DNA of 64,000 bases from Henriciella sp. (GTDB lineage: Bacteria; Pseudomonadota; Alphaproteobacteria; Caulobacterales; Hyphomonadaceae): positions 28,910-92,909 of the forward strand of contig JABSQB010000010.1 in NCBI GenBank assembly GCA_013214545.1. The letters are read 5' to 3'. Below, one piece after another: positions 1 to 64,000 of the stretch. The stretch's first letter is position 1. Each line of letters opens with the position of its first letter. The notes below the pieces were generated by a model. That model saw only the letters and a list, made by a program, of their open reading frames with translations. It ran no database searches and was not told where the DNA came from. The position numbers and the translations under genes were made by a program.

Positions 1-306
<306 letters not shown>

Positions 307-368
307 GGGAATGCAGATTGCCTGATTCGCGACCCACCCCGATAGGGGGAAGTCAGGATTAATTTCGA

Positions 369-836
369 TTATTGTGGATCAGTCGGTTCAGCCAGTGGAG
401 CTTCGCTGCTCGGTTCGGTGGTCGGCGCGGGCTGATCAGTTGCTGGCGTTTCGTTGCCGGTAGCCGAGAGCGGATCTTCAAGTAGCGACTCGTCGCTGTT
501 CAGAATGTCTTCCAGGCCTTCAAAGTTCAGCTCGTCATTCTCCGGCGTTGTCGGCGCAGAGTCTTCAAGCTCACGCTGAACATCAGTCAGACCACCTGCG
601 TTTTCCTGAGTCGCGAGCGTCGTCAGCGTCAGGCTGGAGATAAAAAAGATCGCGCCAAAGATGATCGTGGTTCTAACGAGAGCGCCTTTCACGCCAGATC
701 CCGACATCAGACCGCCACCAGCTCCGCCGCCGCCACCGCCAATACCAAGCGCACCGCCTTCGGAGCGCTGCATCAGCACCACGATCACCAATACGATCGA
801 GACGAGAATGTGGGCGACAAGGATTACATTGGTCAT
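369..836 (-). CDS. secG: Protein-export membrane protein SecG
   Basis: SecG is the small non-essential subunit of the SecYEG translocon in the inner membrane. The 155-residue product has a first helix at about residues 3-22 ([17 protein letters not shown]), then the conserved RSEGGALG and a long glycine run (residues 27-42). A second helix ([17 protein letters not shown]) follows at about 57-75. The C-terminal half (80-155) is acidic and rich in Pro, Thr and Glu and looks disordered; many SecG proteins are shorter, so this tail is a lineage extension. It lies between tpiA and pyrG, the usual alphaproteobacterial order. Confidence 0.95.
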
Positions 837-921
837 GTCAGGTTCCTGAATCTCAAGCCGCGGGCCTTACGCTTTTATCGGGCTTTCGCCAACCCCCGAG
901 GGTCAGTGAAGCTCAATCCGA

Positions 922-1668
922 TCAGGCAACCGCTGCTGCGTAAATGGCCATAAAGTCGTCAGCCTTCAAGCTCGCACCACCAATCAAGCCGCCATTGACG
1001 TTTTCAATGGCCAGAATTTCGGCCGCATTGCCTGGTTTCATCGACCCGCCATAGAGAATGCGAATATCGTTCCCGCGGTCCTGATACAGCTCTACCAGCA
1101 GACTTCGAATGACGCCGTGCACTTCCGCAATCTCGTCGCTGCTCGGCACCAGGCCGGTTCCAATCGCCCACAGCGGCTCATAGGCGACAACCAGAGTTTC
1201 ATTCTCCGTCAGAGTCGGGAGAGATTTGCGCAGGATGCGCATCACCGTATCCTTGGTTTCACCGCGTTCGCGTTGCGCATAACTCTCGCCAACACAAATG
1301 ATCGGCGCGATGCCCGCGCGCAGGCAGGCATGGGCCTGTTCCTGCACATATGCACTGCGCTCGCCATGCTCTGAACGGCGCTCGGAGTGACCAACAATCA
1401 CGTAAGAAGCGCCCGCATCAGCGAGAATTTCCGCCGATAGGTCGCCCGTAAAGGCTCCGGCGGCCTCCGGGTGACAGCTCTGCCCGCCAACCATGAGCCG
1501 GTCGCCCGCAGCTTCTTTCATCGGCACAATCAATGTCGATGGCGGACAGATCAGGCAGTCTGCCTCATCTGGGAAATCCTTGAGCATTTCAGTTGTTTTT
1601 TGCGCCTCTTGGAGGCTCGATTTCAGGCCATTCATTTTCCAGTTGCCTGCGATCAGTGAACGCACCAT
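922..1668 (-). CDS. tpiA: Triosephosphate isomerase
   Basis: Interconverts dihydroxyacetone phosphate and glyceraldehyde 3-phosphate in glycolysis and gluconeogenesis. The product is 248 residues, the usual TIM-barrel length. Visible motifs are LIAGNWKMNG with the active-site Lys, VIVGHSERR with the catalytic His, VVAYEPLWAIGTG with the catalytic Glu and loop 6, and ILYGGSMKP for phosphate binding. The reading frame is open back to a TTG at 1710, but the ATG at 1668 (MVRSLIAGNW) places the first strand as in the family. An ATG at 1680 is the alternative. No strong Shine-Dalgarno is visible before any of them. It is divergent from ppiD, with about 90 bp for both promoters. Confidence 0.95.
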   Translation of the reverse strand: MVRSLIAGNWKMNGLKSSLQEAQKTTEMLKDFPDEADCLICPPSTLIVPMKEAAGDRLMVGGQSCHPEAAGAFTGDLSAEILADAGASYVIVGHSERRSEHGERSAYVQEQAHACLRAGIAPIICVGESYAQRERGETKDTVMRILRKSLPTLTENETLVVAYEPLWAIGTGLVPSSDEIAEVHGVIRSLLVELYQDRGNDIRILYGGSMKPGNAAEILAIENVNGGLIGGASLKADDFMAIYAAAVA

Positions 1669-1757
1669 ACCAGTCACCATCTTGAACAAGTTTCTGCGCT
1701 CGCCTAGCAAGCTGGGCTGAAACTCTCAAGCGATGTAGAAGTAAAAGGTCTGATCAA

Positions 1758-3656
1758 ATGCTCACTCCGTTGCGAAACATGCTCCGTTCGCCCTGGGCTG
1801 GCGGAATATTCCTTATCGTGATCATCTCGATGGCGGCATGGGGTGTGACTGATATTTTCACCGGTGGTTCTGGCCGTAGTCTGGTCAGTGCGGGCGATCG
1901 CGCTGTCTCGGATCGGGTGTTTGATTCGACCCTGGAGCGGGTCTTACGCACCCAGACCGATGAACGCGGTCGCTCCATGACGAAGGAAGAGGCCATGGGT
2001 CGCGGTATTGTCGACCGCCTCTATCAGGATTTGTCGCGCGAGACTCTTCTGACGTCCTACGCCGACAAGCAAGGCATATCAGCGACAACCGGGGCGATTG
2101 CAGATCGAATCCGCACCGATCCGCTGTTTCAAGATACGACCGGCGTATTCGACCCTTTGAGATATTCGCAATTGCTGGACGCAAACGGCTATCGGGAAGC
2201 TGACTATGAAGCTGACCTCGAAGCTGAGATGACACTCAGCCGCTTGCAACGGGTTCCGATCGAAGGACTGAAAGTCCCGACGGCACTGGCGCGCCTTCAA
2301 GCCGCCTATTCTGGCGAGCTTCGCGGCGCGTCGTGGTTCATTCTTGAGGAGTCGCAGCTGCCGGAAGTTACCGAACCGAGCGAGGAGGAGCTGCTCGCCC
2401 TCTATGAATCCCGCAAAGACTTCCTGCGCGAACCAGAGCGACGCGGCATCAGTCTCATTCACTTGACCGCTGACGACTTCATTTCTGCGAGCGAAGTCAC
2501 CGAAGATGACGTGCTAGCGTTCTACGAAGCTTATAAATCCGAGCGCTATACCGGTCCGGACACGCGCACCTTCACTGAGTTCGTGTTTCCAAGCGAAAGT
2601 ATAGCCCGCGGCGCCCTTGGTCGCATTGCTGGCGGCGCCGCAGCCGACGCCATTGAAACGGCACTTTCCACGCAAGAGCGTACGGGCCGTCGTGAGCTGA
2701 TCGCGAATGATCGCCTCGCTGACCAGGTCTTTTCGCCGGGCGCTCAGGAAGGATCCATTCACGGGCCGCAGCCTGTGGGTGATCAATATGTCGTGATCCG
2801 CCTGGAATCGATTACCCCGGGCGACGCGACTCCGCTGGAAGATGTGCGAGAGCAAATCGAAACCGAACTCGCCCGCGATCTTGCCATTGGCTATTTCTAC
2901 GACGCCCTGCCCCAGTTTGATGATTTGCTCGGAACTGGTGCAGATCTGGAAGGCATCGCGGAAGGGATCGGCACGCCGGTCCTGTCATTCGCACCCGTCG
3001 ACGCCAATGGCGTGACCAAAGATGGTCGCCGGTTTCTGCCACTCGTCACAGCGCCGGGTCTGCTCCAGATGATCTATGCGCAAGCTGAAGGTCAGAACAC
3101 CGAGCGTTTCGGTGAGGATGAAAGCACTTGGTTGGCGCGCGTCGACAGCATCGTGCCTGAACGCCTGCCGGCCTTCGAAGAAGTGCGCGACACTCTGATC
3201 GAAACTTGGAAACAGGATCAGAAGGCCAATCAACTGCAAGCTGCAGCGGCCGAGATCGAGGCTTTGATAGCTAGCGGAGACAGCACGCTCGACCAGGAAG
3301 CCGCAAAGTATGCGACGAGTGTCGAAAGCTTGCCACGACCGATCACGCGCACCAATACCGACCTGCAAATGCCGCGTCCCCTGATCCTGGGCATGTTCGC
3401 TGCCAATGAAGAAGGCGAAACGTTCGCGACTGCAGGCATGCAGAACCAGATGATCATCATGCAGGTAACCAGCATCGATCGACCGGCAGATGAAACTCTG
3501 GACATTCTGGCACAATCCAGCGCGCTGGAAATTCAGAACGGTGTCGCAGAAGATCTGTTCGCAGCCTATGTCCTCGGCATCTCGACGGATATTGAGCTGA
3601 ACACGAATGGCGCCGCGTTTGAGGCCTACAAAAGAAGCCTCGTGACAGAACAATGA
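1758..3656 (+). CDS. ppiD: PpiD/SurA-type periplasmic folding chaperone (peptidyl-prolyl isomerase family)
   Basis: A membrane-anchored periplasmic chaperone of the PpiD type, which assists folding of exported proteins leaving the Sec channel. The 632-residue product has one N-terminal helix (residues 14-33) preceded by a short basic segment, then a SurA-like N-terminal domain (about 35-180). A degenerate parvulin-like segment follows at about 265-370 (GSIHGPQPVGDQYVVIRL), and then an alpha-rich C-terminal half. The parvulin core lacks several usual residues, so isomerase activity is doubtful, as in other PpiD proteins. The stop overlaps the trpE start (ATGA, 3653-3656). Translational coupling of a folding factor to the trp genes is a known alphaproteobacterial arrangement. 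Confidence 0.85.
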   Translation: MLTPLRNMLRSPWAGGIFLIVIISMAAWGVTDIFTGGSGRSLVSAGDRAVSDRVFDSTLERVLRTQTDERGRSMTKEEAMGRGIVDRLYQDLSRETLLTSYADKQGISATTGAIADRIRTDPLFQDTTGVFDPLRYSQLLDANGYREADYEADLEAEMTLSRLQRVPIEGLKVPTALARLQAAYSGELRGASWFILEESQLPEVTEPSEEELLALYESRKDFLREPERRGISLIHLTADDFISASEVTEDDVLAFYEAYKSERYTGPDTRTFTEFVFPSESIARGALGRIAGGAAADAIETALSTQERTGRRELIANDRLADQVFSPGAQEGSIHGPQPVGDQYVVIRLESITPGDATPLEDVREQIETELARDLAIGYFYDALPQFDDLLGTGADLEGIAEGIGTPVLSFAPVDANGVTKDGRRFLPLVTAPGLLQMIYAQAEGQNTERFGEDESTWLARVDSIVPERLPAFEEVRDTLIETWKQDQKANQLQAAAAEIEALIASGDSTLDQEAAKYATSVESLPRPITRTNTDLQMPRPLILGMFAANEEGETFATAGMQNQMIIMQVTSIDRPADETLDILAQSSALEIQNGVAEDLFAAYVLGISTDIELNTNGAAFEAYKRSLVTEQ

Positions 3657-5086
3657 CCCGCGATCAGTTATTGGTCCGGCGCCGGCCGGGCGATCTGGAA
3701 ACGCCGGTCTCGGCAATGTTGAAGCTGGGCGCTGACGAGCCCGGCAGCTTTCTGTTTGAGTCCATCCATGGCGGCGAGCGTCTTGGCCGGTATTCCTTTA
3801 TCGGGATGCACCCGCAGCGTTGGCTACGGATCTTGGACGGCGTCGGTGAGGAAAGCGTAGAGCGAGATTTCTCTGACGCCCAAAAACTCGACCTGCCTGC
3901 GTTGGACGCGCTCCGGTCGTTTGCCGATCAAGGCCGCGCGGATGCTGATTCGCAAGAAGAGCTACCGCCGATGGCGAGCGGTGCGTTTGGCTATATCGGT
4001 TATGACTTCATCCAGCATGTCGAACCGGTTGCGATCACAAATCCGGATACGCTGAATGTGCCAGAGGCTTTATTGGTCATTCCCGGCGTGGTTCTGATCT
4101 TTGACCATCTCTACCAGGAACTGATCCTAGTCGGACGTCACGCGCCCGGTGACGAAGCGCGCGCGAATATCCTCCTAGACAAGGTCGAGAACGCTCTGGA
4201 AAGTCCGCCGCCAATATCGCCGCGCGAAGGATCGAGCGAGGATCTGGAGTTTTCCTCCAACACCACGCAGGACCAGTATTTCGATATGGTCGATGCGGCT
4301 CGCGATTACATCAAAGCCGGTGATATCTTTCAGGTCGTTCCAAGCCAGCGATTCAGCGCGCCATACAAACGCAAGTCGATCAGCTTCTATCGCGCCCTTC
4401 GACGGCTCAATCCCTCCGCTTTCATGTTTCATATGAATCTGGGGGATGTCCGTTTGGTTGGGTCGAGCCCGGAAATCCTCGTCCGTGTCCGCGATGGCCG
4501 AGTTGCAATCCGTCCGATTGCAGGCACACGCCCCCGGTCCGGCGACCCGGTTGTTGATGCGGAACGCAAGGCTGACTTGCTCGCGGATCAAAAGGAGATT
4601 GCGGAGCATTTGATGCTGCTGGATCTTGGACGTAATGATGTCGGCCGCGTCGCAGCCTATGGCAGCGTCGAAGTGACGGAGCGTTTCATAGTCGAGCGCT
4701 ATAGCCACGTCATGCACATCGTCTCACATGTCGAAGGCGATTTGCGTGAAGGGTTTTCTGCTGTCGATGCGCTGATTGCGGGCCTTCCGGCCGGAACCGT
4801 TTCTGGCGCTCCCAAGATCCGGGCCATGCAAATCATCGATGAGCTCGAACAGAACGCGCGCGGAATTTATGGTGGCGCGATTGGTTATTTTGGCTGGAAC
4901 GGTGATCTCGATACATGCATTGCGCTGCGGACCGCCGTGCTAAAGGATGGACAGCTCCATATCCAGGCGGGTGGCGGCGTCGTCCTCGATTCCAATCCGC
5001 AATATGAGTTCGATGAAACCGTCCACAAAGCCAATGCTTTGAAGAAAGCCGCGGCGCTGGCAGCAAGTTATGAGTTTGATCAATGA
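3653..5086 (+). CDS. trpE: Anthranilate synthase component I
   Basis: Forms anthranilate from chorismate, the first committed step of tryptophan synthesis, using ammonia from TrpG. The 477-residue product is of normal length. The N-terminal part has the feedback site region (ESIHGGERLGRYSFIG). The chorismate-binding domain (about 200-470) shows GDIFQVVPSQRF, VGSSPEILVRV, PIAGTRPRSG, LPAGTVSGAPK and AIGYFGWNGDLDTC. The ATG overlaps the ppiD stop and its own stop overlaps the trpG start (ATGA), so TrpE and TrpG are translationally coupled for complex assembly. No leader peptide or attenuator is visible, because the gene sits behind ppiD. Confidence 0.97.
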   Translation: MTRDQLLVRRRPGDLETPVSAMLKLGADEPGSFLFESIHGGERLGRYSFIGMHPQRWLRILDGVGEESVERDFSDAQKLDLPALDALRSFADQGRADADSQEELPPMASGAFGYIGYDFIQHVEPVAITNPDTLNVPEALLVIPGVVLIFDHLYQELILVGRHAPGDEARANILLDKVENALESPPPISPREGSSEDLEFSSNTTQDQYFDMVDAARDYIKAGDIFQVVPSQRFSAPYKRKSISFYRALRRLNPSAFMFHMNLGDVRLVGSSPEILVRVRDGRVAIRPIAGTRPRSGDPVVDAERKADLLADQKEIAEHLMLLDLGRNDVGRVAAYGSVEVTERFIVERYSHVMHIVSHVEGDLREGFSAVDALIAGLPAGTVSGAPKIRAMQIIDELEQNARGIYGGAIGYFGWNGDLDTCIALRTAVLKDGQLHIQAGGGVVLDSNPQYEFDETVHKANALKKAAALAASYEFDQ

Positions 5087-5661
5087 GCGGCGCCAAACAG
5101 ATCCTTGTCATCGATAATTATGACAGCTTCACCTGGAATCTCGTCCACTATCTGGAAGAGATCGGCGCACGCACACAGGTCATCCGCAACGACGAGGTTT
5201 CCGCCGCTGCAGCCCTCGACATGAAGCCGGACGGAATTGTTCTTTCGCCAGGTCCATGCACCCCAAAAGAGGCGGGCATCTGCGTCGATGTGGTGCAGAA
5301 GGCTGCCAGTGATTTGCCGATCCTGGGCGTCTGCCTCGGCCATCAGAGCATTGGCGCGGCCGAAGGCGGCGATATCATCACCGCGCAAGAGATCCGGCAC
5401 GGAAAGATCAGCCAGATTCGACACGATAACGGCCCGCTGTTCCAGGGTCTGCCGGAAACCTATGACGTCGTGCGCTACCACTCGCTCTCAATCAAACCGG
5501 AAAACTTGCCGGATACCCTGATAGCCGACGCGTTCACCGCGGACGGAGAGATCATGGCGGTGCGCCACACATCCCGTCCGGTTTTTGGCGTACAGTTTCA
5601 TCCGGAGAGCATACTCACCGAACACGGCCACGCTCTGCTCAAAAACTGGCTAAATATCTAG
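5083..5661 (+). CDS. trpG: Anthranilate synthase glutaminase component II
   Basis: Class I glutamine amidotransferase that feeds ammonia to TrpE; it may also serve p-aminobenzoate synthesis, since no separate pabA is seen here. The 192-residue product shows VLSPGPCTP, the nucleophile elbow LGVCLGHQSIG with the catalytic Cys, and VFGVQFHPESI with the catalytic His-Glu pair. It overlaps trpE by 4 bp. The last 12 bp overlap the end of a convergent membrane-protein gene. trpD and trpC are about 1.2 kb downstream, separated by two minus-strand genes, so the trp pathway is split in two units. Confidence 0.96.
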   Translation: MSGAKQILVIDNYDSFTWNLVHYLEEIGARTQVIRNDEVSAAAALDMKPDGIVLSPGPCTPKEAGICVDVVQKAASDLPILGVCLGHQSIGAAEGGDIITAQEIRHGKISQIRHDNGPLFQGLPETYDVVRYHSLSIKPENLPDTLIADAFTADGEIMAVRHTSRPVFGVQFHPESILTEHGHALLKNWLNI

Positions 5662-6096
5662 ATCCAGATCAGCCTCTAGCTCCTCCATTCCAGACTCGCC
5701 CACCGCTTGAGCGATGGACGCTGCCTCGCCTTTGCGCAGCGGGAATTTCAGGAAGTGCTTGAACACGATGTAGGCCATACCCAGCATCACCGCCGCGGCA
5801 GCACCGGCCTCAACCTGAGGCAGCATCTCGACCTCTGCACCGTTGAGGAACGGGTTCACAGCAACCCACCCTAAGAGACCTGCCATCGCGACCTGCATCA
5901 GCGTATAGAAAGAGCGATACAGAAACTCGAAGATCGGCTGGAAGAAACGCTGAATCGCGATCGCGATGCGCTTGAGGAATCCACCGATGATCCTTAGCAG
6001 TTTCAGAAGCGGACGCCCCAAAAACCAAAGCAGGATCCAAAATCCTGCAATTATGCTCGCATTTCCAAGCGGCCACACAACAGCGTCTGCTGGCAT
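5650..6096 (-). CDS. Small membrane protein of unknown function
   Basis: A 148-residue protein I do not recognise. It starts at the ATG at 6096, preceded by a good Shine-Dalgarno (GGGGAGAG); an upstream TTG in frame has no such site. Three hydrophobic stretches are visible: residues about 10-30 (IIAGFWILLWFLGRPLLKLL), 60-80 (LMQVAMAGLLGWVAV) and 93-112 (AAAAVMLGMAYIVFKHFL). They are separated by an amphipathic basic/aromatic segment. The C-terminus is acidic (EELEADLDLDI). The final 12 bp run through the end of trpG on the opposite strand. Coding is supported by the ribosome site and plausible membrane topology. No function can be given. Confidence 0.6.
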   Translation of the reverse strand: MPADAVVWPLGNASIIAGFWILLWFLGRPLLKLLRIIGGFLKRIAIAIQRFFQPIFEFLYRSFYTLMQVAMAGLLGWVAVNPFLNGAEVEMLPQVEAGAAAAVMLGMAYIVFKHFLKFPLRKGEAASIAQAVGESGMEELEADLDLDI

Positions 6097-6198
6097 GATC
6101 TCTCTCCCCAATCATTCATTAACTGCGCGTAATGTTACCGCACTATCGGCACAAAACTGGAGAGGAGGCAAATTTACGGCTGTATACCGGGCACGCTG

Positions 6199-6798
6199 TT
6201 AGACATCGAGGCTGAAATTATCGCCGGGTTCGACCAAGGGCCAACGCCGCCAGGTGCTGATTGAAATCGGTGCTTTCAGATCTATCAGGCGACGCTCAGA
6301 CAGGTCCCAGCCACCCGTGCGCAGCACATCATCAACCGTGGTCTTTCGATCGCAGGCTGCGAGCAATTTCAGCCCGTCTTGTATGGCGATGCTTTCGGCG
6401 CGGCACACATGAAGCACGTTGAGCCCGTTCTCCATGAAGTGCTCCAGCGTGGTTTGCCCACCATTAACGGCGACCTTTCCGCCGGCCGACGCCACCATTC
6501 TGAGTATATTCTCGAGAGACATTGTTGCCGGGTTCCACCACCAGCCGCCTTCCTTGTGCTCAAGCGCGGTCACGCTGCGGGTAAGGATGGTCCGGACGCG
6601 GCCCTTCGCGTTGGGAATGCTATCATGCGCGCGGTGCCCCATGATCACCGCCGCGCAGGCATCCAGCTCGGCTTGAAACTTTTTGCTGTCGATCGCATAT
6701 TGAAGCGCATCCGGTATCTCGCCCAGACTGGTGGCAATACAATCATTGCGACACGTCATGGCAAAGCCGTGCAACTCCCACGTCTCCGTCTCGCTCAT
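6199..6798 (-). CDS. RibD C-terminal/dihydrofolate-reductase-like protein
   Basis: A 199-residue protein resembling the RibD_C / DHFR-like reductase fold. It has AAVIMGHRAHDSIPNAKG in the position of the NADPH-binding strand and loop, RTILTRSV as the next strand, and the glycine-rich KVAVNGGQTTLEHFMENG typical of this family's cofactor loop. A further segment, LNVLHVCRAESIAIQDGLKLL, follows. Family members reduce flavin or pterin precursors or unknown substrates, and many are stand-alone proteins of unknown role. It lies alone between the small membrane-protein gene and trpD, divergent from trpD, with no obvious partner. The fold assignment is fairly good; the substrate is unknown. Confidence 0.65.
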   Translation of the reverse strand: MSETETWELHGFAMTCRNDCIATSLGEIPDALQYAIDSKKFQAELDACAAVIMGHRAHDSIPNAKGRVRTILTRSVTALEHKEGGWWWNPATMSLENILRMVASAGGKVAVNGGQTTLEHFMENGLNVLHVCRAESIAIQDGLKLLAACDRKTTVDDVLRTGGWDLSERRLIDLKAPISISTWRRWPLVEPGDNFSLDV

Positions 6799-6885
6799 CC
6801 TATTGTTCCCCTCACTTCAGCCGTGCTCGGAATAACGCTCAAAACCCCCTAGGCACAAAAAGACACTGCTTTATACCGGCCAATC

Positions 6886-7923
6886 ATGACCACACACTCA
6901 ATATCTGCAAGCTTGAAATTGCTTGCCGCCGGACAATCGCTTTCTGCGGCAGACCTGGAAGAGACATTTGGCGCGATCCTGTCGGGCGATGTCCCACCAG
7001 AACAGATCGGAGCCTTTCTGATGGGGCTCGCCGTCCGCGGAGAAACCGGATCTGAGCTGCTCGCTGGAGCCAAAACACTGCGCGCCAATGCCCGCAAGAT
7101 CGACTTGGCGGGCCCCACGCTCGACACGTGCGGCACGGGCGGCCTTGGCTGGACCAGCCTCAACACATCGACCGCGAGCGCAATTGTCATCGCAGCGGCA
7201 GGCGGCCGCGTCGCGAAGCACGGCAATCGCTCGATCCCACCTAAGACGGGCAGCGCTGACGTGCTCGAAGCGCTTGGTGTGGAGCTCGACCTTACCGAGT
7301 CCAGGTTTCGCGAATGTGTAGATCAAGCAGGTGTCGGATTCTTGTTCGCGCGGTCGCATCACAGCGCCATGCGCCACGTCGCGCCGGTAAGAGCCAGCCT
7401 CGGCATTCGAACGATTTTCAACCTTCTAGGTCCCCTTTCCAACCCGGCGTCAGCGACCCATCAGGTGCTGGGCGTCAACGAAGCGCGCTGGTTGTCACCA
7501 ATGGCAGAGGCTTTGCGCGATCTCGGTATTACGCGGGCATGGGTGGTACACGGCAGTGATTCGGATGGTACCGTCATTGATGAGCTATCAATCGCAGGCG
7601 AAACCCAAATCATCGAGGTGAAAGGCGGCCAACTGACTGAACTCACCATCGTGCCCGAAGATGCGGGATTGTCGCGCAATCGATTAAGCTCGCTGGCAGG
7701 CGGGCCACCAGAAGAGAACGCGATCGCTATTCGAGAATTGCTTGACGGTCGCCCTGGCCCCTTCCGCGACGCCGTGACGCTGAACGCCGCAGCTGGATTG
7801 CACGTCCTGGGTCTTGCGAGTGACTTGAAAAGCGGCGCCGCCAAAGCCGAACAGGTGATCGAATCTGGCGTAGCAGCGGAAACGCTAAAATCGCTCGCTG
7901 CAGCGTCCAGAGGCCAAGCCTGA
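6886..7923 (+). CDS. trpD: Anthranilate phosphoribosyltransferase
   Basis: Transfers phosphoribose from PRPP to anthranilate, the second tryptophan-pathway step. The 345-residue product has the family hallmarks TCGTGGLG (pyrophosphate loop), NTSTASAIV and KHGNRS, then RSHHSAMRHVAPVR and GPLSNPA. No Shine-Dalgarno is visible before the ATG. The stop shares bases with the trpC start (TGATG at 7921-7925), so trpC is translationally coupled. It heads the plus-strand unit trpD-trpC-GNAT-lexA. Confidence 0.97.
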   Translation: MTTHSISASLKLLAAGQSLSAADLEETFGAILSGDVPPEQIGAFLMGLAVRGETGSELLAGAKTLRANARKIDLAGPTLDTCGTGGLGWTSLNTSTASAIVIAAAGGRVAKHGNRSIPPKTGSADVLEALGVELDLTESRFRECVDQAGVGFLFARSHHSAMRHVAPVRASLGIRTIFNLLGPLSNPASATHQVLGVNEARWLSPMAEALRDLGITRAWVVHGSDSDGTVIDELSIAGETQIIEVKGGQLTELTIVPEDAGLSRNRLSSLAGGPPEENAIAIRELLDGRPGPFRDAVTLNAAAGLHVLGLASDLKSGAAKAEQVIESGVAAETLKSLAAASRGQA

Positions 7924-8717
7924 TGCCCACGGCCCTGGATCGCATCATTGCCTACAAGCATGACGAAGTTGCCGCACTCAAGCGCGAATGCAGCGAGCAG
8001 GATTTTTTGTCTCAAGCGAAGACGCAGCCTGCGCCGCGCGGTTTTGCCCGCCGCTTGAGTGAGATTGCCGACAGCGGTAAGAACGCTCTGATTTGCGAAA
8101 TGAAGCGCAAGAGCCCTAGTGCAGGAGAAATCCTGCCTGGTGCCGATCCGCGCGACATCGCGGCGCAGTATGAACGCGGTGGCGCAGCTTGCTTGTCCGT
8201 CTTGACCGATGGCCCGAGTTTCGGCGGCAATCTCGAAGATTTTGCTGCCATCCGGACCGCGGTCGCCCTGCCTATGCTGCGCAAGGACTTCATGGTCGAC
8301 ACGATCCAGGTCGCGGAAGCGCGCGCGCATGGCGCGGATGCGGTCTTGGTCATCATGTCATGCTCTGATGACGCTTTGGCGCTGGACCTCACCCAAGCGG
8401 CCTTGGCCCTTGGTATGGACGCGCTGATTGAGACGCATGATGCAGATGAGATCGAACGCGCGCTCGCGCTCCCATCCCCGCTGATCGGGATCAATAATCG
8501 CGATCTGAAAATCATGAAGACGGATCTGGCCACGAGCGAAACTTTGGCCGATTTGATTCCTGATGATCGAGATTTCGTCTCTGAAAGCGGCATTAGCGAA
8601 CCGCAAGATATTGCTCGATTGCGAAAAACCGGCGCGCGTCGTTTTCTGATCGGGGAAAGCCTGATGAAGCGTCCTGATCGCGAACAACACGTGACTGCCT
8701 TGCGCCGCGCGCAATAA
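7923..8717 (+). CDS. trpC: Indole-3-glycerol phosphate synthase
   Basis: Closes the indole ring to make indole-3-glycerol phosphate. The 264-residue TIM barrel shows CEMKRKSPSAGEI (substrate and catalytic Lys), LRKDFMVD, IGINNRDLK and VSESGI, all characteristic. It overlaps trpD (TGATG) and the following GNAT gene (TAATG at 8715-8719). The tryptophan synthase genes trpAB and trpF are not in the window. Confidence 0.97.
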   Translation: MPTALDRIIAYKHDEVAALKRECSEQDFLSQAKTQPAPRGFARRLSEIADSGKNALICEMKRKSPSAGEILPGADPRDIAAQYERGGAACLSVLTDGPSFGGNLEDFAAIRTAVALPMLRKDFMVDTIQVAEARAHGADAVLVIMSCSDDALALDLTQAALALGMDALIETHDADEIERALALPSPLIGINNRDLKIMKTDLATSETLADLIPDDRDFVSESGISEPQDIARLRKTGARRFLIGESLMKRPDREQHVTALRRAQ

Positions 8718-9244
8718 TGTTCAGCCTGCGCAGATTTGAGAAGAGCGATATACGCGATCTGTTCACCTGGTTCGAAACAGAGCGCGAGGCTCTGCAGTGG
8801 GCTGGTGCCGCGCTCTCTTGGCCGTTGCGACGCTCTGAACTTATCGATCTTATCAAGCAACATCGCGGGCCTGAACCGACGAGAGAGGTCTGGGCCGTGA
8901 TGCGCGGGGAAGACATGATTGGGCATTTCCAGATCGGCCTCAATCGTCGCCTACGGACTGCGGGCCTAGGTCGGATCGCGCTCGCACCTCCTTTCAGAGG
9001 TCAGAGCCTCTCGGCGCCGCTGATGAATCTCATCCTTGGGCAAGCCTTTTCGCATGATTGGGTGCATCGCGCCGACCTGTTGGTTTACAGCCACAATCAC
9101 GCCGCCATTCGCGCTTATGAGCACGCTGGCTTTGTCCACGAAGGCACGCGCCGGGAATCGACGCCCATCGGGGACGAAATCTGGAACAGCCATATGATGA
9201 GTCTCCTAAGACGCGAATTTGACAAAAGAACAGAACGAGAATAA
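8717..9244 (+). CDS. GNAT-family N-acetyltransferase
   Basis: A 175-residue acetyl-CoA-dependent acetyltransferase of the GNAT fold. The start [19 protein letters not shown] is the usual first strand and helix. [17 protein letters not shown] gives strand 4, [19 protein letters not shown] gives the acetyl-CoA loop, and [18 protein letters not shown] gives the last helix typical of RimJ/RimL-like members. The substrate cannot be read from the sequence. It overlaps trpC by 1 bp and carries the lexA promoter and LexA box within its last 30 bp. In many alphaproteobacteria this position is held by moaC-moeA. Confidence 0.85.
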
Positions 9245-9247
9245 ACA
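9219..9247 (+). promoter_or_regulatory. lexA promoter with overlapping LexA (SOS) box
   Basis: A -35 element TTGACA (9219-9224) is followed after 17 bp by TAAACA (9242-9247). Inside the spacer, GAAC-N7-GAAT (9228-9242) matches the alphaproteobacterial LexA box GAAC-N7-GAAC with one mismatch. Such placement would block polymerase when LexA is bound, giving autorepression. It lies in the 3' end of the GNAT gene, about 40 bp before the lexA start codon. Confidence 0.6.
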
Positions 9248-9282
9248 TAACAGGAACAGATTTGATTTCCTGGAGGAATTCC

Positions 9283-9960
9283 GTGCTCACAACCAAGCAA
9301 AAAGAGCTGCTTCTCTTTATTCACGAACGGATTAAGGCCGATGGCGTTTCTCCCTCTTTCGATGAGATGAAGGAAGCCTTGAACCTGGCCTCGAAATCAG
9401 GGATTCACCGCCTGATTGTTGCGCTGGAAGAGCGCGGCTTCATCCGTCGGCTCGCCAATCGAGCGCGAGCGCTGGAAGTCCTAAAGATGCCAGATTCAGC
9501 AACGCCTGCTGCACCCCCACGCGGGCGCCAGACCTTCCGACCGAGTGTAGTCGGCTCCAAAACACCGGAAATGGGCCGCAACACCATTCCAGTACTTGGA
9601 CGGATCGCTGCCGGGGTGCCGATTACTGCCATCCAGAATGAAGTCGACCGGGTCACTCCACCTGAAGAATATGCCGACAGCGACGCGCACTACGCGCTGG
9701 AAGTCAAAGGCGATTCAATGATCGAAGCTGGCATTCTCGATGGCGATATCGTCATTCTTCGGCGCACCGACAGCGCCAATTCAGGTGACATTGTTGTCGC
9801 CCTGATCGATGACGAGGAAGCGACACTGAAGCGCCTGCGCAAGAAAGGCGAATCGGTCGCGCTGGAAGCGGCCAACCCGGCTTACGAAACGCGGATTTTC
9901 GGCCCCGACCGGGTTCGGGTACAGGGCCAACTGGTGGCACTGATCCGGAAGTACGAATAG
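9283..9960 (+). CDS. lexA: SOS-response repressor LexA
   Basis: Represses DNA-damage genes and cleaves itself when RecA is activated. The 225-residue product has a winged-helix DNA-binding domain (1-65, [17 protein letters not shown], helix-turn-helix around [18 protein letters not shown]). The autocleavage bond is Ala110-Gly111 (GRIAAGVP). The S24-type protease domain has Ser145 ([10 protein letters not shown]) and Lys183 (EEATLKRL). The GTG at 9283 is chosen over the TTG at 9262 because GGAGG lies 7 bp upstream and because LexA proteins begin MLTxKQ. Its stop is 30 bp from the convergent comEC stop. A LexA box sits in its own promoter. Confidence 0.97.
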
Positions 9961-9990
9961 GTTAGCGCTGCGCCGCACATGGCGCGTGTA

Positions 9991-12027
9991 TCAACATCTA
10001 CACCAGGGCCGACTATCACAAGCTAGCTTCTCGCGTTTCACCAGCGCGCCGCCTCGCCGTTCCAGGGTGATCCCATTCTCGCGGATGACAGCGGCCCAAA
10101 GCACTAGGTTCGAGGCGGCAAACTGCGAGCACGCCTCCAAGCGCGAGCGCGAGAGAATGATGTCGGCGGCCTCATATTCAACGCAGGAGATGCTTGCAGC
10201 GTCCGGAACCAACAGAACCTGTTGATCTCGCAGCCTGAGCCTACAACCCTTTTCGGTCCGGCACGCAGCGTCAATGGCGAGATCCGAAAAGCGAAGCGGT
10301 CCGAGACCGCTCCCATCGACAAACGCGACCCGTTGAACCTCGCCCCAGCCCTGCTCAAGATAGACGTCCCCTGAAGGCGCCCAATGGAGGCGGTCGCGGG
10401 GTGATGCCGCCCAGAAAACGAAGGCCAGTAGCGCAAAAGCAATGGCGCTATAGGTCCGCGTTCGACCCACATCGAAGACACAGCCGGTGATCAGTGTGGA
10501 TGCAAACAAAGCAAGGCTAATCGCCGGCAGTTGTGGCAATCGGACGCCGTCCAACAATCGCCACCCACTCGCGGCATGCGCGATCGCCAATATCCACTCC
10601 AGCGACAGTCCGAACCCGCGCAGAGCCAGGCCATCCAGCCCTAGCGGTGCGAGCATAAGCGCCATCGCGGCGAGCGGCGCGCTGAATAGGCTGATGATGG
10701 GCATCGCCGAGACATTTGCGATCACACCCATCCCAGCGACGCGGTCAAAATGATAGAGCGCAAAGGGCATGGTCGCGAGGCTGGTGACACCAGACGTTAT
10801 GAGCAGTGATTTCAGCCAGAAGCCTAGCCCTCGCGAAGCGATGGCCGACTGCTCGCGCCGCCTCTGCCAGCTCTCATAGGTCGAGATCAGCACCAATGTC
10901 GCTGCAAACGACATCTGAAACCCGGGAGAAAGGACACTCCAGGGCGCCAGGATTATGATCACCATCATCGCGATCGCGAGCGAGCGCTGCGTCAGCGCCG
11001 CGCGGTCAACCAGGACCGCACCGAAAAAGATGACTGCCATGGCGAACGCGCGCTGCGTCGAGACGCTCGCACCCGAGATGATGAGGTACAGCCCGCAAAT
11101 AAAAATTGCAGCCGCCGCGGCGGGCTTCTTAACCGGCCACCGCAAGGCAATCGGCTCAATCAAGGCCAGTCCGCGCCAAACAATGACGAACACCAAGCCG
11201 CCCACAATACCGATATGCAAGCCGGAAATGGCCAGCAGGTGCGCTAAACCTGCACCGCGTAGCGCGTCCTGATCGGCCGCGGACAAGTAGCTTCGATCCC
11301 CGGACGCCAAAGCCGCCGCAAGGCCGCCAGCACGCTCACCGGCCTTCGTGCGGACATGCCGCGCCAATTGCCTTCGAGCTTTACCCACACGCAACTCGCT
11401 AGATCTAAGCCAGCCTGTCGGCGGTCCGAGCGCCCCGCCCTGACAGCGCCCCTGGATATAGCCCACGCCGCCTAGGCCGCGATACCAGGCTTGCCGATTG
11501 AACGGGTAGTCGCCTTCGATAACGGGCATGGGTGGTGGCCGCAGGACGGCCCAGCAACGCACAAAACGGCCCGGTTCTGTTTCGAACCGCGCAATATGCG
11601 TCAATCGCACTAGTTCGGGTGTTTGCTCAGCCGGTAATTGGTCAATCGCATGAACTCGTAGCACCACCCTAACCCCGCGTTTGGCCGGTTGGACAGCCGT
11701 CACCCAACCTTCGACCAGAACCGGCCCGGTGGGTGAGGCGATCTGGGTGTGGGAGAGCAGCTGGGTCGCGGCGCCGCCCGCCAACGCACCTAGCGCTGCG
11801 GAGAATGCCACCAATGCAACCGCGAAGACGCCCGTCGATCGCGCGAAACTGGCGCTCAGCCAGACGCAACCGCCACTGATGACTGAGATCAACACCAGCG
11901 CAGCAAATGGCGGCTCGAAATCGATTGAGAAGTAGATAATCGCCCCGACCAACATGCCGAGGGCGAAGTAAGACGGGAGGCGCTCGCGCGAGGTGAACTG
12001 CAATAAGGACGACGGAAAACGTCGCAT
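9991..12027 (-). CDS. comEC: ComEC/Rec2-family membrane DNA-uptake channel protein
   Basis: A polytopic inner-membrane protein of the ComEC/Rec2 family, the channel that passes single-stranded DNA into the cytoplasm in competent cells. The 678-residue product begins at ATG 12027 with a strong site (GGGAGGAAAG); the frame is open further to a TTG without a site. An N-terminal segment with two or three helices is followed by the DUF4131-type region (VRVVLRVHAIDQLPAE). The Competence domain follows, with HLLAISGLHIGIVGG and about eight helices. The C-terminal 120 residues are soluble, and no metallo-beta-lactamase HxHxDH motif is present. It sits between lexA and gltX, a conserved alphaproteobacterial order, divergent from gltX. 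Confidence 0.9.
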   Translation of the reverse strand: MRRFPSSLLQFTSRERLPSYFALGMLVGAIIYFSIDFEPPFAALVLISVISGGCVWLSASFARSTGVFAVALVAFSAALGALAGGAATQLLSHTQIASPTGPVLVEGWVTAVQPAKRGVRVVLRVHAIDQLPAEQTPELVRLTHIARFETEPGRFVRCWAVLRPPPMPVIEGDYPFNRQAWYRGLGGVGYIQGRCQGGALGPPTGWLRSSELRVGKARRQLARHVRTKAGERAGGLAAALASGDRSYLSAADQDALRGAGLAHLLAISGLHIGIVGGLVFVIVWRGLALIEPIALRWPVKKPAAAAAIFICGLYLIISGASVSTQRAFAMAVIFFGAVLVDRAALTQRSLAIAMMVIIILAPWSVLSPGFQMSFAATLVLISTYESWQRRREQSAIASRGLGFWLKSLLITSGVTSLATMPFALYHFDRVAGMGVIANVSAMPIISLFSAPLAAMALMLAPLGLDGLALRGFGLSLEWILAIAHAASGWRLLDGVRLPQLPAISLALFASTLITGCVFDVGRTRTYSAIAFALLAFVFWAASPRDRLHWAPSGDVYLEQGWGEVQRVAFVDGSGLGPLRFSDLAIDAACRTEKGCRLRLRDQQVLLVPDAASISCVEYEAADIILSRSRLEACSQFAASNLVLWAAVIRENGITLERRGGALVKREKLACDSRPWCRC

Positions 12028-12118
12028 CTTTCCTCCCACCCCTTGCGAAACTGTAACAGAGCGTGTTGAAGCGGGGAAGATTCGTCCCAAGTGTTCTATC
12101 AATCACTGAAAGCCGTCG

Positions 12119-13588
12119 ATGACTGTCGTTACTCGCTTTGCCCCTTCCCCGACTGGCATGCTGCATATTGGCGGCGCACGAACGGCCCTCTTCAACTATC
12201 TTTTCGCTAAGCGACACGGTGGCAAATTCCTGCTTCGTGTTGAGGACACTGACAAAGCGCGTTCAACCGATGAAGCCACGCAAGCCATTCTTGATGGCAT
12301 GAGTTGGCTCACCCTGAACGCCGATGAAGAGCCTGTTTTTCAAAGCAAAAATGCCGCGCGGCACGTGGAATGCGCGGAGCAGATGATCGCAAATGGCAAA
12401 GCCTTCAAGTGCTATGCCACCCCTGAAGAACTGCAGGCACGGCGCGAGGCTGGGGAAGCCAAACGCGCACAGGGCAAGCAAGAGGGACTTAGCGAAGCTG
12501 ATCGCAACGGCCTTCTCGCCGAGGCGAATGAGCTGCTCGCACCTTATCGCTCCCCCTGGCGTGATGGCGGCGATCCGCCGGTGCCAGATGCACCATTCAC
12601 GGTACGACTACGCGCCCCGGATGATGAGGAAATCGCGGTTTCAGACCATGTTCAGGGCGATGTGACGCTGAAAACGCGAGAGATTGATGATCTCATCCTG
12701 CTGCGCGCCGATGGCACTCCGACCTACATGCTCGCGGTCGTTGTTGATGACCATGATATGGGCGTCACGCATGTCATCCGCGGTGATGACCATTTCCGCA
12801 ACACGTTCCGCCAATTGCCAATTTTCGCAGCCATGGGCTGGGATATCCCGGAATTTGCCCATGTTCCGATGATCCACGGTTCCGACGGCGCCAAATTGTC
12901 GAAACGCCACGGCGCGCTGTCGACGCTTGCCTATCGCGATATGGGCTATTTGCCGGAAGCGATGAATTCCTATCTCGTTCGACTCGGTTGGAGCCATGGC
13001 GACCAGGAAGTGTTCACCCTGGGCGAAGCGGCCGCGGTTTTCGACCTCGCCGGGATCAACAAGGCCCCGGGACGCCTTGATCTGGAGAAGCTCGGCGACG
13101 TCAACGCACACTTTATGCGGAATACCGACGCAGCCCGCCTGATGGCGCTTTTAGAGCCTGAAATCGAGAAGCTTACGACTCTTGATGTGGGTCTGACTGA
13201 GCGCCTGCAGCATGCTTTGCCAACCTTGAAGGAACGCGGTCAAACCCTGCCAGAACTGGCTGAATCCTGCCGTTTCCTTTGGGATAGCAATGCTGAAAAC
13301 CTCAACAAAAAGGCCCGTAAAGCCTTACGCGAGGACGGGATCAAACGGTTATCAGAACTCCGTGAAGCACTAGACGGCGCGGATTCTTGGACTATTGAAG
13401 CATTGCAGGGTGTTCTGGACGCTTATTGTGCAGCGCACACACTCTCCATGGGACAGGTAGGCCCGCCGCTGCGAGCCGCGCTGACCGGAGGTCTGCCAGC
13501 GCCAGATCTCGCGCCCGTTATGTATTGGCTGGGCCGCGATGAAGTTTTGGCACGAATAGAGAAACATTTGCCTGCCACGGGTAGGTGA
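12119..13588 (+). CDS. gltX: Glutamyl-tRNA synthetase
   Basis: Class I aminoacyl-tRNA synthetase charging tRNA-Glu. The 489-residue product has RFAPSPTGMLHIGGARTA, the HIGH-type motif at residues 16-19, and the KMSKS-type motif KLSKRHG at 259-265. The anticodon-binding C-terminal helical domain follows. It is divergent from comEC, whose start is 91 bp away, and is followed after 27 bp by gltA on the same strand. Many alphaproteobacteria carry a second gltX-like gene that charges tRNA-Gln for amidation; whether this copy is the only one cannot be told. Confidence 0.97.
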   Translation: MTVVTRFAPSPTGMLHIGGARTALFNYLFAKRHGGKFLLRVEDTDKARSTDEATQAILDGMSWLTLNADEEPVFQSKNAARHVECAEQMIANGKAFKCYATPEELQARREAGEAKRAQGKQEGLSEADRNGLLAEANELLAPYRSPWRDGGDPPVPDAPFTVRLRAPDDEEIAVSDHVQGDVTLKTREIDDLILLRADGTPTYMLAVVVDDHDMGVTHVIRGDDHFRNTFRQLPIFAAMGWDIPEFAHVPMIHGSDGAKLSKRHGALSTLAYRDMGYLPEAMNSYLVRLGWSHGDQEVFTLGEAAAVFDLAGINKAPGRLDLEKLGDVNAHFMRNTDAARLMALLEPEIEKLTTLDVGLTERLQHALPTLKERGQTLPELAESCRFLWDSNAENLNKKARKALREDGIKRLSELREALDGADSWTIEALQGVLDAYCAAHTLSMGQVGPPLRAALTGGLPAPDLAPVMYWLGRDEVLARIEKHLPATGR

Positions 13589-13615
13589 GAGAACGGAAAT
13601 TGCGAGAGGGCTGAG

Positions 13616-14917
13616 ATGATCAACAAAACCAAACAAACCGACACCGCTAAACTCGAGATCAAGGCTCAAACGCTTGAACTCCCTGTTTTGAGCGGCACGC
13701 ACGGCCCTGATGTCGTCGATGTCAAACGCCTGTATGCTGAAGCTGGTGTCTTCACCCTCGACCCTGGTTTCACTTCTACCGGTTCCTGCGAAAGCCAGAT
13801 CACGTTTATCAACGGCGAGGAAGGCATTCTGCTGCACCGCGGCTATCCGATCGATCAACTGGCCGAACAATCGGGTTTTCTGGAAGTCGCTTATCTGCTG
13901 CTGAATGGCGAGCTGCCAACTCAGGCAGAGTTTCGTGAGTTCAATGGCCGCGTAACCCAGCACACATTGCTCCACACCCAAATGGACCGATTCTTTGACG
14001 GGTTCCGCCGTGACAGCCACCCAATGGCGATGCTGACTGGCACAGTCGGCGCCATGTCGGCCTTCTATCCTGGCGCCATGGACAGCTCCGACCCGGTAGA
14101 ACGCAATCTCGCTTACATTCGTCTGATCGCGAAAATGCCGACCCTGGCCGCTCGCATTTACAAGTACACGCAAGGCCAGAAATTCGTCGATCCAGTAAAT
14201 GAATTGTCTTACGGCGAGAATTTCCTGCGTATGTGCTTCTCGGTCCCAGCTGAGAAATACAAAATCAGCCCAACACTCGCCCGTGCCATGGACAAGATTT
14301 TTATCCTCCACGCGGATCATGAGCAAAACGCCTCGACCTCGACTGTACGTCTCGCCGGGTCTTCTGGCGCACACCCTTACGCTGCCATTGCAGCTGGTGT
14401 TGCTTCGCTTTGGGGCCCAAGCCATGGCGGCGCAAACGAAGCGTGCCTGAACATGCTGCGCGAGATCGGCACCGTCGATCGCATCCCGGAATATATCGAA
14501 AAATCAAAGGATAAGTCCGACAGCTTCCGCCTGATGGGCTTCGGTCACCGCGTTTACAAAAACTATGATCCACGCGCGACGGTGATGCAGAAAACCGCGC
14601 ACGAAGTGCTCGATGAGCTCGGGATCGATACGCCGATTCTTCGCGTGGCCCGCGAGCTGGAACGTCTGGCCTTGGAAGACGAGTACTTCCGCGAAAAGAA
14701 ACTCTACCCGAATGTCGACTTCTATTCCGGCGTAATTCTCGATGCGATGGGCTTCCCGACTGACATGTTTACCGTGCTATTCGCCCTCGCACGGACCGTC
14801 GGCTGGTGTTCACAGCTGAACGAATTCATCGAAGATCCATCTCAGCGCATCGGTCGCCCGCGCCAAATCTACACGGGCGCAGCCCAACGAGACTTCGTAC
14901 CGATTACTGAGCGCTAA
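13616..14917 (+). CDS. gltA: Citrate synthase (type II, hexameric)
   Basis: Condenses oxaloacetate and acetyl-CoA to citrate, entry to the TCA cycle. The 433-residue length and the N-terminal beta-rich segment (about 1-60) mark the type II Gram-negative form. Catalytic signatures are [31 protein letters not shown] with the second His, and [14 protein letters not shown] with the catalytic Asp. The ribosome site is GAGAGGG 7 bp before ATG. Its stop overlaps the end of convergent lpxB by 14 bp, and its terminator lies inside lpxB. Confidence 0.97.
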
Positions 14918-16064
14918 CAACGCCCAAAATCGCTTTTGCGGCAATAACAGGCGCCGCCTCATCGCGCTCTCCCATTCGGGAGAGCGCTTTGTTTTGCGCG
15001 TCTGTTTGGGCCTTCAACGCCGCCGCGTCGGTGAGCAACGCCCGTGCTCTCTCTGACAGCAGATCGGCCCGAAAGCGCGTCTGAACAAATTCAGGGGCGA
15101 CTTCTGTGTCATCGGCGGCGATGTTCAGCAGCGTTATATGAGCCGGTTTGTAGAGCAGGTATCGCGCCAGCATCCACGTGATCCAGCCGGTTTTATAGCC
15201 AACAATAAACGGCGTTCCCTGAACCGCGAGTTCGCTGGTCACCGTGCCTGAACAGGCCAGCGCGAGATCTGCCGCGGCCAGGATATCTGCTGAAGCGTCC
15301 GCCTCATCTGTCAGGACTGCCCAATCTTCTAGCTTTGGGAATTCATCGAGAAACTGCGCCCGCACAGAGGGCGCTGGCGCTGCCACCACTTTCAAGTAGG
15401 GCTGCTGCGACTTTAACAGCCAGGCGGCCTCCATCAGAACTGGCGCAACGCGCTTGATCTCGCTCGGTCGGCTGCCAGGCAAGATAAGCAGCATTTGATC
15501 ACCGCCCGATAATCCAAGCCTGCTGCGATAGGAATTTCTGTCGCCGCGCTCTGTGCGGCTGAGCGCGGGATTACCCATCACGGTAACAGGCAATCCGTGC
15601 GGCTCGTAGTAGGCGGTCTCCATATGATGCAGGCAGATCAGATGGTCGACCAGTCCTGCCAGCGTCCTGGCGCGCCCGGGACGGGTTGCCCAGACCTGCG
15701 GCCCGACCAGTTTGATCAACTTGATACTGGGATCACGATCGCGCACGCGCTGCGCCACGCGCAGCATGAACCCCCAGGAGTCGACCAGGATCACCGCGTC
15801 GGGCTTGAAGTCCAGAATGGCATCTGCAGCTTGATCAGCGAGCTTCACGACCGTGCCGTAAGCCTTCAAACCTTCAAACAGGCCCAGGATCGACAAAGGC
15901 GCGATATCGATCGGCGAGTCGATGCCGATTTTCTTCAGTTCGCCGCCGCCAATTCCGGCAAGCATCACCTCCGAATTGAGCATTTTCAGGGCCTCAGCAG
16001 TTTCTCGCGCCAGAAGATCTCCCGACGGTTCGGCAGCTACCAGGAAAATGCGGGGCGCGCTCAC
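14904..16064 (-). CDS. lpxB: Lipid-A-disaccharide synthase
   Basis: GT19 glycosyltransferase joining UDP-2,3-diacylglucosamine and lipid X into the lipid A disaccharide at the inner membrane. The 386-residue product has [11 protein letters not shown] at the start, [28 protein letters not shown] (nucleotide-binding) and [22 protein letters not shown]. The start is GTG, overlapping the lpxI stop as GTGA. The C-terminal coding bases contain the gltA terminator hairpin, so residues around ALSRMGERD are under a double constraint. It is the last gene of the lpx run. Confidence 0.96.
14964..14994 (+). terminator. Intrinsic terminator of gltA, embedded in lpxB
   Basis: A perfect 10-bp inverted repeat GCGCTCTCCC/GGGAGAGCGC (14964-14973 and 14978-14987) with a 4-nt loop ATTC is followed on the plus strand by TTTGTTTT. 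It starts 46 bp after the gltA stop. On the minus strand the hairpin has no T-run, so it terminates only gltA transcription. It is wholly inside the convergent lpxB coding sequence. Confidence 0.8.
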
Positions 16065-16903
16065 GCGCCTTTGTCCTGAGGCAGGCCATATAGAAACAGT
16101 CCGAGAGCCTCTGCATGCGCTTTCACGGTGTCGACGTCGACAATCAGGGCGCCACCTGCCTCATATCCGATTCCGGCCAAACCGGCGGCCGCGGCACCAT
16201 CCAAGGTTTTCTTGCCGATTGTTGGAAGATCGATACGCCGTTCCTGTTGCGGCTTGGGACATTTGACCAGCACGCCGAGCCGTTCGGTTTCAGACCCGCG
16301 GATTTCGAGCGGTAGACCGGCGCACCGCTTTAGCATCTCATCAGTTCCCTCCTGCGCCTCAACGCAAAGGACCAGGCCATTGGCCACAATCGCGCCTTGC
16401 CCGATGTCGAGACGGCCAATCTCGCGCGCGACATGCGCTGCCTTTTTGAGATCGTCCATTGCGGCATCAGATGGCTGAGGACCGACGAGCAAGCCTTCCG
16501 GAGCTTCCAGACGCCCCGCCGCCACGTCGGCGCCGATGATCTCAAAGCCTTCATCTTCGAACACACTGATCATGAAGGTCAGCAGAGCGTCGTCACCTTT
16601 ACGCGCCGCTGCAATGGCCTTGGGAAGCAGCGACATACCTTTCATGTCGGGTTTCAGCGCCTTGAAATCAGGACGCTTGACGATGCCAGCAAAACAAATC
16701 TGCTCGCACCCCGCATTGCGGAATGCTTTGAACGCTTTACCGATCTCGGCAATGCCGCTGACCTCGCCAGGGAATCGCTCCAGAGCCGCTTCTTCGAAGC
16801 CTCTCAGTCGCAGTACGTATACGCCCTGTCCGCGTTCCAGTGCGGCCTCAGCGACCTGAACGGGCAGTTCGCCCAAGCCTGCAATAATCCCGAGTGGTGC
16901 CAA
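16061..16903 (-). CDS. lpxI: UDP-2,3-diacylglucosamine pyrophosphatase LpxI
   Basis: Hydrolyses UDP-2,3-diacylglucosamine to lipid X, the alphaproteobacterial substitute for LpxH. The 280-residue product starts APLGIIAGLGELPVQVAEAA and continues CEQICFAGIVKRPDF and FEIIGADVAAGRLEAPEGLL. The C-terminal half has GQGAIVANGLVLCVEAQEGTD and KCPKPQQERRIDLPTIG, all typical of the family. The start codon is TTG at 16903, supported by TAGGAGG 5 bp upstream; no nearby ATG fits the family's N-terminus. It follows lpxA after 9 bp and overlaps lpxB by 4 bp. Confidence 0.95.
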   Translation of the reverse strand: MAPLGIIAGLGELPVQVAEAALERGQGVYVLRLRGFEEAALERFPGEVSGIAEIGKAFKAFRNAGCEQICFAGIVKRPDFKALKPDMKGMSLLPKAIAAARKGDDALLTFMISVFEDEGFEIIGADVAAGRLEAPEGLLVGPQPSDAAMDDLKKAAHVAREIGRLDIGQGAIVANGLVLCVEAQEGTDEMLKRCAGLPLEIRGSETERLGVLVKCPKPQQERRIDLPTIGKKTLDGAAAAGLAGIGYEAGGALIVDVDTVKAHAEALGLFLYGLPQDKGA

Positions 16904-16912
16904 GCCTGCCTC

Positions 16913-17704
16913 CTATCGCGGCAAACACAATGCGCGGTTCTTGCTGCTGCGAATGAAATCAACGATCTGCATGACTTCTGCAGTCTCGGCAAATGCGGCA
17001 GCAGTATCTTCGAGCCGCTCAGAGAACGTGCCCTCCTTCGCATAGAGCATGCGATAGGCCGAGCGCAGGCTGCGTATGGTCTCTCTGGAGAAGCCGCGGC
17101 GTTTCAAACCGACGACATTCAAACCGGCAAGGTGCGCGTGATTCCCAACAACCGAGCCAAATGGAATAACATCCGCAACCAGGATCGAACCTCCGCCAAC
17201 AAAGGCATGATCGCCAATGCGGCACCATTGGTGCACCGCCACAGCGCCTCCAAACCAGACCTGTTCCCCGACTGTGACGTGCCCGCCAATATGGGTGTTA
17301 TTGGCGATCACACACTTATTGCCAACAACACAGTCGTGCGCTGCGTGCGTATGCGCCATGAACAAGCATTCTTCGCCGACCTTGGTCACACCGCCATGCT
17401 CCGGGGACCCGGCGTGCAGCGTGGTATGCTCGCGCATCACGGTTCCAGCGCCCACTTCAAGACGCGATTCTGCACTATCGCGATAGCCTAGCACCTGGGG
17501 CGGGCCACCCAGAACAGAGCCGGGAAACACCTCGACGCCTTCGTTGAGTAGCGTCCGACCAATCACAGTCGCCTTGGGATGCAGCGTGACATTATCGTGC
17601 ACAACCGCGTCCGGCCCAACATAAGCCATCGCGCCCACGGTCACGTTGGTTCCGAGCTCAGCGCCGGATTCAACAACGGCGGTAGGATGGATGGTAGCCG
17701 TCAT
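16913..17704 (-). CDS. lpxA: UDP-N-acetylglucosamine acyltransferase
   Basis: First enzyme of lipid A synthesis, moving a 3-hydroxyacyl chain from ACP to UDP-GlcNAc. The 263-residue left-handed parallel beta helix is visible as hexapeptide repeats from residue 5 to about 190 (IHPTAVVESGAELG, VTVGAMAYVGPDAVV). The catalytic His lies in MAHTHAAHDCVVG, and a C-terminal helical domain follows (FSRETIRSLRSAYRML). It overlaps the lpxD stop directly (ATGA at 17701-17704). In most proteobacteria fabZ lies between these two genes; here there is no room for it. Confidence 0.96.
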   Translation of the reverse strand: MTATIHPTAVVESGAELGTNVTVGAMAYVGPDAVVHDNVTLHPKATVIGRTLLNEGVEVFPGSVLGGPPQVLGYRDSAESRLEVGAGTVMREHTTLHAGSPEHGGVTKVGEECLFMAHTHAAHDCVVGNKCVIANNTHIGGHVTVGEQVWFGGAVAVHQWCRIGDHAFVGGGSILVADVIPFGSVVGNHAHLAGLNVVGLKRRGFSRETIRSLRSAYRMLYAKEGTFSERLEDTAAAFAETAEVMQIVDFIRSSKNRALCLPR

Positions 17705-18705
17705 TTTGGTTTCTTCTTCGGAGCAACTTGCTTTTGGATCCAGGCGATCTCGCGCAGATACTGCCGCAAGGGACGCGCCGGGCTGCCGCCCCAGGTCTCT
17801 CCCGCAGGAATGTCGCGAAAGATGCCCGATGCCGCCGCGAGCTGCGCGCCGGCGCCAATATGCACATGGTCAGCGATGCCAACGCGGCCACCCATGACCA
17901 CACCATCGTCGATCGAGCTAGTTCCCGAAATACCTGTAAAGCTCGCCATCATGACATTTCTTCCGATCACAACATTATGCGCGATCTGCACCAGATTATC
18001 GATCTTGGTGCGCTCACCGATGATCGTATCATCAAAGGCGCCGCGGTCGATGCATGTGTTGGCGCCGATCGTCACAAGGTCCTGAATGATAACGCGCCCC
18101 CATTGCGGCACGTCCTCAGCCCCCTCAGGTCCAGCTGTTACGCCAAACCCAGCCTCGCCGATACTGGCGCCGGCCAGAATGGTCACATCATTACCGATCA
18201 GGGCGCAGCGAATGCTCACGTTCGGCCCGATCTTGGTCCGAGCGCCAATCTGCACACCTGGGCCAATCACAACACCGGGCGCAATTTCAGCTTCTTCACC
18301 AATCGACGCGCCAGCGCCAATGACTGCTGAAGGCGCAACCTTAGCCGTCTCGTGAATTGACGCGGCTTCGCCAGATTCAGTCCACGACTTCAGTTCAAAC
18401 AACTCCTCTGACGCCCGCTTCTGAGCAAAGCGCGGGTGTGAAACAACTACTGGGGTGACGCCATCCGGCAGCGCTCCAGCGGCATTATCGTGGACAAAAC
18501 ACGCCGTTGCTGATGCGCTGACATTCATACTGCGCTTTGGATCACCCTCGAAGAAGCAGATATCGCCTTCGCGCGCACTTGCCGCGGCAGCGATGCTGCT
18601 GATCTCCGGGTCAGCGCTAACACTTGTGTCGAGACCGCAGACGTCCAAAAGGGTCCGCAGAGACTGCGGACCCTTATAGGTGTAAAAGCGTTCGTCGACT
18701 GGCAT
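17701..18705 (-). CDS. lpxD: UDP-3-O-(3-hydroxyacyl)glucosamine N-acyltransferase
   Basis: Third step of lipid A synthesis, adding the second 3-hydroxyacyl chain to the amino group. The 334-residue product has the N-terminal uridine-binding domain (about 1-110), hexapeptide repeats from about 118 to 300 (IGAGASIGEEAEIAPGVVIG), and the catalytic His in LVQIAHNVVIGRN. It ends with a short lysine-rich helix (KQVAPKKKPK). It follows skp by 18 bp and is translationally coupled to lpxA. Confidence 0.96.
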   Translation of the reverse strand: MPVDERFYTYKGPQSLRTLLDVCGLDTSVSADPEISSIAAAASAREGDICFFEGDPKRSMNVSASATACFVHDNAAGALPDGVTPVVVSHPRFAQKRASEELFELKSWTESGEAASIHETAKVAPSAVIGAGASIGEEAEIAPGVVIGPGVQIGARTKIGPNVSIRCALIGNDVTILAGASIGEAGFGVTAGPEGAEDVPQWGRVIIQDLVTIGANTCIDRGAFDDTIIGERTKIDNLVQIAHNVVIGRNVMMASFTGISGTSSIDDGVVMGGRVGIADHVHIGAGAQLAAASGIFRDIPAGETWGGSPARPLRQYLREIAWIQKQVAPKKKPK

Positions 18706-18723
18706 CAGCCCCCCGATGCTTGC

Positions 18724-19317
18724 TTATTGTTGTGCTTGCGGCGGCGGAAGTTTCTGGCGCGTCACGGTAATGGTCGGTGTTGCCGCATCCAGTTTCGCAA
18801 TAACAGTTGCCGTCAGATCCGTGGCTTGATCGGTGAACACCACGTTGGAGCGATCGAGAATAACGTTAGCGTTGTTCTCCGTGACCACTTCCCGCAGGAT
18901 TGGAACCAAAGCGTTGTTAAGGTCGATCAGGGCCTTGCGCTCAGTCAGCGCCAGTTCCTGTGATGCGATTTGACGATCACGATTGAATTCATTTGCCTTA
19001 CGCGCGTAATTTTCGACTTCGGTTTTCAAAGCCGCATCAGCACGCATGGCTTCTGGCGTCATATTTGCGGTCTTTGCTTCGATAGCAGCGCCTTCAGTTT
19101 GAAGCTGGGTTACAGTCGGTTGAAGCTCCGCCTGCATCGCGGCCTCGATACCCTGAATTTTGGTCGCAACATCCTGACCGGCTTTGCTCTGCGTCAGAAT
19201 CTGTGTGCGGTCTATAACAATCACATTGGTGCCTTGCGCATAGGCAGGCGCAGCAATCGTCAGCGGCGCGGCGACGGCCATGGAAAGCGCCGCGAGAATA
19301 GCTTTAACGGGAAACAT
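18724..19317 (-). CDS. skp: Periplasmic chaperone Skp/OmpH
   Basis: Periplasmic holdase that carries unfolded outer-membrane proteins to BamA. The 197-residue precursor starts at ATG 19317 behind AGGAGAGAG; the frame is open upstream but without a site. A signal peptide is visible (LAALSMAVAAPLTIAAPAYA, cleavage near 27). A short beta segment follows (VIVIDRTQILTQSKAGQDV), then a long coiled coil (about 50-140, rich in E, A, Q, K), and a C-terminal strand region (NVILDRSNVVF). Its place between bamA and lpxD is the standard order. Confidence 0.92.
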   Translation of the reverse strand: MFPVKAILAALSMAVAAPLTIAAPAYAQGTNVIVIDRTQILTQSKAGQDVATKIQGIEAAMQAELQPTVTQLQTEGAAIEAKTANMTPEAMRADAALKTEVENYARKANEFNRDRQIASQELALTERKALIDLNNALVPILREVVTENNANVILDRSNVVFTDQATDLTATVIAKLDAATPTITVTRQKLPPPQAQQ

Positions 19318-19348
19318 GTGTCTCTCTCCTGTGAGAACAATGATTAAA

Positions 19349-21946
19349 CTAGAAGCGAGTGGACGTACTGAATCGGAAGGTCTCCGTCCGGTCGTACTCC
19401 TCCTTGCGTAGGATTTGTGAAAAGTCGAACTGGATAGGTCCGAACGGTGAGTCCCAGCCCACTGAAAGGCCCGCTGAAGCGCGAAGCCCAAGTGCATCTC
19501 TAATGGTTCGGGAAGCGGGTAGGCCGCCCGGAATGTTGTTGAACTGTCCGGCCCGGGTGGTGAAGAAAATCTCTGTCTCCCCGGTGGTCTCGTTCAGGAC
19601 CAGATCAGAATCGTCCAGGATGCCGACAGACCCTGCCTCAACGAACAGCTTGGTCCGAATACCATACTCTTCGGGCAGATAATTCGGAATCGTGATCTCA
19701 CCTGTGCCTTGGTAATAGACTTTGCCGCCAAGCGAGTTTTGCGCGATAACGTCAATGACATTACCTTCAGTGTCAGCGATCACATCGACAACGCGAGGAC
19801 CGAGGCCAGCAACATCAAAGCCGCGGAACGAAGATCCGCCGCGGAAGAAACGGTTGTTAATCCGGATGCTGTCATCATCTCCCCAGGGTTCGATCACACC
19901 GCCAGACAACCGCACGCTGGCGCGGACACCTTTGAAGATTCCGCGATAGGCAGCGCCGGTCAGCTCCGTTCGGACGTACTGCACGTCGCCGCCGAAGCCA
20001 GCAAAATCTTGTGAAATCGAGAGGTCGAAGCCGCCGGTTGGCGCAATCGGGTCATTCCGCCGGTCCCAGTTAAAAGAGTATCCGATCAGCGATGTGATAT
20101 CCGAACGCTCACTGTTACAAATCGTCGAACGGAAGGCGTAGAGCGGCGAACACTGGTCTACAATAATTGTCCCATCCGGCAAAGGTGTACGATCAATCGG
20201 GATCGGCACCTGAACCGCAGTATCGTCGCTTGGGTCATCGGGCGTCGCGGGGATGTTGCGATCGATCAGGATTTCTTCGGTCGCCAGCCCGCCGCCATCT
20301 TCGAAGATAACAAGTTGGGTGTCTTCAACATTAATCTCATCCGATTGCAGGCGATAGCGCAGCTGCAGTCCTGTATTGTCGGTGACCGGGAAGCCAAAGC
20401 TCACACCGGCACCAATGGTTTCGGACTCAAAGTCGGAAACATCGAGGAAGTCTGAACGGGTCGAGAAAAGCTCGAGGCCGGCTGACAGGTTGCGATCCAG
20501 AAAGCGCGGTTCCTGAAATCTAAAATCGACAAACTGTTGACGATCCGATGCCGACACGCGGGCGATCAGAGTTTGCCCACGGCCACGTAAGTTGCGCTGA
20601 GACACACTCAAATCGATCAGGAAGGCGTCTACAGAAGAAAAACCGGCCGCAAACGACAATTCGCCGGTTGCCTGTTCCTTCACCTCAAGATCGACAACGG
20701 TGCGGTCCGGGCGCGTGCCGGCCCGTTCAGTGATTTCAACCTCTTCAAAATAGCCAAGCGCGCGAACCCGGTTTCGCGAACGATCAAGCAGAACGCGGTT
20801 AAACGCATCGCCTTCAGCAACGCGAAGCTCTCGCCGTATGACCCGGTCGAGCGTGCTGGTGTTACCGACAATATTGATCCGTTCGATATAGACACGCGGT
20901 CCTTCATCGATAGCGAAGGTTACATTCACCTTACGGGTTTCGGGATCGGCTTCGAGCCTCGGATTGATGTCAACAAAGGCATATCCAGCGATACCAGCGG
21001 CATAGGTCAGTGTATCAATCGTGTCTTCGATCTGATCGCCGCGGAACAAATCGCCATCCTGAATGGCAATCGCACGGCGTAGGCCTTCTGAACTCAGCTT
21101 ATCGAGCGCGGTCTCAACCTGAACGTCGCCAAACGTATACTGCTCGCCCTCTTCAATCGTGTAGGTGATGTAGAAGTCTTCGCGGTCCGGCGTTAGGTCA
21201 GCAACCGCAGAAATTACGCGAAAATCATAATAGCCGCGATTTTGATAGAACTGGCGCAGAAGTTCGCGGTCATATTCGAGGCGGCCAGGGTCATAGTTGT
21301 CGTTCGAGCTGAAAAAGCGCCACCAGCGCGATTGTTTGGTTACGACCTCACTGCGCAGACGTCGGTCAGTGAACTCATCATTGCCGATAAAGTTGATAGC
21401 GCGCACACCCGTAACCGGACCTTCAGTGACCACGAACACCAGGTCAACGCGGTTTTGATCCAGCGGCTTGTATTGCGGTTCCACCGTGGCAGAGAAGCGT
21501 CCAGACTGCCGGTACAACTCAAGAATGCGCTGCACATCCGCCTGTACGCGTGCGGCGGTAAAGATACCGCGCGGAGCGGCTTGAACTTCTTCCCGCAATT
21601 TATCGTCATCCAGGGCGCGATTGCCTTCAAACAAGACGCGGTTGATGATCGGGTTCTCAACCACGCGCACGACCAGATCCGGACCGGCTTTTTCAAAGCT
21701 CGCATCCGCAAATAGGCCCGTGGCAAACAGTGTTTTAAGCGACAAGTCGATGCGAGACGGATCAAACGTATCACCTGGCGAAACCAGCAGATAGGACTGT
21801 ACCGTGCGGTCTTCGATACGCTGATTGCCTTCAATGCGGATCTGGCGAATCGTCTCGGACGATTGCGCAACGGCCTCCAGAACGGGTGTTCCAGTTAGAG
21901 CAAGCGCGCTCGTCGCCATGAAGGCTGCAGCCAGTACTTTACGCAT
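19349..21946 (-). CDS. bamA: Outer-membrane protein assembly factor BamA
   Basis: Central Omp85 component of the BAM complex that inserts beta-barrel proteins into the outer membrane. The 865-residue precursor starts at ATG 21946 (AAGGAGG and GAGGG upstream), with a signal peptide to about residue 27. Five POTRA domains follow (about 30-430; IRQIRIEGNQRIEDRTV opens the first). A 16-strand barrel ends in the canonical aromatic terminus (FSTSTRF). Barrel motifs visible are GSSFRGFDVAG and SVGWDSPFGPIQFDFS. A loop insertion with two cysteines (QCSPLYAFRSTICNSER, about residues 620-635) suggests an extracellular disulfide. The gene is flanked by rseP and skp. Confidence 0.96.
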   Translation of the reverse strand: MRKVLAAAFMATSALALTGTPVLEAVAQSSETIRQIRIEGNQRIEDRTVQSYLLVSPGDTFDPSRIDLSLKTLFATGLFADASFEKAGPDLVVRVVENPIINRVLFEGNRALDDDKLREEVQAAPRGIFTAARVQADVQRILELYRQSGRFSATVEPQYKPLDQNRVDLVFVVTEGPVTGVRAINFIGNDEFTDRRLRSEVVTKQSRWWRFFSSNDNYDPGRLEYDRELLRQFYQNRGYYDFRVISAVADLTPDREDFYITYTIEEGEQYTFGDVQVETALDKLSSEGLRRAIAIQDGDLFRGDQIEDTIDTLTYAAGIAGYAFVDINPRLEADPETRKVNVTFAIDEGPRVYIERINIVGNTSTLDRVIRRELRVAEGDAFNRVLLDRSRNRVRALGYFEEVEITERAGTRPDRTVVDLEVKEQATGELSFAAGFSSVDAFLIDLSVSQRNLRGRGQTLIARVSASDRQQFVDFRFQEPRFLDRNLSAGLELFSTRSDFLDVSDFESETIGAGVSFGFPVTDNTGLQLRYRLQSDEINVEDTQLVIFEDGGGLATEEILIDRNIPATPDDPSDDTAVQVPIPIDRTPLPDGTIIVDQCSPLYAFRSTICNSERSDITSLIGYSFNWDRRNDPIAPTGGFDLSISQDFAGFGGDVQYVRTELTGAAYRGIFKGVRASVRLSGGVIEPWGDDDSIRINNRFFRGGSSFRGFDVAGLGPRVVDVIADTEGNVIDVIAQNSLGGKVYYQGTGEITIPNYLPEEYGIRTKLFVEAGSVGILDDSDLVLNETTGETEIFFTTRAGQFNNIPGGLPASRTIRDALGLRASAGLSVGWDSPFGPIQFDFSQILRKEEYDRTETFRFSTSTRF

Positions 21947-21975
21947 CGATCCCTCGATCCTCCTTGGTAAGCGTC

Positions 21976-23151
21976 CTATTCGCTTGTTGGTCTTTCGAAA
22001 AGACCGGTTTCCAGAACATCGCCCCAAGTGATGAAAACGAACATGGTCAATAGCAGACCGAGCCCAGCCATCAATGCCACCTCCTGCACCTTTTCAGGCA
22101 TGACCTTACCGGTCACGAACTCATAGGCATTGAAAACGAGGTGGCCACCATCAAGAACCGGTAACGGCAACAGGTTGAAAAAGCCGATCCCGATTGAGAT
22201 CAGTGCGCATAGCTGCAGCACGGACCATCCAAGTGTGCTCAGCCGCGTGGTCAGCGGCACGGCGTCTGCGCCCATGGCCTGATTGACGATACGACGCCCG
22301 GCATCACCAATCGCGATCGGGCCGCTCATCAAAGCGAGCGGCTCCTTGCCGGTGACGATTCTACCGAGCATATAAACGGTGTGCTCAACGGTGCTCTTGG
22401 TTTCCAGCACACCTTTGCTGAGGGCGCTGATCGGACCGTAGCGGCGATACTCTACGCTTTCGATCACCGGCGCTGGCGCGATACCAATTGTGCCCTGAGG
22501 AACAATCTGACCGAGTTGATTCTCTCGTACTTCGCGCCGCGGCGTCACCGACAAAGTGAGCGATTCTGAACCGCGCTGGACATCGAAGTCGAGCGCCCGC
22601 CCGGACGACATGCTGGTAATGACAATGAGATCTGAAAGCGCCTGAATGGGTTTGCCGTCAATCGAACGGATGACATCACCTGGCTGCATGCCTGCAGCTT
22701 CAGCCGGATAATCAGGCGCTACGCTGTAGGCATAAACATCATAAGTCTCCACCCCGCGAAATGCGAAGAAAATGGCAAATAGCAAGACGGCGAGAATAAA
22801 GTTGGCCGCCGGTCCTGCTAAAGCCACCAGAGAACGCGCGCCCACGCCGAGCTGCGGATAGGGTTTGCCGACAGGGCCGTCTACGACCTTACCAACATCA
22901 TTCGGCAGCTGGCTCTCACCCACGAATTTGACGAAGCCGCCGAGCGGAATCCAATTCACGCGCCAACGGGTGCCATTCTTGTCCTTGGTTTCGAAGATCG
23001 GTTTGCCAAATCCGACAGAAAACGACTCAACGGCGGCGCCATACCATCGACCCATCCAATAATGGCCGAGTTCGTGTATGATCACGACGACGCCCAATAA
23101 GAACGCTAGGCATACCAGAAATATCGGGCCCTGCGACAGAATCTCGGTCAC
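21976..23151 (-). CDS. rseP: Site-2 protease RseP
   Basis: Intramembrane zinc metalloprotease that cleaves anti-sigma factors and signal-peptide remnants. The 391-residue product has HELGH at residues 26-30 in the first helix and a PDZ domain (about 130-215; AAGMQPGDVIRSIDGKPI). The second active-site motif is NLLPLPVLDGGHL, near residue 325, and a terminal helix follows. The start is GTG, overlapping the dxr stop as GTGA. It lies between dxr and bamA as in most proteobacteria. Confidence 0.95.
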   Translation of the reverse strand: MTEILSQGPIFLVCLAFLLGVVVIIHELGHYWMGRWYGAAVESFSVGFGKPIFETKDKNGTRWRVNWIPLGGFVKFVGESQLPNDVGKVVDGPVGKPYPQLGVGARSLVALAGPAANFILAVLLFAIFFAFRGVETYDVYAYSVAPDYPAEAAGMQPGDVIRSIDGKPIQALSDLIVITSMSSGRALDFDVQRGSESLTLSVTPRREVRENQLGQIVPQGTIGIAPAPVIESVEYRRYGPISALSKGVLETKSTVEHTVYMLGRIVTGKEPLALMSGPIAIGDAGRRIVNQAMGADAVPLTTRLSTLGWSVLQLCALISIGIGFFNLLPLPVLDGGHLVFNAYEFVTGKVMPEKVQEVALMAGLGLLLTMFVFITWGDVLETGLFERPTSE

Positions 23152-24362
23152 GCTGTACGCTCCTGCTTCTGGCTCTTCACTTCATCCAGAAGCGCGCCCG
23201 TCAATCTTTCAGCTTCGGATTGTATTGCTAGAATCGCTTCCAAGTTTTCGCAATCCTCACAAGACATTGATCCGGTCAGAAACCGCTCCATCACAGTCTC
23301 CACAATCCAGCTTATGTCGAGGAATCCGCATTGGCCCGCGAGAAATGCAGCTACGGCCCCTTCATTAGCGCAATTTAATACAATCGGCGCGCCTTTTGCG
23401 AGATTTATCGCTCGGCGCGCAAGATCAACCGCGGGAAACTTCGAGGCGTCGAGCGGCTCAAAATCAAGCTGACTCAGAGCCACCAGGTCCAGTCGATCGA
23501 CGGGTGTTGACTCGCGCCGCTCGGGCCACGTTAATGCATGCGAGATCGGTGTGCGCATGTCAGGAACACCCATCTGCGCGAGCACTGAGCCATCGCGATA
23601 GGCGACCGCAGAATGCAGAATCGATTGCGGATGCACCACAACTTCAATCTGATCTTCGGGTAGGTCGAAGAGATAGCAGGCTTCGATCAGTTCGAGCCCT
23701 TTATTAAACAGGGTCGCGCTATCGATCGAGATTTTCTCGCCCATGTCCCAGCGCGGATGCGCTAAAGCACGGCGGGGCGTGACTGTTTTCAGGTCTTCCC
23801 TCGTCGCTGTTCGAAACGGCCCGCCAGAGGCAGTGAGAATGATGCGCTCCACATCCTCGCGACGCTCCATAACCTGAAACATCGCATTGTGTTCGGAATC
23901 GGTAGGCACGATCTCGGTACTTCGTTCTGCCGCGATCCGCTTCAAAAGCGGTCCAGCGCAAACCATGCTCTCTTTATTGGCGAGCGCGACGGAGTTTCCA
24001 GCATCCACGGCCGCCAGAGTGGACGGCAATCCGGATATTCCGACAATCGCTGCAAGCACGCGGTCGACCGGGCGACGAGCGGCGTCGTCAACGGCGTCCG
24101 AACCGGCAGAAACCTCAATATCGAGGCCTGAGAGCGCATCGCGCACCAATTCGAGCTTAGACTGGTCAGCGATCACCACGCATTGGGGCTCGAATTCTCG
24201 CGCTTGCTCAATCAATAAATCCGCGTTTCGCCCTCCGGCGAGTGTGTCGATCGCGAAGACAGGGTCTGATGACTGCACATTCGCGTGCGCAACCACCGAC
24301 AATGCCGATGTTCCGATAGATCCGGTTGACCCCAGAATCGAGATGGTTCTAACGCCACTCAT
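23148..24362 (-). CDS. dxr: 1-deoxy-D-xylulose 5-phosphate reductoisomerase
   Basis: Makes 2-C-methyl-D-erythritol 4-phosphate, the second step of the non-mevalonate isoprenoid pathway, using NADPH. The 404-residue product starts MSGVRTISILGSTGSIGTSA (cofactor loop) and shows ALANKESMVCAG, PTDSEHNAMFQ, LTASGGPFR, HPRWDMGEKISIDSATLFNKG and VVHPQSILHSAV. The ATG at 24362 overlaps the cdsA stop (ATGA); the open frame upstream is only cdsA shadow. It supplies precursors for the neighbouring uppS. Confidence 0.96.
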   Translation of the reverse strand: MSGVRTISILGSTGSIGTSALSVVAHANVQSSDPVFAIDTLAGGRNADLLIEQAREFEPQCVVIADQSKLELVRDALSGLDIEVSAGSDAVDDAARRPVDRVLAAIVGISGLPSTLAAVDAGNSVALANKESMVCAGPLLKRIAAERSTEIVPTDSEHNAMFQVMERREDVERIILTASGGPFRTATREDLKTVTPRRALAHPRWDMGEKISIDSATLFNKGLELIEACYLFDLPEDQIEVVVHPQSILHSAVAYRDGSVLAQMGVPDMRTPISHALTWPERRESTPVDRLDLVALSQLDFEPLDASKFPAVDLARRAINLAKGAPIVLNCANEGAVAAFLAGQCGFLDISWIVETVMERFLTGSMSCEDCENLEAILAIQSEAERLTGALLDEVKSQKQERTA

Positions 24363-25177
24363 GCGTCTAGCCCTAATACGCGAACGAAGCTTGGGGCAAA
24401 CACAAATGCCAGCGCGGAAACGACGCAAACCAATCCGAGACCATCGACTCGGTCCAGCAACCCACCATGGCCAGGCACAAATCCGCTCGAATCCTTGATG
24501 CCATAGCGTCGTTTCGTGGAGCTTTCGAACATGTCGCCAAACTGCGCCACGATCGAGATCAATGCCCCCAGCGCAATCCAAGCGATTTGGTTCCCGCCCG
24601 TTATATTCGCCGCCAGGATACCGCAGGCCGCGCTGAATACGACGGCGCCAATTGCGCCGCTCCAGGTCTTGGACGGAGAGTCAGAATGCAATAGCGGACC
24701 GCGCAAGAGCCGTCCGGTGAAGTAGGCAGCGGAGTCTGAGCCCCAGACAATTCCCATGAAGATAAGTGCCGCAGTCGCGCCGTCCCACGACCCCTCCCGC
24801 AAGTAAAACAAGGCGAGCGGCATGCCCGCGACGTAGAGCAGACCAAAACTTTCCGCCCCGCGCCGGGAAGACACCGGGTGCGTAATACTCGCGACCAACA
24901 TGGCGCCGATCAAAGCCCAAAGCGCCCAGAGATGCTCGCCCATGGCCACAGGAATGAATGGCAGGATCGCCAGCGCGACGAAGGGTTTCATCGAAGGTGA
25001 TGCCGTCATCCGCACCCATTCGTAGGCCATTAACGCGGCGAATATGGCGCAAGCGACTGCCAGCAGAGCGCCACCCGTCCAAACCACAAACAAGCCAAAT
25101 GGGATTAAAATAGCGGCTGAGATTAGTCGCAGACCAAGATCGCCGAGTTGGCCGTCATGTTGCTTCTGGCGGCTCAT
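24359..25177 (-). CDS. cdsA: Phosphatidate cytidylyltransferase
   Basis: Makes CDP-diacylglycerol, the branch point for phospholipid synthesis, in the inner membrane. The 272-residue product has about seven helices. The C-terminal family signature is recognisable as SSTKRRYGIKDSSGFVPGHG followed by GLLDRVDGL. The segment GSDSAAYFTGRLLRG is also typical. It follows uppS by 2 bp and overlaps dxr by 4 bp. Confidence 0.94.
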   Translation of the reverse strand: MSRQKQHDGQLGDLGLRLISAAILIPFGLFVVWTGGALLAVACAIFAALMAYEWVRMTASPSMKPFVALAILPFIPVAMGEHLWALWALIGAMLVASITHPVSSRRGAESFGLLYVAGMPLALFYLREGSWDGATAALIFMGIVWGSDSAAYFTGRLLRGPLLHSDSPSKTWSGAIGAVVFSAACGILAANITGGNQIAWIALGALISIVAQFGDMFESSTKRRYGIKDSSGFVPGHGGLLDRVDGLGLVCVVSALAFVFAPSFVRVLGLDA

Positions 25178-25179
25178 GA

Positions 25180-25944
25180 TCAGGCTGTCCCGGAAGCCAA
25201 TCCGCCAAACCGACGCTCGCGTTTCTGAAACGTCTCGATTGCTTCAACCAGGTGCTCTTTACCGAAATCTGGCCACAGCACATCCATGAAGACAAGCTCT
25301 GCATAAGCGGCCTGCCAAATAAGAAAATTGCTAAGCCGGTACTCACCGCTGGTGCGAATAACGATATCCGGATCCGGCACATCTGCTGTATCAAGAAAGC
25401 CCTGAAACGCCTCTTCGCTCAGCTCAGCGGTATCGAGAGAGCCATCCGACAAGGCCGCGGCGGCGGCTTGCACAGCCCTGACGATTTCTTCTCTTCCGCC
25501 ATAATTGAATGCGATGCAGAGATTGAATTCGGAGTTTTCCCGCGTACGCGCCTCGGCCCGATCAACCAGTTCACGAATATCATCCGGCAAGCCCTTGCGC
25601 GTCCCCAGGATACGGACACGAACGCCTTCATTCGCCAAGCGATCCAGATCGCGCTTCACATAGGCTTTTAGCAAACCAAACAGCGCGTTCACCTCGGAAA
25701 CGGGACGGCGCCAATTCTCGGTTGAAAACGAGTAAACAGTGAGATTTTTGAGCCCAACTTCTTGCGCCGCCTCTACGGTCCGGCGCAGGGCTTCCACACC
25801 GCGCTCATGACCAACCGCACGAGGCAGGTTTCGCGCCTTTGCCCAGCGACCATTCCCATCCATGATAATGGCAATGTGCTCAGGAAAACTGCCGGTTGGA
25901 GGCCCACCCTCCCCGGTCTGGGCAGCTGATGGGGCGGAGGTCAA
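25180..25944 (-). CDS. uppS: Undecaprenyl diphosphate synthase
   Basis: cis-prenyltransferase making the C55 carrier lipid for peptidoglycan and LPS. The 254-residue product has [17 protein letters not shown] (catalytic Asp), [40 protein letters not shown] and [15 protein letters not shown]. The start appears to be TTG at 25944, overlapping the frr stop as TTGA, because no ATG or GTG precedes the conserved core. GGAG lies 11 bp before it. Its tail is 2 bp from cdsA. Confidence 0.94.
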
Positions 25945-26495
25945 ACCTGCATAATCTCCGCTTCTTTATTCTTCAGTGCATCGTCGACTTTGCTGACAAA
26001 ACTGTCGGTCAGTTTTTGAACTTCGTCAGACAGCGAGCGATGTTCGTCTTCGCTGATATCGCCGTCTTTTTCCATTTTCTTCAGCCCGTCCATGCCGTCG
26101 CGGCGAACATTGCGAACCGCAACTCGCGCCGCCTCCGCATACTTGCCAGCCACTTTAGTGAGCTCGACCCGGCGCTCTTCGTTGAGCGGAGGAATCGGAA
26201 TGCGCAGCGTCTGTCCATCAACCACCGGGTTGAGGCCCAAGCCCGACTCGCGGATGGCTTTGTCAGCGGCTCCCACGAGGCCCTTGTCCCATATGTTCAC
26301 GCCGATCATTCGCGCATCCATAACGGAGACGGAGCCGACCTGATTAAGCGGCATCAACGATCCATACGCTGAAACCTGCACGCTATCGAGCAAGTTCACT
26401 GAGGCGCGGCCGGTGCGCAGACCCTGCAATTCGGTCTGCAGAGAACTTATCGCGCCGTCCATACGACGCTCTAGGTCTTTTTTATCGTAGTTCAT
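25941..26495 (-). CDS. frr: Ribosome recycling factor
   Basis: Splits post-termination ribosomes together with EF-G. The 184-residue length is standard. Visible motifs include [19 protein letters not shown], the highly conserved segment [20 protein letters not shown], and [21 protein letters not shown]. It is 10 bp downstream of pyrH, with AGGG 8 bp before its ATG. It overlaps uppS by 4 bp. Confidence 0.96.
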
Positions 26496-26505
26496 TTTCT
26501 TTCCC

Positions 26506-27246
26506 TCACGAACCGGAGATGAGTGTGCTAGGGCCTTGTCCTGTCAGGACATCCTGCAAAGCCCCTTTATGATGCAGGGAGAAAACCACAATCGGTATGT
26601 TTGTGTCACGCATAAGGCTGACCGCCGACGCGTCCATGACTTTCAGATCGCGCGCCAGCACATCCTGATAGGTCAGTCTGTCATAGCGCTCTGCATTCAG
26701 ATCGGTCTTCGGATCAGCTGAATACACGCCATCAACTTGTGTGCCTTTCATCATCGCTTCGCAATGCATTTCCGCGGCGCGCAAAGCGGCGCCCGTATCG
26801 GTGGTAAAATAAGGATTGCCTGTACCCGCGGCGAAAATCACCACGCGGCCTTTTTCCATATGGCGAATGGCGCGCCGGCGAATGAATGGCTCGCAGATTT
26901 CGTCCATGCGAATACCGGACTGCACGCGGGTCTGTACACCGATCGACTCTAGCGCACTTTGCATGGCGAGCGCATTCATGATCGTCGCCAGCATGCCCAT
27001 GGAGTCCGCTTGCGAGCGCTCCATGCCCTGGGCCGCGCCTTTCATACCCCTGAAGATATTACCGCCGCCAATAACCAGGCAGATCTCAACCCCGAGTTCG
27101 CGAGCGGCGGCGATTTCTTCGGCGAACCCGAGGCACGTCGGCATATGAATGCCGTAATCGGTGGGGCCCATCAGGGCTTCACCGGAGATCTTCAAAAGGA
27201 CGCGCTTAAACCGCAGTTCACTTGAGGGTTCTGATTCACCTGACAT
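26506..27246 (-). CDS. pyrH: UMP kinase
   Basis: Phosphorylates UMP to UDP; a hexameric amino-acid-kinase-fold enzyme. The 246-residue product (start ATG 27246, GGAG upstream) shows [59 protein letters not shown] and [20 protein letters not shown]. It is separated from tsf by a strong terminator hairpin only 37 bp upstream of its start, so its expression depends on read-through or on a promoter overlapping the terminator. Confidence 0.96.
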
Positions 27247-27270
27247 TACGCGTCTCCAATATCCCAAGAG

Positions 27271-27311
27271 GGCATAAAAGATTCCCGGCCACCTGTCATC
27301 GGTGGCCGGGA
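27271..27311 (-). terminator. Intrinsic terminator between tsf and pyrH
   Basis: A perfect 11-bp stem TCCCGGCCACC/GGTGGCCGGGA (27283-27293 and 27301-27311) with a 7-nt loop is followed in the minus direction by ATCTTTTATG. It begins 28 bp after the tsf stop and ends 37 bp before the pyrH start. The U-run is short, so partial read-through is plausible. Confidence 0.75.
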
Positions 27312-27338
27312 CCCAAAAGCACTTATTTTTTTAAGGCC

Positions 27339-28238
27339 TTAAGCCTTGGTCATGGAGGCAACTTCGTCAGCGAAATTGTCTTCCACTTTTTCGATGCCGT
27401 CACCAAGCTTGAACATAACAAAGCCAGCCAGCTCTGCGCCGCTATCAGAAATGAACTGACCAACGGTCTGATCTGGATTCATAACGAATTGCTGCTCAAC
27501 AAGGACGACTTCTTTATAGAACTTCTTGATCCGGCCTTCGATCATCTTTTCGATGACATTGGCGGGCTTGCCGCTTTGCTCAGCTTGCTCAGTCAGAATC
27601 TGCTTCTCACGAGCAACCAGCTCTTGGTCGAGATCAGCAACAGTGGCGGAGGCTGGCGAGGTCGCGGCGACGTGCATCGCAACCTTCTTGCCCGCCTCGG
27701 CGAGGTCACCAGAGCCGTTGAGACCAACAAGCACGCCGATTTTGCCCATGCCGGGGGCTTCCGCGCTATGTATGTAGGCAGCTACAGAGTCGGCTTTGAC
27801 CTGAGCCGCGCGGCGCAGGGTCATGTTCTCGCCGATCGTGCCGACGAGGCGCTTGATCATGTCCTCGACCGAACCGTCACCATCTGGGGCACCGGCAGCA
27901 GCCAGCGCCTCTGTCGTGCCTTCCGTTGTGAGCGCGATACCAGCAATGTCACTGAGCGCCTTCTGGAAGGTTTCGTTACGCGCCACAAAATCGGTCTCAG
28001 CGTTGAGCTCGACCACAGAACCGGTCTTGCCATCGTCTGAAACAACTGCTGCGACGAGGCCGTCAGCCGCGGTGCGGCCAGACTTTTTCGCGGCCTTGGA
28101 CAGGCCTTTCGCGCGCAGCCAATCGATTGCGGCTTCGACGTCACCGTCATTCTCGACGAGCGCCTTTTTTGCATCCATCATACCTGCGCCAGTCTTGTCA
28201 CGCAGATCCTTGACGAGGGCAGCAGTGATTTGAGCCAT
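27339..28238 (-). CDS. tsf: Translation elongation factor Ts
   Basis: Nucleotide exchange factor for EF-Tu. The 299-residue product starts [20 protein letters not shown] with the conserved MDAKKAL and the UBA-like N-terminal domain. [14 protein letters not shown] is the core TDFVA motif, VGLNG opens the second subdomain, and [15 protein letters not shown] is a C-terminal family block. The ATG at 28238 is preferred to the upstream non-ATG because EF-Ts proteins begin at MAxITA. It is 33 bp downstream of rpsB, forming the usual rpsB-tsf pair. Confidence 0.97.
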
Positions 28239-28271
28239 CCTGGTCTTCCTTCTGTTCAAACCTGTGTTTGT

Positions 28272-29096
28272 TTAAGCTTCAGTCTTGTCTTCTGACGCTT
28301 CCTCGGTCGCAGCTTCTTCTTCGGCTGCGTCGGCTGCGGCTAGATCCGCTTCGACCAGGGCTTCGACATCTTCCGCCTCGCCAAGGTCAATCCCAAGTCC
28401 CGCAGAAGACTCTGCGAGGCCGTCGAGCACTGCGTCTGCAACTAGGTTGCAGTAGAGCGAAATTGCGCGCGCCGCATCATCATTGCCCGGAAATGGGAAA
28501 TCAGCATCATCGGGATCGCAATTGGTGTCGACAACGGCGACAACCGGGATGCCCAGCTTACGGGCTTCCTTGATCGCAATCGCTTCCTTATTTGTGTCGA
28601 CCACGAAGATCAGGTCTGGCAGGCCGCCCATATTGGCGATACCGCCCAGTGCTTTGTCCAGCTTTTCGCGATCACGCTCCAAGTTGAGGAGCTCTTTCTT
28701 GGTCAGACCTGATGTCTCTTTGTCGCCAAGGACTTCTTCCAGCTCACGCAGGCGCTTGATCGAGTTCGAAACCGTCGACCAGTTGGTCAGTGTGCCGCCG
28801 AGCCAGCGGTGGTTCATGTAATACTGAGCGCAACGCTGCGCTGCTTCAGCGACCGGCTGGGACGCCTGGCGCTTGGTGCCGACGAACAGAACGCGGCCGC
28901 CTTTGGCAACCGTGTCACGCACTTTGACCAGCGCTTGGTGAAGCAGCGGGACAGTCGCCGATAGATCCATAATGTGAATGCCAGAACGCGCGCCATAGAT
29001 GAATTGCTTCATCTTGGGGTTCCAGCGATGTGTTTGGTGACCGAAGTGAACGCCAGATTGCAGCAGTTCACGCATTGTGAATTCAGGCAATGCCAT
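28272..29096 (-). CDS. rpsB: 30S ribosomal protein S2
   Basis: Small-subunit protein S2. The 274-residue product starts at ATG 29096 (AAGGA upstream) with [20 protein letters not shown], followed by [34 protein letters not shown] and [16 protein letters not shown]. After residue about 230 it carries a strongly acidic Glu/Ala tail ([19 protein letters not shown]), common in alphaproteobacteria but absent from enteric S2. It is followed by tsf. Confidence 0.97.
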
Positions 29097-29221
29097 CTTA
29101 GTTTTCCTTATCCGGTTGACCGGCATGATCCCTATCGAGCCTCACTTGAGGACCGACACCGGAAGGACCACGCATCGGGGGTTATGGCGCGGGTCTATAC
29201 ATGAATTGGCGGCGGGCGCAA
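29097..29221 (-). promoter_or_regulatory. rpsB promoter and structured leader (putative)
   Basis: Read on the minus strand, TTGCGC (29216-29221) and TATAGA (29194-29199) are separated by 16 bp and form a plausible sigma-70 promoter. Downstream are two small inverted repeats before the start codon: CCTCA-AG-TGAGG and CCGG-TCAA-CCGG. Ribosomal protein S2 operons are often autoregulated through their leader. That role here is inference. Confidence 0.4.
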
Positions 29222-29245
29222 CCGTACAGTTCAGATTGCAACCAA

Positions 29246-32200
29246 TCAGGCCGCTTCGTGGTCGACGCGGGCGACACCCGGCGCGGTTTTCAGCGCCCGC
29301 AAGGCTTCAATCCCAGTCGGGTAAGTATCAGGCAATCGAAGTGTCACGACACGACCATCGTCGATCGGCATCCGGACAAAGATTTCGCCGCGATCCTGCC
29401 CGGACGCGCCCTTCAGACGCGCAGCGATGGCTGCAAGGCCCGTCACGTCCGCACCCTTCTCCATCTTCACTGAAAGCGCCGGCGCTTTCTTGGCGATCCG
29501 GGCCTGTTCGATCGGCTGGACTCTACGGGCGGACAGACGGATTTCGTCGTCGCGGCGGCGCACTTCGGTGAGGATCACAACCGCCGCGCCAGGCTCCAGC
29601 TGCTCGCGCACATCGGAGAGCAGTTCCGGCATCACCATCAGCTCCACTTCGCCGGTGGGGTCAGACAGGGTGAGGAAGGCGAACTTGCCACCATTTCGCG
29701 CCGGCTTTTCAACCCGGCGGCGGACCACGCCGATCAGCTCCATTGGTCTGCCATCGACGGCCGATTCCTCGATATTCATCGCATAGGTGATCCGACCGTC
29801 TTCGAGACTGTCGAGAATATCGTCCAGCGGATGGCCGGAGAAGTAAAAGCCGATGGCGGCAAACTCCTGATCCAGCTTTTCCTGCATGTTCCAGGCGGCC
29901 GCTTTGGGCAGATCTGTCCGCATGGCTGGTTCCGCGTCGCCGAACAGACCGCCCTGCCCGCCCGCGCGATCTTCCGCTGAAGCAGCGCAGGCCGAGGCCA
30001 GCATCGGCGCTGATTTCAGCGCCCGCGCCCGGTTTGGCTCGAGCTGATCGAACGCGCCAGCTTTTGAGAGCTGCTCGAAACACTTCTTGTTGATGTCTTT
30101 CGGGTCCACCCGCTCAGCGAGGTCATGGAGGCACTTGTAGTCGCCGCCCGTTTCGCGCTGCAGAACGAGGTTCTTCATCGCTTCTGGTCCAACACCTTTC
30201 AGCGCGCCGAGGGCATAGACAATCGAGCCATCCCGGACATCGAAGTCGGCGGTCGATTCATTCACGTTCGGCGCAACCACCGGGATCTTCAGACGCCGGG
30301 CCTCCTGGAAGAACGCGGCGAGCTTGTCCGTATTATGCAGATCAAGGCTCATTGAGGCCGCGAGGAATGCCACTGGGAAATGGCGCTTCAGATAGGCGGT
30401 ATGATACCCAATCAGGGCGTAAGCGGCAGCATGAGATTTGTTGAACCCGTAGCCGGCGAACTTCTCCATCGTATCGAAGATGTCATTCGCGAGCGGCGCT
30501 TCGATCTGTTTCAGCTCTTTCGCCCCTTTCAGGAAGCGCTCTCGCTGAGCGACCATTTCTTCGAGCTTTTTCTTACCCATGGCGCGGCGCAACAGGTCCG
30601 CTTCGCCAAGCGAATAGCCAGCAATTTCCTGCGCCATCCGCATAACCTGTTCCTGATACACAGGCACACCGTAGGTTGCCTGCAAGATCGGCTCGAGGTC
30701 AGGATGCTGATACTTGATCGTGTTGGGGTCTTCCTTACCCGCGACATAAACAGGGATGTTGTCCATCGGGCCCGGACGATAGAGCGAGATAATCGCGATC
30801 ACGTCTTCCAGATTGCCCGGTCGAACTTTGCGCAGCGTGTCGCGCATGCCCTGGCCTTCCAGCTGGAACACACCGAGCGTCTCACCAGAGGCCATCAGCT
30901 CGTACGTCGCCGCGTCGTCCAGACTATGCCATTCAGGCCCGACATCCTGGCCATCGCGGCGAATGAATTTCAGGGCCCGGTCAATCACGGTCAGCGTTTT
31001 CAGGCCAAGAAAGTCGAACTTCACCAGACCCGCAGATTCAGCCCATTTCATATTGAACTGGGTCGCAGGTAGATCGGCGCGCGGATCGTTATAGAGCGGC
31101 ACCAGCTCGGTCAGCGGCCGGTCACCGATGACGACACCCGCAGCATGCGTTCCGGCATTTCGGTACATGCCTTCCAGCGCCAGTGCCGTATCCAGCAGTT
31201 CGCCTACGCGGGGATCGCGGCTGATCTCCTCGTCAAACTTCGGTTCGTCGTCGATCGCTTCGGAAAGCTTAGGAGGCTTGGCCGGGTTGAACGGGATCAG
31301 CTTAGCGAGACGGTCGACCTGGCCGTAGGGCATCTGCATGACGCGGCCAACATCGCGGACCACAGCCTTGGCCTGCAATGTGCCGAAGGTGATGATCATG
31401 GCGACCGATTCCGCCCCGTACTTGTCGCGCACATAGCGGATCACTTCGCCGCGGCGTTCCTGACAGAAGTCAATATCGAAGTCGGGCATCGAGACCCGCT
31501 CCGGGTTCAGGAAGCGTTCGAACAGCAGATCAAAGCGCAGCGGATCGAGGTCGGTAATGGTCAGCACCCAGGCGACCAGCGAGCCCGCACCAGACCCCCG
31601 TCCTGGTCCGACCGGAATGCCCTGTTCCTTGGACCATTTGATAAAATCGGCAACGATCAGGAAGTAGCCGGGAAAGCCCATGCCTTCGATAATGCCCAGC
31701 TCATAGTCCAGCCGCTCGAAATAGGTCTCGCGCGGCGCATAGAGTTGCGGCGCTTCGGCAAGGCGGGCCTCCAGACCTTGCCTGGCTTGCAGTTTCAGCT
31801 CGTCGATCTCAGACCGCGATCCATCGCCAAAGTTCGGCAAGATCGGGTTTCGTTTGACCGATCGGATCCCGCAGCGCCGGGCGATTTCGGCTGTCGTGTC
31901 GATCGCCTCCGGTAGATCAGCAAACAGCTCACGCATCTCGGCGTCGGTTTTGAGATATTGCTGCGCCTCAACCTGCGGTCGGTCTTCCTGTCCGAGATAG
32001 GCACCATTAGCGATGCACATCATGGCATCATGCGCGCCCGCGTCGTCGGACTTCATGAAGCGGGCGTCCTGGGTGGCGACGATGGGCAGGTTCAGGTCAT
32101 AAGCAAGCGCCAGGAGGCCTGGTTCTGTCTGCATTTCTTCGGCTGATCCGTGACGCGTGATCTCGACATAGCAACGCCCGGGGAATTGATCGGCGAGGGT

Positions 32201-32665
32201 CTGGAGCGCGCGCTTGGCATCCTCCGTTTTGCCACGCAGAAGATGGCGCGCGACCTCGCCTTGAGCGCCGCCGGTCAGAACGATAAGGCCGTCCGTCTTC
32301 TCTTCCAGATAGCGTCTATGAATGCGCGGCACGCCATCTTCTGCATCCAGGTAAGCGTAGGATGAAAGCGCCATAAGGCGTTGATATCCAACCTCATTCT
32401 GCGCGTAGAGCGACAGCCGGGTTATCGTCTCCTGGTGCGCGCCATCGGTGACATCGAAACAGACAGCCATGATCGGCTGCACCCCAGCGCCCGCCAGGCT
32501 TTCGGACAGTTCCAGCGCGCCGAACATATTGTTTCGGTCAGCAACAGCGACCGCGGGCATCCCTTGATCTACGCACCATTTGGTCAGGCCCTTGGTGCCT
32601 ATCATGCTCTCCAACAGCGAGAAGGAGGTGCGCACGGCGAGATGGATGAAAGGCGTCTGTCCCAC
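29246..32665 (-). CDS. dnaE: DNA polymerase III alpha subunit
   Basis: Replicative polymerase catalytic subunit. The 1,139-residue product starts at GTG 32665, with GGGAG 5-6 bp upstream; a TTG at 32686 has no site. It has a PHP domain (about 1-280; FIHLAVRTSFSLLESM). The polymerase core shows GPGRGSGAGSLVAW and the catalytic acidic motif MPDFDIDFCQERR. Further conserved blocks are GTHAAGVVIGDRP, GYGFNKSHAAAYALI and LYRPGPMDNIPVY. A helix-hairpin-helix region and an OB domain (about 970-1040; RNGGKFAFLTLSDPTGEVEL) follow. It is preceded by lolD with a 193-bp gap and followed by rpsB. Confidence 0.97.
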   Translation of the reverse strand: MGQTPFIHLAVRTSFSLLESMIGTKGLTKWCVDQGMPAVAVADRNNMFGALELSESLAGAGVQPIMAVCFDVTDGAHQETITRLSLYAQNEVGYQRLMALSSYAYLDAEDGVPRIHRRYLEEKTDGLIVLTGGAQGEVARHLLRGKTEDAKRALQTLADQFPGRCYVEITRHGSAEEMQTEPGLLALAYDLNLPIVATQDARFMKSDDAGAHDAMMCIANGAYLGQEDRPQVEAQQYLKTDAEMRELFADLPEAIDTTAEIARRCGIRSVKRNPILPNFGDGSRSEIDELKLQARQGLEARLAEAPQLYAPRETYFERLDYELGIIEGMGFPGYFLIVADFIKWSKEQGIPVGPGRGSGAGSLVAWVLTITDLDPLRFDLLFERFLNPERVSMPDFDIDFCQERRGEVIRYVRDKYGAESVAMIITFGTLQAKAVVRDVGRVMQMPYGQVDRLAKLIPFNPAKPPKLSEAIDDEPKFDEEISRDPRVGELLDTALALEGMYRNAGTHAAGVVIGDRPLTELVPLYNDPRADLPATQFNMKWAESAGLVKFDFLGLKTLTVIDRALKFIRRDGQDVGPEWHSLDDAATYELMASGETLGVFQLEGQGMRDTLRKVRPGNLEDVIAIISLYRPGPMDNIPVYVAGKEDPNTIKYQHPDLEPILQATYGVPVYQEQVMRMAQEIAGYSLGEADLLRRAMGKKKLEEMVAQRERFLKGAKELKQIEAPLANDIFDTMEKFAGYGFNKSHAAAYALIGYHTAYLKRHFPVAFLAASMSLDLHNTDKLAAFFQEARRLKIPVVAPNVNESTADFDVRDGSIVYALGALKGVGPEAMKNLVLQRETGGDYKCLHDLAERVDPKDINKKCFEQLSKAGAFDQLEPNRARALKSAPMLASACAASAEDRAGGQGGLFGDAEPAMRTDLPKAAAWNMQEKLDQEFAAIGFYFSGHPLDDILDSLEDGRITYAMNIEESAVDGRPMELIGVVRRRVEKPARNGGKFAFLTLSDPTGEVELMVMPELLSDVREQLEPGAAVVILTEVRRRDDEIRLSARRVQPIEQARIAKKAPALSVKMEKGADVTGLAAIAARLKGASGQDRGEIFVRMPIDDGRVVTLRLPDTYPTGIEALRALKTAPGVARVDHEAA

Positions 32666-32858
32666 GAATGCTCCCTTTGCGTTCAAGCCCTATAAAAGCG
32701 TGTCAGAACCCACGACAGTGACGCGATTCTTCGCTGCTGAAACACGTGCGACACACGACCCACACACGCCTCACTCGCGACTCAGAAGTGGCTCGCACGC
32801 GACCCCGCGCATGACTGTTTTTTATGTATCAGCTTTTCGATAAGAACAAAAGGCGAAC

Positions 32859-33539
32859 TCAGGTGAAATCTGTGAGTTTTCCATCTTTGAGTGTGAGCAC
32901 GCGGTCCATGTGCTCCGTCAACGCCATATTGTGGGTTGCGACCAGCACGGCAGCGCCTTCGCTGCGCGCCATCCGGATCAGGCTCTGGAAGACCCGCTCC
33001 GTCGTCGCCGGATCAAGATTGCCTGTCGGCTCATCAGCGATCACCAGCCGCGGATCATTGACCAGCGCCCGGGCAATCGCGACTCGTTGCTGCTCCCCGC
33101 CGGACATCTGGCCAGGCTGGTGCTTGGTTCGATCTGAGAGCCCCATTTCAGCCAGCAGCGCATCCGCCTTTTCGCGTGCCTGGCGGCGTTTCATTCCGCC
33201 GACCATTAATGGCATGGCGACATTATCGCGGGCATTGAACTCGGGCAGCAAGTGGTGGAACTGATAGACGAAACCGAGCTTTTCGCGGCGCAGGCGCGTG
33301 CGGCCGGAATCGCCCAGCGCGACGCAGTCCTCACCTTCCAGAAAGACTTGTCCGCCTTCCGGCTTTTCAAGCAGGCCGGCCGTATGAAGCAGGGTCGACT
33401 TACCGGAGCCGGACGGCCCGACAAGGCCAACCAATTCACCCGGATTGAGGGTAAGATTAGCCCCGTTCAGGACGCTCAGTATCCCAGCTTCCGACTTGTA
33501 CTGCCGGACAATATCGCGGAGTTCGAGAACCGCTGTCAT
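32859..33539 (-). CDS. lolD: Lipoprotein-releasing ABC transporter ATPase LolD
   Basis: ATPase of the Lol complex that extracts outer-membrane lipoproteins from the inner membrane. The 226-residue product has Walker [18 protein letters not shown]-loop region [15 protein letters not shown], signature [16 protein letters not shown], Walker [13 protein letters not shown] and switch His ATHNMAL. The ATG at 33539 shares bases with the lolC stop (TGATG); a GTG one codon upstream is possible. The order proS-lolC-lolD-dnaE is conserved in alphaproteobacteria. Confidence 0.94.
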
Positions 33540-34810
33540 CACTCAAACCTCAGCGCTTCAACCGGGTCGAGACGGGCCGCCGCCCAAGCTGGCCAAATTG
33601 TCACCAGCATTGACATGCCCATGGCCCAGAGCGTGACCAACGTGACCTCGGTCCAGTCCAGCACAGCCGGTAGGCCATCAAGGCCATAGACGGTTGGCGG
33701 AAAAAGCTCGCGGCCAATCAACGCGCCTACACCATCAATCACGACATTGATGTTCATCACGATAGCCACGCCAAGTGCTGCCCCGATTAACGCGCCCGTC
33801 AAACCCAGCAGCGCACCGATCATCAGGAAGACCCGCATAACAGAGCCGCGCGACGTACCGACCGTGCGCAGGATCGCAATGTCGCTCGTCTTGTTCTTCA
33901 CCAGCATCACAACACCGGTAATGATATTCAGAGAAGTGATCATGATCAGGATCAGCATGATGATCATCATCATCGAACGTTCAGTGTTAAGCGCGCTGAA
34001 ATAGGCCTCACGCTGCACTTTCCAGCTTTGGGTTGGGAAGCGATAATTGAGCGCTTCTTGCACCGCTGCTTCGGCGCGCTCCGTGACCATCGGATCGGGC
34101 AAACGCAGGTCGATCTTGTCATAGACATCCTTGCGTCCGAAAAAGAGCTGCGCCTGTTCGATCGGCATGAGAATGTAGAGCTGATCAAGTTCGACGCTGC
34201 CCGTTTGAAAAAAGTTTCCGACCGTATAGGTCTTGCGCCGCGGCGTGACCCCAAACGGGCCTTTAATCCCCTCTGGAGTGATCAGGGTCACCTTGTCGCC
34301 CGGATAAAGGCCAAGCTCAGCTCCGAGAAACCGGCCGACCATAATCACATCGCCGCCATTGCGGCCCTCGCCAAAGCCGAAGGCTTGCGCTGCCGCCGCA
34401 CCGCCATCGAGGAAAGGAAGATTGTCGAGATCGTCGGTGCGCACACCACGAACGATCGCGCCGCTCTGGCGTCGATCTGTCGTCGCGAGGACCTGTTGTT
34501 CGATGATCGGCATCGCCTGTTCGACTTCAGGCAAAGCTTCGATTTTCAGCGCGAGATCGTCGACACTTGTGGCAGGTTCGTCCTGCGTGAAAACAAAGAC
34601 ATGCCCCTGCCCGCCCAGCATCGCATCAAGCAATGTGGCGCGAAAGCCGCTCATCACCGACATCACGACGATCAAAGCCATGACGGCCAGAAGGATTCCG
34701 ATAAAGGATACGATGGACACAACAGACACACCGCCATTCGCCCGGGTCGCCCGCAAATAACGCCAGGCCAGCGTGCGTTCGACTTGTCCGAAAGGCGTGG
34801 CTCTGCTCAT
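33539..34810 (-). CDS. lolC: Lipoprotein-releasing ABC transporter permease LolC/LolE
   Basis: Inner-membrane permease of the Lol system. The 423-residue product has an N-terminal helix after the conserved WRYLRATRANGGVSVVSIVS, and a large periplasmic domain (about 50-275) with GSRPLAPS-like folds including GHVFVFTQDE and PIIEQQVLAT. Three C-terminal helices follow, with NIITGVVMLVKNKTSDIAIL. This family member is the single LolF-like permease common in alphaproteobacteria, acting as a homodimer; only one permease gene is present beside lolD, which supports that reading. Confidence 0.92.
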   Translation of the reverse strand: MSRATPFGQVERTLAWRYLRATRANGGVSVVSIVSFIGILLAVMALIVVMSVMSGFRATLLDAMLGGQGHVFVFTQDEPATSVDDLALKIEALPEVEQAMPIIEQQVLATTDRRQSGAIVRGVRTDDLDNLPFLDGGAAAAQAFGFGEGRNGGDVIMVGRFLGAELGLYPGDKVTLITPEGIKGPFGVTPRRKTYTVGNFFQTGSVELDQLYILMPIEQAQLFFGRKDVYDKIDLRLPDPMVTERAEAAVQEALNYRFPTQSWKVQREAYFSALNTERSMMMIIMLILIMITSLNIITGVVMLVKNKTSDIAILRTVGTSRGSVMRVFLMIGALLGLTGALIGAALGVAIVMNINVVIDGVGALIGRELFPPTVYGLDGLPAVLDWTEVTLVTLWAMGMSMLVTIWPAWAAARLDPVEALRFE

Positions 34811-34858
34811 GCTTGGATCGCTAGTTGGTGAATGTGGAGAAATCGTGGAGCACTGGCA

Positions 34859-36184
34859 TCACGTGCTCATCACCTTGTTAATCGCCGATTCCAGCGACAG
34901 GTCTTCCTTCTCGCCGCTCGCCCGGCGTTTCAGCTCGACGGTGCCAGATTTTACACCGCGCGGCCCGACTGTGATCTGCCACGGCAAACCAATCAGCTCC
35001 ATGCGCGCGAATTTCGGTCCGGCGCGGTTTGCGCTTTCATCATAGAGCGGGTCTTTGCCAGCCTCGACCAGTTTGGCATAGGCCTCGTCTGCCACGGCGG
35101 CGACATCGGCATCGTCCGGCTTCATTGAGATGATACCCGCGCCAAATGGCGCCACTTCGTCCGGCCAGATAATGCCATTCTCGTCATGGCTCGCTTCAAT
35201 AATCGCGCCGACACAGCGCGACACGCCGACGCCGTAAGAGCCACCATGAATGGTGACGAGCTCACCTTCCTTGGTCTGCACTTCAGCTTTCATCGGTTCG
35301 GAATACTTGGTGCCAAAATAGAAGATATGGCCGACTTCAATGCCGCGCGCCTTCACCTGGCGATCGGCCGGGATGGCGTTAAACGCCGCTTCGTCATGCT
35401 TCTCATCCGTCGCCGCATAATATTGTGTGCGCTTGGTCATCTCGGCTTCAAGAGCGCCGAGATCATCAAAGTCAAAATCCGCGCCCGGCGCTGGCACATC
35501 CAGCACGGCCTTGTCGCAATAGACTTCACTCTCGCCGCTATCAGCGAGGATCAGGAACTCATGGCTGAGATCGCCGCCAATCGGGCCTGGGTCGGCCTGC
35601 ATCGGGATCGCCGTGATCCCCATCCGATCAAACGTATTGAGATAGGCGGCGAACATTTTCTGATACGACACCCGCGCAGCTTCTTCCGACAGATCGAAGC
35701 TATAAGCGTCTTTCATCAGAAACTCGCGCCCGCGCATGATTCCGAAACGGGGCCGGATCTCGTCTCTGAACTTCCATTGCTGATGATAGAGATTGATCGG
35801 CAGCTGTTTGTAACTCTTCACAAATGAGCGGAAGATATCCGTGATCATCTCTTCATTGGTCGGGCCGTAGAGCATGTCGCGATTATGCCGGTCGGTTATG
35901 CGCAGCATCTCCTCGCCATAATCGTCATAGCGCCCGGATTCCCGCCAGAGATCAGCTTGCTGAAGCGTGGGCATCAGCATTTCAATAGCGCCAGCCCGGT
36001 CCATTTCCTCGCGGACGATCTGTTCGATCTTTTTCAGGACCCGAAAGCCCAGGGGCAGCCAGGAATAGATCCCCGCACCATTTTGGCGGACCATGCCGGT
36101 TCGCAGCATCAATTTGTGGCTGGCAATCGTCGCATCAGCGGGCACGTCTTTGGAGACGGGAATAAAGTAACGGGAGAGGCGCAT
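34859..36184 (-). CDS. proS: Prolyl-tRNA synthetase, short alphaproteobacterial type
   Basis: Class II synthetase charging tRNA-Pro. The 441-residue product has motif 1 ([20 protein letters not shown]), motif 2 ([21 protein letters not shown]), and motif 3 ([19 protein letters not shown]). A C-terminal anticodon-binding domain follows ([18 protein letters not shown]). It lacks the roughly 180-residue INS editing domain between motifs 2 and 3 found in E. coli ProS, as expected for the short alphaproteobacterial type. Mis-charged Ala-tRNA-Pro must therefore be cleared in trans. It is divergent from the AraC-type gene. Confidence 0.95.
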
Positions 36185-36261
36185 CGGCGTATCTTTTTGT
36201 TCAGTTTGAAACTTTTCATCCTGTTATGCAGAACTGCCAGACTTGGCTAGGGGGAAGTGCG

Positions 36262-37371
36262 GTGCTTGACCTGACCGCGAATGCGGGCAGGACTACGGCG
36301 ATGCTTTTACTGGATGCTGCGTTTCGGTTTTCGGGGATCACGATCCTGCTGCTCGTGGCCGCGATCGTGCTGCGCGATGCGCGCCATTTGCTGCAAGGGC
36401 GACTGGCCGGGGCGATGTGTATCTGTCTTTCCGGTATGCTGCTCAATACCATGCCCGGCTGGTACGGTGCCCCGTTTGCGGTCGTGGCGATCGCGTGGAT
36501 CATTCATATCCCGAACATCATCCTGCTCTGGCTGTTTGCGCTTTCTTTGTTCCAGGACGATTTCGAGATGCGGCGCATTCACTGGGCCGCACTGGTCGCG
36601 ACCACCATATTCGTCCTCTGCATTCAATCGTCGATCTATTGGAACATTCAGCCACTCACCTATGCTTCGATTGCGGCCAATCGGATCCTCGGTTTCTCCG
36701 TGCTCGCGCACCTGTTCTGGACGGCCTGGAGTGGTCGCAAGGATGACTTGATTGAGGCCAGACGCCGGACGCGCCTCTGGTTCATCCTGGGCCTTGGGGC
36801 GACCGCCTTTATTATCATGGCAGGCGAAGCGCTGCACTACGGTCTCACCTTTGATAATGACGATCCCACATGGTTCACCACGGCCCGATCGATCATTGCT
36901 TTTCCGATGATCATCATCGGCGCGCTCTGGTTTTTGAAACTGTTACCCGAAACCCTGCTTTTCGAACGCACTGCCGCTCAACCGGTCGCACAAGCCAAAG
37001 TCGACCCCAAAGATCAGGCGACACATGCCCGCCTCGTCGCGGCGATGGAAGCGGACAAGCTCTATCGCGAGCACGGCCTTGGCATCGGCGAGCTTGCCGC
37101 CAAGCTGGGCGTGCCGGAGCATCAATTGCGCGCCCTGATCAATAAAGGGCTCGGCTATCGCAATTTTGCGGCCTTCCTCAACCAGTATCGCCTGGCGGAA
37201 GCCAAGACAGCGCTGGCCGATCCCGAGCAGGCACGCACGCCCATCCTGACCATCGCCATGGATGTCGGCTACGCCTCGCTCGCGACCTTCAACCGGGCCT
37301 TCAAAACCGAAGAAGGCACGACGCCCAGCCAGTTCCGCTCTGAAGCTCTGGCCGAGGCTGCGCAATCTTAG
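36262..37371 (+). CDS. AraC-family regulator with N-terminal membrane domain
   Basis: A 369-residue protein with about six or seven hydrophobic helices in residues 15-240 (FSGITILLLVAAIVLRD, VVAIAWIIHIPNIILLWLF). A cytosolic AraC-type double helix-turn-helix follows (about 265-365): HGLGIGELAAKLGVPEHQLR, then ILTIAMDVGYASLATFNRAF and FKTEEGTTPSQFR. The start is placed at GTG 36262, which has AGGGGG 7 bp upstream; ATG 36226 has none and ATG 36301 is an alternative. Membrane-bound AraC regulators probably sense envelope signals. The adjacent downstream fatty-acid hydroxylase is its likely target. It is divergent from proS. Confidence 0.85.
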   Translation: MLDLTANAGRTTAMLLLDAAFRFSGITILLLVAAIVLRDARHLLQGRLAGAMCICLSGMLLNTMPGWYGAPFAVVAIAWIIHIPNIILLWLFALSLFQDDFEMRRIHWAALVATTIFVLCIQSSIYWNIQPLTYASIAANRILGFSVLAHLFWTAWSGRKDDLIEARRRTRLWFILGLGATAFIIMAGEALHYGLTFDNDDPTWFTTARSIIAFPMIIIGALWFLKLLPETLLFERTAAQPVAQAKVDPKDQATHARLVAAMEADKLYREHGLGIGELAAKLGVPEHQLRALINKGLGYRNFAAFLNQYRLAEAKTALADPEQARTPILTIAMDVGYASLATFNRAFKTEEGTTPSQFRSEALAEAAQS

Positions 37372-37382
37372 AAAAACGTCCT

Positions 37383-37396
37383 CAATTTTGAAATTG
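37383..37396. promoter_or_regulatory. 14-bp palindrome upstream of the hydroxylase gene
   Basis: CAATTT-TG-AAATTG is a perfect inverted repeat in the 105-bp gap between the AraC-type gene and the fatty-acid hydroxylase gene. It is a candidate operator. AraC regulators more often use direct repeats, so assignment to that regulator is uncertain. Confidence 0.3.
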
Positions 37397-37476
37397 TGCC
37401 GCCATTTTCGCGGATGCGGAGCAAATTTCCGGCGCCTGTGATGTGCTGTTGTCATCGACAAATGAGGACGATCACT

Positions 37477-38316
37477 ATGGAAATCATCCCTTTCTTCACT
37501 GAGTATCTCGGCCCGCGCGTGTTCGGCGGCATTCAGTTTGAAGCCACCCGCTATGCGATGGGCACGCTGGTCACGTTTTTTGTGCTCTGGGTAGTGCTGC
37601 ATCGCTTCATCGAGACACGGAAAATCCGCAAGCCGACCCCGCGCGCCAAGCAGATTCAGATGGAGCTGAAACACTCCTTCAAGACCGTTTGCGTGTTCGT
37701 GGCGATGGACATTTTCATCTTCGAGGCCGCCGATATTGGTCTGTTCCAGAAGTATGATGATTTTGCTGAATATGGCATGCTGTGGTTCTGGGTTTCGATC
37801 CCGTTGCTGATCATTCTGCATGACGCCTATTTCTATTGGACGCACCGCGCCATGCATACGGCGAAGCTCTACAAAGCGACCCATATGCAGCATCACCGCT
37901 CGCACAATCCGACGCCATTCACCGCTTACAATTTCGCGGCGGCAGAAGCGGTCATCGAGTATATGTATGTGCCGCTGGCTTTGATCCTGATCCCGACGCA
38001 CAGCCTCGCGCTCTACATCGTGCTCGCGATCATGATCTTCAAAAATGCGCTGGCGCATTCTGGTTATGAGGTTTTCCCGCGCAGCTGGGCCCGGATGCCG
38101 GTCCTCGGCTGGCTGACCACAGTCACGCACCATGACATGCACCATGAGCGCGGAACGGGTAATTTCGGCTTCTATTTCACTTGGTGGGATCGCTGGATGG
38201 GCACGGAGCATCCGAACTATCTCCAGCGCCTCGATGAACAGGAAGCCCGCGCTCAGGCGATCAAGGCGGCTCGCCGCGCAGCAAAGAAACGGCCTCAGAT
38301 GGTGCCGGCTGAGTAA
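37477..38316 (+). CDS. Sterol desaturase/fatty-acid hydroxylase family protein
   Basis: A 279-residue di-iron membrane oxygenase of the fatty-acid hydroxylase superfamily. The His boxes are HDAYFYWTHRAMH (115-127), HMQHHRSH (136-143) and HHDMHHERGTGNFG (around 235). At least four hydrophobic helices are present (LVTFFVLWVVLHRF, VCVFVAMDIFIFEA, MLWFWVSIPLLIILH, VPLALILIPTHSLALYIVLA). The start is ATG 37477 with GAGGA 8 bp upstream. The lysine/arginine-rich tail (KAARRAAKKR) is cytosolic. The substrate could be a fatty acid, sterol-like lipid or hopanoid; the sequence does not decide. A terminator follows. Confidence 0.85.
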   Translation: MEIIPFFTEYLGPRVFGGIQFEATRYAMGTLVTFFVLWVVLHRFIETRKIRKPTPRAKQIQMELKHSFKTVCVFVAMDIFIFEAADIGLFQKYDDFAEYGMLWFWVSIPLLIILHDAYFYWTHRAMHTAKLYKATHMQHHRSHNPTPFTAYNFAAAEAVIEYMYVPLALILIPTHSLALYIVLAIMIFKNALAHSGYEVFPRSWARMPVLGWLTTVTHHDMHHERGTGNFGFYFTWWDRWMGTEHPNYLQRLDEQEARAQAIKAARRAAKKRPQMVPAE

Positions 38317-38344
38317 GCAAAACCGTCTCTTGGTAAACTCTGAC

Positions 38345-38378
38345 AGACCGGAGCCGCGCGTCGCTCCGGTCTCTTTTT
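38345..38378 (+). terminator. Intrinsic terminator after the fatty-acid hydroxylase gene
   Basis: A perfect 10-bp stem AGACCGGAGC/GCTCCGGTCT (38345-38354 and 38363-38372) with an 8-nt loop is followed by CTTTTTGT. It begins 28 bp after the hydroxylase stop and isolates that gene from the sulfatase. Confidence 0.85.
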
Positions 38379-38409
38379 GTCAACTGTCGGAACCGACCCG
38401 GCGTCACAA

Positions 38410-38445
38410 TTGACATTCAAATTGCCGATTCCTACAGATTTTGAA
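38410..38445 (+). promoter_or_regulatory. Promoter of the sulfatase gene, predicting a leaderless mRNA
   Basis: A perfect -35 TTGACA (38410-38415), a 17-bp spacer and TACAGA (38433-38438, followed by T) form a strong sigma-70 promoter. The expected start site, 6-8 bp after the -10 element, coincides with the A of the ATG at 38445. No Shine-Dalgarno precedes this ATG. Confidence 0.6.
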
Positions 38446-40199
38446 TGTTGTACCGTCTTCTCGCCTCCGCCCTTCTGTCTTGTTTCAGCTTTGGCGCGAT
38501 GACCGCGCAAGAGCCCGACCAGCCAAATATCGTGATTATGCTGGTCGATGACGCTGCCTTGATGGATTTCGGGATCTATGGCGGCGAAGCCCGCACGCCC
38601 AATATCGACCGACTGGCTGCGAGCGGCGCGATGTTCACGCAATATCGTACCTCCCCGCTCTGTTCGCCTTCACGCGCAATGCTGCTGACGGGCATGGACA
38701 ATCACCTCACGGGCGTTTCGACGATTCCGGAAGTGCTGCCCAAAGAACATGTCGGACAACCGGGCTACTCCATGGCTTTGGAGCCAGGCGTTCAGACACT
38801 CGCAGGGCGTTTGCAACCCGCTGGCTATCAGACGCTGATGACGGGCAAGTGGCATATGGGTAGCCGCAAAGGGGATCTACCGTCGGCCCACGGCTTTGAT
38901 CGCTCTTTCGCGCTGGATGCATCTGGCGCCGACAATTGGGACGACAAGTCCTACATGCCCTATTATCACGACGCCCCGTGGTATGAAGACGGCGAAGCCG
39001 CTGCGCTACCGGATGACTTCTATTCGTCCGAGTTCATTGTCGACAAGATGATTTCCTATCTCGACGAAGCGAGCCCAGACGCCCCCTTCTTCGCCTTTCT
39101 CGGCTTTCAGGCCATTCACATCCCGGTCCAGGCGCCGCCGGAGTTCACTGCGAACTATGACGGTGTCTATGACGAGGGCTGGCACGCACTGCGCGAGGCA
39201 CGGCACCAGCGGGCAATGGCGATGGGTCTTATCCCGGAGGGCGCCGCGCTCGCACCCATGCCGGACGGCTCTCGCAATTGGGCCGATCTGACCGAAGAAG
39301 ACCGCGCGCTCTATACCGCCCGCATGCAGGTCAATGCCGGGATGCTGGAAGCGATGGATGTGCATATCGGTCGATTGATCGCGCACCTCGAAGAGATTGG
39401 CGCATACGAGAACACGATTTTCGTCATCACCTCTGACAACGGTCCGGAACATAATCGCGGGGACAATGACTCCCGGCTCGCGCTGTGGATGCACCTGAAC
39501 GGCTATCATATTGATGACCTCGAGCGCATGGGCGAGCGCGGCAGCTGGGGCTTTATCGGGCCGGAATGGGCCAATGCGGCCGCTTCGCCGGGTGCGCTGT
39601 ACAAATTCTACATGGCCGAAGGCGGCATCCGGGCGCCGCTGATCATGTCAGGTCCCGGCATTGCGCCGCAACGCGTCGAAGCCATGTCGCTGGTCAGCGA
39701 TGTGGCGCCCACCCTGCTTGATATGGTCGGCGTGGAGGGCGACGACACGATCACCGGTCGCAGCCTGTTGCCTCTACTCTCCGGAGAGCAGGACCAGGTC
39801 TATGGTCCGGACGATCCGATCGGCATGGAAGTTTCAGGGAATTCAGCGCTTTATAAGGGTGATTTCAAAATCACGCGTCACATGCCGCCGACCGGAGATG
39901 CGGCGTGGCGGCTCTACGATATGGCCGAAGACCCGGGCGAAACGCGCGATCTCTCAGACCAGCTCCCGGACAAGAAAGCAGAGTTGCTGGCAGACTATCA
40001 GGCCTATGCAGAAAGTGTTGGCGTGCTGGAAATGCCCGCTGATTACAACACGCTGGTTCAGGTAGAAGCGAATACACGCGCCAAGTTGCGTAAGCGCTAT
40101 GGCTGGATTTTGGTCGTGGCGGGTCTGATCTTCCTGGCCCTGCTCTATGGCCTCTGGCGTCTGGTGAAGCATTTTTTCTTCCGAACCAGCCGCGCCTGA
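38445..40199 (+). CDS. Arylsulfatase-type sulfatase, membrane anchored
   Basis: A 584-residue type I sulfatase, hydrolysing sulfate esters in the periplasm. It has a signal peptide (LLASALLSCFSFGAMTA). The metal-binding Asp pair is at 35-36 (IVIMLVDDA), and the formylglycine signature CSPSR has Cys73 as the residue to be oxidised. Further motifs are TGKWHMGS and TSDNGPEHNRG. A C-terminal helix (WILVVAGLIFLALLYGLWRL) ends in a basic tail. Maturation needs a formylglycine-generating enzyme, not in this window. The gene stands alone between a terminator and the cyclase gene. The substrate is unknown; marine sulfated polysaccharides or lipids are a guess. Confidence 0.92.
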   Translation: MLYRLLASALLSCFSFGAMTAQEPDQPNIVIMLVDDAALMDFGIYGGEARTPNIDRLAASGAMFTQYRTSPLCSPSRAMLLTGMDNHLTGVSTIPEVLPKEHVGQPGYSMALEPGVQTLAGRLQPAGYQTLMTGKWHMGSRKGDLPSAHGFDRSFALDASGADNWDDKSYMPYYHDAPWYEDGEAAALPDDFYSSEFIVDKMISYLDEASPDAPFFAFLGFQAIHIPVQAPPEFTANYDGVYDEGWHALREARHQRAMAMGLIPEGAALAPMPDGSRNWADLTEEDRALYTARMQVNAGMLEAMDVHIGRLIAHLEEIGAYENTIFVITSDNGPEHNRGDNDSRLALWMHLNGYHIDDLERMGERGSWGFIGPEWANAAASPGALYKFYMAEGGIRAPLIMSGPGIAPQRVEAMSLVSDVAPTLLDMVGVEGDDTITGRSLLPLLSGEQDQVYGPDDPIGMEVSGNSALYKGDFKITRHMPPTGDAAWRLYDMAEDPGETRDLSDQLPDKKAELLADYQAYAESVGVLEMPADYNTLVQVEANTRAKLRKRYGWILVVAGLIFLALLYGLWRLVKHFFFRTSRA

Positions 40200-40345
40200 C
40201 GGCCGACTCAGGCCCCCAAAAGCGACAAGGAGCGCCTGCCCGGAAACCTTGCGCAGCGGAAACAAAGCCAGAAAAACGACAATAAAACTTGGCATTAGCC
40301 CTTCTGATTGCCAAAACAGAGTCCAGAAAGAGGGTACTGGGCAAG

Positions 40346-42163
40346 ATGACTGAGGTGTTTGAAAGACGCACAGTTTCGGTCTTGTCGACCGACATGGTCG
40401 GCTATAGCCGCAAGATGGCGCTCGATCCGGATGCCACGGTCCGCGCTATCCGTTTTTGCGAAGACAAGATCCGAACCAGTGCTGATCGCTTTGACGGCCG
40501 TCTATTCTCGCGCGCTGGCGACGGCTTTTTGGTCGAGTTCAGCAATGAATCGGACGCGGTGCGATCCAGCCTCGACATCCAGGAACAATTGCGCGCCCAC
40601 AATTTCGAGGCCGAACCCGATCAACAGGTCTGGTTGCGCGCTGGCGTCCATTGCGGCGACGCGATCGTCGACAATGAAAATTTACACGGCGATGTCGTGA
40701 ACATCGCCGTCCGGCTGCAGGAAACAGCGCCCGCAGGCGGTATGTTGGTCTCTAACGAGATTAAACAGGCGCTACCGACAGATCACCATGACAAGATGAC
40801 CAGCATTGGCATTTTACGGTTCAAGAACATTCCGCGTCCCGTTGAGGCGTTTGAACTGGAAGTCCCAGGCGCAGACGGCGCCGTCGATATCTCCGACCCA
40901 TTTGAAATCGACGTGGCCGCGCCCGTTTCCGGATTTGGCGGGCGTTCAGCCATTGCGGTTTTCCCGCTCAGCAATGCCTCGCACAGTGTCGCTCATACCC
41001 ACCTCGCAGAGGGTTTCAGCCACAGCCTGATCGTTGCGCTGTCGCATATGCGGCAGGTACCGGTGATTGATCGCAATTCCAGCTTCTCGGTGGCTGCCGC
41101 GGGCGTGCCGTATCACACAGCGGCCACGCGCCTCGGCGCGCGCTATTTTGTGGCCGGTGAATTTGCGGATCACGGACCGCAATTTCGAATCTCGCTTCGT
41201 CTCGTCGATGGCTCGACCAGTCATATTCTTTGGTCGGACAGCTATCTCCTGGAACATGATGAAGTCGTCGCCGCACTGGAAGAGGTGTGCGATATCGTCA
41301 CCGGCACTCTGGAAGGCCAGTTGGAACAGGCCGAAACGATCCGCGCCCGCGCCAGCAGATTGAGCCGGTCAAACATCTCGGATCTGGTCTGGCGAGGACG
41401 CTGGCACCTGAACAAGCTGACGCAGAAGGATTCCGAACTCGCCCGCGAGATGCTGGAAGCGGCCGTCGAGCAAGATCCGGAGAATTCCGAAGCGCTGATC
41501 CAGCTCAGTTTCTGGCACTGGCTGGATTGCTGGACCCAGCGCAAGCCGCCGCAAAACGTGACCGAGTTTCGCGAACTCGCCAAGCGCGCGCAGCGATCCA
41601 ATCAGCATGACAGTCGCGGGCATTTCCTGATTGGCGCGGCCGAGATATTGCGCGGCCAGCCGGAACAAGCGCTAACGCATTTCAAGGAATCTCTCGACCT
41701 CAATCCTAGCCACGCCCACGCCCATTCCCAGATTGGCAGCTGTCACATGTTGATGGGGCGTCCGGATCAGGCGATTGCCAGCCTTGAATCCGCCCTCCGG
41801 CTCAACTCGCAGGACTATTATCAGTTCGTGACCCTTGGCGAACTTGCCTGTTCGCATTGCATGGCTGGCGACTATGACCGCGCCATATCGCTGGCCCGTC
41901 GATCGCTCGAACTGCGCCAGTCCTACTGGCATGCCCGGATGACTGAAATTACGGCTCTGGTTCAATCCGGGCAGGAACGGCGCGCGGCTCAGGCCCTCGG
42001 CGCCTTGCTCATCCGACGGCCGGACTTCTTTGACAAACCCTATATCGACTGGCTTCCGTTTCAGGATGCGAAATGGAACCAGTTTTTCAAACAAGGCATG
42101 GCCCAAGCGCGCGAGGAACTCAGCCGTGATCAAGGCTCTGACGGGGCGATGATCGTCGCCTAG
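40346..42163 (+). CDS. Class III adenylate/guanylate cyclase with TolB-like and TPR domains
   Basis: A 605-residue cytosolic signalling enzyme. The N-terminal cyclase homology domain (about 8-175) has both metal-binding aspartates, Asp16 (VLSTDMVGYSRKM) and Asp59 (RAGDGFLVEF), plus LHGDVVNIAVRLQ with the transition-state region. It is followed by a TolB-like/FlgO-type domain (about 205-340; RSAIAVFPLSNAS, YFVAGEFADHG). Several TPR repeats are at about 370-590 (ALTHFKESLDLNPSHAHAHS, AIASLESALRLNS). Start ATG 40346 is preferred to an upstream TTG. ATP-versus-GTP specificity is not certain. It has no membrane segment. It lies directly upstream of a CRP-like site and the P450-DyP gene. Confidence 0.88.
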   Translation: MTEVFERRTVSVLSTDMVGYSRKMALDPDATVRAIRFCEDKIRTSADRFDGRLFSRAGDGFLVEFSNESDAVRSSLDIQEQLRAHNFEAEPDQQVWLRAGVHCGDAIVDNENLHGDVVNIAVRLQETAPAGGMLVSNEIKQALPTDHHDKMTSIGILRFKNIPRPVEAFELEVPGADGAVDISDPFEIDVAAPVSGFGGRSAIAVFPLSNASHSVAHTHLAEGFSHSLIVALSHMRQVPVIDRNSSFSVAAAGVPYHTAATRLGARYFVAGEFADHGPQFRISLRLVDGSTSHILWSDSYLLEHDEVVAALEEVCDIVTGTLEGQLEQAETIRARASRLSRSNISDLVWRGRWHLNKLTQKDSELAREMLEAAVEQDPENSEALIQLSFWHWLDCWTQRKPPQNVTEFRELAKRAQRSNQHDSRGHFLIGAAEILRGQPEQALTHFKESLDLNPSHAHAHSQIGSCHMLMGRPDQAIASLESALRLNSQDYYQFVTLGELACSHCMAGDYDRAISLARRSLELRQSYWHARMTEITALVQSGQERRAAQALGALLIRRPDFFDKPYIDWLPFQDAKWNQFFKQGMAQAREELSRDQGSDGAMIVA

Positions 42164-42166
42164 ATC

Positions 42167-42182
42167 TGTGACACGCGTCACG
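42167..42182. promoter_or_regulatory. CRP/FNR-family binding site upstream of the P450-DyP gene
   Basis: TGTGA-CACGCG-TCACG fits the CRP consensus TGTGA-N6-TCACA with one mismatch, as part of the dyad GTGAC-ACGC-GTCAC. It lies 60 bp before the GTG start of the P450-DyP gene and just after the stop of an adenylate cyclase gene. A weak -10-like TCTAAT occurs at 42207-42212, which would place the site near -43. Confidence 0.5.
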
Positions 42183-42233
42183 GAAGAGTGCGTCAGCGTT
42201 CGCTAGTCTAATGCGGGGGGCTAGGAGGGTTGT

Positions 42234-45200
42234 GTGGCAGACGCGAAATATTACGACCGGATCAAGGACCTGGAGCGGATAGAGGCGGACCGCCCCCCTG
42301 ACAGGCGCGCGATCGACGATACCGAATTCGATTTCTCAGTCCTCAAATCAAAGTCCTGGTTCGGCCGCGCGATCGGAAAACTGATCCAGCAGCGTTGGCT
42401 CTATGCCATCCTGCGCACCTTCTTCCCGGTTCAAAAAATCAACGGCATCTATTTCGTCACACGCTACGAAGACGTTGAATATATTCGCCGGCATGATGAG
42501 CGGTTCGAGGCGCCTTATGGGCCGGAAATGGATGCGCTGACTGGCGGGGCGGGCTTCCTGCTCGGTATGGGCCGCGGCGCGGATTATGATCGCCAGTTTC
42601 AGTGCATTATGCACGGCATGGCGGGCAAACCGCCGGCCTTTCAAGCTGGTGACCTCGACAAGTTCGTCAAACCCAAAGCCGCGGAAACGGCGCGGCAGCT
42701 GATCAAGGCCGCAGCAGGCGAGTTTGACGTGATCGAGGATTATCTCAATCGCATCGCGGTGGAGACGTGTTGCCATCATTACGGGCTGGAGCCGGAAGAT
42801 CCGAACGCGTTTGCGCGCTGGCTGATGTCGCTGAGCGCGCTCTTGTTTGCGGACTATAATGGGGCGGAACATGTCCGGACGCTCGCCATGGCGGGGGCGA
42901 AACGTATCCATCCGGTCACCGACAAGGCCATCGCGCAGGCGCGGTACTGCCTGCAATTCCCGGAGGAAGCGGCTGAGCGACACGGTCAGGCCTATTGCGA
43001 CTGGATGACGGATACCGTGATTGGACGCCTGGTCGCGCAGCAACTCGCAGATCCTGATCAAGGGCCGAGCGACGCTGAAATCCGCGGCATGATCATGGGG
43101 CTCGCGGTCGGGTTCGTGGCCACCGGGGCTGGCGGCGGCGGCGGCATCCTGGAAGTCCTCCTGAAACGTCCGGGCGCGATGAAACGGGCGAAGGCCGCAG
43201 CCCATGCTGGCGACGATGATACGCTTGAGCGGATCCTGCTCGAAGCGATGCGGTTCAAGCCGCCCATTCTGCCCGGCTTGCCGCGCTATGTCGTTAAAGA
43301 CCGCGATGCAGCTTCAACCGATGAACGCAATAAGCGCGTCGACAAGATTCCGGCGGGCGCGACCATCCTGGCGGCGGCTTATTCCGCCATGTTTGACGGT
43401 CGCAAGTTTGGCGGGAGTATCAAACGTTTTGACGAAACCCGCGATCTCGGTCGTGATGATCTCTCCTTTGGCGGCGCTGATCTGCTGCACTATTGCATCG
43501 GCGAGCAGATTTTTCGGGTGATGATCACCCAGTCTTTCAAACACTTGCTGACCTGCGAAGATCTGAAACCTGCCACCGGTCCATCCGGAAAGATGGAGCG
43601 GACCGGCCCCTTCCCGGTTCATATGCAGATGACGTTCAAACCGGAGACCGGATTGCGACGCCATAGCATGCTGACCATCTGCGTCCCGCTGGAGCGTCCA
43701 GATGATGCCACGCGGATCAATCGCTGGCTTGATGAGCTCGGTAATCCCGCCGGTGAGGACGCGCGGACGGGCCTGATGGCGCAGCCGCACATTCAGTTCA
43801 TGCATATGACCGCCATCGCCGACGAGGACCGCAATATTCCGGCGAACCTGCTGGTTGAACTGAATGCCGACGGAGATCCCGAGCCCGCCATCGCAGCTTT
43901 CGTGCATGGGCTGTGGGATGTCGACCCGTTTCAGAAAATCATGGCGACCGCGTTCGGCTTGACCGATCCGACGCGCGAGAAGGTGATCGCCGGATTACTG
44001 GCGCGCAATTACGAGCTCAAGATCACGCCCTGGCCCGACCCCAAGCAGAAAACGATGGGGCTCAACTTTAACGGCCTTCCCGAGCAGTCGGCGCCGCAAA
44101 TTGCAGAAGAGCGAGCGTTGTCTCGCAAGGCCCGCGCACATTTCGACGCGTTTCTGCAACGCTCCGGAAGCAAGGATGCGACCGCGCGCGAAGCGGTTGA
44201 GTTCATTCGCCGGCAGCTCAAACACGCTGACGACGGCGCGCATGCCGCCGACATGGTTCGGCCGATCCAGAAGACCCCTTCCGTCTCCAGGCGCCCGACT
44301 CTGCCGCTCGGCGAAACGCTCAGTCTTTACCTGCAGGATCGCGGATTTCAGTTCACTGTTTTCGGTGGTATAGCGCTGTTTTGGCTGACTTATTTCGCTT
44401 TCGCGAATAGCGGCTTTCCCAAAGCATTCGGTTGGAGCGACCTCGGCCATCTGGCGATCAATACTGTCCATATCGCTGCCGCTTTCGTCGTTTTTTACGT
44501 CGCCCATGGGCTCCGGCAACCCCTGTTTGGCGGCGGTTCGCAGACAAGTTTATTTGGCTGGGCGGCGGCCACCACGCTGCTCTATCTCGTCCTGACGCCA
44601 GTCGGGATCTGGGGCACCCATGCGCTGGAACTGACGCCCGATCCAAACTACTGGACACGGGTGTACGCGCTGATCGGCCTGGCCTGGACACTTGCTGTTT
44701 CCGCTGTGTTCGGGATTTTGCTTTGGCTCGTCGCCGTTCTGGTTTTTGGCTTTTTGTTTCTGCGCCTCTTGCAAGCCAGCGAAGACGAACTTCCACCGGA
44801 AGACACAGACCTCGACCTGGAAAAGTACCAGGACATCATGGAGCGTGAGAACCGGGCGGATCATGCCCAGAACCACATCGTGTTCGTGACCCCGCTCAAG
44901 GATAATCCACGCTGGCTGCGCCGGGTGACGATGTTTATCGGCTTCTACTTCATCAAGACGCTGGTCCTGTATCGGTTCAGATTTGGCTTCGTCCTCGATC
45001 TCGGCACCATCCATTTCGCACGCTGGTACTTGCTGCCCAAGTCGCACACGATGGTCTTCTATTCGAATTACGATGGCAGCGGGGAGTCCTATTTCGAGGA
45101 CTTTGTAACCAAGGCCCGCTGGGGCCAGACCGGGGTCTGGAGCAATGGCAAAGGCTTCCCTGAGACGGAAAACCTGCTGTTCAAAGGGGCCAAGGATGCG

Positions 45201-46919
45201 ACCCGTTTCAAGCGCTGGATCCGGCATCACCAGCGGGTGTCGCGCTTCTGGTTTGCCCGGTTCAAGGACCTTTCGACGCGGGATATTCGCCGCAATGCCA
45301 TGATCTGTGAAGGCCTCGCCAAGGCCCGGACGGACAGTGAGTATCGCGCGCTTGTTGAGTTGATGACCTCGCGCACGCGGCCTCAAACCACCTTGGAAAC
45401 GCAGGAGATTCAAAGCGTGATCCTGCGCGGAATGGGCAAGCTGAAATCCGCCCGGGTGATGGCTCTGAACTTCCCGCCGGCGGGTCCAGCTGGCGACGAG
45501 GCGTTGGCGACTTGGTTCTCAGACCTTTCCGGGAAGTCGGAAGCGCCGCACCACAGCCCGGCTACGTTCGATCAACGCATCGACCCAACGGAGGCACGGG
45601 CGATCAATGTTGCCATCTCTCCGTCTGGTCTGAAACGGCTGCGCTTGAACGAGATCCATCACGTACACAAAGGCTTGGCGAGTGACAGTTTCGCATCCCT
45701 GCCTGGCGCGTTTCGCAGCGGGATGGTCAGCCCCGGGCGGAAGCAAATCCTGGGGGATGACAATCACTCGGATTGGACCTGGGGCTCGGCGTCCGAACCC
45801 GATGCGATGCTGATGGTCTACGCCAAGAATGATGACGCGCTTGAGATCGAAGTCGCCGCTGTGAGAGCCAAGCTGGAAGCGGCGGGCTTCATCATTGAAA
45901 AATCGATCACCACAAAGGAAATCAAGAACAATCCGATGACGGAACCGTTCGGCTTCGTCGATGGCATCTCGCAACTGGTCATCAATGGCATGCGCGGCAG
46001 TCTGTCCGGTCACAACAAGATGCATGTGGTTGAGGCCGGCGAAATCGTGCTCGGCTACCGCGACAATACCGAATATTTTCCAACCTCGCCCATGGTCAAC
46101 GCGCTGGCACCCGGGGCAGCGCAATTGCCATCCTTGCCAAGCGCTGCTCTGGACGACTACCCGGCATTCGGGACAGACCCGCAAACGGCGCCGCGGGATC
46201 TTGGAAAGAACGGCTCCTTCCTGGTCGTCCGACAATTGCAACAGGACCGAGCCGGGTTTGACCAGCACTTGACGGATCAAGCGGCCAAGGCACGCGCAGA
46301 CTATGGTCTGAGCTATATCAATGAGGAATGGCTTGCCGCCAAAATCATGGGGCGATGGCGGAATGGCGCCTCTCTGGTCAAGCGGCCAGATGAGGACATT
46401 CCAGCGCCAACGCGGACACTTTCGGTCGATGACAATGCGTTCCAGTTTGGCGCCGAAGACCCGCAAGGTCTGAAATGTCCGCTCGGCGCGCATATCCGCC
46501 GCGCAAATCCTCGCGACAGTCAGGCTCCAGGCGACGCGGAAGGACAAATCGCTTTATCCAACCGCCATCGCATCCTGCGCCGGGCCCGAGCCTATGAAGA
46601 CAAGGATGCCGGGACCGAAGGTTTGCTTTTCATGTGCCTGAACGCAAATCTCGAGCGGCAGTTTGAGTTTGTGCAACAAACCTGGCTCAACAATACACGC
46701 TTCCACGGCCAGCAAGACGAGTATGACTCAATCGCGGGCAATGCGCCCGGCGGTGATAATCGCATCACAATCCCGACGGCCGCAGGACCGATCCAGGTCA
46801 AGGGTCTGCAATCGTTTGTCACCATGAAGGGGGGCGGCTATTTCTTCATGCCCAGCCGATCTGCCCTGCGCTTCTTTGGCGACCTCGTCGCGGCGCACGC
46901 AAAAGCACAATCGGACTAG
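42234..46919 (+). CDS. Cytochrome P450 - four-helix membrane - DyP-type peroxidase fusion
   Basis: A 1,561-residue protein starting at GTG, 5 bp after AGGAGG. Residues about 40-450 resemble a cytochrome P450: FVTRYEDVEYIRRHDERF, an ExxR motif (Glu337-Arg340, LLEAMRFKPP) and a heme-Cys loop with Cys421 (FGGADLLHYCIGEQ). That loop is two residues longer than the usual FxxGxxxC, and the I-helix lacks the acid-Thr pair (FVATGAGGGGG). Residues 705-845 hold four membrane helices. Residues about 1070-1555 are a dye-decolourising peroxidase, with GFVDG at 1240-1244 and the heme-ligand His1420 in CPLGAHIRRANPRDS. Between them are two copies of an IxFxx...NxDG module (520-547 and 926-948). Two heme enzymes on one membrane protein suggest peroxide-linked oxidation. 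The substrate is unknown. Confidence 0.85.
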   Translation: MADAKYYDRIKDLERIEADRPPDRRAIDDTEFDFSVLKSKSWFGRAIGKLIQQRWLYAILRTFFPVQKINGIYFVTRYEDVEYIRRHDERFEAPYGPEMDALTGGAGFLLGMGRGADYDRQFQCIMHGMAGKPPAFQAGDLDKFVKPKAAETARQLIKAAAGEFDVIEDYLNRIAVETCCHHYGLEPEDPNAFARWLMSLSALLFADYNGAEHVRTLAMAGAKRIHPVTDKAIAQARYCLQFPEEAAERHGQAYCDWMTDTVIGRLVAQQLADPDQGPSDAEIRGMIMGLAVGFVATGAGGGGGILEVLLKRPGAMKRAKAAAHAGDDDTLERILLEAMRFKPPILPGLPRYVVKDRDAASTDERNKRVDKIPAGATILAAAYSAMFDGRKFGGSIKRFDETRDLGRDDLSFGGADLLHYCIGEQIFRVMITQSFKHLLTCEDLKPATGPSGKMERTGPFPVHMQMTFKPETGLRRHSMLTICVPLERPDDATRINRWLDELGNPAGEDARTGLMAQPHIQFMHMTAIADEDRNIPANLLVELNADGDPEPAIAAFVHGLWDVDPFQKIMATAFGLTDPTREKVIAGLLARNYELKITPWPDPKQKTMGLNFNGLPEQSAPQIAEERALSRKARAHFDAFLQRSGSKDATAREAVEFIRRQLKHADDGAHAADMVRPIQKTPSVSRRPTLPLGETLSLYLQDRGFQFTVFGGIALFWLTYFAFANSGFPKAFGWSDLGHLAINTVHIAAAFVVFYVAHGLRQPLFGGGSQTSLFGWAAATTLLYLVLTPVGIWGTHALELTPDPNYWTRVYALIGLAWTLAVSAVFGILLWLVAVLVFGFLFLRLLQASEDELPPEDTDLDLEKYQDIMERENRADHAQNHIVFVTPLKDNPRWLRRVTMFIGFYFIKTLVLYRFRFGFVLDLGTIHFARWYLLPKSHTMVFYSNYDGSGESYFEDFVTKARWGQTGVWSNGKGFPETENLLFKGAKDATRFKRWIRHHQRVSRFWFARFKDLSTRDIRRNAMICEGLAKARTDSEYRALVELMTSRTRPQTTLETQEIQSVILRGMGKLKSARVMALNFPPAGPAGDEALATWFSDLSGKSEAPHHSPATFDQRIDPTEARAINVAISPSGLKRLRLNEIHHVHKGLASDSFASLPGAFRSGMVSPGRKQILGDDNHSDWTWGSASEPDAMLMVYAKNDDALEIEVAAVRAKLEAAGFIIEKSITTKEIKNNPMTEPFGFVDGISQLVINGMRGSLSGHNKMHVVEAGEIVLGYRDNTEYFPTSPMVNALAPGAAQLPSLPSAALDDYPAFGTDPQTAPRDLGKNGSFLVVRQLQQDRAGFDQHLTDQAAKARADYGLSYINEEWLAAKIMGRWRNGASLVKRPDEDIPAPTRTLSVDDNAFQFGAEDPQGLKCPLGAHIRRANPRDSQAPGDAEGQIALSNRHRILRRARAYEDKDAGTEGLLFMCLNANLERQFEFVQQTWLNNTRFHGQQDEYDSIAGNAPGGDNRITIPTAAGPIQVKGLQSFVTMKGGGYFFMPSRSALRFFGDLVAAHAKAQSD

Positions 46920-47710
46920 TCGTCCAAGGCTGCGAGAATAGCTTGCGCTGTCTGTTCGGCATGCTCGTCCAAGACGGAGCGCTTTATGTCGAGGCGTTCG
47001 ACCAGACGAGCCCCCGCGATCAGACGCGCGGCGCGGCGGCTTGGCTCCAGCAACATGGACTGCGTCGCGATAATGGCGGTTGGCGCTGACAGCCGGGCGA
47101 AACAGGCTTCGACATTATACGTGAAGGCGGCGTGGAAGGTCGCGTTCTGTCGGTCACCCGCGGCAACCTGATCGGCAAACATTTCGAGACTGCGGGCAAG
47201 GGGTTGCGTTTCCGTGCGCGAGGTCACGGCCCGGTCCCAGGCCTTCGCCTGGCTCTGCAGGTCAGTGTCAGGCTCGAATGGAGCGCCGACCTGCGGCAAG
47301 TACTTAGCCCGGGTTTCCGGATCAAAGGCCGGGACGTCGACCAAGGCGAGACCGGCGACGCGGTCAGACAGGCGCAGGGCAACTTCTACAGCGACGAGGC
47401 AGCCGGAATGAAACCCTGTTAGCGTGATGTCCGTGGTGCCCGACTGTGCCTCTATCAGGGCGCACATGCTGTCGGCGTACTGTTCTATGCTCGGCGTCGG
47501 ACCGCCTCCTTCAGAACCGCCTTGGCCCGGATAGTCCGGGGCAATTGCCCGCCGCCCCTGCGCCAAAAAAGAAAGCACGGTGGCATAGGCAATAGAGCTG
47601 AATGGCGCTGGGGAGAAGCAGTAGAGATCGGGCGCATTGCCCTTGCCCTCGCTCATGCGCCAATGGATCTGGCCTTCCGGTCCGTCGCTATATCCTTTGC
47701 GACTGCTCAT
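46916..47710 (-). CDS. Alpha/beta-hydrolase family protein
   Basis: A 264-residue alpha/beta-hydrolase fold protein. The oxyanion region is YCFSPAPFSSIAY, and RRAIAPDYPGQGGSE gives the typical Asp-Pro-Gly turn. The nucleophile elbow is LTGFHSGCLVAVEVAL with Ser in the GxHSG form rather than the textbook GxSxG. A late His candidate lies in SVLDEHAEQTAQ. It overlaps the MFS gene by 4 bp upstream, and its stop overlaps the convergent P450-DyP stop by 4 bp. As last gene of the leftward operon it may hydrolyse an ester or C-C bond of the operon's substrate; this is inference. Confidence 0.82.
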   Translation of the reverse strand: MSSRKGYSDGPEGQIHWRMSEGKGNAPDLYCFSPAPFSSIAYATVLSFLAQGRRAIAPDYPGQGGSEGGGPTPSIEQYADSMCALIEAQSGTTDITLTGFHSGCLVAVEVALRLSDRVAGLALVDVPAFDPETRAKYLPQVGAPFEPDTDLQSQAKAWDRAVTSRTETQPLARSLEMFADQVAAGDRQNATFHAAFTYNVEACFARLSAPTAIIATQSMLLEPSRRAARLIAGARLVERLDIKRSVLDEHAEQTAQAILAALDD

Positions 47711-49056
47711 GCCTCGGCCGCCTTGGAGCTATCCAGCCGGTTCATTTGCGCGATATAGAGCCGCCGCGTGATGGGCAGCAGCAGGAACGGAATGAGGCCA
47801 TACATGATCGGCACCGCCCCAACGGCGAGGTTCAGGTTATCTTCGCCGAACACGCGTGAGGATAGAATCCCCACTGTCGGTGGCCCGAGCCACAGCCCCG
47901 CCATGGAGATCGCCATATAGTAAAGCGCAACGACCTGACCGCGAATCTGAGCCGGCGTAATCAACAGCAAGCCGGTGACACCAATGCAGGACACCATGCC
48001 GATCCCGACTGTGTTGATACAAAGCACCGCATAAGCGCTCCACCCCGTCGGCATCAGCATTGCGATCGCGCCGGTCGGGACCATGACAAGGAAACCTGCA
48101 ATCAGGATCCGCAACGGCGCATCGCACATACCTGCTTGTGTCCAGCGATCTGACAAGACGCCCCAGAGCAGGATGTTCGCCGGGCCAATGGCGAGGATCG
48201 CGGTGGCGTTGACGAACGCATAATATTCGGTTTCCCAGCCCCAAACGCGCTTGAACGTCGAGGCCAAGTATCCCTGGCTGTAAGCGATGATGGTCATGAC
48301 GCATATCAGCGAGACATAGCCAAGATAAGTGCCCCAATGACGCGCCACATATCCGAGCGCGTCGCTCATATCATTGCCTTTGAGACTGTCATCTTCAATC
48401 GTTGTGAGGCGTCGCTCCGGCTCACCGAGAAAGAAGAACCAGGCGGCGACCAGCAGGCCTGGAATACCAATCATGAAGAACGCAGTCTGCCAGGGCGCTA
48501 ATGTCCCGAGCAGTGGGATATCGATGGCCGAAGTGTTCTTAGCCCAAATCAGGATGCCGCCGCCCAGAAAGCTTGCCGCAGCAGCGCCGATGGTCAGCGC
48601 CATGGTGTAGAAAGCAATGGGCTTGCCGCGTTCTTCTGGTGGGAAACTGTCGCCAATCATCGAGAAGGCTGCGGGGCTGAGAGTCGCCTCTCCGGCGCCG
48701 ACGCTGAGCCGGGCCATGAACATCTGCCAGAAATTCTGCGCTACGCCTGACAGCGCTGTGGCGATGGACCAGAAGGCTATCCCGATGCCCACCAGCCAGG
48801 TCCGCCGAACCCGGTCGACGAGCCAGCCAATGAACAGGCCTGACGTGGCATAAACAATTGAGAAGGCTGGCCCGAGGATCCACCCGATCTGCTCGTCCGA
48901 GAGGTTGAGATCTGCCTTGATCGGTTCAATCAGGAGTTCGATAATCTTGCGATCGGCATAGCTGAACACATAAGCGACCGTCAGCGCGATCACGAGGATC
49001 CAGCCTTTGCTCGCTGGCGGATACGGCTTGCTCTCGGCCGCTGTCGTCTCGGTCAT
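47707..49056 (-). CDS. MFS transporter (Spinster-like)
   Basis: A 449-residue, 12-helix major facilitator protein. Helix 1 (WILVIALTVAYVFSYADRKI) carries the conserved YxDR signature of the Spinster-like group. The loop 2-3 motif is GWLVDRVRRTWLVG, and loop 4-5 is GAGEATLSPAAFSMIGDSFP. Such carriers in Caulobacterales and Sphingomonadales often sit in catabolic clusters beside TonB receptors and move organic acids or aromatics; the substrate here is unknown. It overlaps the VOC gene upstream and the hydrolase downstream (ATGA both). Confidence 0.9.
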   Translation of the reverse strand: MTETTAAESKPYPPASKGWILVIALTVAYVFSYADRKIIELLIEPIKADLNLSDEQIGWILGPAFSIVYATSGLFIGWLVDRVRRTWLVGIGIAFWSIATALSGVAQNFWQMFMARLSVGAGEATLSPAAFSMIGDSFPPEERGKPIAFYTMALTIGAAAASFLGGGILIWAKNTSAIDIPLLGTLAPWQTAFFMIGIPGLLVAAWFFFLGEPERRLTTIEDDSLKGNDMSDALGYVARHWGTYLGYVSLICVMTIIAYSQGYLASTFKRVWGWETEYYAFVNATAILAIGPANILLWGVLSDRWTQAGMCDAPLRILIAGFLVMVPTGAIAMLMPTGWSAYAVLCINTVGIGMVSCIGVTGLLLITPAQIRGQVVALYYMAISMAGLWLGPPTVGILSSRVFGEDNLNLAVGAVPIMYGLIPFLLLPITRRLYIAQMNRLDSSKAAEA

Positions 49057-49508
49057 GATGTGCCCTCCAGTATTGTGTAGATGACGACCAGATTATCATC
49101 GAAATCAACGATCCCGACTTCGCGCCCGATGCGGCCATCATTGGTCTCAAGTCGCTCTTCCGGATAGACCATGAGACCAAGTGCCCGCGCGCCTTCCATG
49201 ACTGTGTCGGGATCCGCCATGTCGAGCACGATGGCGCTGCGACGCGGCGGTGGCACCGGGGGTAAGTCGATGCCCTTGATTTCGGTCAGCGCCATGACGC
49301 GCACCTGATCCTGGGTCGATAGCGTGCAGAACCCGAGCTCTGCGCCTTCGGGGATATTGAAGACCGGGATCGAGTAGCTCTCCGGATTGTGGCCGTGCTG
49401 ATACGCGACCTCGAACCCGAGGACATCGCGGTAGAAGGTCAGCGCTCTTGCTATGTCTGACACGACGAAATTTCCGCGTTGAAAGCGAACGAAAGGTTTC
49501 TCAGTCAT
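49053..49508 (-). CDS. VOC-family (glyoxalase/dioxygenase fold) protein
   Basis: A 151-residue vicinal-oxygen-chelate protein. It starts with FVRFQRGNFVVSDIARALTF and YRDVLGFEVAYQHG and ends with VGIVDFDDNLVVIYTI, the two betaalphabetabetabeta modules of the fold. Metal ligands are not all obvious: His appears in the first module (AYQHGHNPESYS) and the last strand lacks a clear Glu. It may be an isomerase, lyase, dioxygenase or binding protein. It is coupled to the MFS gene by a 4-bp overlap and follows the MDR gene by 12 bp. Confidence 0.8.
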   Translation of the reverse strand: MTEKPFVRFQRGNFVVSDIARALTFYRDVLGFEVAYQHGHNPESYSIPVFNIPEGAELGFCTLSTQDQVRVMALTEIKGIDLPPVPPPRRSAIVLDMADPDTVMEGARALGLMVYPEERLETNDGRIGREVGIVDFDDNLVVIYTILEGTS

Positions 49509-49520
49509 GATAGCCCTGCC

Positions 49521-50594
49521 TCATATCCAATCCTCCGGTTCACCGCGCACGCGGCAAAGCTGCTTGCCCATGTTTTCTCCGGAATAGAGTCCCGCCAGCG
49601 CGGTGGGCATATGCTCAAACCCGTCTGTGATCTGCTCAACCGGCTTCAGGCGCCCGGTGCGGATCCAATCAGCCATTTCATCCATGGCGCGGTCCCAGTC
49701 ATCCAAATGATTATAGACGAAGAAGCCGCGCATCTGCGCATCGCTGCGGCGCAGTCTTGTGTAGTTCGGCAAACGAAATGGCGTTTCGAGCGTGTACTCG
49801 CTGATCGAACCGCAAAGCACAATTCGCGCGCTTTGTCGGAGGTGATCCATGGCAGCATCCAGAGTTGCCCCCCCGACATTGTCGAAATAGAGGTCGAGCC
49901 CTTCAGGCAGCGCTGCACTCAACGCGGACGCAACGTCTTCGGCCTTGTAATCAATGGCGATCTCACATCCGAGTTCTACAGCCTTGGCGCATTTGGTCGA
50001 ACCACCTGCGATCCCAACTGTTCGGCACCCGCTCACATTTGCCGCCATTTGAATGACCAAAGAGCCAACGCCGCCAACCGCGCCGGAGACCAGGACCGTG
50101 TCGCCATCTTGAGGGTCGCCGACATTGTAGAAGCCCGCCCAGGCCGACAAGCCCGTCATGCCAAGCGCGCCCAGCCCAAGCGAGGCGGGCAAACCGTTCG
50201 GCGGCATCTGGCGAAACTTCTCTTCGGGGGTCATGCGTGAGACTTTGAATGTCTGCCAGCCAAGCTGGCCTTGCACAACTTGCCCTTCTTGCCATTCAGG
50301 GTGACGTGACTTCACAATCTGGGCGACGCCGCGCCCATGGATCGTATCGCCTATGGCCAGCGGCTGTTCCCCGGCAAACGCCTCTCCGCTCATATAGCCG
50401 CGCATAACCGGCGCGAGGCTGAGATATTGCGTTCGGAGCAGCACTTCCCCAGCTTCAAGCTCTGGAATGGGCGCATGCTTCAATTCGAAATCACCCGCGC
50501 GAACATTGCCGTCTGGCCGACGTGCAACGCACCATTTCTGGACGCTCGACTCATCGAGTTCAAATCCGGCAGAGAGGCGCGAGAACTCGGTCAT
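49521..50594 (-). CDS. NADP-dependent MDR-family oxidoreductase (zinc-independent)
   Basis: A 357-residue medium-chain reductase of the leukotriene B4 12-hydroxydehydrogenase / curcumin-reductase group, which reduces enone double bonds with NADPH. Motifs are YLSLAPVMRGYMSG, HGRGVAQIVKS and LGMTGLSAWAGFYNVGDPQ. The dinucleotide loop is VLVSGAVGGVGSLVIQ, then GLDLYFDNVGGATLDA and LCGSISEY. No catalytic-zinc ligands are present. It lies 6 bp downstream of a VOC gene and 12 bp upstream of another, in the leftward operon. Confidence 0.9.
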   Translation of the reverse strand: MTEFSRLSAGFELDESSVQKWCVARRPDGNVRAGDFELKHAPIPELEAGEVLLRTQYLSLAPVMRGYMSGEAFAGEQPLAIGDTIHGRGVAQIVKSRHPEWQEGQVVQGQLGWQTFKVSRMTPEEKFRQMPPNGLPASLGLGALGMTGLSAWAGFYNVGDPQDGDTVLVSGAVGGVGSLVIQMAANVSGCRTVGIAGGSTKCAKAVELGCEIAIDYKAEDVASALSAALPEGLDLYFDNVGGATLDAAMDHLRQSARIVLCGSISEYTLETPFRLPNYTRLRRSDAQMRGFFVYNHLDDWDRAMDEMADWIRTGRLKPVEQITDGFEHMPTALAGLYSGENMGKQLCRVRGEPEDWI

Positions 50595-50600
50595 GCAGGA

Positions 50601-51074
50601 TCAGTCGTGCACTTTGACGACCTGATTGACCTCAAAGAAATAGCCATCGAGGTCCCAGAACGAACAGCCAATCATGTCTTTGACCTTGCCATCAGCGCCA
50701 GTGACCGACCATTCGCGCGGTTCGCAATGAATGCGGCTGCCAAGCGCCCGCGCCCGCTCGAGCGCGCCGCGGCCATCTTGTGAAGCGACGACAAAGACTG
50801 GCGCCCCAAACTTGATCTCGGTGGGTAGCTCATCCGGCGCATCCATTTTCGGGTCGAGCCATTCGAGCAAACCGATCATGCCGATCAGATCATGATTGGC
50901 CTTGAGAATGATCAGTCGGGTCTGATCCCCTTTCTTGCCAGCTGCGAGTTGCTCGCCGGACAGGGTGAAGGGCGTGTCCATCCACCGGGTCATTCCAAAC
51001 ACTTGTTCGTACCAATTCGCTGCACGATCACCGTCCCGAACCAACAGCGTGGTGCGTTTAATATCATCGGTCAA
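50601..51074 (-). CDS. VOC-family protein
   Basis: A 157-residue vicinal-oxygen-chelate protein unlike the first one in the operon. The first module is KRTTLLVRDGDRAANWYEQ and VFGMTRWMD. The second ends CSFWDLDGYFFEVNQVVKV with a Glu at the usual metal-ligand place. The start is TTG at 51074 with AAGGA 9 bp upstream; no in-frame ATG is near. Two different VOC proteins in one operon suggest successive ring or enol chemistry on the same substrate class. Confidence 0.78.
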   Translation of the reverse strand: MTDDIKRTTLLVRDGDRAANWYEQVFGMTRWMDTPFTLSGEQLAAGKKGDQTRLIILKANHDLIGMIGLLEWLDPKMDAPDELPTEIKFGAPVFVVASQDGRGALERARALGSRIHCEPREWSVTGADGKVKDMIGCSFWDLDGYFFEVNQVVKVHD

Positions 51075-51161
51075 ATGATATATCCTTTCCTTCCGCTCCC
51101 TATCTCTAAAGCCCGAGACAGGGATTTGTGAAGGAAAATCTTTGCGTCAGGTGCGACCGGA

Positions 51162-51599
51162 CTATCCGGCCTTGGAGGGATGCCCTGTTTCGATCTCGTG
51201 GATTTCGCGTCCGAGGAAGAACGAGATGGCCGTGCGGATCAGAACCAGGAGTCCGACAAAGATCAGATCTGTCAGCTCCCGTGTGATCACCGTATGGACA
51301 ATGTCCGAAGCGATCATGAACTCCAACCCGGTCAGGATATAGGTGCCGAGAATGGTCCGCGCCGCATTGAGATTACCAAGATTCTTGGCGATCCCCACGC
51401 CGTGCCGTAGCCCCGCCAGCAAGCGGAACAGCGCAACGAAAAAGCCGAACAGGATCAGCACCACACCGATCAGGTCTATACAGATGGCTAGCCCTTCCAG
51501 GGTCCGCATAACCGGTTCGTCAAGACCGAATGGGAGATGCTCCAGAGACGTCCCACCGGTCATCCCGTCCATGATATGCCCTGACTCAGACGTGCTCAT
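51162..51599 (-). CDS. DUF1622 membrane protein
   Basis: A 145-residue membrane protein recognised as the DUF1622 family. The core shows ICIDLIGVVLILFGFFVALF, GILTGLEFM-like blocks seen as RTILGTYILTGLEFMIASDI, and LIFVGLLVLIRTAISFFLG with the conserved Arg and the REIHEIE end. Three helices are predicted. Function is unknown. The ATG at 51599 shares its bases with the stop of the Rieske-TPP gene (TGATG), so expression is tied to that enzyme. Confidence 0.85.
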   Translation of the reverse strand: MSTSESGHIMDGMTGGTSLEHLPFGLDEPVMRTLEGLAICIDLIGVVLILFGFFVALFRLLAGLRHGVGIAKNLGNLNAARTILGTYILTGLEFMIASDIVHTVITRELTDLIFVGLLVLIRTAISFFLGREIHEIETGHPSKAG

Positions 51600-53593
51600 C
51601 ACAAGAGCTCCGCGTCGGTGATCACTTCAATGAGAGATGGCCCATCATGAGCAATCGCCTTGGCCAAGGCTTCGTCGAGCTGCTCGCGTGTTTTCACAAG
51701 CTCGCCCATTCCGCCACAGGAGCGCGCAAACCCGGCAAAGCTTGGATTGACGAGGCTAGTCTGCCAGACCTCAAACTCTGCTGCCTTCTGCTCCTTGCTG
51801 ATTTTGCCGAGCTCGGAATTGTTCATCAGCACATGCGTGATGTTCATGCCGTATTTGACCGCTGTCGTGAATTCCATCGCGTACTGACCGAAGCCACCAT
51901 CGCCGGACACTGAAATGACCTTGCGGCCTTTGTAGGGCCCGTCTTCCCGCGTCGCTGCCCAGGCCCCCATGGCCGCCGGGAAAGAAAACCCGATGGATCC
52001 GAGATAACCCGACATCAAGACGCGCTGCTGGCCGGTCGGCTCAAAATATCGTCCGAAGGAGTAGGTATTGTTGCCAACATCGACAGGCAGGATGGCATCG
52101 GCGGGCGCATGGCGGGTCAGCGCCTCGAACAGGGCCGCAGCTGAAACACCTTTGCCGCGATCTTCTCCAACGCGGCTTTCTTTTTCCGCGCGCCACAGCT
52201 TCCAGCGTTCGGCGACTTCGCCGCGCAAGTCGGTTGCAGCCGCGCCGCCGCGTTCCATCTCGGCTTTGAGCAAGTCCGCCGTAACCGCGACGTCGCCCAT
52301 GACCGGGACAGTGACCGGATGGCGCTTGGCAAGGCGCATCGGGTCTGTGTCGACCTGAATGGTCGGCGCGCCTTCATAGATACCGGTATGGTCAGAGAAA
52401 CTCGCTCCGAAGACCAGCAACAAGTCGGCTTCATTCATGAACCAGCTGGCGATTGGCGTGCCAGAACGCCCCATGACGCCGGCTGCGAGTGGATGATCGT
52501 CGCCGATTTGACCTTTGGCCTTGAACGTGGTCGCGATCGGCGCGCCAAGCTGTTCTGCCAGAGCAATGACGCTTTCCATTCCGTTCAGTGCGCCGGATCC
52601 GACGATGATCATCGGCCGTTTCGCGCCTTTCAGCAGGTCTGAGGCCTCTTTCAGTGCAGACGGCGGAGGTCCCACACATAGGTTGGCCATCCGGCCTGCC
52701 GGGCCATAGGCTTTCGCACCTTCTGGGGCGAGCGTCGGTTGAACATTGTCCGGGAAGACGAGATGCCCAACGCCGCGCTGCAGAATTGAGGTCTTGATCG
52801 CCTGCATCATCAGCAAAGCATGATCGGAATTGAGATGCACGGTCTCTGAGAATTCAGCCACGGCTTCAAAAGCCGCTTCAAGATCAATGTCCTGGAACGC
52901 ATGCACGCCGACCACCTGATCTTGCACCTGGCCGGTCAATGCGAGCGCCGGAGCGCCATCAACTTTGGCGTCCCACAGGCCTGTCAGCAAGTTGGTTGCG
53001 CCGGGTCCAGCAATCGTCAGCGCCGCCGCGGGATGTCCCGTCAGCTTGCCATAGCCAGAGATTGCAAACGCCGCCGCCCCTTCATGGCGGATACCGTAAT
53101 AGGTCAGTTTGCCTTCGGCCTCCTGCATCCGCAGAGCATCGGCGAGCCCAAGATTCGAATGCCCGACCATGCCAAACACGCTGGTCACACCCCAATTGGT
53201 CATTGTCTCAGCCATCACATCAGCAATGGTCCGCTCGCGCGGCGGCAGCGCTGGCACCCCGACATAGATACCATCGTCACGGATATCGACGTCGAACATC
53301 TCTTGTCCGGTATCCTCATGGCCGCCAGGTGGTTTGCCGGTGAGCGGGTCAAAGTCCCAACCATGCCACGGGCAACGCAGCCAGCATTTGCCGTCTATTC
53401 CGTCTTCAATCGATCCTTCGCCGAGCGGGCCGCCCTGGTGGGGACATTTATTGTCCATCGCCGCGTACTGCCCTTGAAAGTGAACCAGAGCGACAGATTG
53501 CGTGCCTGCGGTGGCAGATTTCACGCGGCCTTCCGCGACTTCATCGGTTTCGGCAACTTTATGCCAGATGAGTGTGGTCTTGTTTTCAGACAT
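51599..53593 (-). CDS. Rieske [2Fe-2S] - thiamine-diphosphate enzyme fusion
   Basis: A 664-residue fusion. Residues 1-110 form a Rieske domain with Cys50-Pro-His52 (NKCPHQGGPLGEG) and Cys74-x-x-His77 (RCPWHGWDFDP). Residues 120-664 form a complete thiamine-diphosphate enzyme of the acetolactate synthase / pyruvate oxidase type. Its features are the catalytic Glu in YGIRHEGAAAFAISGYG, the central domain KRPMIIVGSGAL, and the ThDP motif SGDGGFGQYAMEF ending in HVLMNN. The Rieske cluster could accept electrons from the hydroxyethyl-ThDP intermediate directly, making a ferredoxin-type oxidase or dehydrogenase; this is inference. The start has GGGGAG upstream. It is divergent from the Rieske-GltS fusion. 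Confidence 0.92.
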   Translation of the reverse strand: MSENKTTLIWHKVAETDEVAEGRVKSATAGTQSVALVHFQGQYAAMDNKCPHQGGPLGEGSIEDGIDGKCWLRCPWHGWDFDPLTGKPPGGHEDTGQEMFDVDIRDDGIYVGVPALPPRERTIADVMAETMTNWGVTSVFGMVGHSNLGLADALRMQEAEGKLTYYGIRHEGAAAFAISGYGKLTGHPAAALTIAGPGATNLLTGLWDAKVDGAPALALTGQVQDQVVGVHAFQDIDLEAAFEAVAEFSETVHLNSDHALLMMQAIKTSILQRGVGHLVFPDNVQPTLAPEGAKAYGPAGRMANLCVGPPPSALKEASDLLKGAKRPMIIVGSGALNGMESVIALAEQLGAPIATTFKAKGQIGDDHPLAAGVMGRSGTPIASWFMNEADLLLVFGASFSDHTGIYEGAPTIQVDTDPMRLAKRHPVTVPVMGDVAVTADLLKAEMERGGAAATDLRGEVAERWKLWRAEKESRVGEDRGKGVSAAALFEALTRHAPADAILPVDVGNNTYSFGRYFEPTGQQRVLMSGYLGSIGFSFPAAMGAWAATREDGPYKGRKVISVSGDGGFGQYAMEFTTAVKYGMNITHVLMNNSELGKISKEQKAAEFEVWQTSLVNPSFAGFARSCGGMGELVKTREQLDEALAKAIAHDGPSLIEVITDAELL

Positions 53594-53748
53594 AATTTTG
53601 TCTCCCCTCGCTTGCTTTCCGCTGCCCTATCGAAAACAGTAAGCTATGGCATATCAAAAGTCGTTCACGTTTTTTTGGGTGTTGTGATTGGTCAGCGATA
53701 AAGTCGCTCGATACAGGCGGGGCAAATGATTGAGAGGGGAGCGCTGAG
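53594..53748. promoter_or_regulatory. Divergent control region of the Rieske cluster
   Basis: The 155 bp between the two divergent fusion genes must contain both promoters. A perfect inverted repeat AGCGA-TAAAG-TCGCT lies at 53694-53708, and a run of seven T at about 53670. Both start codons are preceded by the same GAGGGGAG ribosome site in opposite orientation. No regulator gene is adjacent, so the factor is unknown. Confidence 0.4.
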
Positions 53749-55365
53749 ATGAACAAGATCGCTGTCGCAAAATGGGATGACTTAGCTGACCGCCAACCGG
53801 AATACGCCATTGTTGGCGAAGTCGATTTGGTGGTGGTGCGCTTTGATGAAACAGTTTCGGTCTTCTATGGCCGTTGTCTTCACCGCGGCGCGTTGATGTC
53901 AGATGGGCATGTCGACGAGAACGACAACCTGATCTGCGGGGTCCACAATTGGGATTACCGGCTCGATAGCGGCGTGTCGGAATATGAAAACTCCGAAGCT
54001 CTGCCAAAGTTCCAGGCTTGGATCGAAAATGGCGATGTTCTCGTAGACGCTGACGAAATCAATGCCTGGGGTCACGCCAATCCGCAGCCTTACCAGCGCG
54101 ACCAGTATCTCGGCCTGTACCAGGACCCGAGCCATGATCCGCATCCGGAACCGACCAATGCACTGATCCAGCAATATGCCCGCGACGGGCTGAGCAAAGT
54201 TGGCCATCACGGCGTCACGGATTCAATGGGCGTTCCGCGCGACCAGCTGCCAAAATGGGATGATATCCAGATCCTGACCGCGCAGTTGGACACATTCCCT
54301 CTGCTCGATAACGAGCCGGTCGACACCCGAACCGTGATCGGACCGAACGCGCAAAAGCCGCTGCATTTGGATATCCCGCTTTTTGTCTCTGATATGAGTT
54401 TTGGAGCGCTGTCTGAGCCGGCAAAGGTCGCCCTCGCCCGCGGCGCTGAGCTGGCGGGAACCGGCATTTGCTCTGGTGAAGGCGGCATGCTGCCGGAAGA
54501 ACAGGAAGCCTGCTCGCGCTACTTCTATGAACTCGCTTCTGGCCGGTTTGGTTTCGGCTGGGACAAGCTCGACAAGGTTCAGGCCTTCCATTTCAAAGGC
54601 GGTCAGGGCGCCAAGACCGGCACTGGCGGGCACCTTCCCGGCAATAAGGTGAAGGGCAAAATCGCCGAAGTCCGCGGCCTTGAAGAAGGCGTGTCCGCGA
54701 TTTCGCCGCCGCGCTTTCCCGATTGGACCGATTGCTTGCGGGTCAAAGACTTCGCTGACGAAGTGCGTGATCGTACCGGCGGCATTCCCATTGGATACAA
54801 GCTGTCCGCCCAACACATTGAAAAAGATATCGAAGCCGCGCTCTTGGTCGGCGTTGATTACATCATTCTCGACGGCCGCGGCGGCGGCACGGGTGCGGCC
54901 CCGATCATCTTCCGCGATAATATCTCAGTCCCGACCATCCCTGCCCTTGCCCGGGCGAGAAAGTTCCTCGACGAAGCCGGGCGCAGCGATATCTCGCTGG
55001 TGATTACAGGAGGCCTGCGTAAACCCGCTGACTTTGTCAAAGCCATGGCCCTAGGCGCTGATGCGATCGCAGTCTCAAATGCCGCTATGCAAGCCATTGG
55101 CTGCATCGCTATGCGCGCCTGTCACACCAATAATTGTCCTGTTGGAATCGCGACGCAGAAGCCGCACCTGGTGTCTCGTCTGGTCATCGAGAAATCAGCC
55201 CAGCGCTTGAGAAACTTCTTTGAGGCTTCGACCGATCTCATGAAAGTTATGGCGCGCGCGTGCGGACATAGTAAGCTGAGTGCATTCAATGTGGAGGATC
55301 TGACCACGTTTAGTCGTGAAATGTCAGATCTGTCAGGGGTCGCATATGCGGGAGTGGGACGATGA
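53749..55365 (+). CDS. Rieske [2Fe-2S] - glutamate-synthase-like FMN/3Fe-4S fusion
   Basis: A 538-residue fusion. Residues 1-105 form a Rieske domain with Cys43-Leu-His45 (GRCLHRGALMSDG) and Cys63-x-x-His66 (CGVHNWDYRLD). Residues about 170-530 match the FMN barrel of glutamate synthase: VSDMSFGALSEPAK, GEGGMLPEE, KGGQGAKTGTGGHLPG, AISPPRFPDWT, DYIILDGRGGGTGAAP and VITGGLRKPAD. The 3Fe-4S cysteines are 452, 458 and 463 (CIAMRACHTNNCPVG). No glutaminase domain is present. Stand-alone FMN domains of this kind occur in several oxidoreductases of unknown substrate. It heads an overlapping operon of five genes. Confidence 0.92.
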   Translation: MNKIAVAKWDDLADRQPEYAIVGEVDLVVVRFDETVSVFYGRCLHRGALMSDGHVDENDNLICGVHNWDYRLDSGVSEYENSEALPKFQAWIENGDVLVDADEINAWGHANPQPYQRDQYLGLYQDPSHDPHPEPTNALIQQYARDGLSKVGHHGVTDSMGVPRDQLPKWDDIQILTAQLDTFPLLDNEPVDTRTVIGPNAQKPLHLDIPLFVSDMSFGALSEPAKVALARGAELAGTGICSGEGGMLPEEQEACSRYFYELASGRFGFGWDKLDKVQAFHFKGGQGAKTGTGGHLPGNKVKGKIAEVRGLEEGVSAISPPRFPDWTDCLRVKDFADEVRDRTGGIPIGYKLSAQHIEKDIEAALLVGVDYIILDGRGGGTGAAPIIFRDNISVPTIPALARARKFLDEAGRSDISLVITGGLRKPADFVKAMALGADAIAVSNAAMQAIGCIAMRACHTNNCPVGIATQKPHLVSRLVIEKSAQRLRNFFEASTDLMKVMARACGHSKLSAFNVEDLTTFSREMSDLSGVAYAGVGR

Positions 55366-55592
55366 GTGAAGCCGCCGCCGAAACGCTGGTACTGGCGCTC
55401 GGGATCTATGCGCTGATCGGCGTGCTGGTCGGGCTGATCTACATGTTCGGCGGAGCTGGACGGATTGATCCAGCGGCCAAAGGCAAGGGACTGCCCCTGC
55501 GGGTCAGACTGCTCGTCTTTCCTGGAATTGCGGGTCTCTGGCCGCTCATGCTGACCAAGCTGTTCACTCAAAAGGAGCCGCCAGTTTCATGA
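55362..55592 (+). CDS. Small membrane protein, 76 residues
   Basis: One N-terminal helix (LVLALGIYALIGVLVGLIYMF), a short loop (GGAGRIDPAAKGKGL) and a second hydrophobic stretch (RVRLLVFPGIAGLWPLML) before a basic end. The PLRVRLLVFPG...WPLM block is the most distinctive part. The start overlaps the preceding fusion gene (ATGA) and the stop overlaps the next small gene (ATGA). Position and coupling suggest a subunit or assembly partner of the membrane Rieske protein downstream. No known family can be named. Confidence 0.75.
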   Translation: MSEAAAETLVLALGIYALIGVLVGLIYMFGGAGRIDPAAKGKGLPLRVRLLVFPGIAGLWPLMLTKLFTQKEPPVS

Positions 55593-55738
55593 AGCGCTCT
55601 CACCGACGAGTTCATTTCGGAATATGGGTCATCATCGGCCCGCTTATGCTGTGGCTGCTCGTGCTCGCTTTTGCCGATATTCCTGAAACGCCAGACAATG
55701 ACGTGCTTCCAGAAGCGCTGACTGAGGAGGCGAGCTGA
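55589..55738 (+). CDS. Tiny membrane protein, 49 residues
   Basis: A 50-codon gene below usual size cut-offs. Product: basic start MKRSHRRVHFG, one helix (IWVIIGPLMLWLLVLAFA), then a short acidic tail (DIPETPDNDVLPEALTEEAS). The ATG overlaps the stop of the 76-residue gene (ATGA). Its stop shares bases with the next start (TGATG), and GAGGAG inside it serves that next gene. Tight coupling on both sides argues it is real. Likely a single-span subunit of the neighbouring redox complex. Confidence 0.7.
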   Translation: MKRSHRRVHFGIWVIIGPLMLWLLVLAFADIPETPDNDVLPEALTEEAS

Positions 55739-56793
55739 TGTCGCACGATTACAAAATGGTGCAATGGAACCCGTTCAAGAAACGGTTCGACGTCTGGATG
55801 CTCAGCGGCGTGGCGCTCTACCTCGTCTCTTTCATTACACTGACCTATGCGACCCAACCTGAGGGGAACAGTTTCACCCCGATCCAGGCGATGATCCGGG
55901 CGACCGGCACCCTCGCCTTCCTTATGCTCAATTTCATTCTCTGCATCGGTCCGCTCGCACGGTTTTCTCACCGGTTCCGGCCGTTTTTGTACAATCGCCG
56001 ACATATCGGCGTGACGACTTTCCTGATCGCGCTGGTGCATGGCGGTCTGGTGCTGCTCTGGTATCATGGCTTCTCGGAAACCAATGCGTTTGTCTCCCTC
56101 TTCATCTCCAATCCGCGCTATGACAGCATTTCGGGCTTCCCGTTCGAAGTTCTTGGCTTCATCGCCCTGATCATCATGTTCCTGATGGCCGCGACGAGCC
56201 ATGATTTCTGGAACGCCAATCTCGGTCCCGGTATCTGGAAAGCGCTGCATATGAGCGTCTACGTGGCCTACGGCCTACTCGTCGCGCACATGGCGCTGGG
56301 CGCGCTGCAGTTCGAGAAAAGACCAATCTTTTTCCTGGTCCTTGGAACCGGCGCCGGGACGGTGATCCTTCTGCATCTGGTCTCATCCATTGCCAGCTTG
56401 CGCATCTCTGATCGTATCGGTCATGAAGGCTGGCTGCGCGTGGCAGAAGTGCGTGAGCTGGAAGACAAACGCGCCAAGATCATTCGCCCGGTCGACGGTG
56501 ACGCCATCGCAGTGTTTCGGGACGGCGACCGGATCGCGGCGGTCTCAAACATCTGTCGCCATCAAGGCGGCCCGCTGGGCGAAGGCAAGGTGGTTGACGG
56601 ATGCATCACCTGTCCCTGGCATGGCTTCCAATATCGGATGGAGGACGGCCAGTCGCCGCCGCCCTTCACAGAGAAAATCGCAACTTATGCGACCCGCATC
56701 ATGAATGGTACGGTGTATGTCAATCCAAAGCCTAATCCCCCAGGCACGCCGCAGGCGCCGAGTGAAGTAGGAGGCTCGAATGAGCAAGGATGA
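55738..56793 (+). CDS. Ferric-reductase-like membrane protein with C-terminal Rieske domain
   Basis: A 351-residue protein. Residues 15-225 hold about six helices of the ferric-reductase-like / MsrQ heme-b type; candidate heme ligands lie in HIGVTTFLIALVHGG and ALHMSVYVAYGLLVAHMALG. Residues about 235-335 form a Rieske domain with Cys273-Arg-His275 (CRHQGGPLGEG) and Cys292-x-x-His295 (CPWHGFQYRMEDG). Usually this membrane module is followed by a flavin reductase; here a Rieske cluster replaces it, giving an electron path between heme b and a cytosolic or periplasmic partner. It overlaps the 49-residue gene and, by 14 bp, the next gene. Confidence 0.88.
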   Translation: MSHDYKMVQWNPFKKRFDVWMLSGVALYLVSFITLTYATQPEGNSFTPIQAMIRATGTLAFLMLNFILCIGPLARFSHRFRPFLYNRRHIGVTTFLIALVHGGLVLLWYHGFSETNAFVSLFISNPRYDSISGFPFEVLGFIALIIMFLMAATSHDFWNANLGPGIWKALHMSVYVAYGLLVAHMALGALQFEKRPIFFLVLGTGAGTVILLHLVSSIASLRISDRIGHEGWLRVAEVRELEDKRAKIIRPVDGDAIAVFRDGDRIAAVSNICRHQGGPLGEGKVVDGCITCPWHGFQYRMEDGQSPPPFTEKIATYATRIMNGTVYVNPKPNPPGTPQAPSEVGGSNEQG

Positions 56794-57529
56794 TTTCTTC
56801 ATCGGATGGGCTGAAACGCCGGAGGTCGACCGCCGCTTTATGCTGGGCGCAGGCCTCAGCATCATCACGGGCACAACCGCCGTTGGCATCGGTATCTCAG
56901 CGCGCCAGCGCCCCGTCGGCAGCGGCACATGGAACATGGGCGAGATCCGCGAATGGCGCGGCATCGCGACTTCAGAACCATATGGCATGATACGCACGCT
57001 TGACCTGGACGGCACGGAGCGCACCGCCTTGCTTGCATGCCAGGGCAAATGCGGGGTCAGCGCCAAGATCGGCGCGCTGGCAGGCAAACCCGTCGTGGTC
57101 AAAGGGTCTCTCATTCATCGCGGCCGCCATGCGATGATCGCTGTGGTCGACGGCCTGGACTGGATCCGCGAAGACCCGGATGGCAGCATTGATGGTCTCG
57201 CCTTCCCTCAGCCCGAACCGATCATGGACGTTTCGCTGAATGGCGAGATCATGGACAGCAAATGCTGGTTCGGCGCAATGCGCCCGGCGCGCGGCAAGAT
57301 TCACAAATCCTGCGCCAGCCTGTGCATTCGCGGCGGGCTACCCCCGGCATTTTATGTGCGAGATATGAAGGACCAGACCGCTTTGATGATCATGACCTCG
57401 GGCGGGTATGGTCACAATAAGGACCTGCTGCCCTTCGTAGCTGAGTCGGTGTCGATAACCGGTCAGCTGCAACGCTTTGGAGATCTGTTCCTTCTGGATG
57501 CACCGGTCAGCGCGATCACGCGGCTCTAA
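56780..57529 (+). CDS. Tat-like exported or anchored Cys/His-motif protein, unknown function
   Basis: A 249-residue protein. Near the N-terminus an Arg-Arg pair before a hydrophobic stretch (VDRRFMLGAGLSIITG) resembles a Tat signal or anchor. A beta-rich middle domain follows, with CQGKCGVSAKIG. Near residue 160 is the striking motif GEIMDSKCWFGAMRP, then GKIHKSCASLCIRGGLPPAF, containing three Cys and a His suited to metal or cluster binding. I do not know a functional name for this motif. It overlaps the ferric-reductase-Rieske gene by 14 bp, so it probably acts with it on the periplasmic face. It is last in the rightward operon. Confidence 0.75.
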   Translation: MSKDDFFIGWAETPEVDRRFMLGAGLSIITGTTAVGIGISARQRPVGSGTWNMGEIREWRGIATSEPYGMIRTLDLDGTERTALLACQGKCGVSAKIGALAGKPVVVKGSLIHRGRHAMIAVVDGLDWIREDPDGSIDGLAFPQPEPIMDVSLNGEIMDSKCWFGAMRPARGKIHKSCASLCIRGGLPPAFYVRDMKDQTALMIMTSGGYGHNKDLLPFVAESVSITGQLQRFGDLFLLDAPVSAITRL

Positions 57530-58299
57530 TTGGTCGATCCGAAGCTCGCGCCGGTCTTGTCGAAATAGGCTCGCCAGAAGGCGCGCAGCTCTCCGATCGG
57601 CAGATCATATTCCTGCCGCGGAACGATGCGCGCGACCACATCAACGCCGCCCATTTTAGGCACTTGCTGCGCCACCGACGCCTCAGAGTATGCGGCGAGA
57701 TCTGCGCCGTAGCGGTAGAACGAGAACCCGTCCGAATGCTGCATCAAATCCGAGACGATCACGAGGCGACGGTTCTTACGGTTGTTCTGAAAGTCAGCGC
57801 GATCACCGACGGAGTAGAGCGCTTCAAACAAAGGCGAACTTGGTTGACTGGTGGTCTTCAGCGTCTCGCCGACAGTACTGGTCAGCGGCAGGTAAAATTG
57901 CTCGCGCCACGTATCATCGATCATGCGCGGGTTCTGCAGGATCGGATTGGCATCCTCGACACTGCCGGGTGAACAATGCGTGTAGAGCGTCGTCGGATCA
58001 AATGGCGTCGCGCTGTTCGGCAGAACAACGGTGAGGCGCCCGAAGCGCGGCAATGTCCGCGCCTCATTATCGATCAGCTCATCCACCCAGGCGAGATCAT
58101 TTTCGCTAAATGGGTCGGACTGATCGATCAGAATGATCGTGTGTGCGGGATCCTGCCGGTCCATCCGGCAAGCCGTGTCGACATCAAGCGCGGGCGCTGA
58201 ATTGAATGCAGCGACGGAAAACAATCCAACCACCGAAAACAGCATGACGCCAATCGCGCCGCGCCAGAACCAGGGACCTCTTTCTCTAGGACGCGCCAT
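57526..58299 (-). CDS. VWA-like membrane-anchored protein
   Basis: A 257-residue protein with one N-terminal helix (residues 12-33). A soluble domain resembles a von Willebrand A fold: HTIILIDQSDPFSENDLAW with a partial metal-site motif (Asp59-Gln-Ser61), a middle segment with SSPLFEALYSV, and RRLVIVSDLMQHS as a later core strand with Asp. The DxSxS metal site is incomplete (the second Ser is replaced). It lies 17 bp downstream of a coiled-coil membrane protein gene on the same strand, and its stop overlaps the convergent neighbour by 4 bp. Family function is unknown to me. Confidence 0.65.
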   Translation of the reverse strand: MARPRERGPWFWRGAIGVMLFSVVGLFSVAAFNSAPALDVDTACRMDRQDPAHTIILIDQSDPFSENDLAWVDELIDNEARTLPRFGRLTVVLPNSATPFDPTTLYTHCSPGSVEDANPILQNPRMIDDTWREQFYLPLTSTVGETLKTTSQPSSPLFEALYSVGDRADFQNNRKNRRLVIVSDLMQHSDGFSFYRYGADLAAYSEASVAQQVPKMGGVDVVARIVPRQEYDLPIGELRAFWRAYFDKTGASFGSTN

Positions 58300-58316
58300 T
58301 ATTCATCTCCCTGCTT

Positions 58317-59900
58317 TCAGGCCGATTTTGCATCGTGTTGGTTTTGGCTCGCCAAGCGGGCTTCGCGGGCTTTGCCGAGTTCCTTGTTGACCTGCTTCTG
58401 GATCGAAGACAGGCCCTTCTGGACCGATTGAATGTGCGTTTCGAGCCATTCCCGCGACAGGTTCAGGGCGGTCAGGTTTTGCTCAATCGTCTTGATCGCC
58501 GCATTCGCCTGCTCGCGCTCCTTGGACAAATCGAAGCCTGGCAGGTTCGGCGTAACGATCTCATCGAAATAGGCCGGGATCGCGGCCTGCTCTCCGAGTT
58601 TGTCCCGGAACTTGTTCCGCGCCCGGCGATGGGCCTGACGATAGGCAATCTTCAAGGACCGTTCCTGATCACCGGCTTTGGCCGCAATACCGACGGCCTT
58701 GTCGCGATTGGCTTCCAGCACGTTGAGTGACTTTTCGATCTCGCGCTTCGCCGCTGTATGGCGCTTGTGCTGAGTCTCGAACCAGAAGCGGCAACGGGTG
58801 AAATAGTCCGACAGATCATCGCGTACGCCATTGCGGACCGCCTGGCGTTTCTCATAAGCCAGGCGTTCCTTACGCCAGACGCGGCCATAGCCAGGATAGC
58901 GATCGGAAATCTTGTCATAGCCCTCATAAATGGCGACGCCAAAGATGGTGAGACCAATCAGGAGCAGGCCTATGGCGACAAGTGAGTCGAGCCCGAAAAT
59001 GTTCGGGAACATGCTGGCGACCACGGCGCCAGGCGAGATATCAAACATCGAGAACCCAGCCAGCGAACCAGCGTCCTGAGCGGCATGCAGCGCGACTTCT
59101 ACAGCGTCGCGGAAATGCGCGATGAAGAAGTTCAACATGATCCCGAATGTGATCAGCACGCCAGCGACAACACCGCCAGCGATCTTGAAACCCTTTTCCG
59201 GGTGGTTGAGGTAACGCAAGCCGAAAAAGCCCGCCAACACACCGGTCAGGACGTTCACGGCGCTGATCCCGAATGCGACCATCATGCCGCCCATCAGGCC
59301 GGATGACTGAGCATCCTTGAAAAGAAGCGCATTGAAGCAGCCCTCAATGATCATGATCAGAAGCAGAATGGCGAGGGTCTGCTCGACATTCTTTTTGATA
59401 TCTGGCGTACGCTTGCCGATCTTGTCGCCATGCTCCTGTTTGAAATGTTGGAGCTCTACGACGGTGGCATCGTGATGATCGCGCGCCGACTCAGCGTCAT
59501 CGACCTCATAGTGACGGAACTCGTTTTCTTCAGCCTTGATCACTTCGCGCAGATGATCGGGATGAATGTCGGCTGGCGTACAATCCTGAATATAGTTGCG
59601 GACACCTGCGGCTGTGCTGCTCATCCACGTCTCGAGGCTTCGGCGGGCGCCGCCTGCGCGCTCAGCGATTTCCTGCTCGCGCTCGCTCCACTGATCCTCG
59701 GTGATGGCTTCTGACGCTGGCACAGCATCGGCTGCGTCTTCCTGAGCGATCTTTCGGGTGCGCCCGCGGCTGAACCCTAGGTCGCCTTCAGCCAGCTTGC
59801 CGCGTAATCCATGCTTGGCGAGCGACTCTTTCGCTTTGAACGGCTTGATCGAAGACTGATACCCGATATCCGCGCCCCAGCGCACCGATTTTCTACTCAT
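58317..59900 (-). CDS. Four-helix membrane protein with coiled coil, unknown function
   Basis: A 527-residue protein from ATG 59900 (GGGA about 10 bp upstream); ATG 59915 is possible. A soluble, charged N-terminus of about 175 residues (DDAESARDHHDATVVELQHF) precedes four helices: TLAILLLIMIIEGCFNALLF, MVAFGISAVNVLTGVLAGFF, GGVVAGVLITFGIMLNFFIA and LVAIGLLLIGLTIFGVAIY. A long C-terminal coiled-coil region (about 350-520) is rich in Lys, Glu, Arg and Ala. No enzyme motif is visible. With the VWA-like gene behind it, this looks like a two-gene module. Confidence 0.7.
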   Translation of the reverse strand: MSRKSVRWGADIGYQSSIKPFKAKESLAKHGLRGKLAEGDLGFSRGRTRKIAQEDAADAVPASEAITEDQWSEREQEIAERAGGARRSLETWMSSTAAGVRNYIQDCTPADIHPDHLREVIKAEENEFRHYEVDDAESARDHHDATVVELQHFKQEHGDKIGKRTPDIKKNVEQTLAILLLIMIIEGCFNALLFKDAQSSGLMGGMMVAFGISAVNVLTGVLAGFFGLRYLNHPEKGFKIAGGVVAGVLITFGIMLNFFIAHFRDAVEVALHAAQDAGSLAGFSMFDISPGAVVASMFPNIFGLDSLVAIGLLLIGLTIFGVAIYEGYDKISDRYPGYGRVWRKERLAYEKRQAVRNGVRDDLSDYFTRCRFWFETQHKRHTAAKREIEKSLNVLEANRDKAVGIAAKAGDQERSLKIAYRQAHRRARNKFRDKLGEQAAIPAYFDEIVTPNLPGFDLSKEREQANAAIKTIEQNLTALNLSREWLETHIQSVQKGLSSIQKQVNKELGKAREARLASQNQHDAKSA

Positions 59901-60177
59901 TTTGCCCAATCCCATTAACAAAGCTGGCCCGAAAATTAACCCTGCTGAAAATCAGGGCTCGGCCTTAACAACTTCCTAAGACGGCATTCAAAGTCGTTCG
60001 TCGCGAGGCTTAAATTTGCGTCATCAATTAGCTTACGCTGATTTTTCGTATTTTTTTGCCGATTGCTGACCTGTTGCGCTGGATCGACGAGCGTATATTT
60101 ACGCGCCGAATTGTCTCCCGCCGCAACAGTTCAGAATCGAACTAGAACAAAGAAATTGGTCGAGTTTGACCCACGAT
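59901..60177. other. AT-richer intergenic stretch
   Basis: 277 bp between the sulfotransferase stop and the coiled-coil protein start, clearly more AT-rich than the surroundings, with a T-run near 60050. A small inverted repeat CCCTG-CTGAAAAT-CAGGG lies near 59940-59960. It must hold the promoter of the minus-strand coiled-coil gene. I see no gene in it. Confidence 0.5.
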
Positions 60178-60930
60178 CTACAGCAATTCCAAAATCTCTT
60201 TTCGAAACGTCTGAACGAGATGGTCCTTGTAGTCGACGGGAACCACTTTTTTGATGGAGTTTCTTCCAAAACAATTGGCGCTGAGATCGATCCCGTACCG
60301 GCGGATATAATCCTTACATCTTGTCTCAACACATTTTGGATGGTTCGCTAATTCATTATAATCAACGTGCAGACATCGTTCGCCCAGGTCTTCCAGCAGC
60401 GTGTGCAATATCCGGTTCTCTTTAACCGCACGCGGTAGGTTCTCCATCATTTTGTCCAAAACCATGCGTTCCACGAGGTGCGAATAGTCACTCGTCAAGC
60501 CGCTCTTTCTGCTATGATACATCCCAGTGAGCTGGGCCAAGGACCGAGACACGACTACATCTATTACCCGGTTCCTCGTGAGCACGAAAACTGGAACTTC
60601 ATCAAACCGTTCCTCTAAAATCTCAATCAGAAGCTTTATCACTGCAATCTGATCGTCATCGTTTGTTTTGGGTTTCAACCCCTTCAGGTTTGGGTATTTG
60701 TATCGAACAATCTGATGAGTGTACTGCACCATCGTCTTCAACGAATATATTTCTCCGTTATCGGTACTCGCCCTACACCGATCAAACAGCAGATCGAGGT
60801 GTTCGCCGTGAGCTGCGTCTCCGGCCGCTTCTTCTTTGAAAAATTTGAGTGCGTACTCGGCTGGAATCCCAAAGCCCAGTGACCGCAGATCCTCGCAGAA
60901 AAGCGTGGAGCCTGACCGCTGGCAAGCCAC
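60178..60930 (-). CDS. Stf0-like sulfotransferase, 5' end altered
   Basis: About 250 residues resembling PAPS-dependent sulfotransferases of the Stf0 / LPS type. The 5'-phosphosulfate loop is VVACQRSGSTLFCEDLRSLG, FGIPAEYALKFF follows the usual GxPxEY block, and VPVFVLTRNRVIDVVVSRSL gives the 3'-phosphate motif with Arg and Ser. In the family the loop begins within a few residues of the initiator Met. Here no ATG is present and the frame continues upstream only as out-of-frame MFS sequence. The first usable codon is GTG 60930 with a poor ribosome site. Base composition is visibly more AT-rich than neighbours. It may be a transferred gene that lost its start, or one translated from GTG. Confidence 0.65.
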   Translation of the reverse strand: MACQRSGSTLFCEDLRSLGFGIPAEYALKFFKEEAAGDAAHGEHLDLLFDRCRASTDNGEIYSLKTMVQYTHQIVRYKYPNLKGLKPKTNDDDQIAVIKLLIEILEERFDEVPVFVLTRNRVIDVVVSRSLAQLTGMYHSRKSGLTSDYSHLVERMVLDKMMENLPRAVKENRILHTLLEDLGERCLHVDYNELANHPKCVETRCKDYIRRYGIDLSANCFGRNSIKKVVPVDYKDHLVQTFRKEILELL

Positions 60931-61652
60931 AACAAGTCCAAAGACACTGCGATTGAGAAATACGCGAACGCGCCAGCAAAGATTAGCGGCCCCAAAAGCA
61001 AGGACGCGCAGAATGACGGTTTGGAGAAGCAGACCTTCAAATCCCCGAGAAAACCAATCTCCTGGTCGGTTGGCAGGAAACGGCTTTCGGGAATTCGATG
61101 CGAAAGCATGAGCGCACACAGGCCTAGTACGGCAAGCACCGCGAACACTGAATTCCACCCCGCGAGACCGACAATAAACACGGCCAGCAAAGGTGCCAAT
61201 ACTGGCGACCAGGTGATCATCGCGCTGGCATCTGACAGCGTTTTTGCCGCTTGCTGATGATTGACGCCATGCAGCACAAGCGTTCGTCCCAGCACCGCAA
61301 CAAACCCGGCTGAGCATCCCTGAAAAAAGCGAATCGCAAACACCTGATTGGCGCTGGTCGCAAGGTACGCCAGCACCGACACGCTGGAGAAAGCGATCAA
61401 CGCGGCGTAGAGCAGGTTCTTGTGCCCCATTCTTTGCGCAAATATCGCCAGAAGCAGGTGTCCAACTGCGAATCCAAAGGTGAAGAATGCCGTGATGTAC
61501 GCCCCGCCAGTCTCCCCTTCGAACAGGTCTGACATGATGTTCGGAATGATCGGCACAATGATGTTGATCGAGATCGCTCCAAACGAAGCGAAGACAGCTA
61601 ATTTGAGCGCTGAAACATCCTGCGATACGTGTGTCGTCATCTCTTCATTCAT
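60738..61652 (-). pseudogene. MFS transporter truncated by recombination (Bcr/CflA-like)
   Basis: A 304-codon frame. Residues 1 to about 230 read as the first half to two-thirds of a drug-type MFS carrier: KLAVFASFGAISINIIVPIIP, GHLLLAIFAQRMGHKNLL, RFFQGCSAGFVAVLGRTLVL and LLGPLIFAGAFAYFSIA. After about base 60945 similarity stops: the remaining residues (CGHWALGFQPSTHSNF...) are the sulfotransferase gene read in another frame. At least four helices are missing, so transport function is probably lost. The ATG at 61652 overlaps the lysR stop (ATGA), showing the ancestral lysR-MFS coupling. Confidence 0.75.
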
Positions 61653-62551
61653 GCACCGAGGCGACAAATCTCAGTGATCAATCTGTTGGCCGCTGGCCCC
61701 GGTTCATAACCAGCGCGGGTGACCAGAATCAATGGCACCGTCGCTTGCAGCTCATCAATCTGAAGTCTCGGAGACTTGGTCTCGAGCGCATTGCGGCAAG
61801 CAGGATGCTCAAGGATAATCGTCAAATACTCACCCTTGGCGAGCAGAGAATTGATAACTTCGCGGTTGGACACCAGCAGCGCATTTGGCGGCGGTTTTTC
61901 GCCCATGCGCGCGAACGTATCAACCAATGGCGCTGCGACTTGCCCGCCACGGCTGATCAGGATCCATTGGTACTGCATCAGCTCGCCAAAAGACGGGTTT
62001 TCAAGCTCCAGCGCAGGATGATTCTGGCTCGCAACGATTTCCAATTCTAGCTCAAGAATTCTGCGCGCCTTGAGGTCTGGCCGCACAGATGCCGTGTCTT
62101 CCAAAGTGACCACAATATCGCACGCGCCTGAAATGAGCTGCTCAATGCGCTCATATGGACCGCTTTCGGTATTGCCGCTGAAGCGAATTTCCACATCGTC
62201 CAAGCTGAGCTGTGAATTCATGAGCGCGTTCGGTACCAGCTCAGGCAATGCCACCGGCGCAACGTTCAAACGCACGACCTCTTGTCGCTTGTTGGTGAGA
62301 TCTCGCACATCATTCTTGGCCGCAGAGACCTCGCTCAGGATCGATGTCGCCCGGCGATATATGGCTAATGCGCTCGGTGTCGGTGTCAGGATGCGCGCGC
62401 TGCGATCGAACAGACTGACCCCCAAGGACGTCTCAAGGTTCTTCAGCAAGCGCGTCACGTTTGGCTGCGCCGTGTTCAGTTTTCGCGCCGCCGAGTTCAC
62501 AGAGCCTTCTTCGATATAGGCGGTCAGCGCTTGTAATTGTCGCAAATTCAT
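61649..62551 (-). CDS. LysR-family transcriptional regulator
   Basis: A 300-residue LysR regulator. The winged helix-turn-helix is at 1-60 (MNLRQLQALTAYIEEGSVNS, AARKLNTAQPNVTRLLKNLE). An effector-binding domain from about 90 has VVRLNVAPVALPELVPNALM at its start and QWILISRGGQVAAPLVD later. It is divergent from the TonB receptor gene, with a 118-bp shared control region, and coupled to the truncated MFS gene downstream. It likely controls the receptor and answers to its substrate; the ligand is unknown. Confidence 0.92.
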   Translation of the reverse strand: MNLRQLQALTAYIEEGSVNSAARKLNTAQPNVTRLLKNLETSLGVSLFDRSARILTPTPSALAIYRRATSILSEVSAAKNDVRDLTNKRQEVVRLNVAPVALPELVPNALMNSQLSLDDVEIRFSGNTESGPYERIEQLISGACDIVVTLEDTASVRPDLKARRILELELEIVASQNHPALELENPSFGELMQYQWILISRGGQVAAPLVDTFARMGEKPPPNALLVSNREVINSLLAKGEYLTIILEHPACRNALETKSPRLQIDELQATVPLILVTRAGYEPGPAANRLITEICRLGA

Positions 62552-62579
62552 TCCGTTTCCACCCCGAGCTTATGCCTTC

Positions 62580-62636
62580 TTGATATCAAAATCACGCTTA
62601 TTGATATTTGACAGATATACCACTCGCGCGAACAAT
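62580..62636 (+). promoter_or_regulatory. TonB-receptor promoter with TTGATAT direct repeats
   Basis: TTGACA (62608-62613), a 17-bp spacer and AACAAT (62631-62636) form a likely promoter for the receptor gene. Just upstream, TTGATAT occurs at 62580-62586 and 62601-62607, 21 bp apart (two helix turns). The first lies in the palindrome TGATATCA. This is a good candidate binding region for the divergent LysR regulator. Confidence 0.5.
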
Positions 62637-62669
62637 TAAGCAAGCCAATAATATGACAGGGAGGCACTC

Positions 62670-64000
62670 ATGAAGCGGCTTGAAAAGGGACAAAACAATA
62701 AAGCAATTTCGCCCCGCGCAATGACACTGATCGCGTCAACCGCGCTCGCGCTGACCACGCCCGTTGCGGCGATGGTTGCGCCAGCATCCGCTCAGGATGT
62801 TGCTGAGGAAGCAGAGAAGACGTTCGCCACCGTGGTGGTCACGGCGCGCAAGCGGGAAGAGAGCCTGCTCGACATTTCAGGGTCGGTTCAGGTCCTCGAT
62901 GATGATCTTCTCGACGATTTCAATCTGGATGAAGTCGATCTGGTGATTGACCTCGTCCCGAACGCAACGTTCAACGCTGCGCCGAGTGGCACACCAGTGA
63001 TCGCCATTCGCGGTCTCGGGACACGTCCTGGCTCAGCCATGCTTGAGCAGGATGTTGGTCTGTTTGTGGACGGCGTTTGGCTCGGGCGAAACAACCAGCT
63101 CAACTCCGCTCTGGTCGATGTCGCACAGATCGAAGTTCTCAAGGGCACACAGGCGACGCTTTACGGTCGCAACACGCTCGCAGGGGCCGTCAGCGTACAA
63201 ACCAAGAAGCCTGGCAAGGACTTCGAAGGTTACGTGAATGCTGGCTACGAGTTCGAACACGACTCCCAGTATGTCGAAGGCGCTGTCACGGTGCCCTTGT
63301 CGGAGCGCCTGAGTGTGCGTCTCGCCTCAAAGTATGAGGATGAAGGCGGCTATGTCAGAAACACGGTCCTCAATCGCGAAGAAGCCGAGTCTGAGAATGT
63401 CACCGTTCGCGGCACCGCGGTCTATGATGGCGATAGTGGCCTTGAACTCATTGGCCGCCTGCAATTTACCGATCGCGAGCGCACCGGAAATGTTTTCATT
63501 CGGGAAGAGCAATCGGTCGGTGTCACCGAACCGTTCGAATTCACGCCGTCGCCCTTCCCAGCGCCAGTCTTGGTTGGCTATGACGAAAACGCGCTGGGGC
63601 GTCAGATCACGGTGCCAGTGATTGATCTGCCAGATGTCGGATCCGACATCGAATTCCTGGACTGGTCATTCACAGCAGAGATGCCGGTTGGCGATCTCAC
63701 ACTGACCTCGATCACGGCAGGCAGCTCTATGGATCTGGAATCCGTATTTGACGTCTTCTTGAGCTCTCCACCCGGCCCCCGCGTGATCGGATACTTTGAC
63801 GAAGACTATGATCAATTCACACAGGAAGTTCGACTGACCTCACCAAGCGACGGCAATTTCCAATACATCGTTGGCGCCTTTTATCTGGACCAATCGGTCG
63901 ATCGACTAACCTACCAATATGTCAATACAGCTGACAGGTTCTGGTCGGGTGAGCAAGATGTGAGTTCCTGGGCAGTGTTTGCAAGCGGGACTTATTCACT
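62670..64000 (+). CDS. TonB-dependent outer-membrane receptor, N-terminal part
   Basis: Runs off the window; 443 complete codons are present from ATG 62670 (GGGAGG upstream). It has a long signal peptide ending near residue 41 (AMVAPASAQD), a TonB-box-like region and plug start (ATVVVTARKREESL). Plug-domain features are VIAIRGLGTRPG, QDVGLFVDGVWLGR, IEVLKGTQATLYGRN and AGAVSVQTKKP. Barrel strands follow from about residue 185. The type resembles FecA/iron-complex receptors that in Caulobacterales often import non-iron substrates such as aromatics, lipids or oligosaccharides. Substrate unknown. Regulated probably by the divergent LysR protein. Confidence 0.95.
   Translation, partial: MKRLEKGQNNKAISPRAMTLIASTALALTTPVAAMVAPASAQDVAEEAEKTFATVVVTARKREESLLDISGSVQVLDDDLLDDFNLDEVDLVIDLVPNATFNAAPSGTPVIAIRGLGTRPGSAMLEQDVGLFVDGVWLGRNNQLNSALVDVAQIEVLKGTQATLYGRNTLAGAVSVQTKKPGKDFEGYVNAGYEFEHDSQYVEGAVTVPLSERLSVRLASKYEDEGGYVRNTVLNREEAESENVTVRGTAVYDGDSGLELIGRLQFTDRERTGNVFIREEQSVGVTEPFEFTPSPFPAPVLVGYDENALGRQITVPVIDLPDVGSDIEFLDWSFTAEMPVGDLTLTSITAGSSMDLESVFDVFLSSPPGPRVIGYFDEDYDQFTQEVRLTSPSDGNFQYIVGAFYLDQSVDRLTYQYVNTADRFWSGEQDVSSWAVFASGTYS

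Follow-up and report, generated by a model that had tools for sequence, protein, structure and literature searches.

A conserved cluster of three Rieske fusion proteins in Henriciella suggests an electron relay to a NOX-like membrane protein

INTRODUCTION

Rieske proteins are components of cytochrome bc complexes and of oxygenase systems. Among enzymes that bear on the present locus, the pyruvate oxidase PoxB reaches the membrane and quinone through its C-terminal tail, glutamate synthase works reductively, and the membrane protein MsrQ draws electrons from quinol. Combinations of iron-sulfur modules with enzymes related to these have been mentioned before: Rieske-bearing ferric reductase domains are noted in the part of PMC3591440 available to us, and a combination of CDGSH and Glu_synthase domains in the available part of PMC5859297.

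Here, we analysed a stretch of 64,000 nucleotides from Henriciella sp. (the window), in which Rieske domains are fused to a ThDP enzyme, an FMN flavoenzyme and a ferric-reductase-type membrane protein encoded side by side. The FMN fusion resembles the CDGSH-Glu_synthase proteins in having an iron-sulfur module, there CDGSH, in front of the Glu_synthase domain, whereas the available part of PMC5859297 names neither a Rieske-FMN form nor a ThDP partner nor a membrane hub. In the literature searched, we found no description of the three-fusion set.

RESULTS

An earlier note on this DNA had proposed three Rieske fusions around one promoter region, and Pfam agrees with it. The Rieske-ThDP fusion (664 aa; 51599..53593, minus strand) matches Rieske (E 1e-16) and all three TPP domains, the Rieske-FMN fusion (538 aa; 53749..55365, plus strand) matches Rieske (E 1e-12) and Glu_synthase (E 1.1e-89), and the Ferric_reduct-Rieske membrane fusion, our proposed hub (351 aa; 55738..56793, plus strand), matches with E 1.1e-14 and 2.8e-16. 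The ThDP and FMN genes are divergently oriented across a gap of 155 bp (53594..53748), a promoter region of which sequence blocks recur in L078 and L079, two close relatives. A 74-aa open reading frame at 53586-53810 was rejected as a probable non-gene, as it lies in this promoter region, overlaps both divergent genes and has no Pfam match. On the minus strand, the gene of a DUF1622 membrane protein (146 aa; 51162..51602; Pfam E 7.7e-18) overlaps the ThDP stop by four bases, and downstream of it lies an arm of VOC, MDR reductase, VOC, MFS and alpha/beta hydrolase genes (46916..51074), all identified by Pfam as previously described. On the plus strand, the small membrane protein TM76 (76 aa; 55362..55592) has a 4-base overlap with the FMN gene, and a predicted membrane-anchored double OB-fold protein (249 aa; 56780..57529) ends the cluster. 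No cluster protein matches the Ring_hydroxyl_A alpha subunit in Pfam, which supports the earlier note in its view that this is not a standard dioxygenase operon. The genome is near-complete and alphaproteobacterial (99.98% completeness) and contains eight Rieske matches, three of them within the cluster; among the matches listed, the closest named protein relatives are the Hyphomonadaceae Hyphomonas and Henriciella.

Do the three fusions belong together outside this genome? Named loci were retrieved by alignment of the ThDP fusion alone; the 80 loci are those among the matches listed (more existed), and many are cut by contig ends. An FMN protein lies near the ThDP gene in 47 of these 80, although in 4 of the 47 the Rieske motif is not visible in the called gene. 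The membrane fusion and the OB protein are each found in 33, an FMN or membrane fusion in 52, and all three fusions together in 28, while 28 of the listed loci, many on cut contigs, have neither FMN nor hub nearby. Since the trio recurs in 28 of 80 loci that were retrieved by one fusion alone, the clustering is not due to chance. The trio spans 4,953-6,298 bp in the 28 complete loci, with all three genes on the same strand in 16 and the FMN and membrane fusions on the same strand in all 28. Gene order is antiporter-FMN-TM76-hub-OB-tm92-ThDP in Litoreibacter relatives and FMN-ThDP-TM76-hub-OB-tm82 in Roseibium relatives, whereas Hyphomonadaceae, Marinicaulis and Parvularcula have the window's divergent arrangement. 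Over 28 stretches, counting the window, distance matrices correlate (r 0.72 to 0.92), which partly reflects the species tree.

The same association was seen across 385 alphaproteobacterial genomes, of which 10 carry the Rieske-type FMN fusion (including G403, where the gene is cut before the Rieske part; standalone FMN homologues of 43-46% were left out), 15 the ThDP fusion and 18 the membrane fusion. Treating genomes as independent, pairs are shared by 8, 8 and 7 genomes, where 0.4, 0.5 and 0.7 would be expected (P 2.5e-11, 1.7e-10 and 7.1e-7), and by 7, 7 and 6 with the own genome excluded (P 5.2e-10, 2.9e-9 and 7.1e-6). All three fusions occur in 7 of the 385 genomes, spread over 5 families. 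The trio is not obligatory: at the E-value limits used, 7 of the 15 ThDP genomes have neither of the other two fusions, and in 10 of the 18 hub genomes both soluble fusions are missing. In a set of 61 genomes, made up of the own genome and its close relatives, an FMN homologue of at least 71% is present in 13, broken in G006, and the membrane fusion lies about 0.5 kb or less from it in 13 of 13 carriers. The proposal that the ThDP arm and the FMN/membrane arm form one system is thus borne out insofar as both co-occur and stay clustered elsewhere.

In the ThDP fusion, the N-terminal Rieske domain is followed by a pyruvate-oxidase-like ThDP enzyme with three TPP-enzyme domains, a ThDP motif and the catalytic Glu. 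Its best PDB relative is E. coli PoxB (3eya, E 7.8e-60; 3ey9, E 9.1e-60), to which the whole ThDP part aligns (fusion 121-662 to PoxB 3-530) with the RHE region and the FQ motif retained. Unlike PoxB, the fusion has an extra Rieske domain ahead of the ThDP part, carries Lys597, invariant in 14 sequences, at a PoxB Phe, and is missing the C-terminal membrane-binding tail: the alignment stops at residue 530 of 572 in PoxB, the query ends two residues on, and the last ~42 PoxB residues have no counterpart. Since the segment that takes PoxB to membrane and quinone is missing, electron exit via the added Rieske domain is a natural reading. The Rieske ligands and the GDG motif are invariant in the 14-sequence alignment of ThDP fusions, and in the larger set RHEG is present in 80 of 81 sequences, FQ and GDGG in 81 of 81; haloarchaeal copies have SDGG where the others have GDGG. 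The fusion scores 377.8 against NCBIfam pyruvate oxidase, under the cut-off of 742, and it is not the sole copy of its family, TPP-enzyme frames being found elsewhere in the own genome.

The FMN fusion has an N-terminal Rieske domain and then a glutamate-synthase-type FMN domain with a three-Cys site. Like GltB, it has the Glu_synthase family domain, the three cysteines, Lys289 and Arg309; C452, C458, C463, K289 and R309 are invariant in 13 sequences, the own-genome GltB among them, and judged from the alignment the cysteines appear to keep the [3Fe-4S] positions of glutamate synthase. Unlike in GltB, a Rieske domain precedes the FMN domain and His295 replaces a Gln, and the Pfam hits of the fusion include no N-terminal glutaminase domain. 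A GltB-like frame of full size (1513 aa) is present in the own genome as well, so the FMN fusion is not the sole copy of its family.

The membrane domain of the hub resembles STEAP and NOX proteins and has four invariant histidines. In common with the NOX/STEAP/ferric reductase superfamily, it is predicted to have six membrane helices and paired heme histidines. Unlike NOX, it has a Rieske domain at the position of the FAD/NADPH-binding reductase part, and unlike in NOX, STEAP and MsrQ the neighbouring genes encode Rieske-tagged enzymes and an OB-fold protein. An NCBIfam match to MsrQ (E 1.5e-12, 47.5 bits) lies under the cut-off of 130 and, in contrast to MsrPQ, the periplasmic molybdopterin partner MsrP is missing and the hub adjoins the double-OB protein. 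The latter accompanies the hub in 43 of 46 loci by gene caller, nearly always 3' of it. The protein has no Pfam match; a double OB-fold with a TM anchor is predicted for it (model pLDDT 90.9), and C162, H175, C178 and C182 are invariant in an alignment of 27 sequences. A twin Arg ahead of an aromatic residue near the N-terminus occurs in 12 of these 27; the family as a whole therefore does not share a Tat signal, and the Tat-like protein of the earlier note is better described by the predicted anchor. Among the small proteins, the TM76 cluster is found in 27 of 101 stretches, window counted, including 16 of the 80 ThDP loci listed, and DUF1622 in 6 of those 80 by gene caller or 9 by tblastn.

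CDGSH motifs take the place of the Rieske domain, or are added to it, in some homologues. The FMN homologues in L013 and L025-L028 have two CDGSH motifs at the Rieske position (for the CDGSH-FMN homologues, Pfam was run on the G082 gene), and among the 15 ThDP genes from the 385 genomes, 5 have two CDGSH motifs ahead of the Rieske domain (G061, G143, G189, G242 and G290; Pfam was run on G143), while none was found in 79 ThDP genes from the named loci. All five CDGSH-ThDP genomes are without FMN fusion and without hub (0 of 5 versus 7 of 9 others; P 0.02; G403, being cut, was omitted). The CDGSH-FMN form co-occurs with ThDP or hub in 0 of 4, a small set. In L161 and L164 the hub has a fourth fusion, Rieske with FMN_red, as its neighbour.

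DISCUSSION

We propose that the conserved trio is likely one electron relay, in which the ThDP and FMN enzymes pass electrons through Rieske domains to the NOX/STEAP-like hub and on to the double-OB protein, and we put the probability of this reading at about one half. It is based on the fusions themselves, on their conserved clustering and co-occurrence, on the conservation of cluster ligands and histidines and on the fold resemblance of the models, from which we infer the cofactors, the topology, the direction of electron flow and a docking of the Rieske domains on one another. Substrate would be oxidized at the ThDP or FMN of the cytosolic fusions, single electrons would leave via each enzyme's own Rieske cluster to the Rieske domain of the hub, and from there they could pass over two predicted b-hemes to the double-OB protein on the periplasmic side. 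For the ThDP enzyme the likeliest class of substrate is a 2-oxo acid, and for the FMN enzyme an amino or imino acid. That electrons reach the membrane, as the earlier note already suggested, is plausible given the modelled STEAP/NOX-like domain of the hub. If true, the tagging of a ThDP enzyme of decarboxylating type and a glutamate-synthase-like flavoenzyme with Rieske domains around a NOX-like hub would put the Rieske fold to a different use and give central metabolites a route to the membrane without NADH, and it would provide context for families known as domains only (DUF1622, DUF5996 and the Pfam-less OB protein).

Several observations speak against the relay: the trio is not obligatory, its complete form has alphaproteobacterial titles only, the CDGSH-FMN form is never found with ThDP or hub, haloarchaeal ThDP copies depart from the GDGG motif, and on Rhizobium plasmids the hub is accompanied by another ThDP protein, one that has no Rieske domain. 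A hub search of the plasmid set at E 1e-30 returned Rhizobium alone (5 records), and in the three plasmids examined hub, OB and small proteins lie beside the Rieske-less ThDP protein, a CoA-transferase, OpgC and a TPR protein; on one of them, NCBIfam places the ThDP protein and the transferase near acetolactate synthases and CaiB-type transferases, below cut-off. This gene set is found also in L177.

The CDGSH/Rieske swaps and the fourth fusion, though a small set, suggest that the Rieske domain acts as a plug for the hub. We tentatively extend this to an exchangeable plug with which unrelated enzymes of the cytosol, namely a ThDP oxidase, a GltS-type flavoenzyme and an FMN_red protein, are tagged and could dock on the NOX-like hub, which would export their electrons to a new periplasmic OB carrier, while the CDGSH forms would work independently of the hub. 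If true, this would be an undescribed bacterial branch of respiration or redox export, with soluble enzymes common to haloarchaea.

Electrons might also flow in the reverse direction, from quinol or periplasmic donors over the heme protein and Rieske domains to the FMN enzyme, which would reduce a 2-imino or 2-oxo acid with the ThDP enzyme as a second electron source. The FMN domain retains the three Cys, the Lys and the Arg of glutamate synthase with a Rieske domain in place of ferredoxin, and MsrQ, a membrane relative of the hub by its sub-cut-off NCBIfam match, is quinol-fed. However, the ThDP partner is an oxidase-type enzyme, the GltB Gln is a His in the fusion, and the genome already has its full-size GltB-like frame, and we regard reverse flow as rather unlikely.

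A role in stress or detoxification, i.e. disposal of reactive carbonyls or maintenance of redox and ionic balance during oxidant stress, involving a cation/proton antiporter and ECF regulation, instead of growth, appears less probable still. A gene of the Na+/H+ exchanger family is present in 23 of the 80 listed loci (Pfam on one), ORFs for ECF sigma and/or zf-HC2 anti-sigma factors lie near ThDP in L092, L102, L103, L104, L113 and L202 (Pfam on L113 only), and genes annotated as mercury reductase lie near two haloarchaeal copies. The ECF sigma/anti-sigma ORFs by some copies may indicate a stress role rather than nutrition, but antiporter and regulator are missing from most of the 80 listed stretches, and the haloarchaeal antiporter has 28-32% identity over only 117-221 of 410 residues.

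The VOC/MDR/MFS/hydrolase arm had been read as import of an enone, aromatic or terpenoid substrate, its reduction and its hydrolysis to a 2-oxo compound, which the ThDP enzyme would oxidize via the Rieske chain. In the window the arm is co-directional with ThDP and close behind it, and it adjoins ThDP in L082 too, the only one of the 80 listed loci, many of them cut, that has it; in core-carrying relatives it lies beside the core in 3 of 13, own genome counted. The first VOC gene is present in 7 of the 61 genomes: it adjoins the core in three (own, G024 and G028), lies on a separate contig from the core in G052, and is present in G010, G038 and G051, which yielded no FMN fusion. Because it accompanies ThDP in the closest relatives only, the arm looks like a local catabolic addition and not part of the core, which makes the import and enone reduction pathway very unlikely.

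How far does the system reach? Besides alpha- and gammaproteobacteria, the 80 listed loci include bins named Acidobacteriota, Nitrospirales, Polyangia, Gemmatimonadota and Planctomycetota, among others. All 28 loci with the trio complete within 10 kb have alphaproteobacterial titles, and elsewhere only pairs were seen: ThDP and FMN are paired in gammaproteobacterial, Nitrospirales and Polyangia loci, and ThDP with hub and OB in the gammaproteobacterial L117 and the Acidobacteria L147. The ThDP fusion is also carried by four haloarchaeal plasmids (59.9-61.2% identity), three of which have the FMN fusion as well (about 60%), and by a Mycobacteroides plasmid (51.7% identity). The full set is present in the named strains Roseibium denhamense and Labrenzia sp. 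THAF82.

Genes adjoining the Rieske fusions

Among the 80 loci that were fetched by the Rieske-ThDP fusion alone, 23 carry a gene for an antiporter of the Na_H_Exchanger family, which frequently adjoins the gene of the Rieske-FMN fusion (for example L122, 7014-8294; Pfam was run on one of the 23). On a Halorarius plasmid, the ThDP gene is adjoined by a sodium:proton antiporter gene (28-32% identity, over part of the length only). A DUF5996 protein is encoded next to the Rieske-ThDP gene in 11/80 loci, as at 9141-10004 of L097 (Pfam was again run on one), and a literature search by that name returned no paper.

The Rieske-ThDP gene is directly preceded by, or lies close to, ECF sigma ORFs, short anti-sigma ORFs of the zf-HC2 type, or both in L113 (8915-9885), L102 (9008-9918), L092, L103, L104 and L202, the Pfam check covering L113 only among these six loci. 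By eye, we noted the word GATTTGC in five of the 14 inspected ThDP-FMN intergenic stretches (L090, L114, L129, L139 and L155).

Because the match to the FMN homologue in the compared genome G006 (contig C105, 10281-11474) falls in two separate pieces, this gene is broken or misassembled.

Other neighbours of the proposed hub

The module of the proposed hub, the Ferric_reduct-Rieske membrane fusion, is grouped in L195, L196, L197 and L177 with a Rieske-less ThDP protein, a CoA-transferase, OpgC and a TPR protein. A fourth Rieske fusion, Rieske + FMN_red, adjoins the hub gene in L161 (6257-7384) and L164 (3359-4474); the gene of the predicted membrane-anchored double OB-fold protein is not among the called genes of these two loci.

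Flanking genes in the window

A 1561-aa ORF (42234-46919), whose sole Pfam match is a weak one to Dyp_perox_C, abuts the alpha/beta hydrolase gene at its end. At 60178-61317, Pfam gives a weak Stf0 sulfotransferase match. For the two genes at 57526-59921, Pfam gives no solid family; L078 and L079, the closest relatives, also have both of them next to the OB-fold gene.
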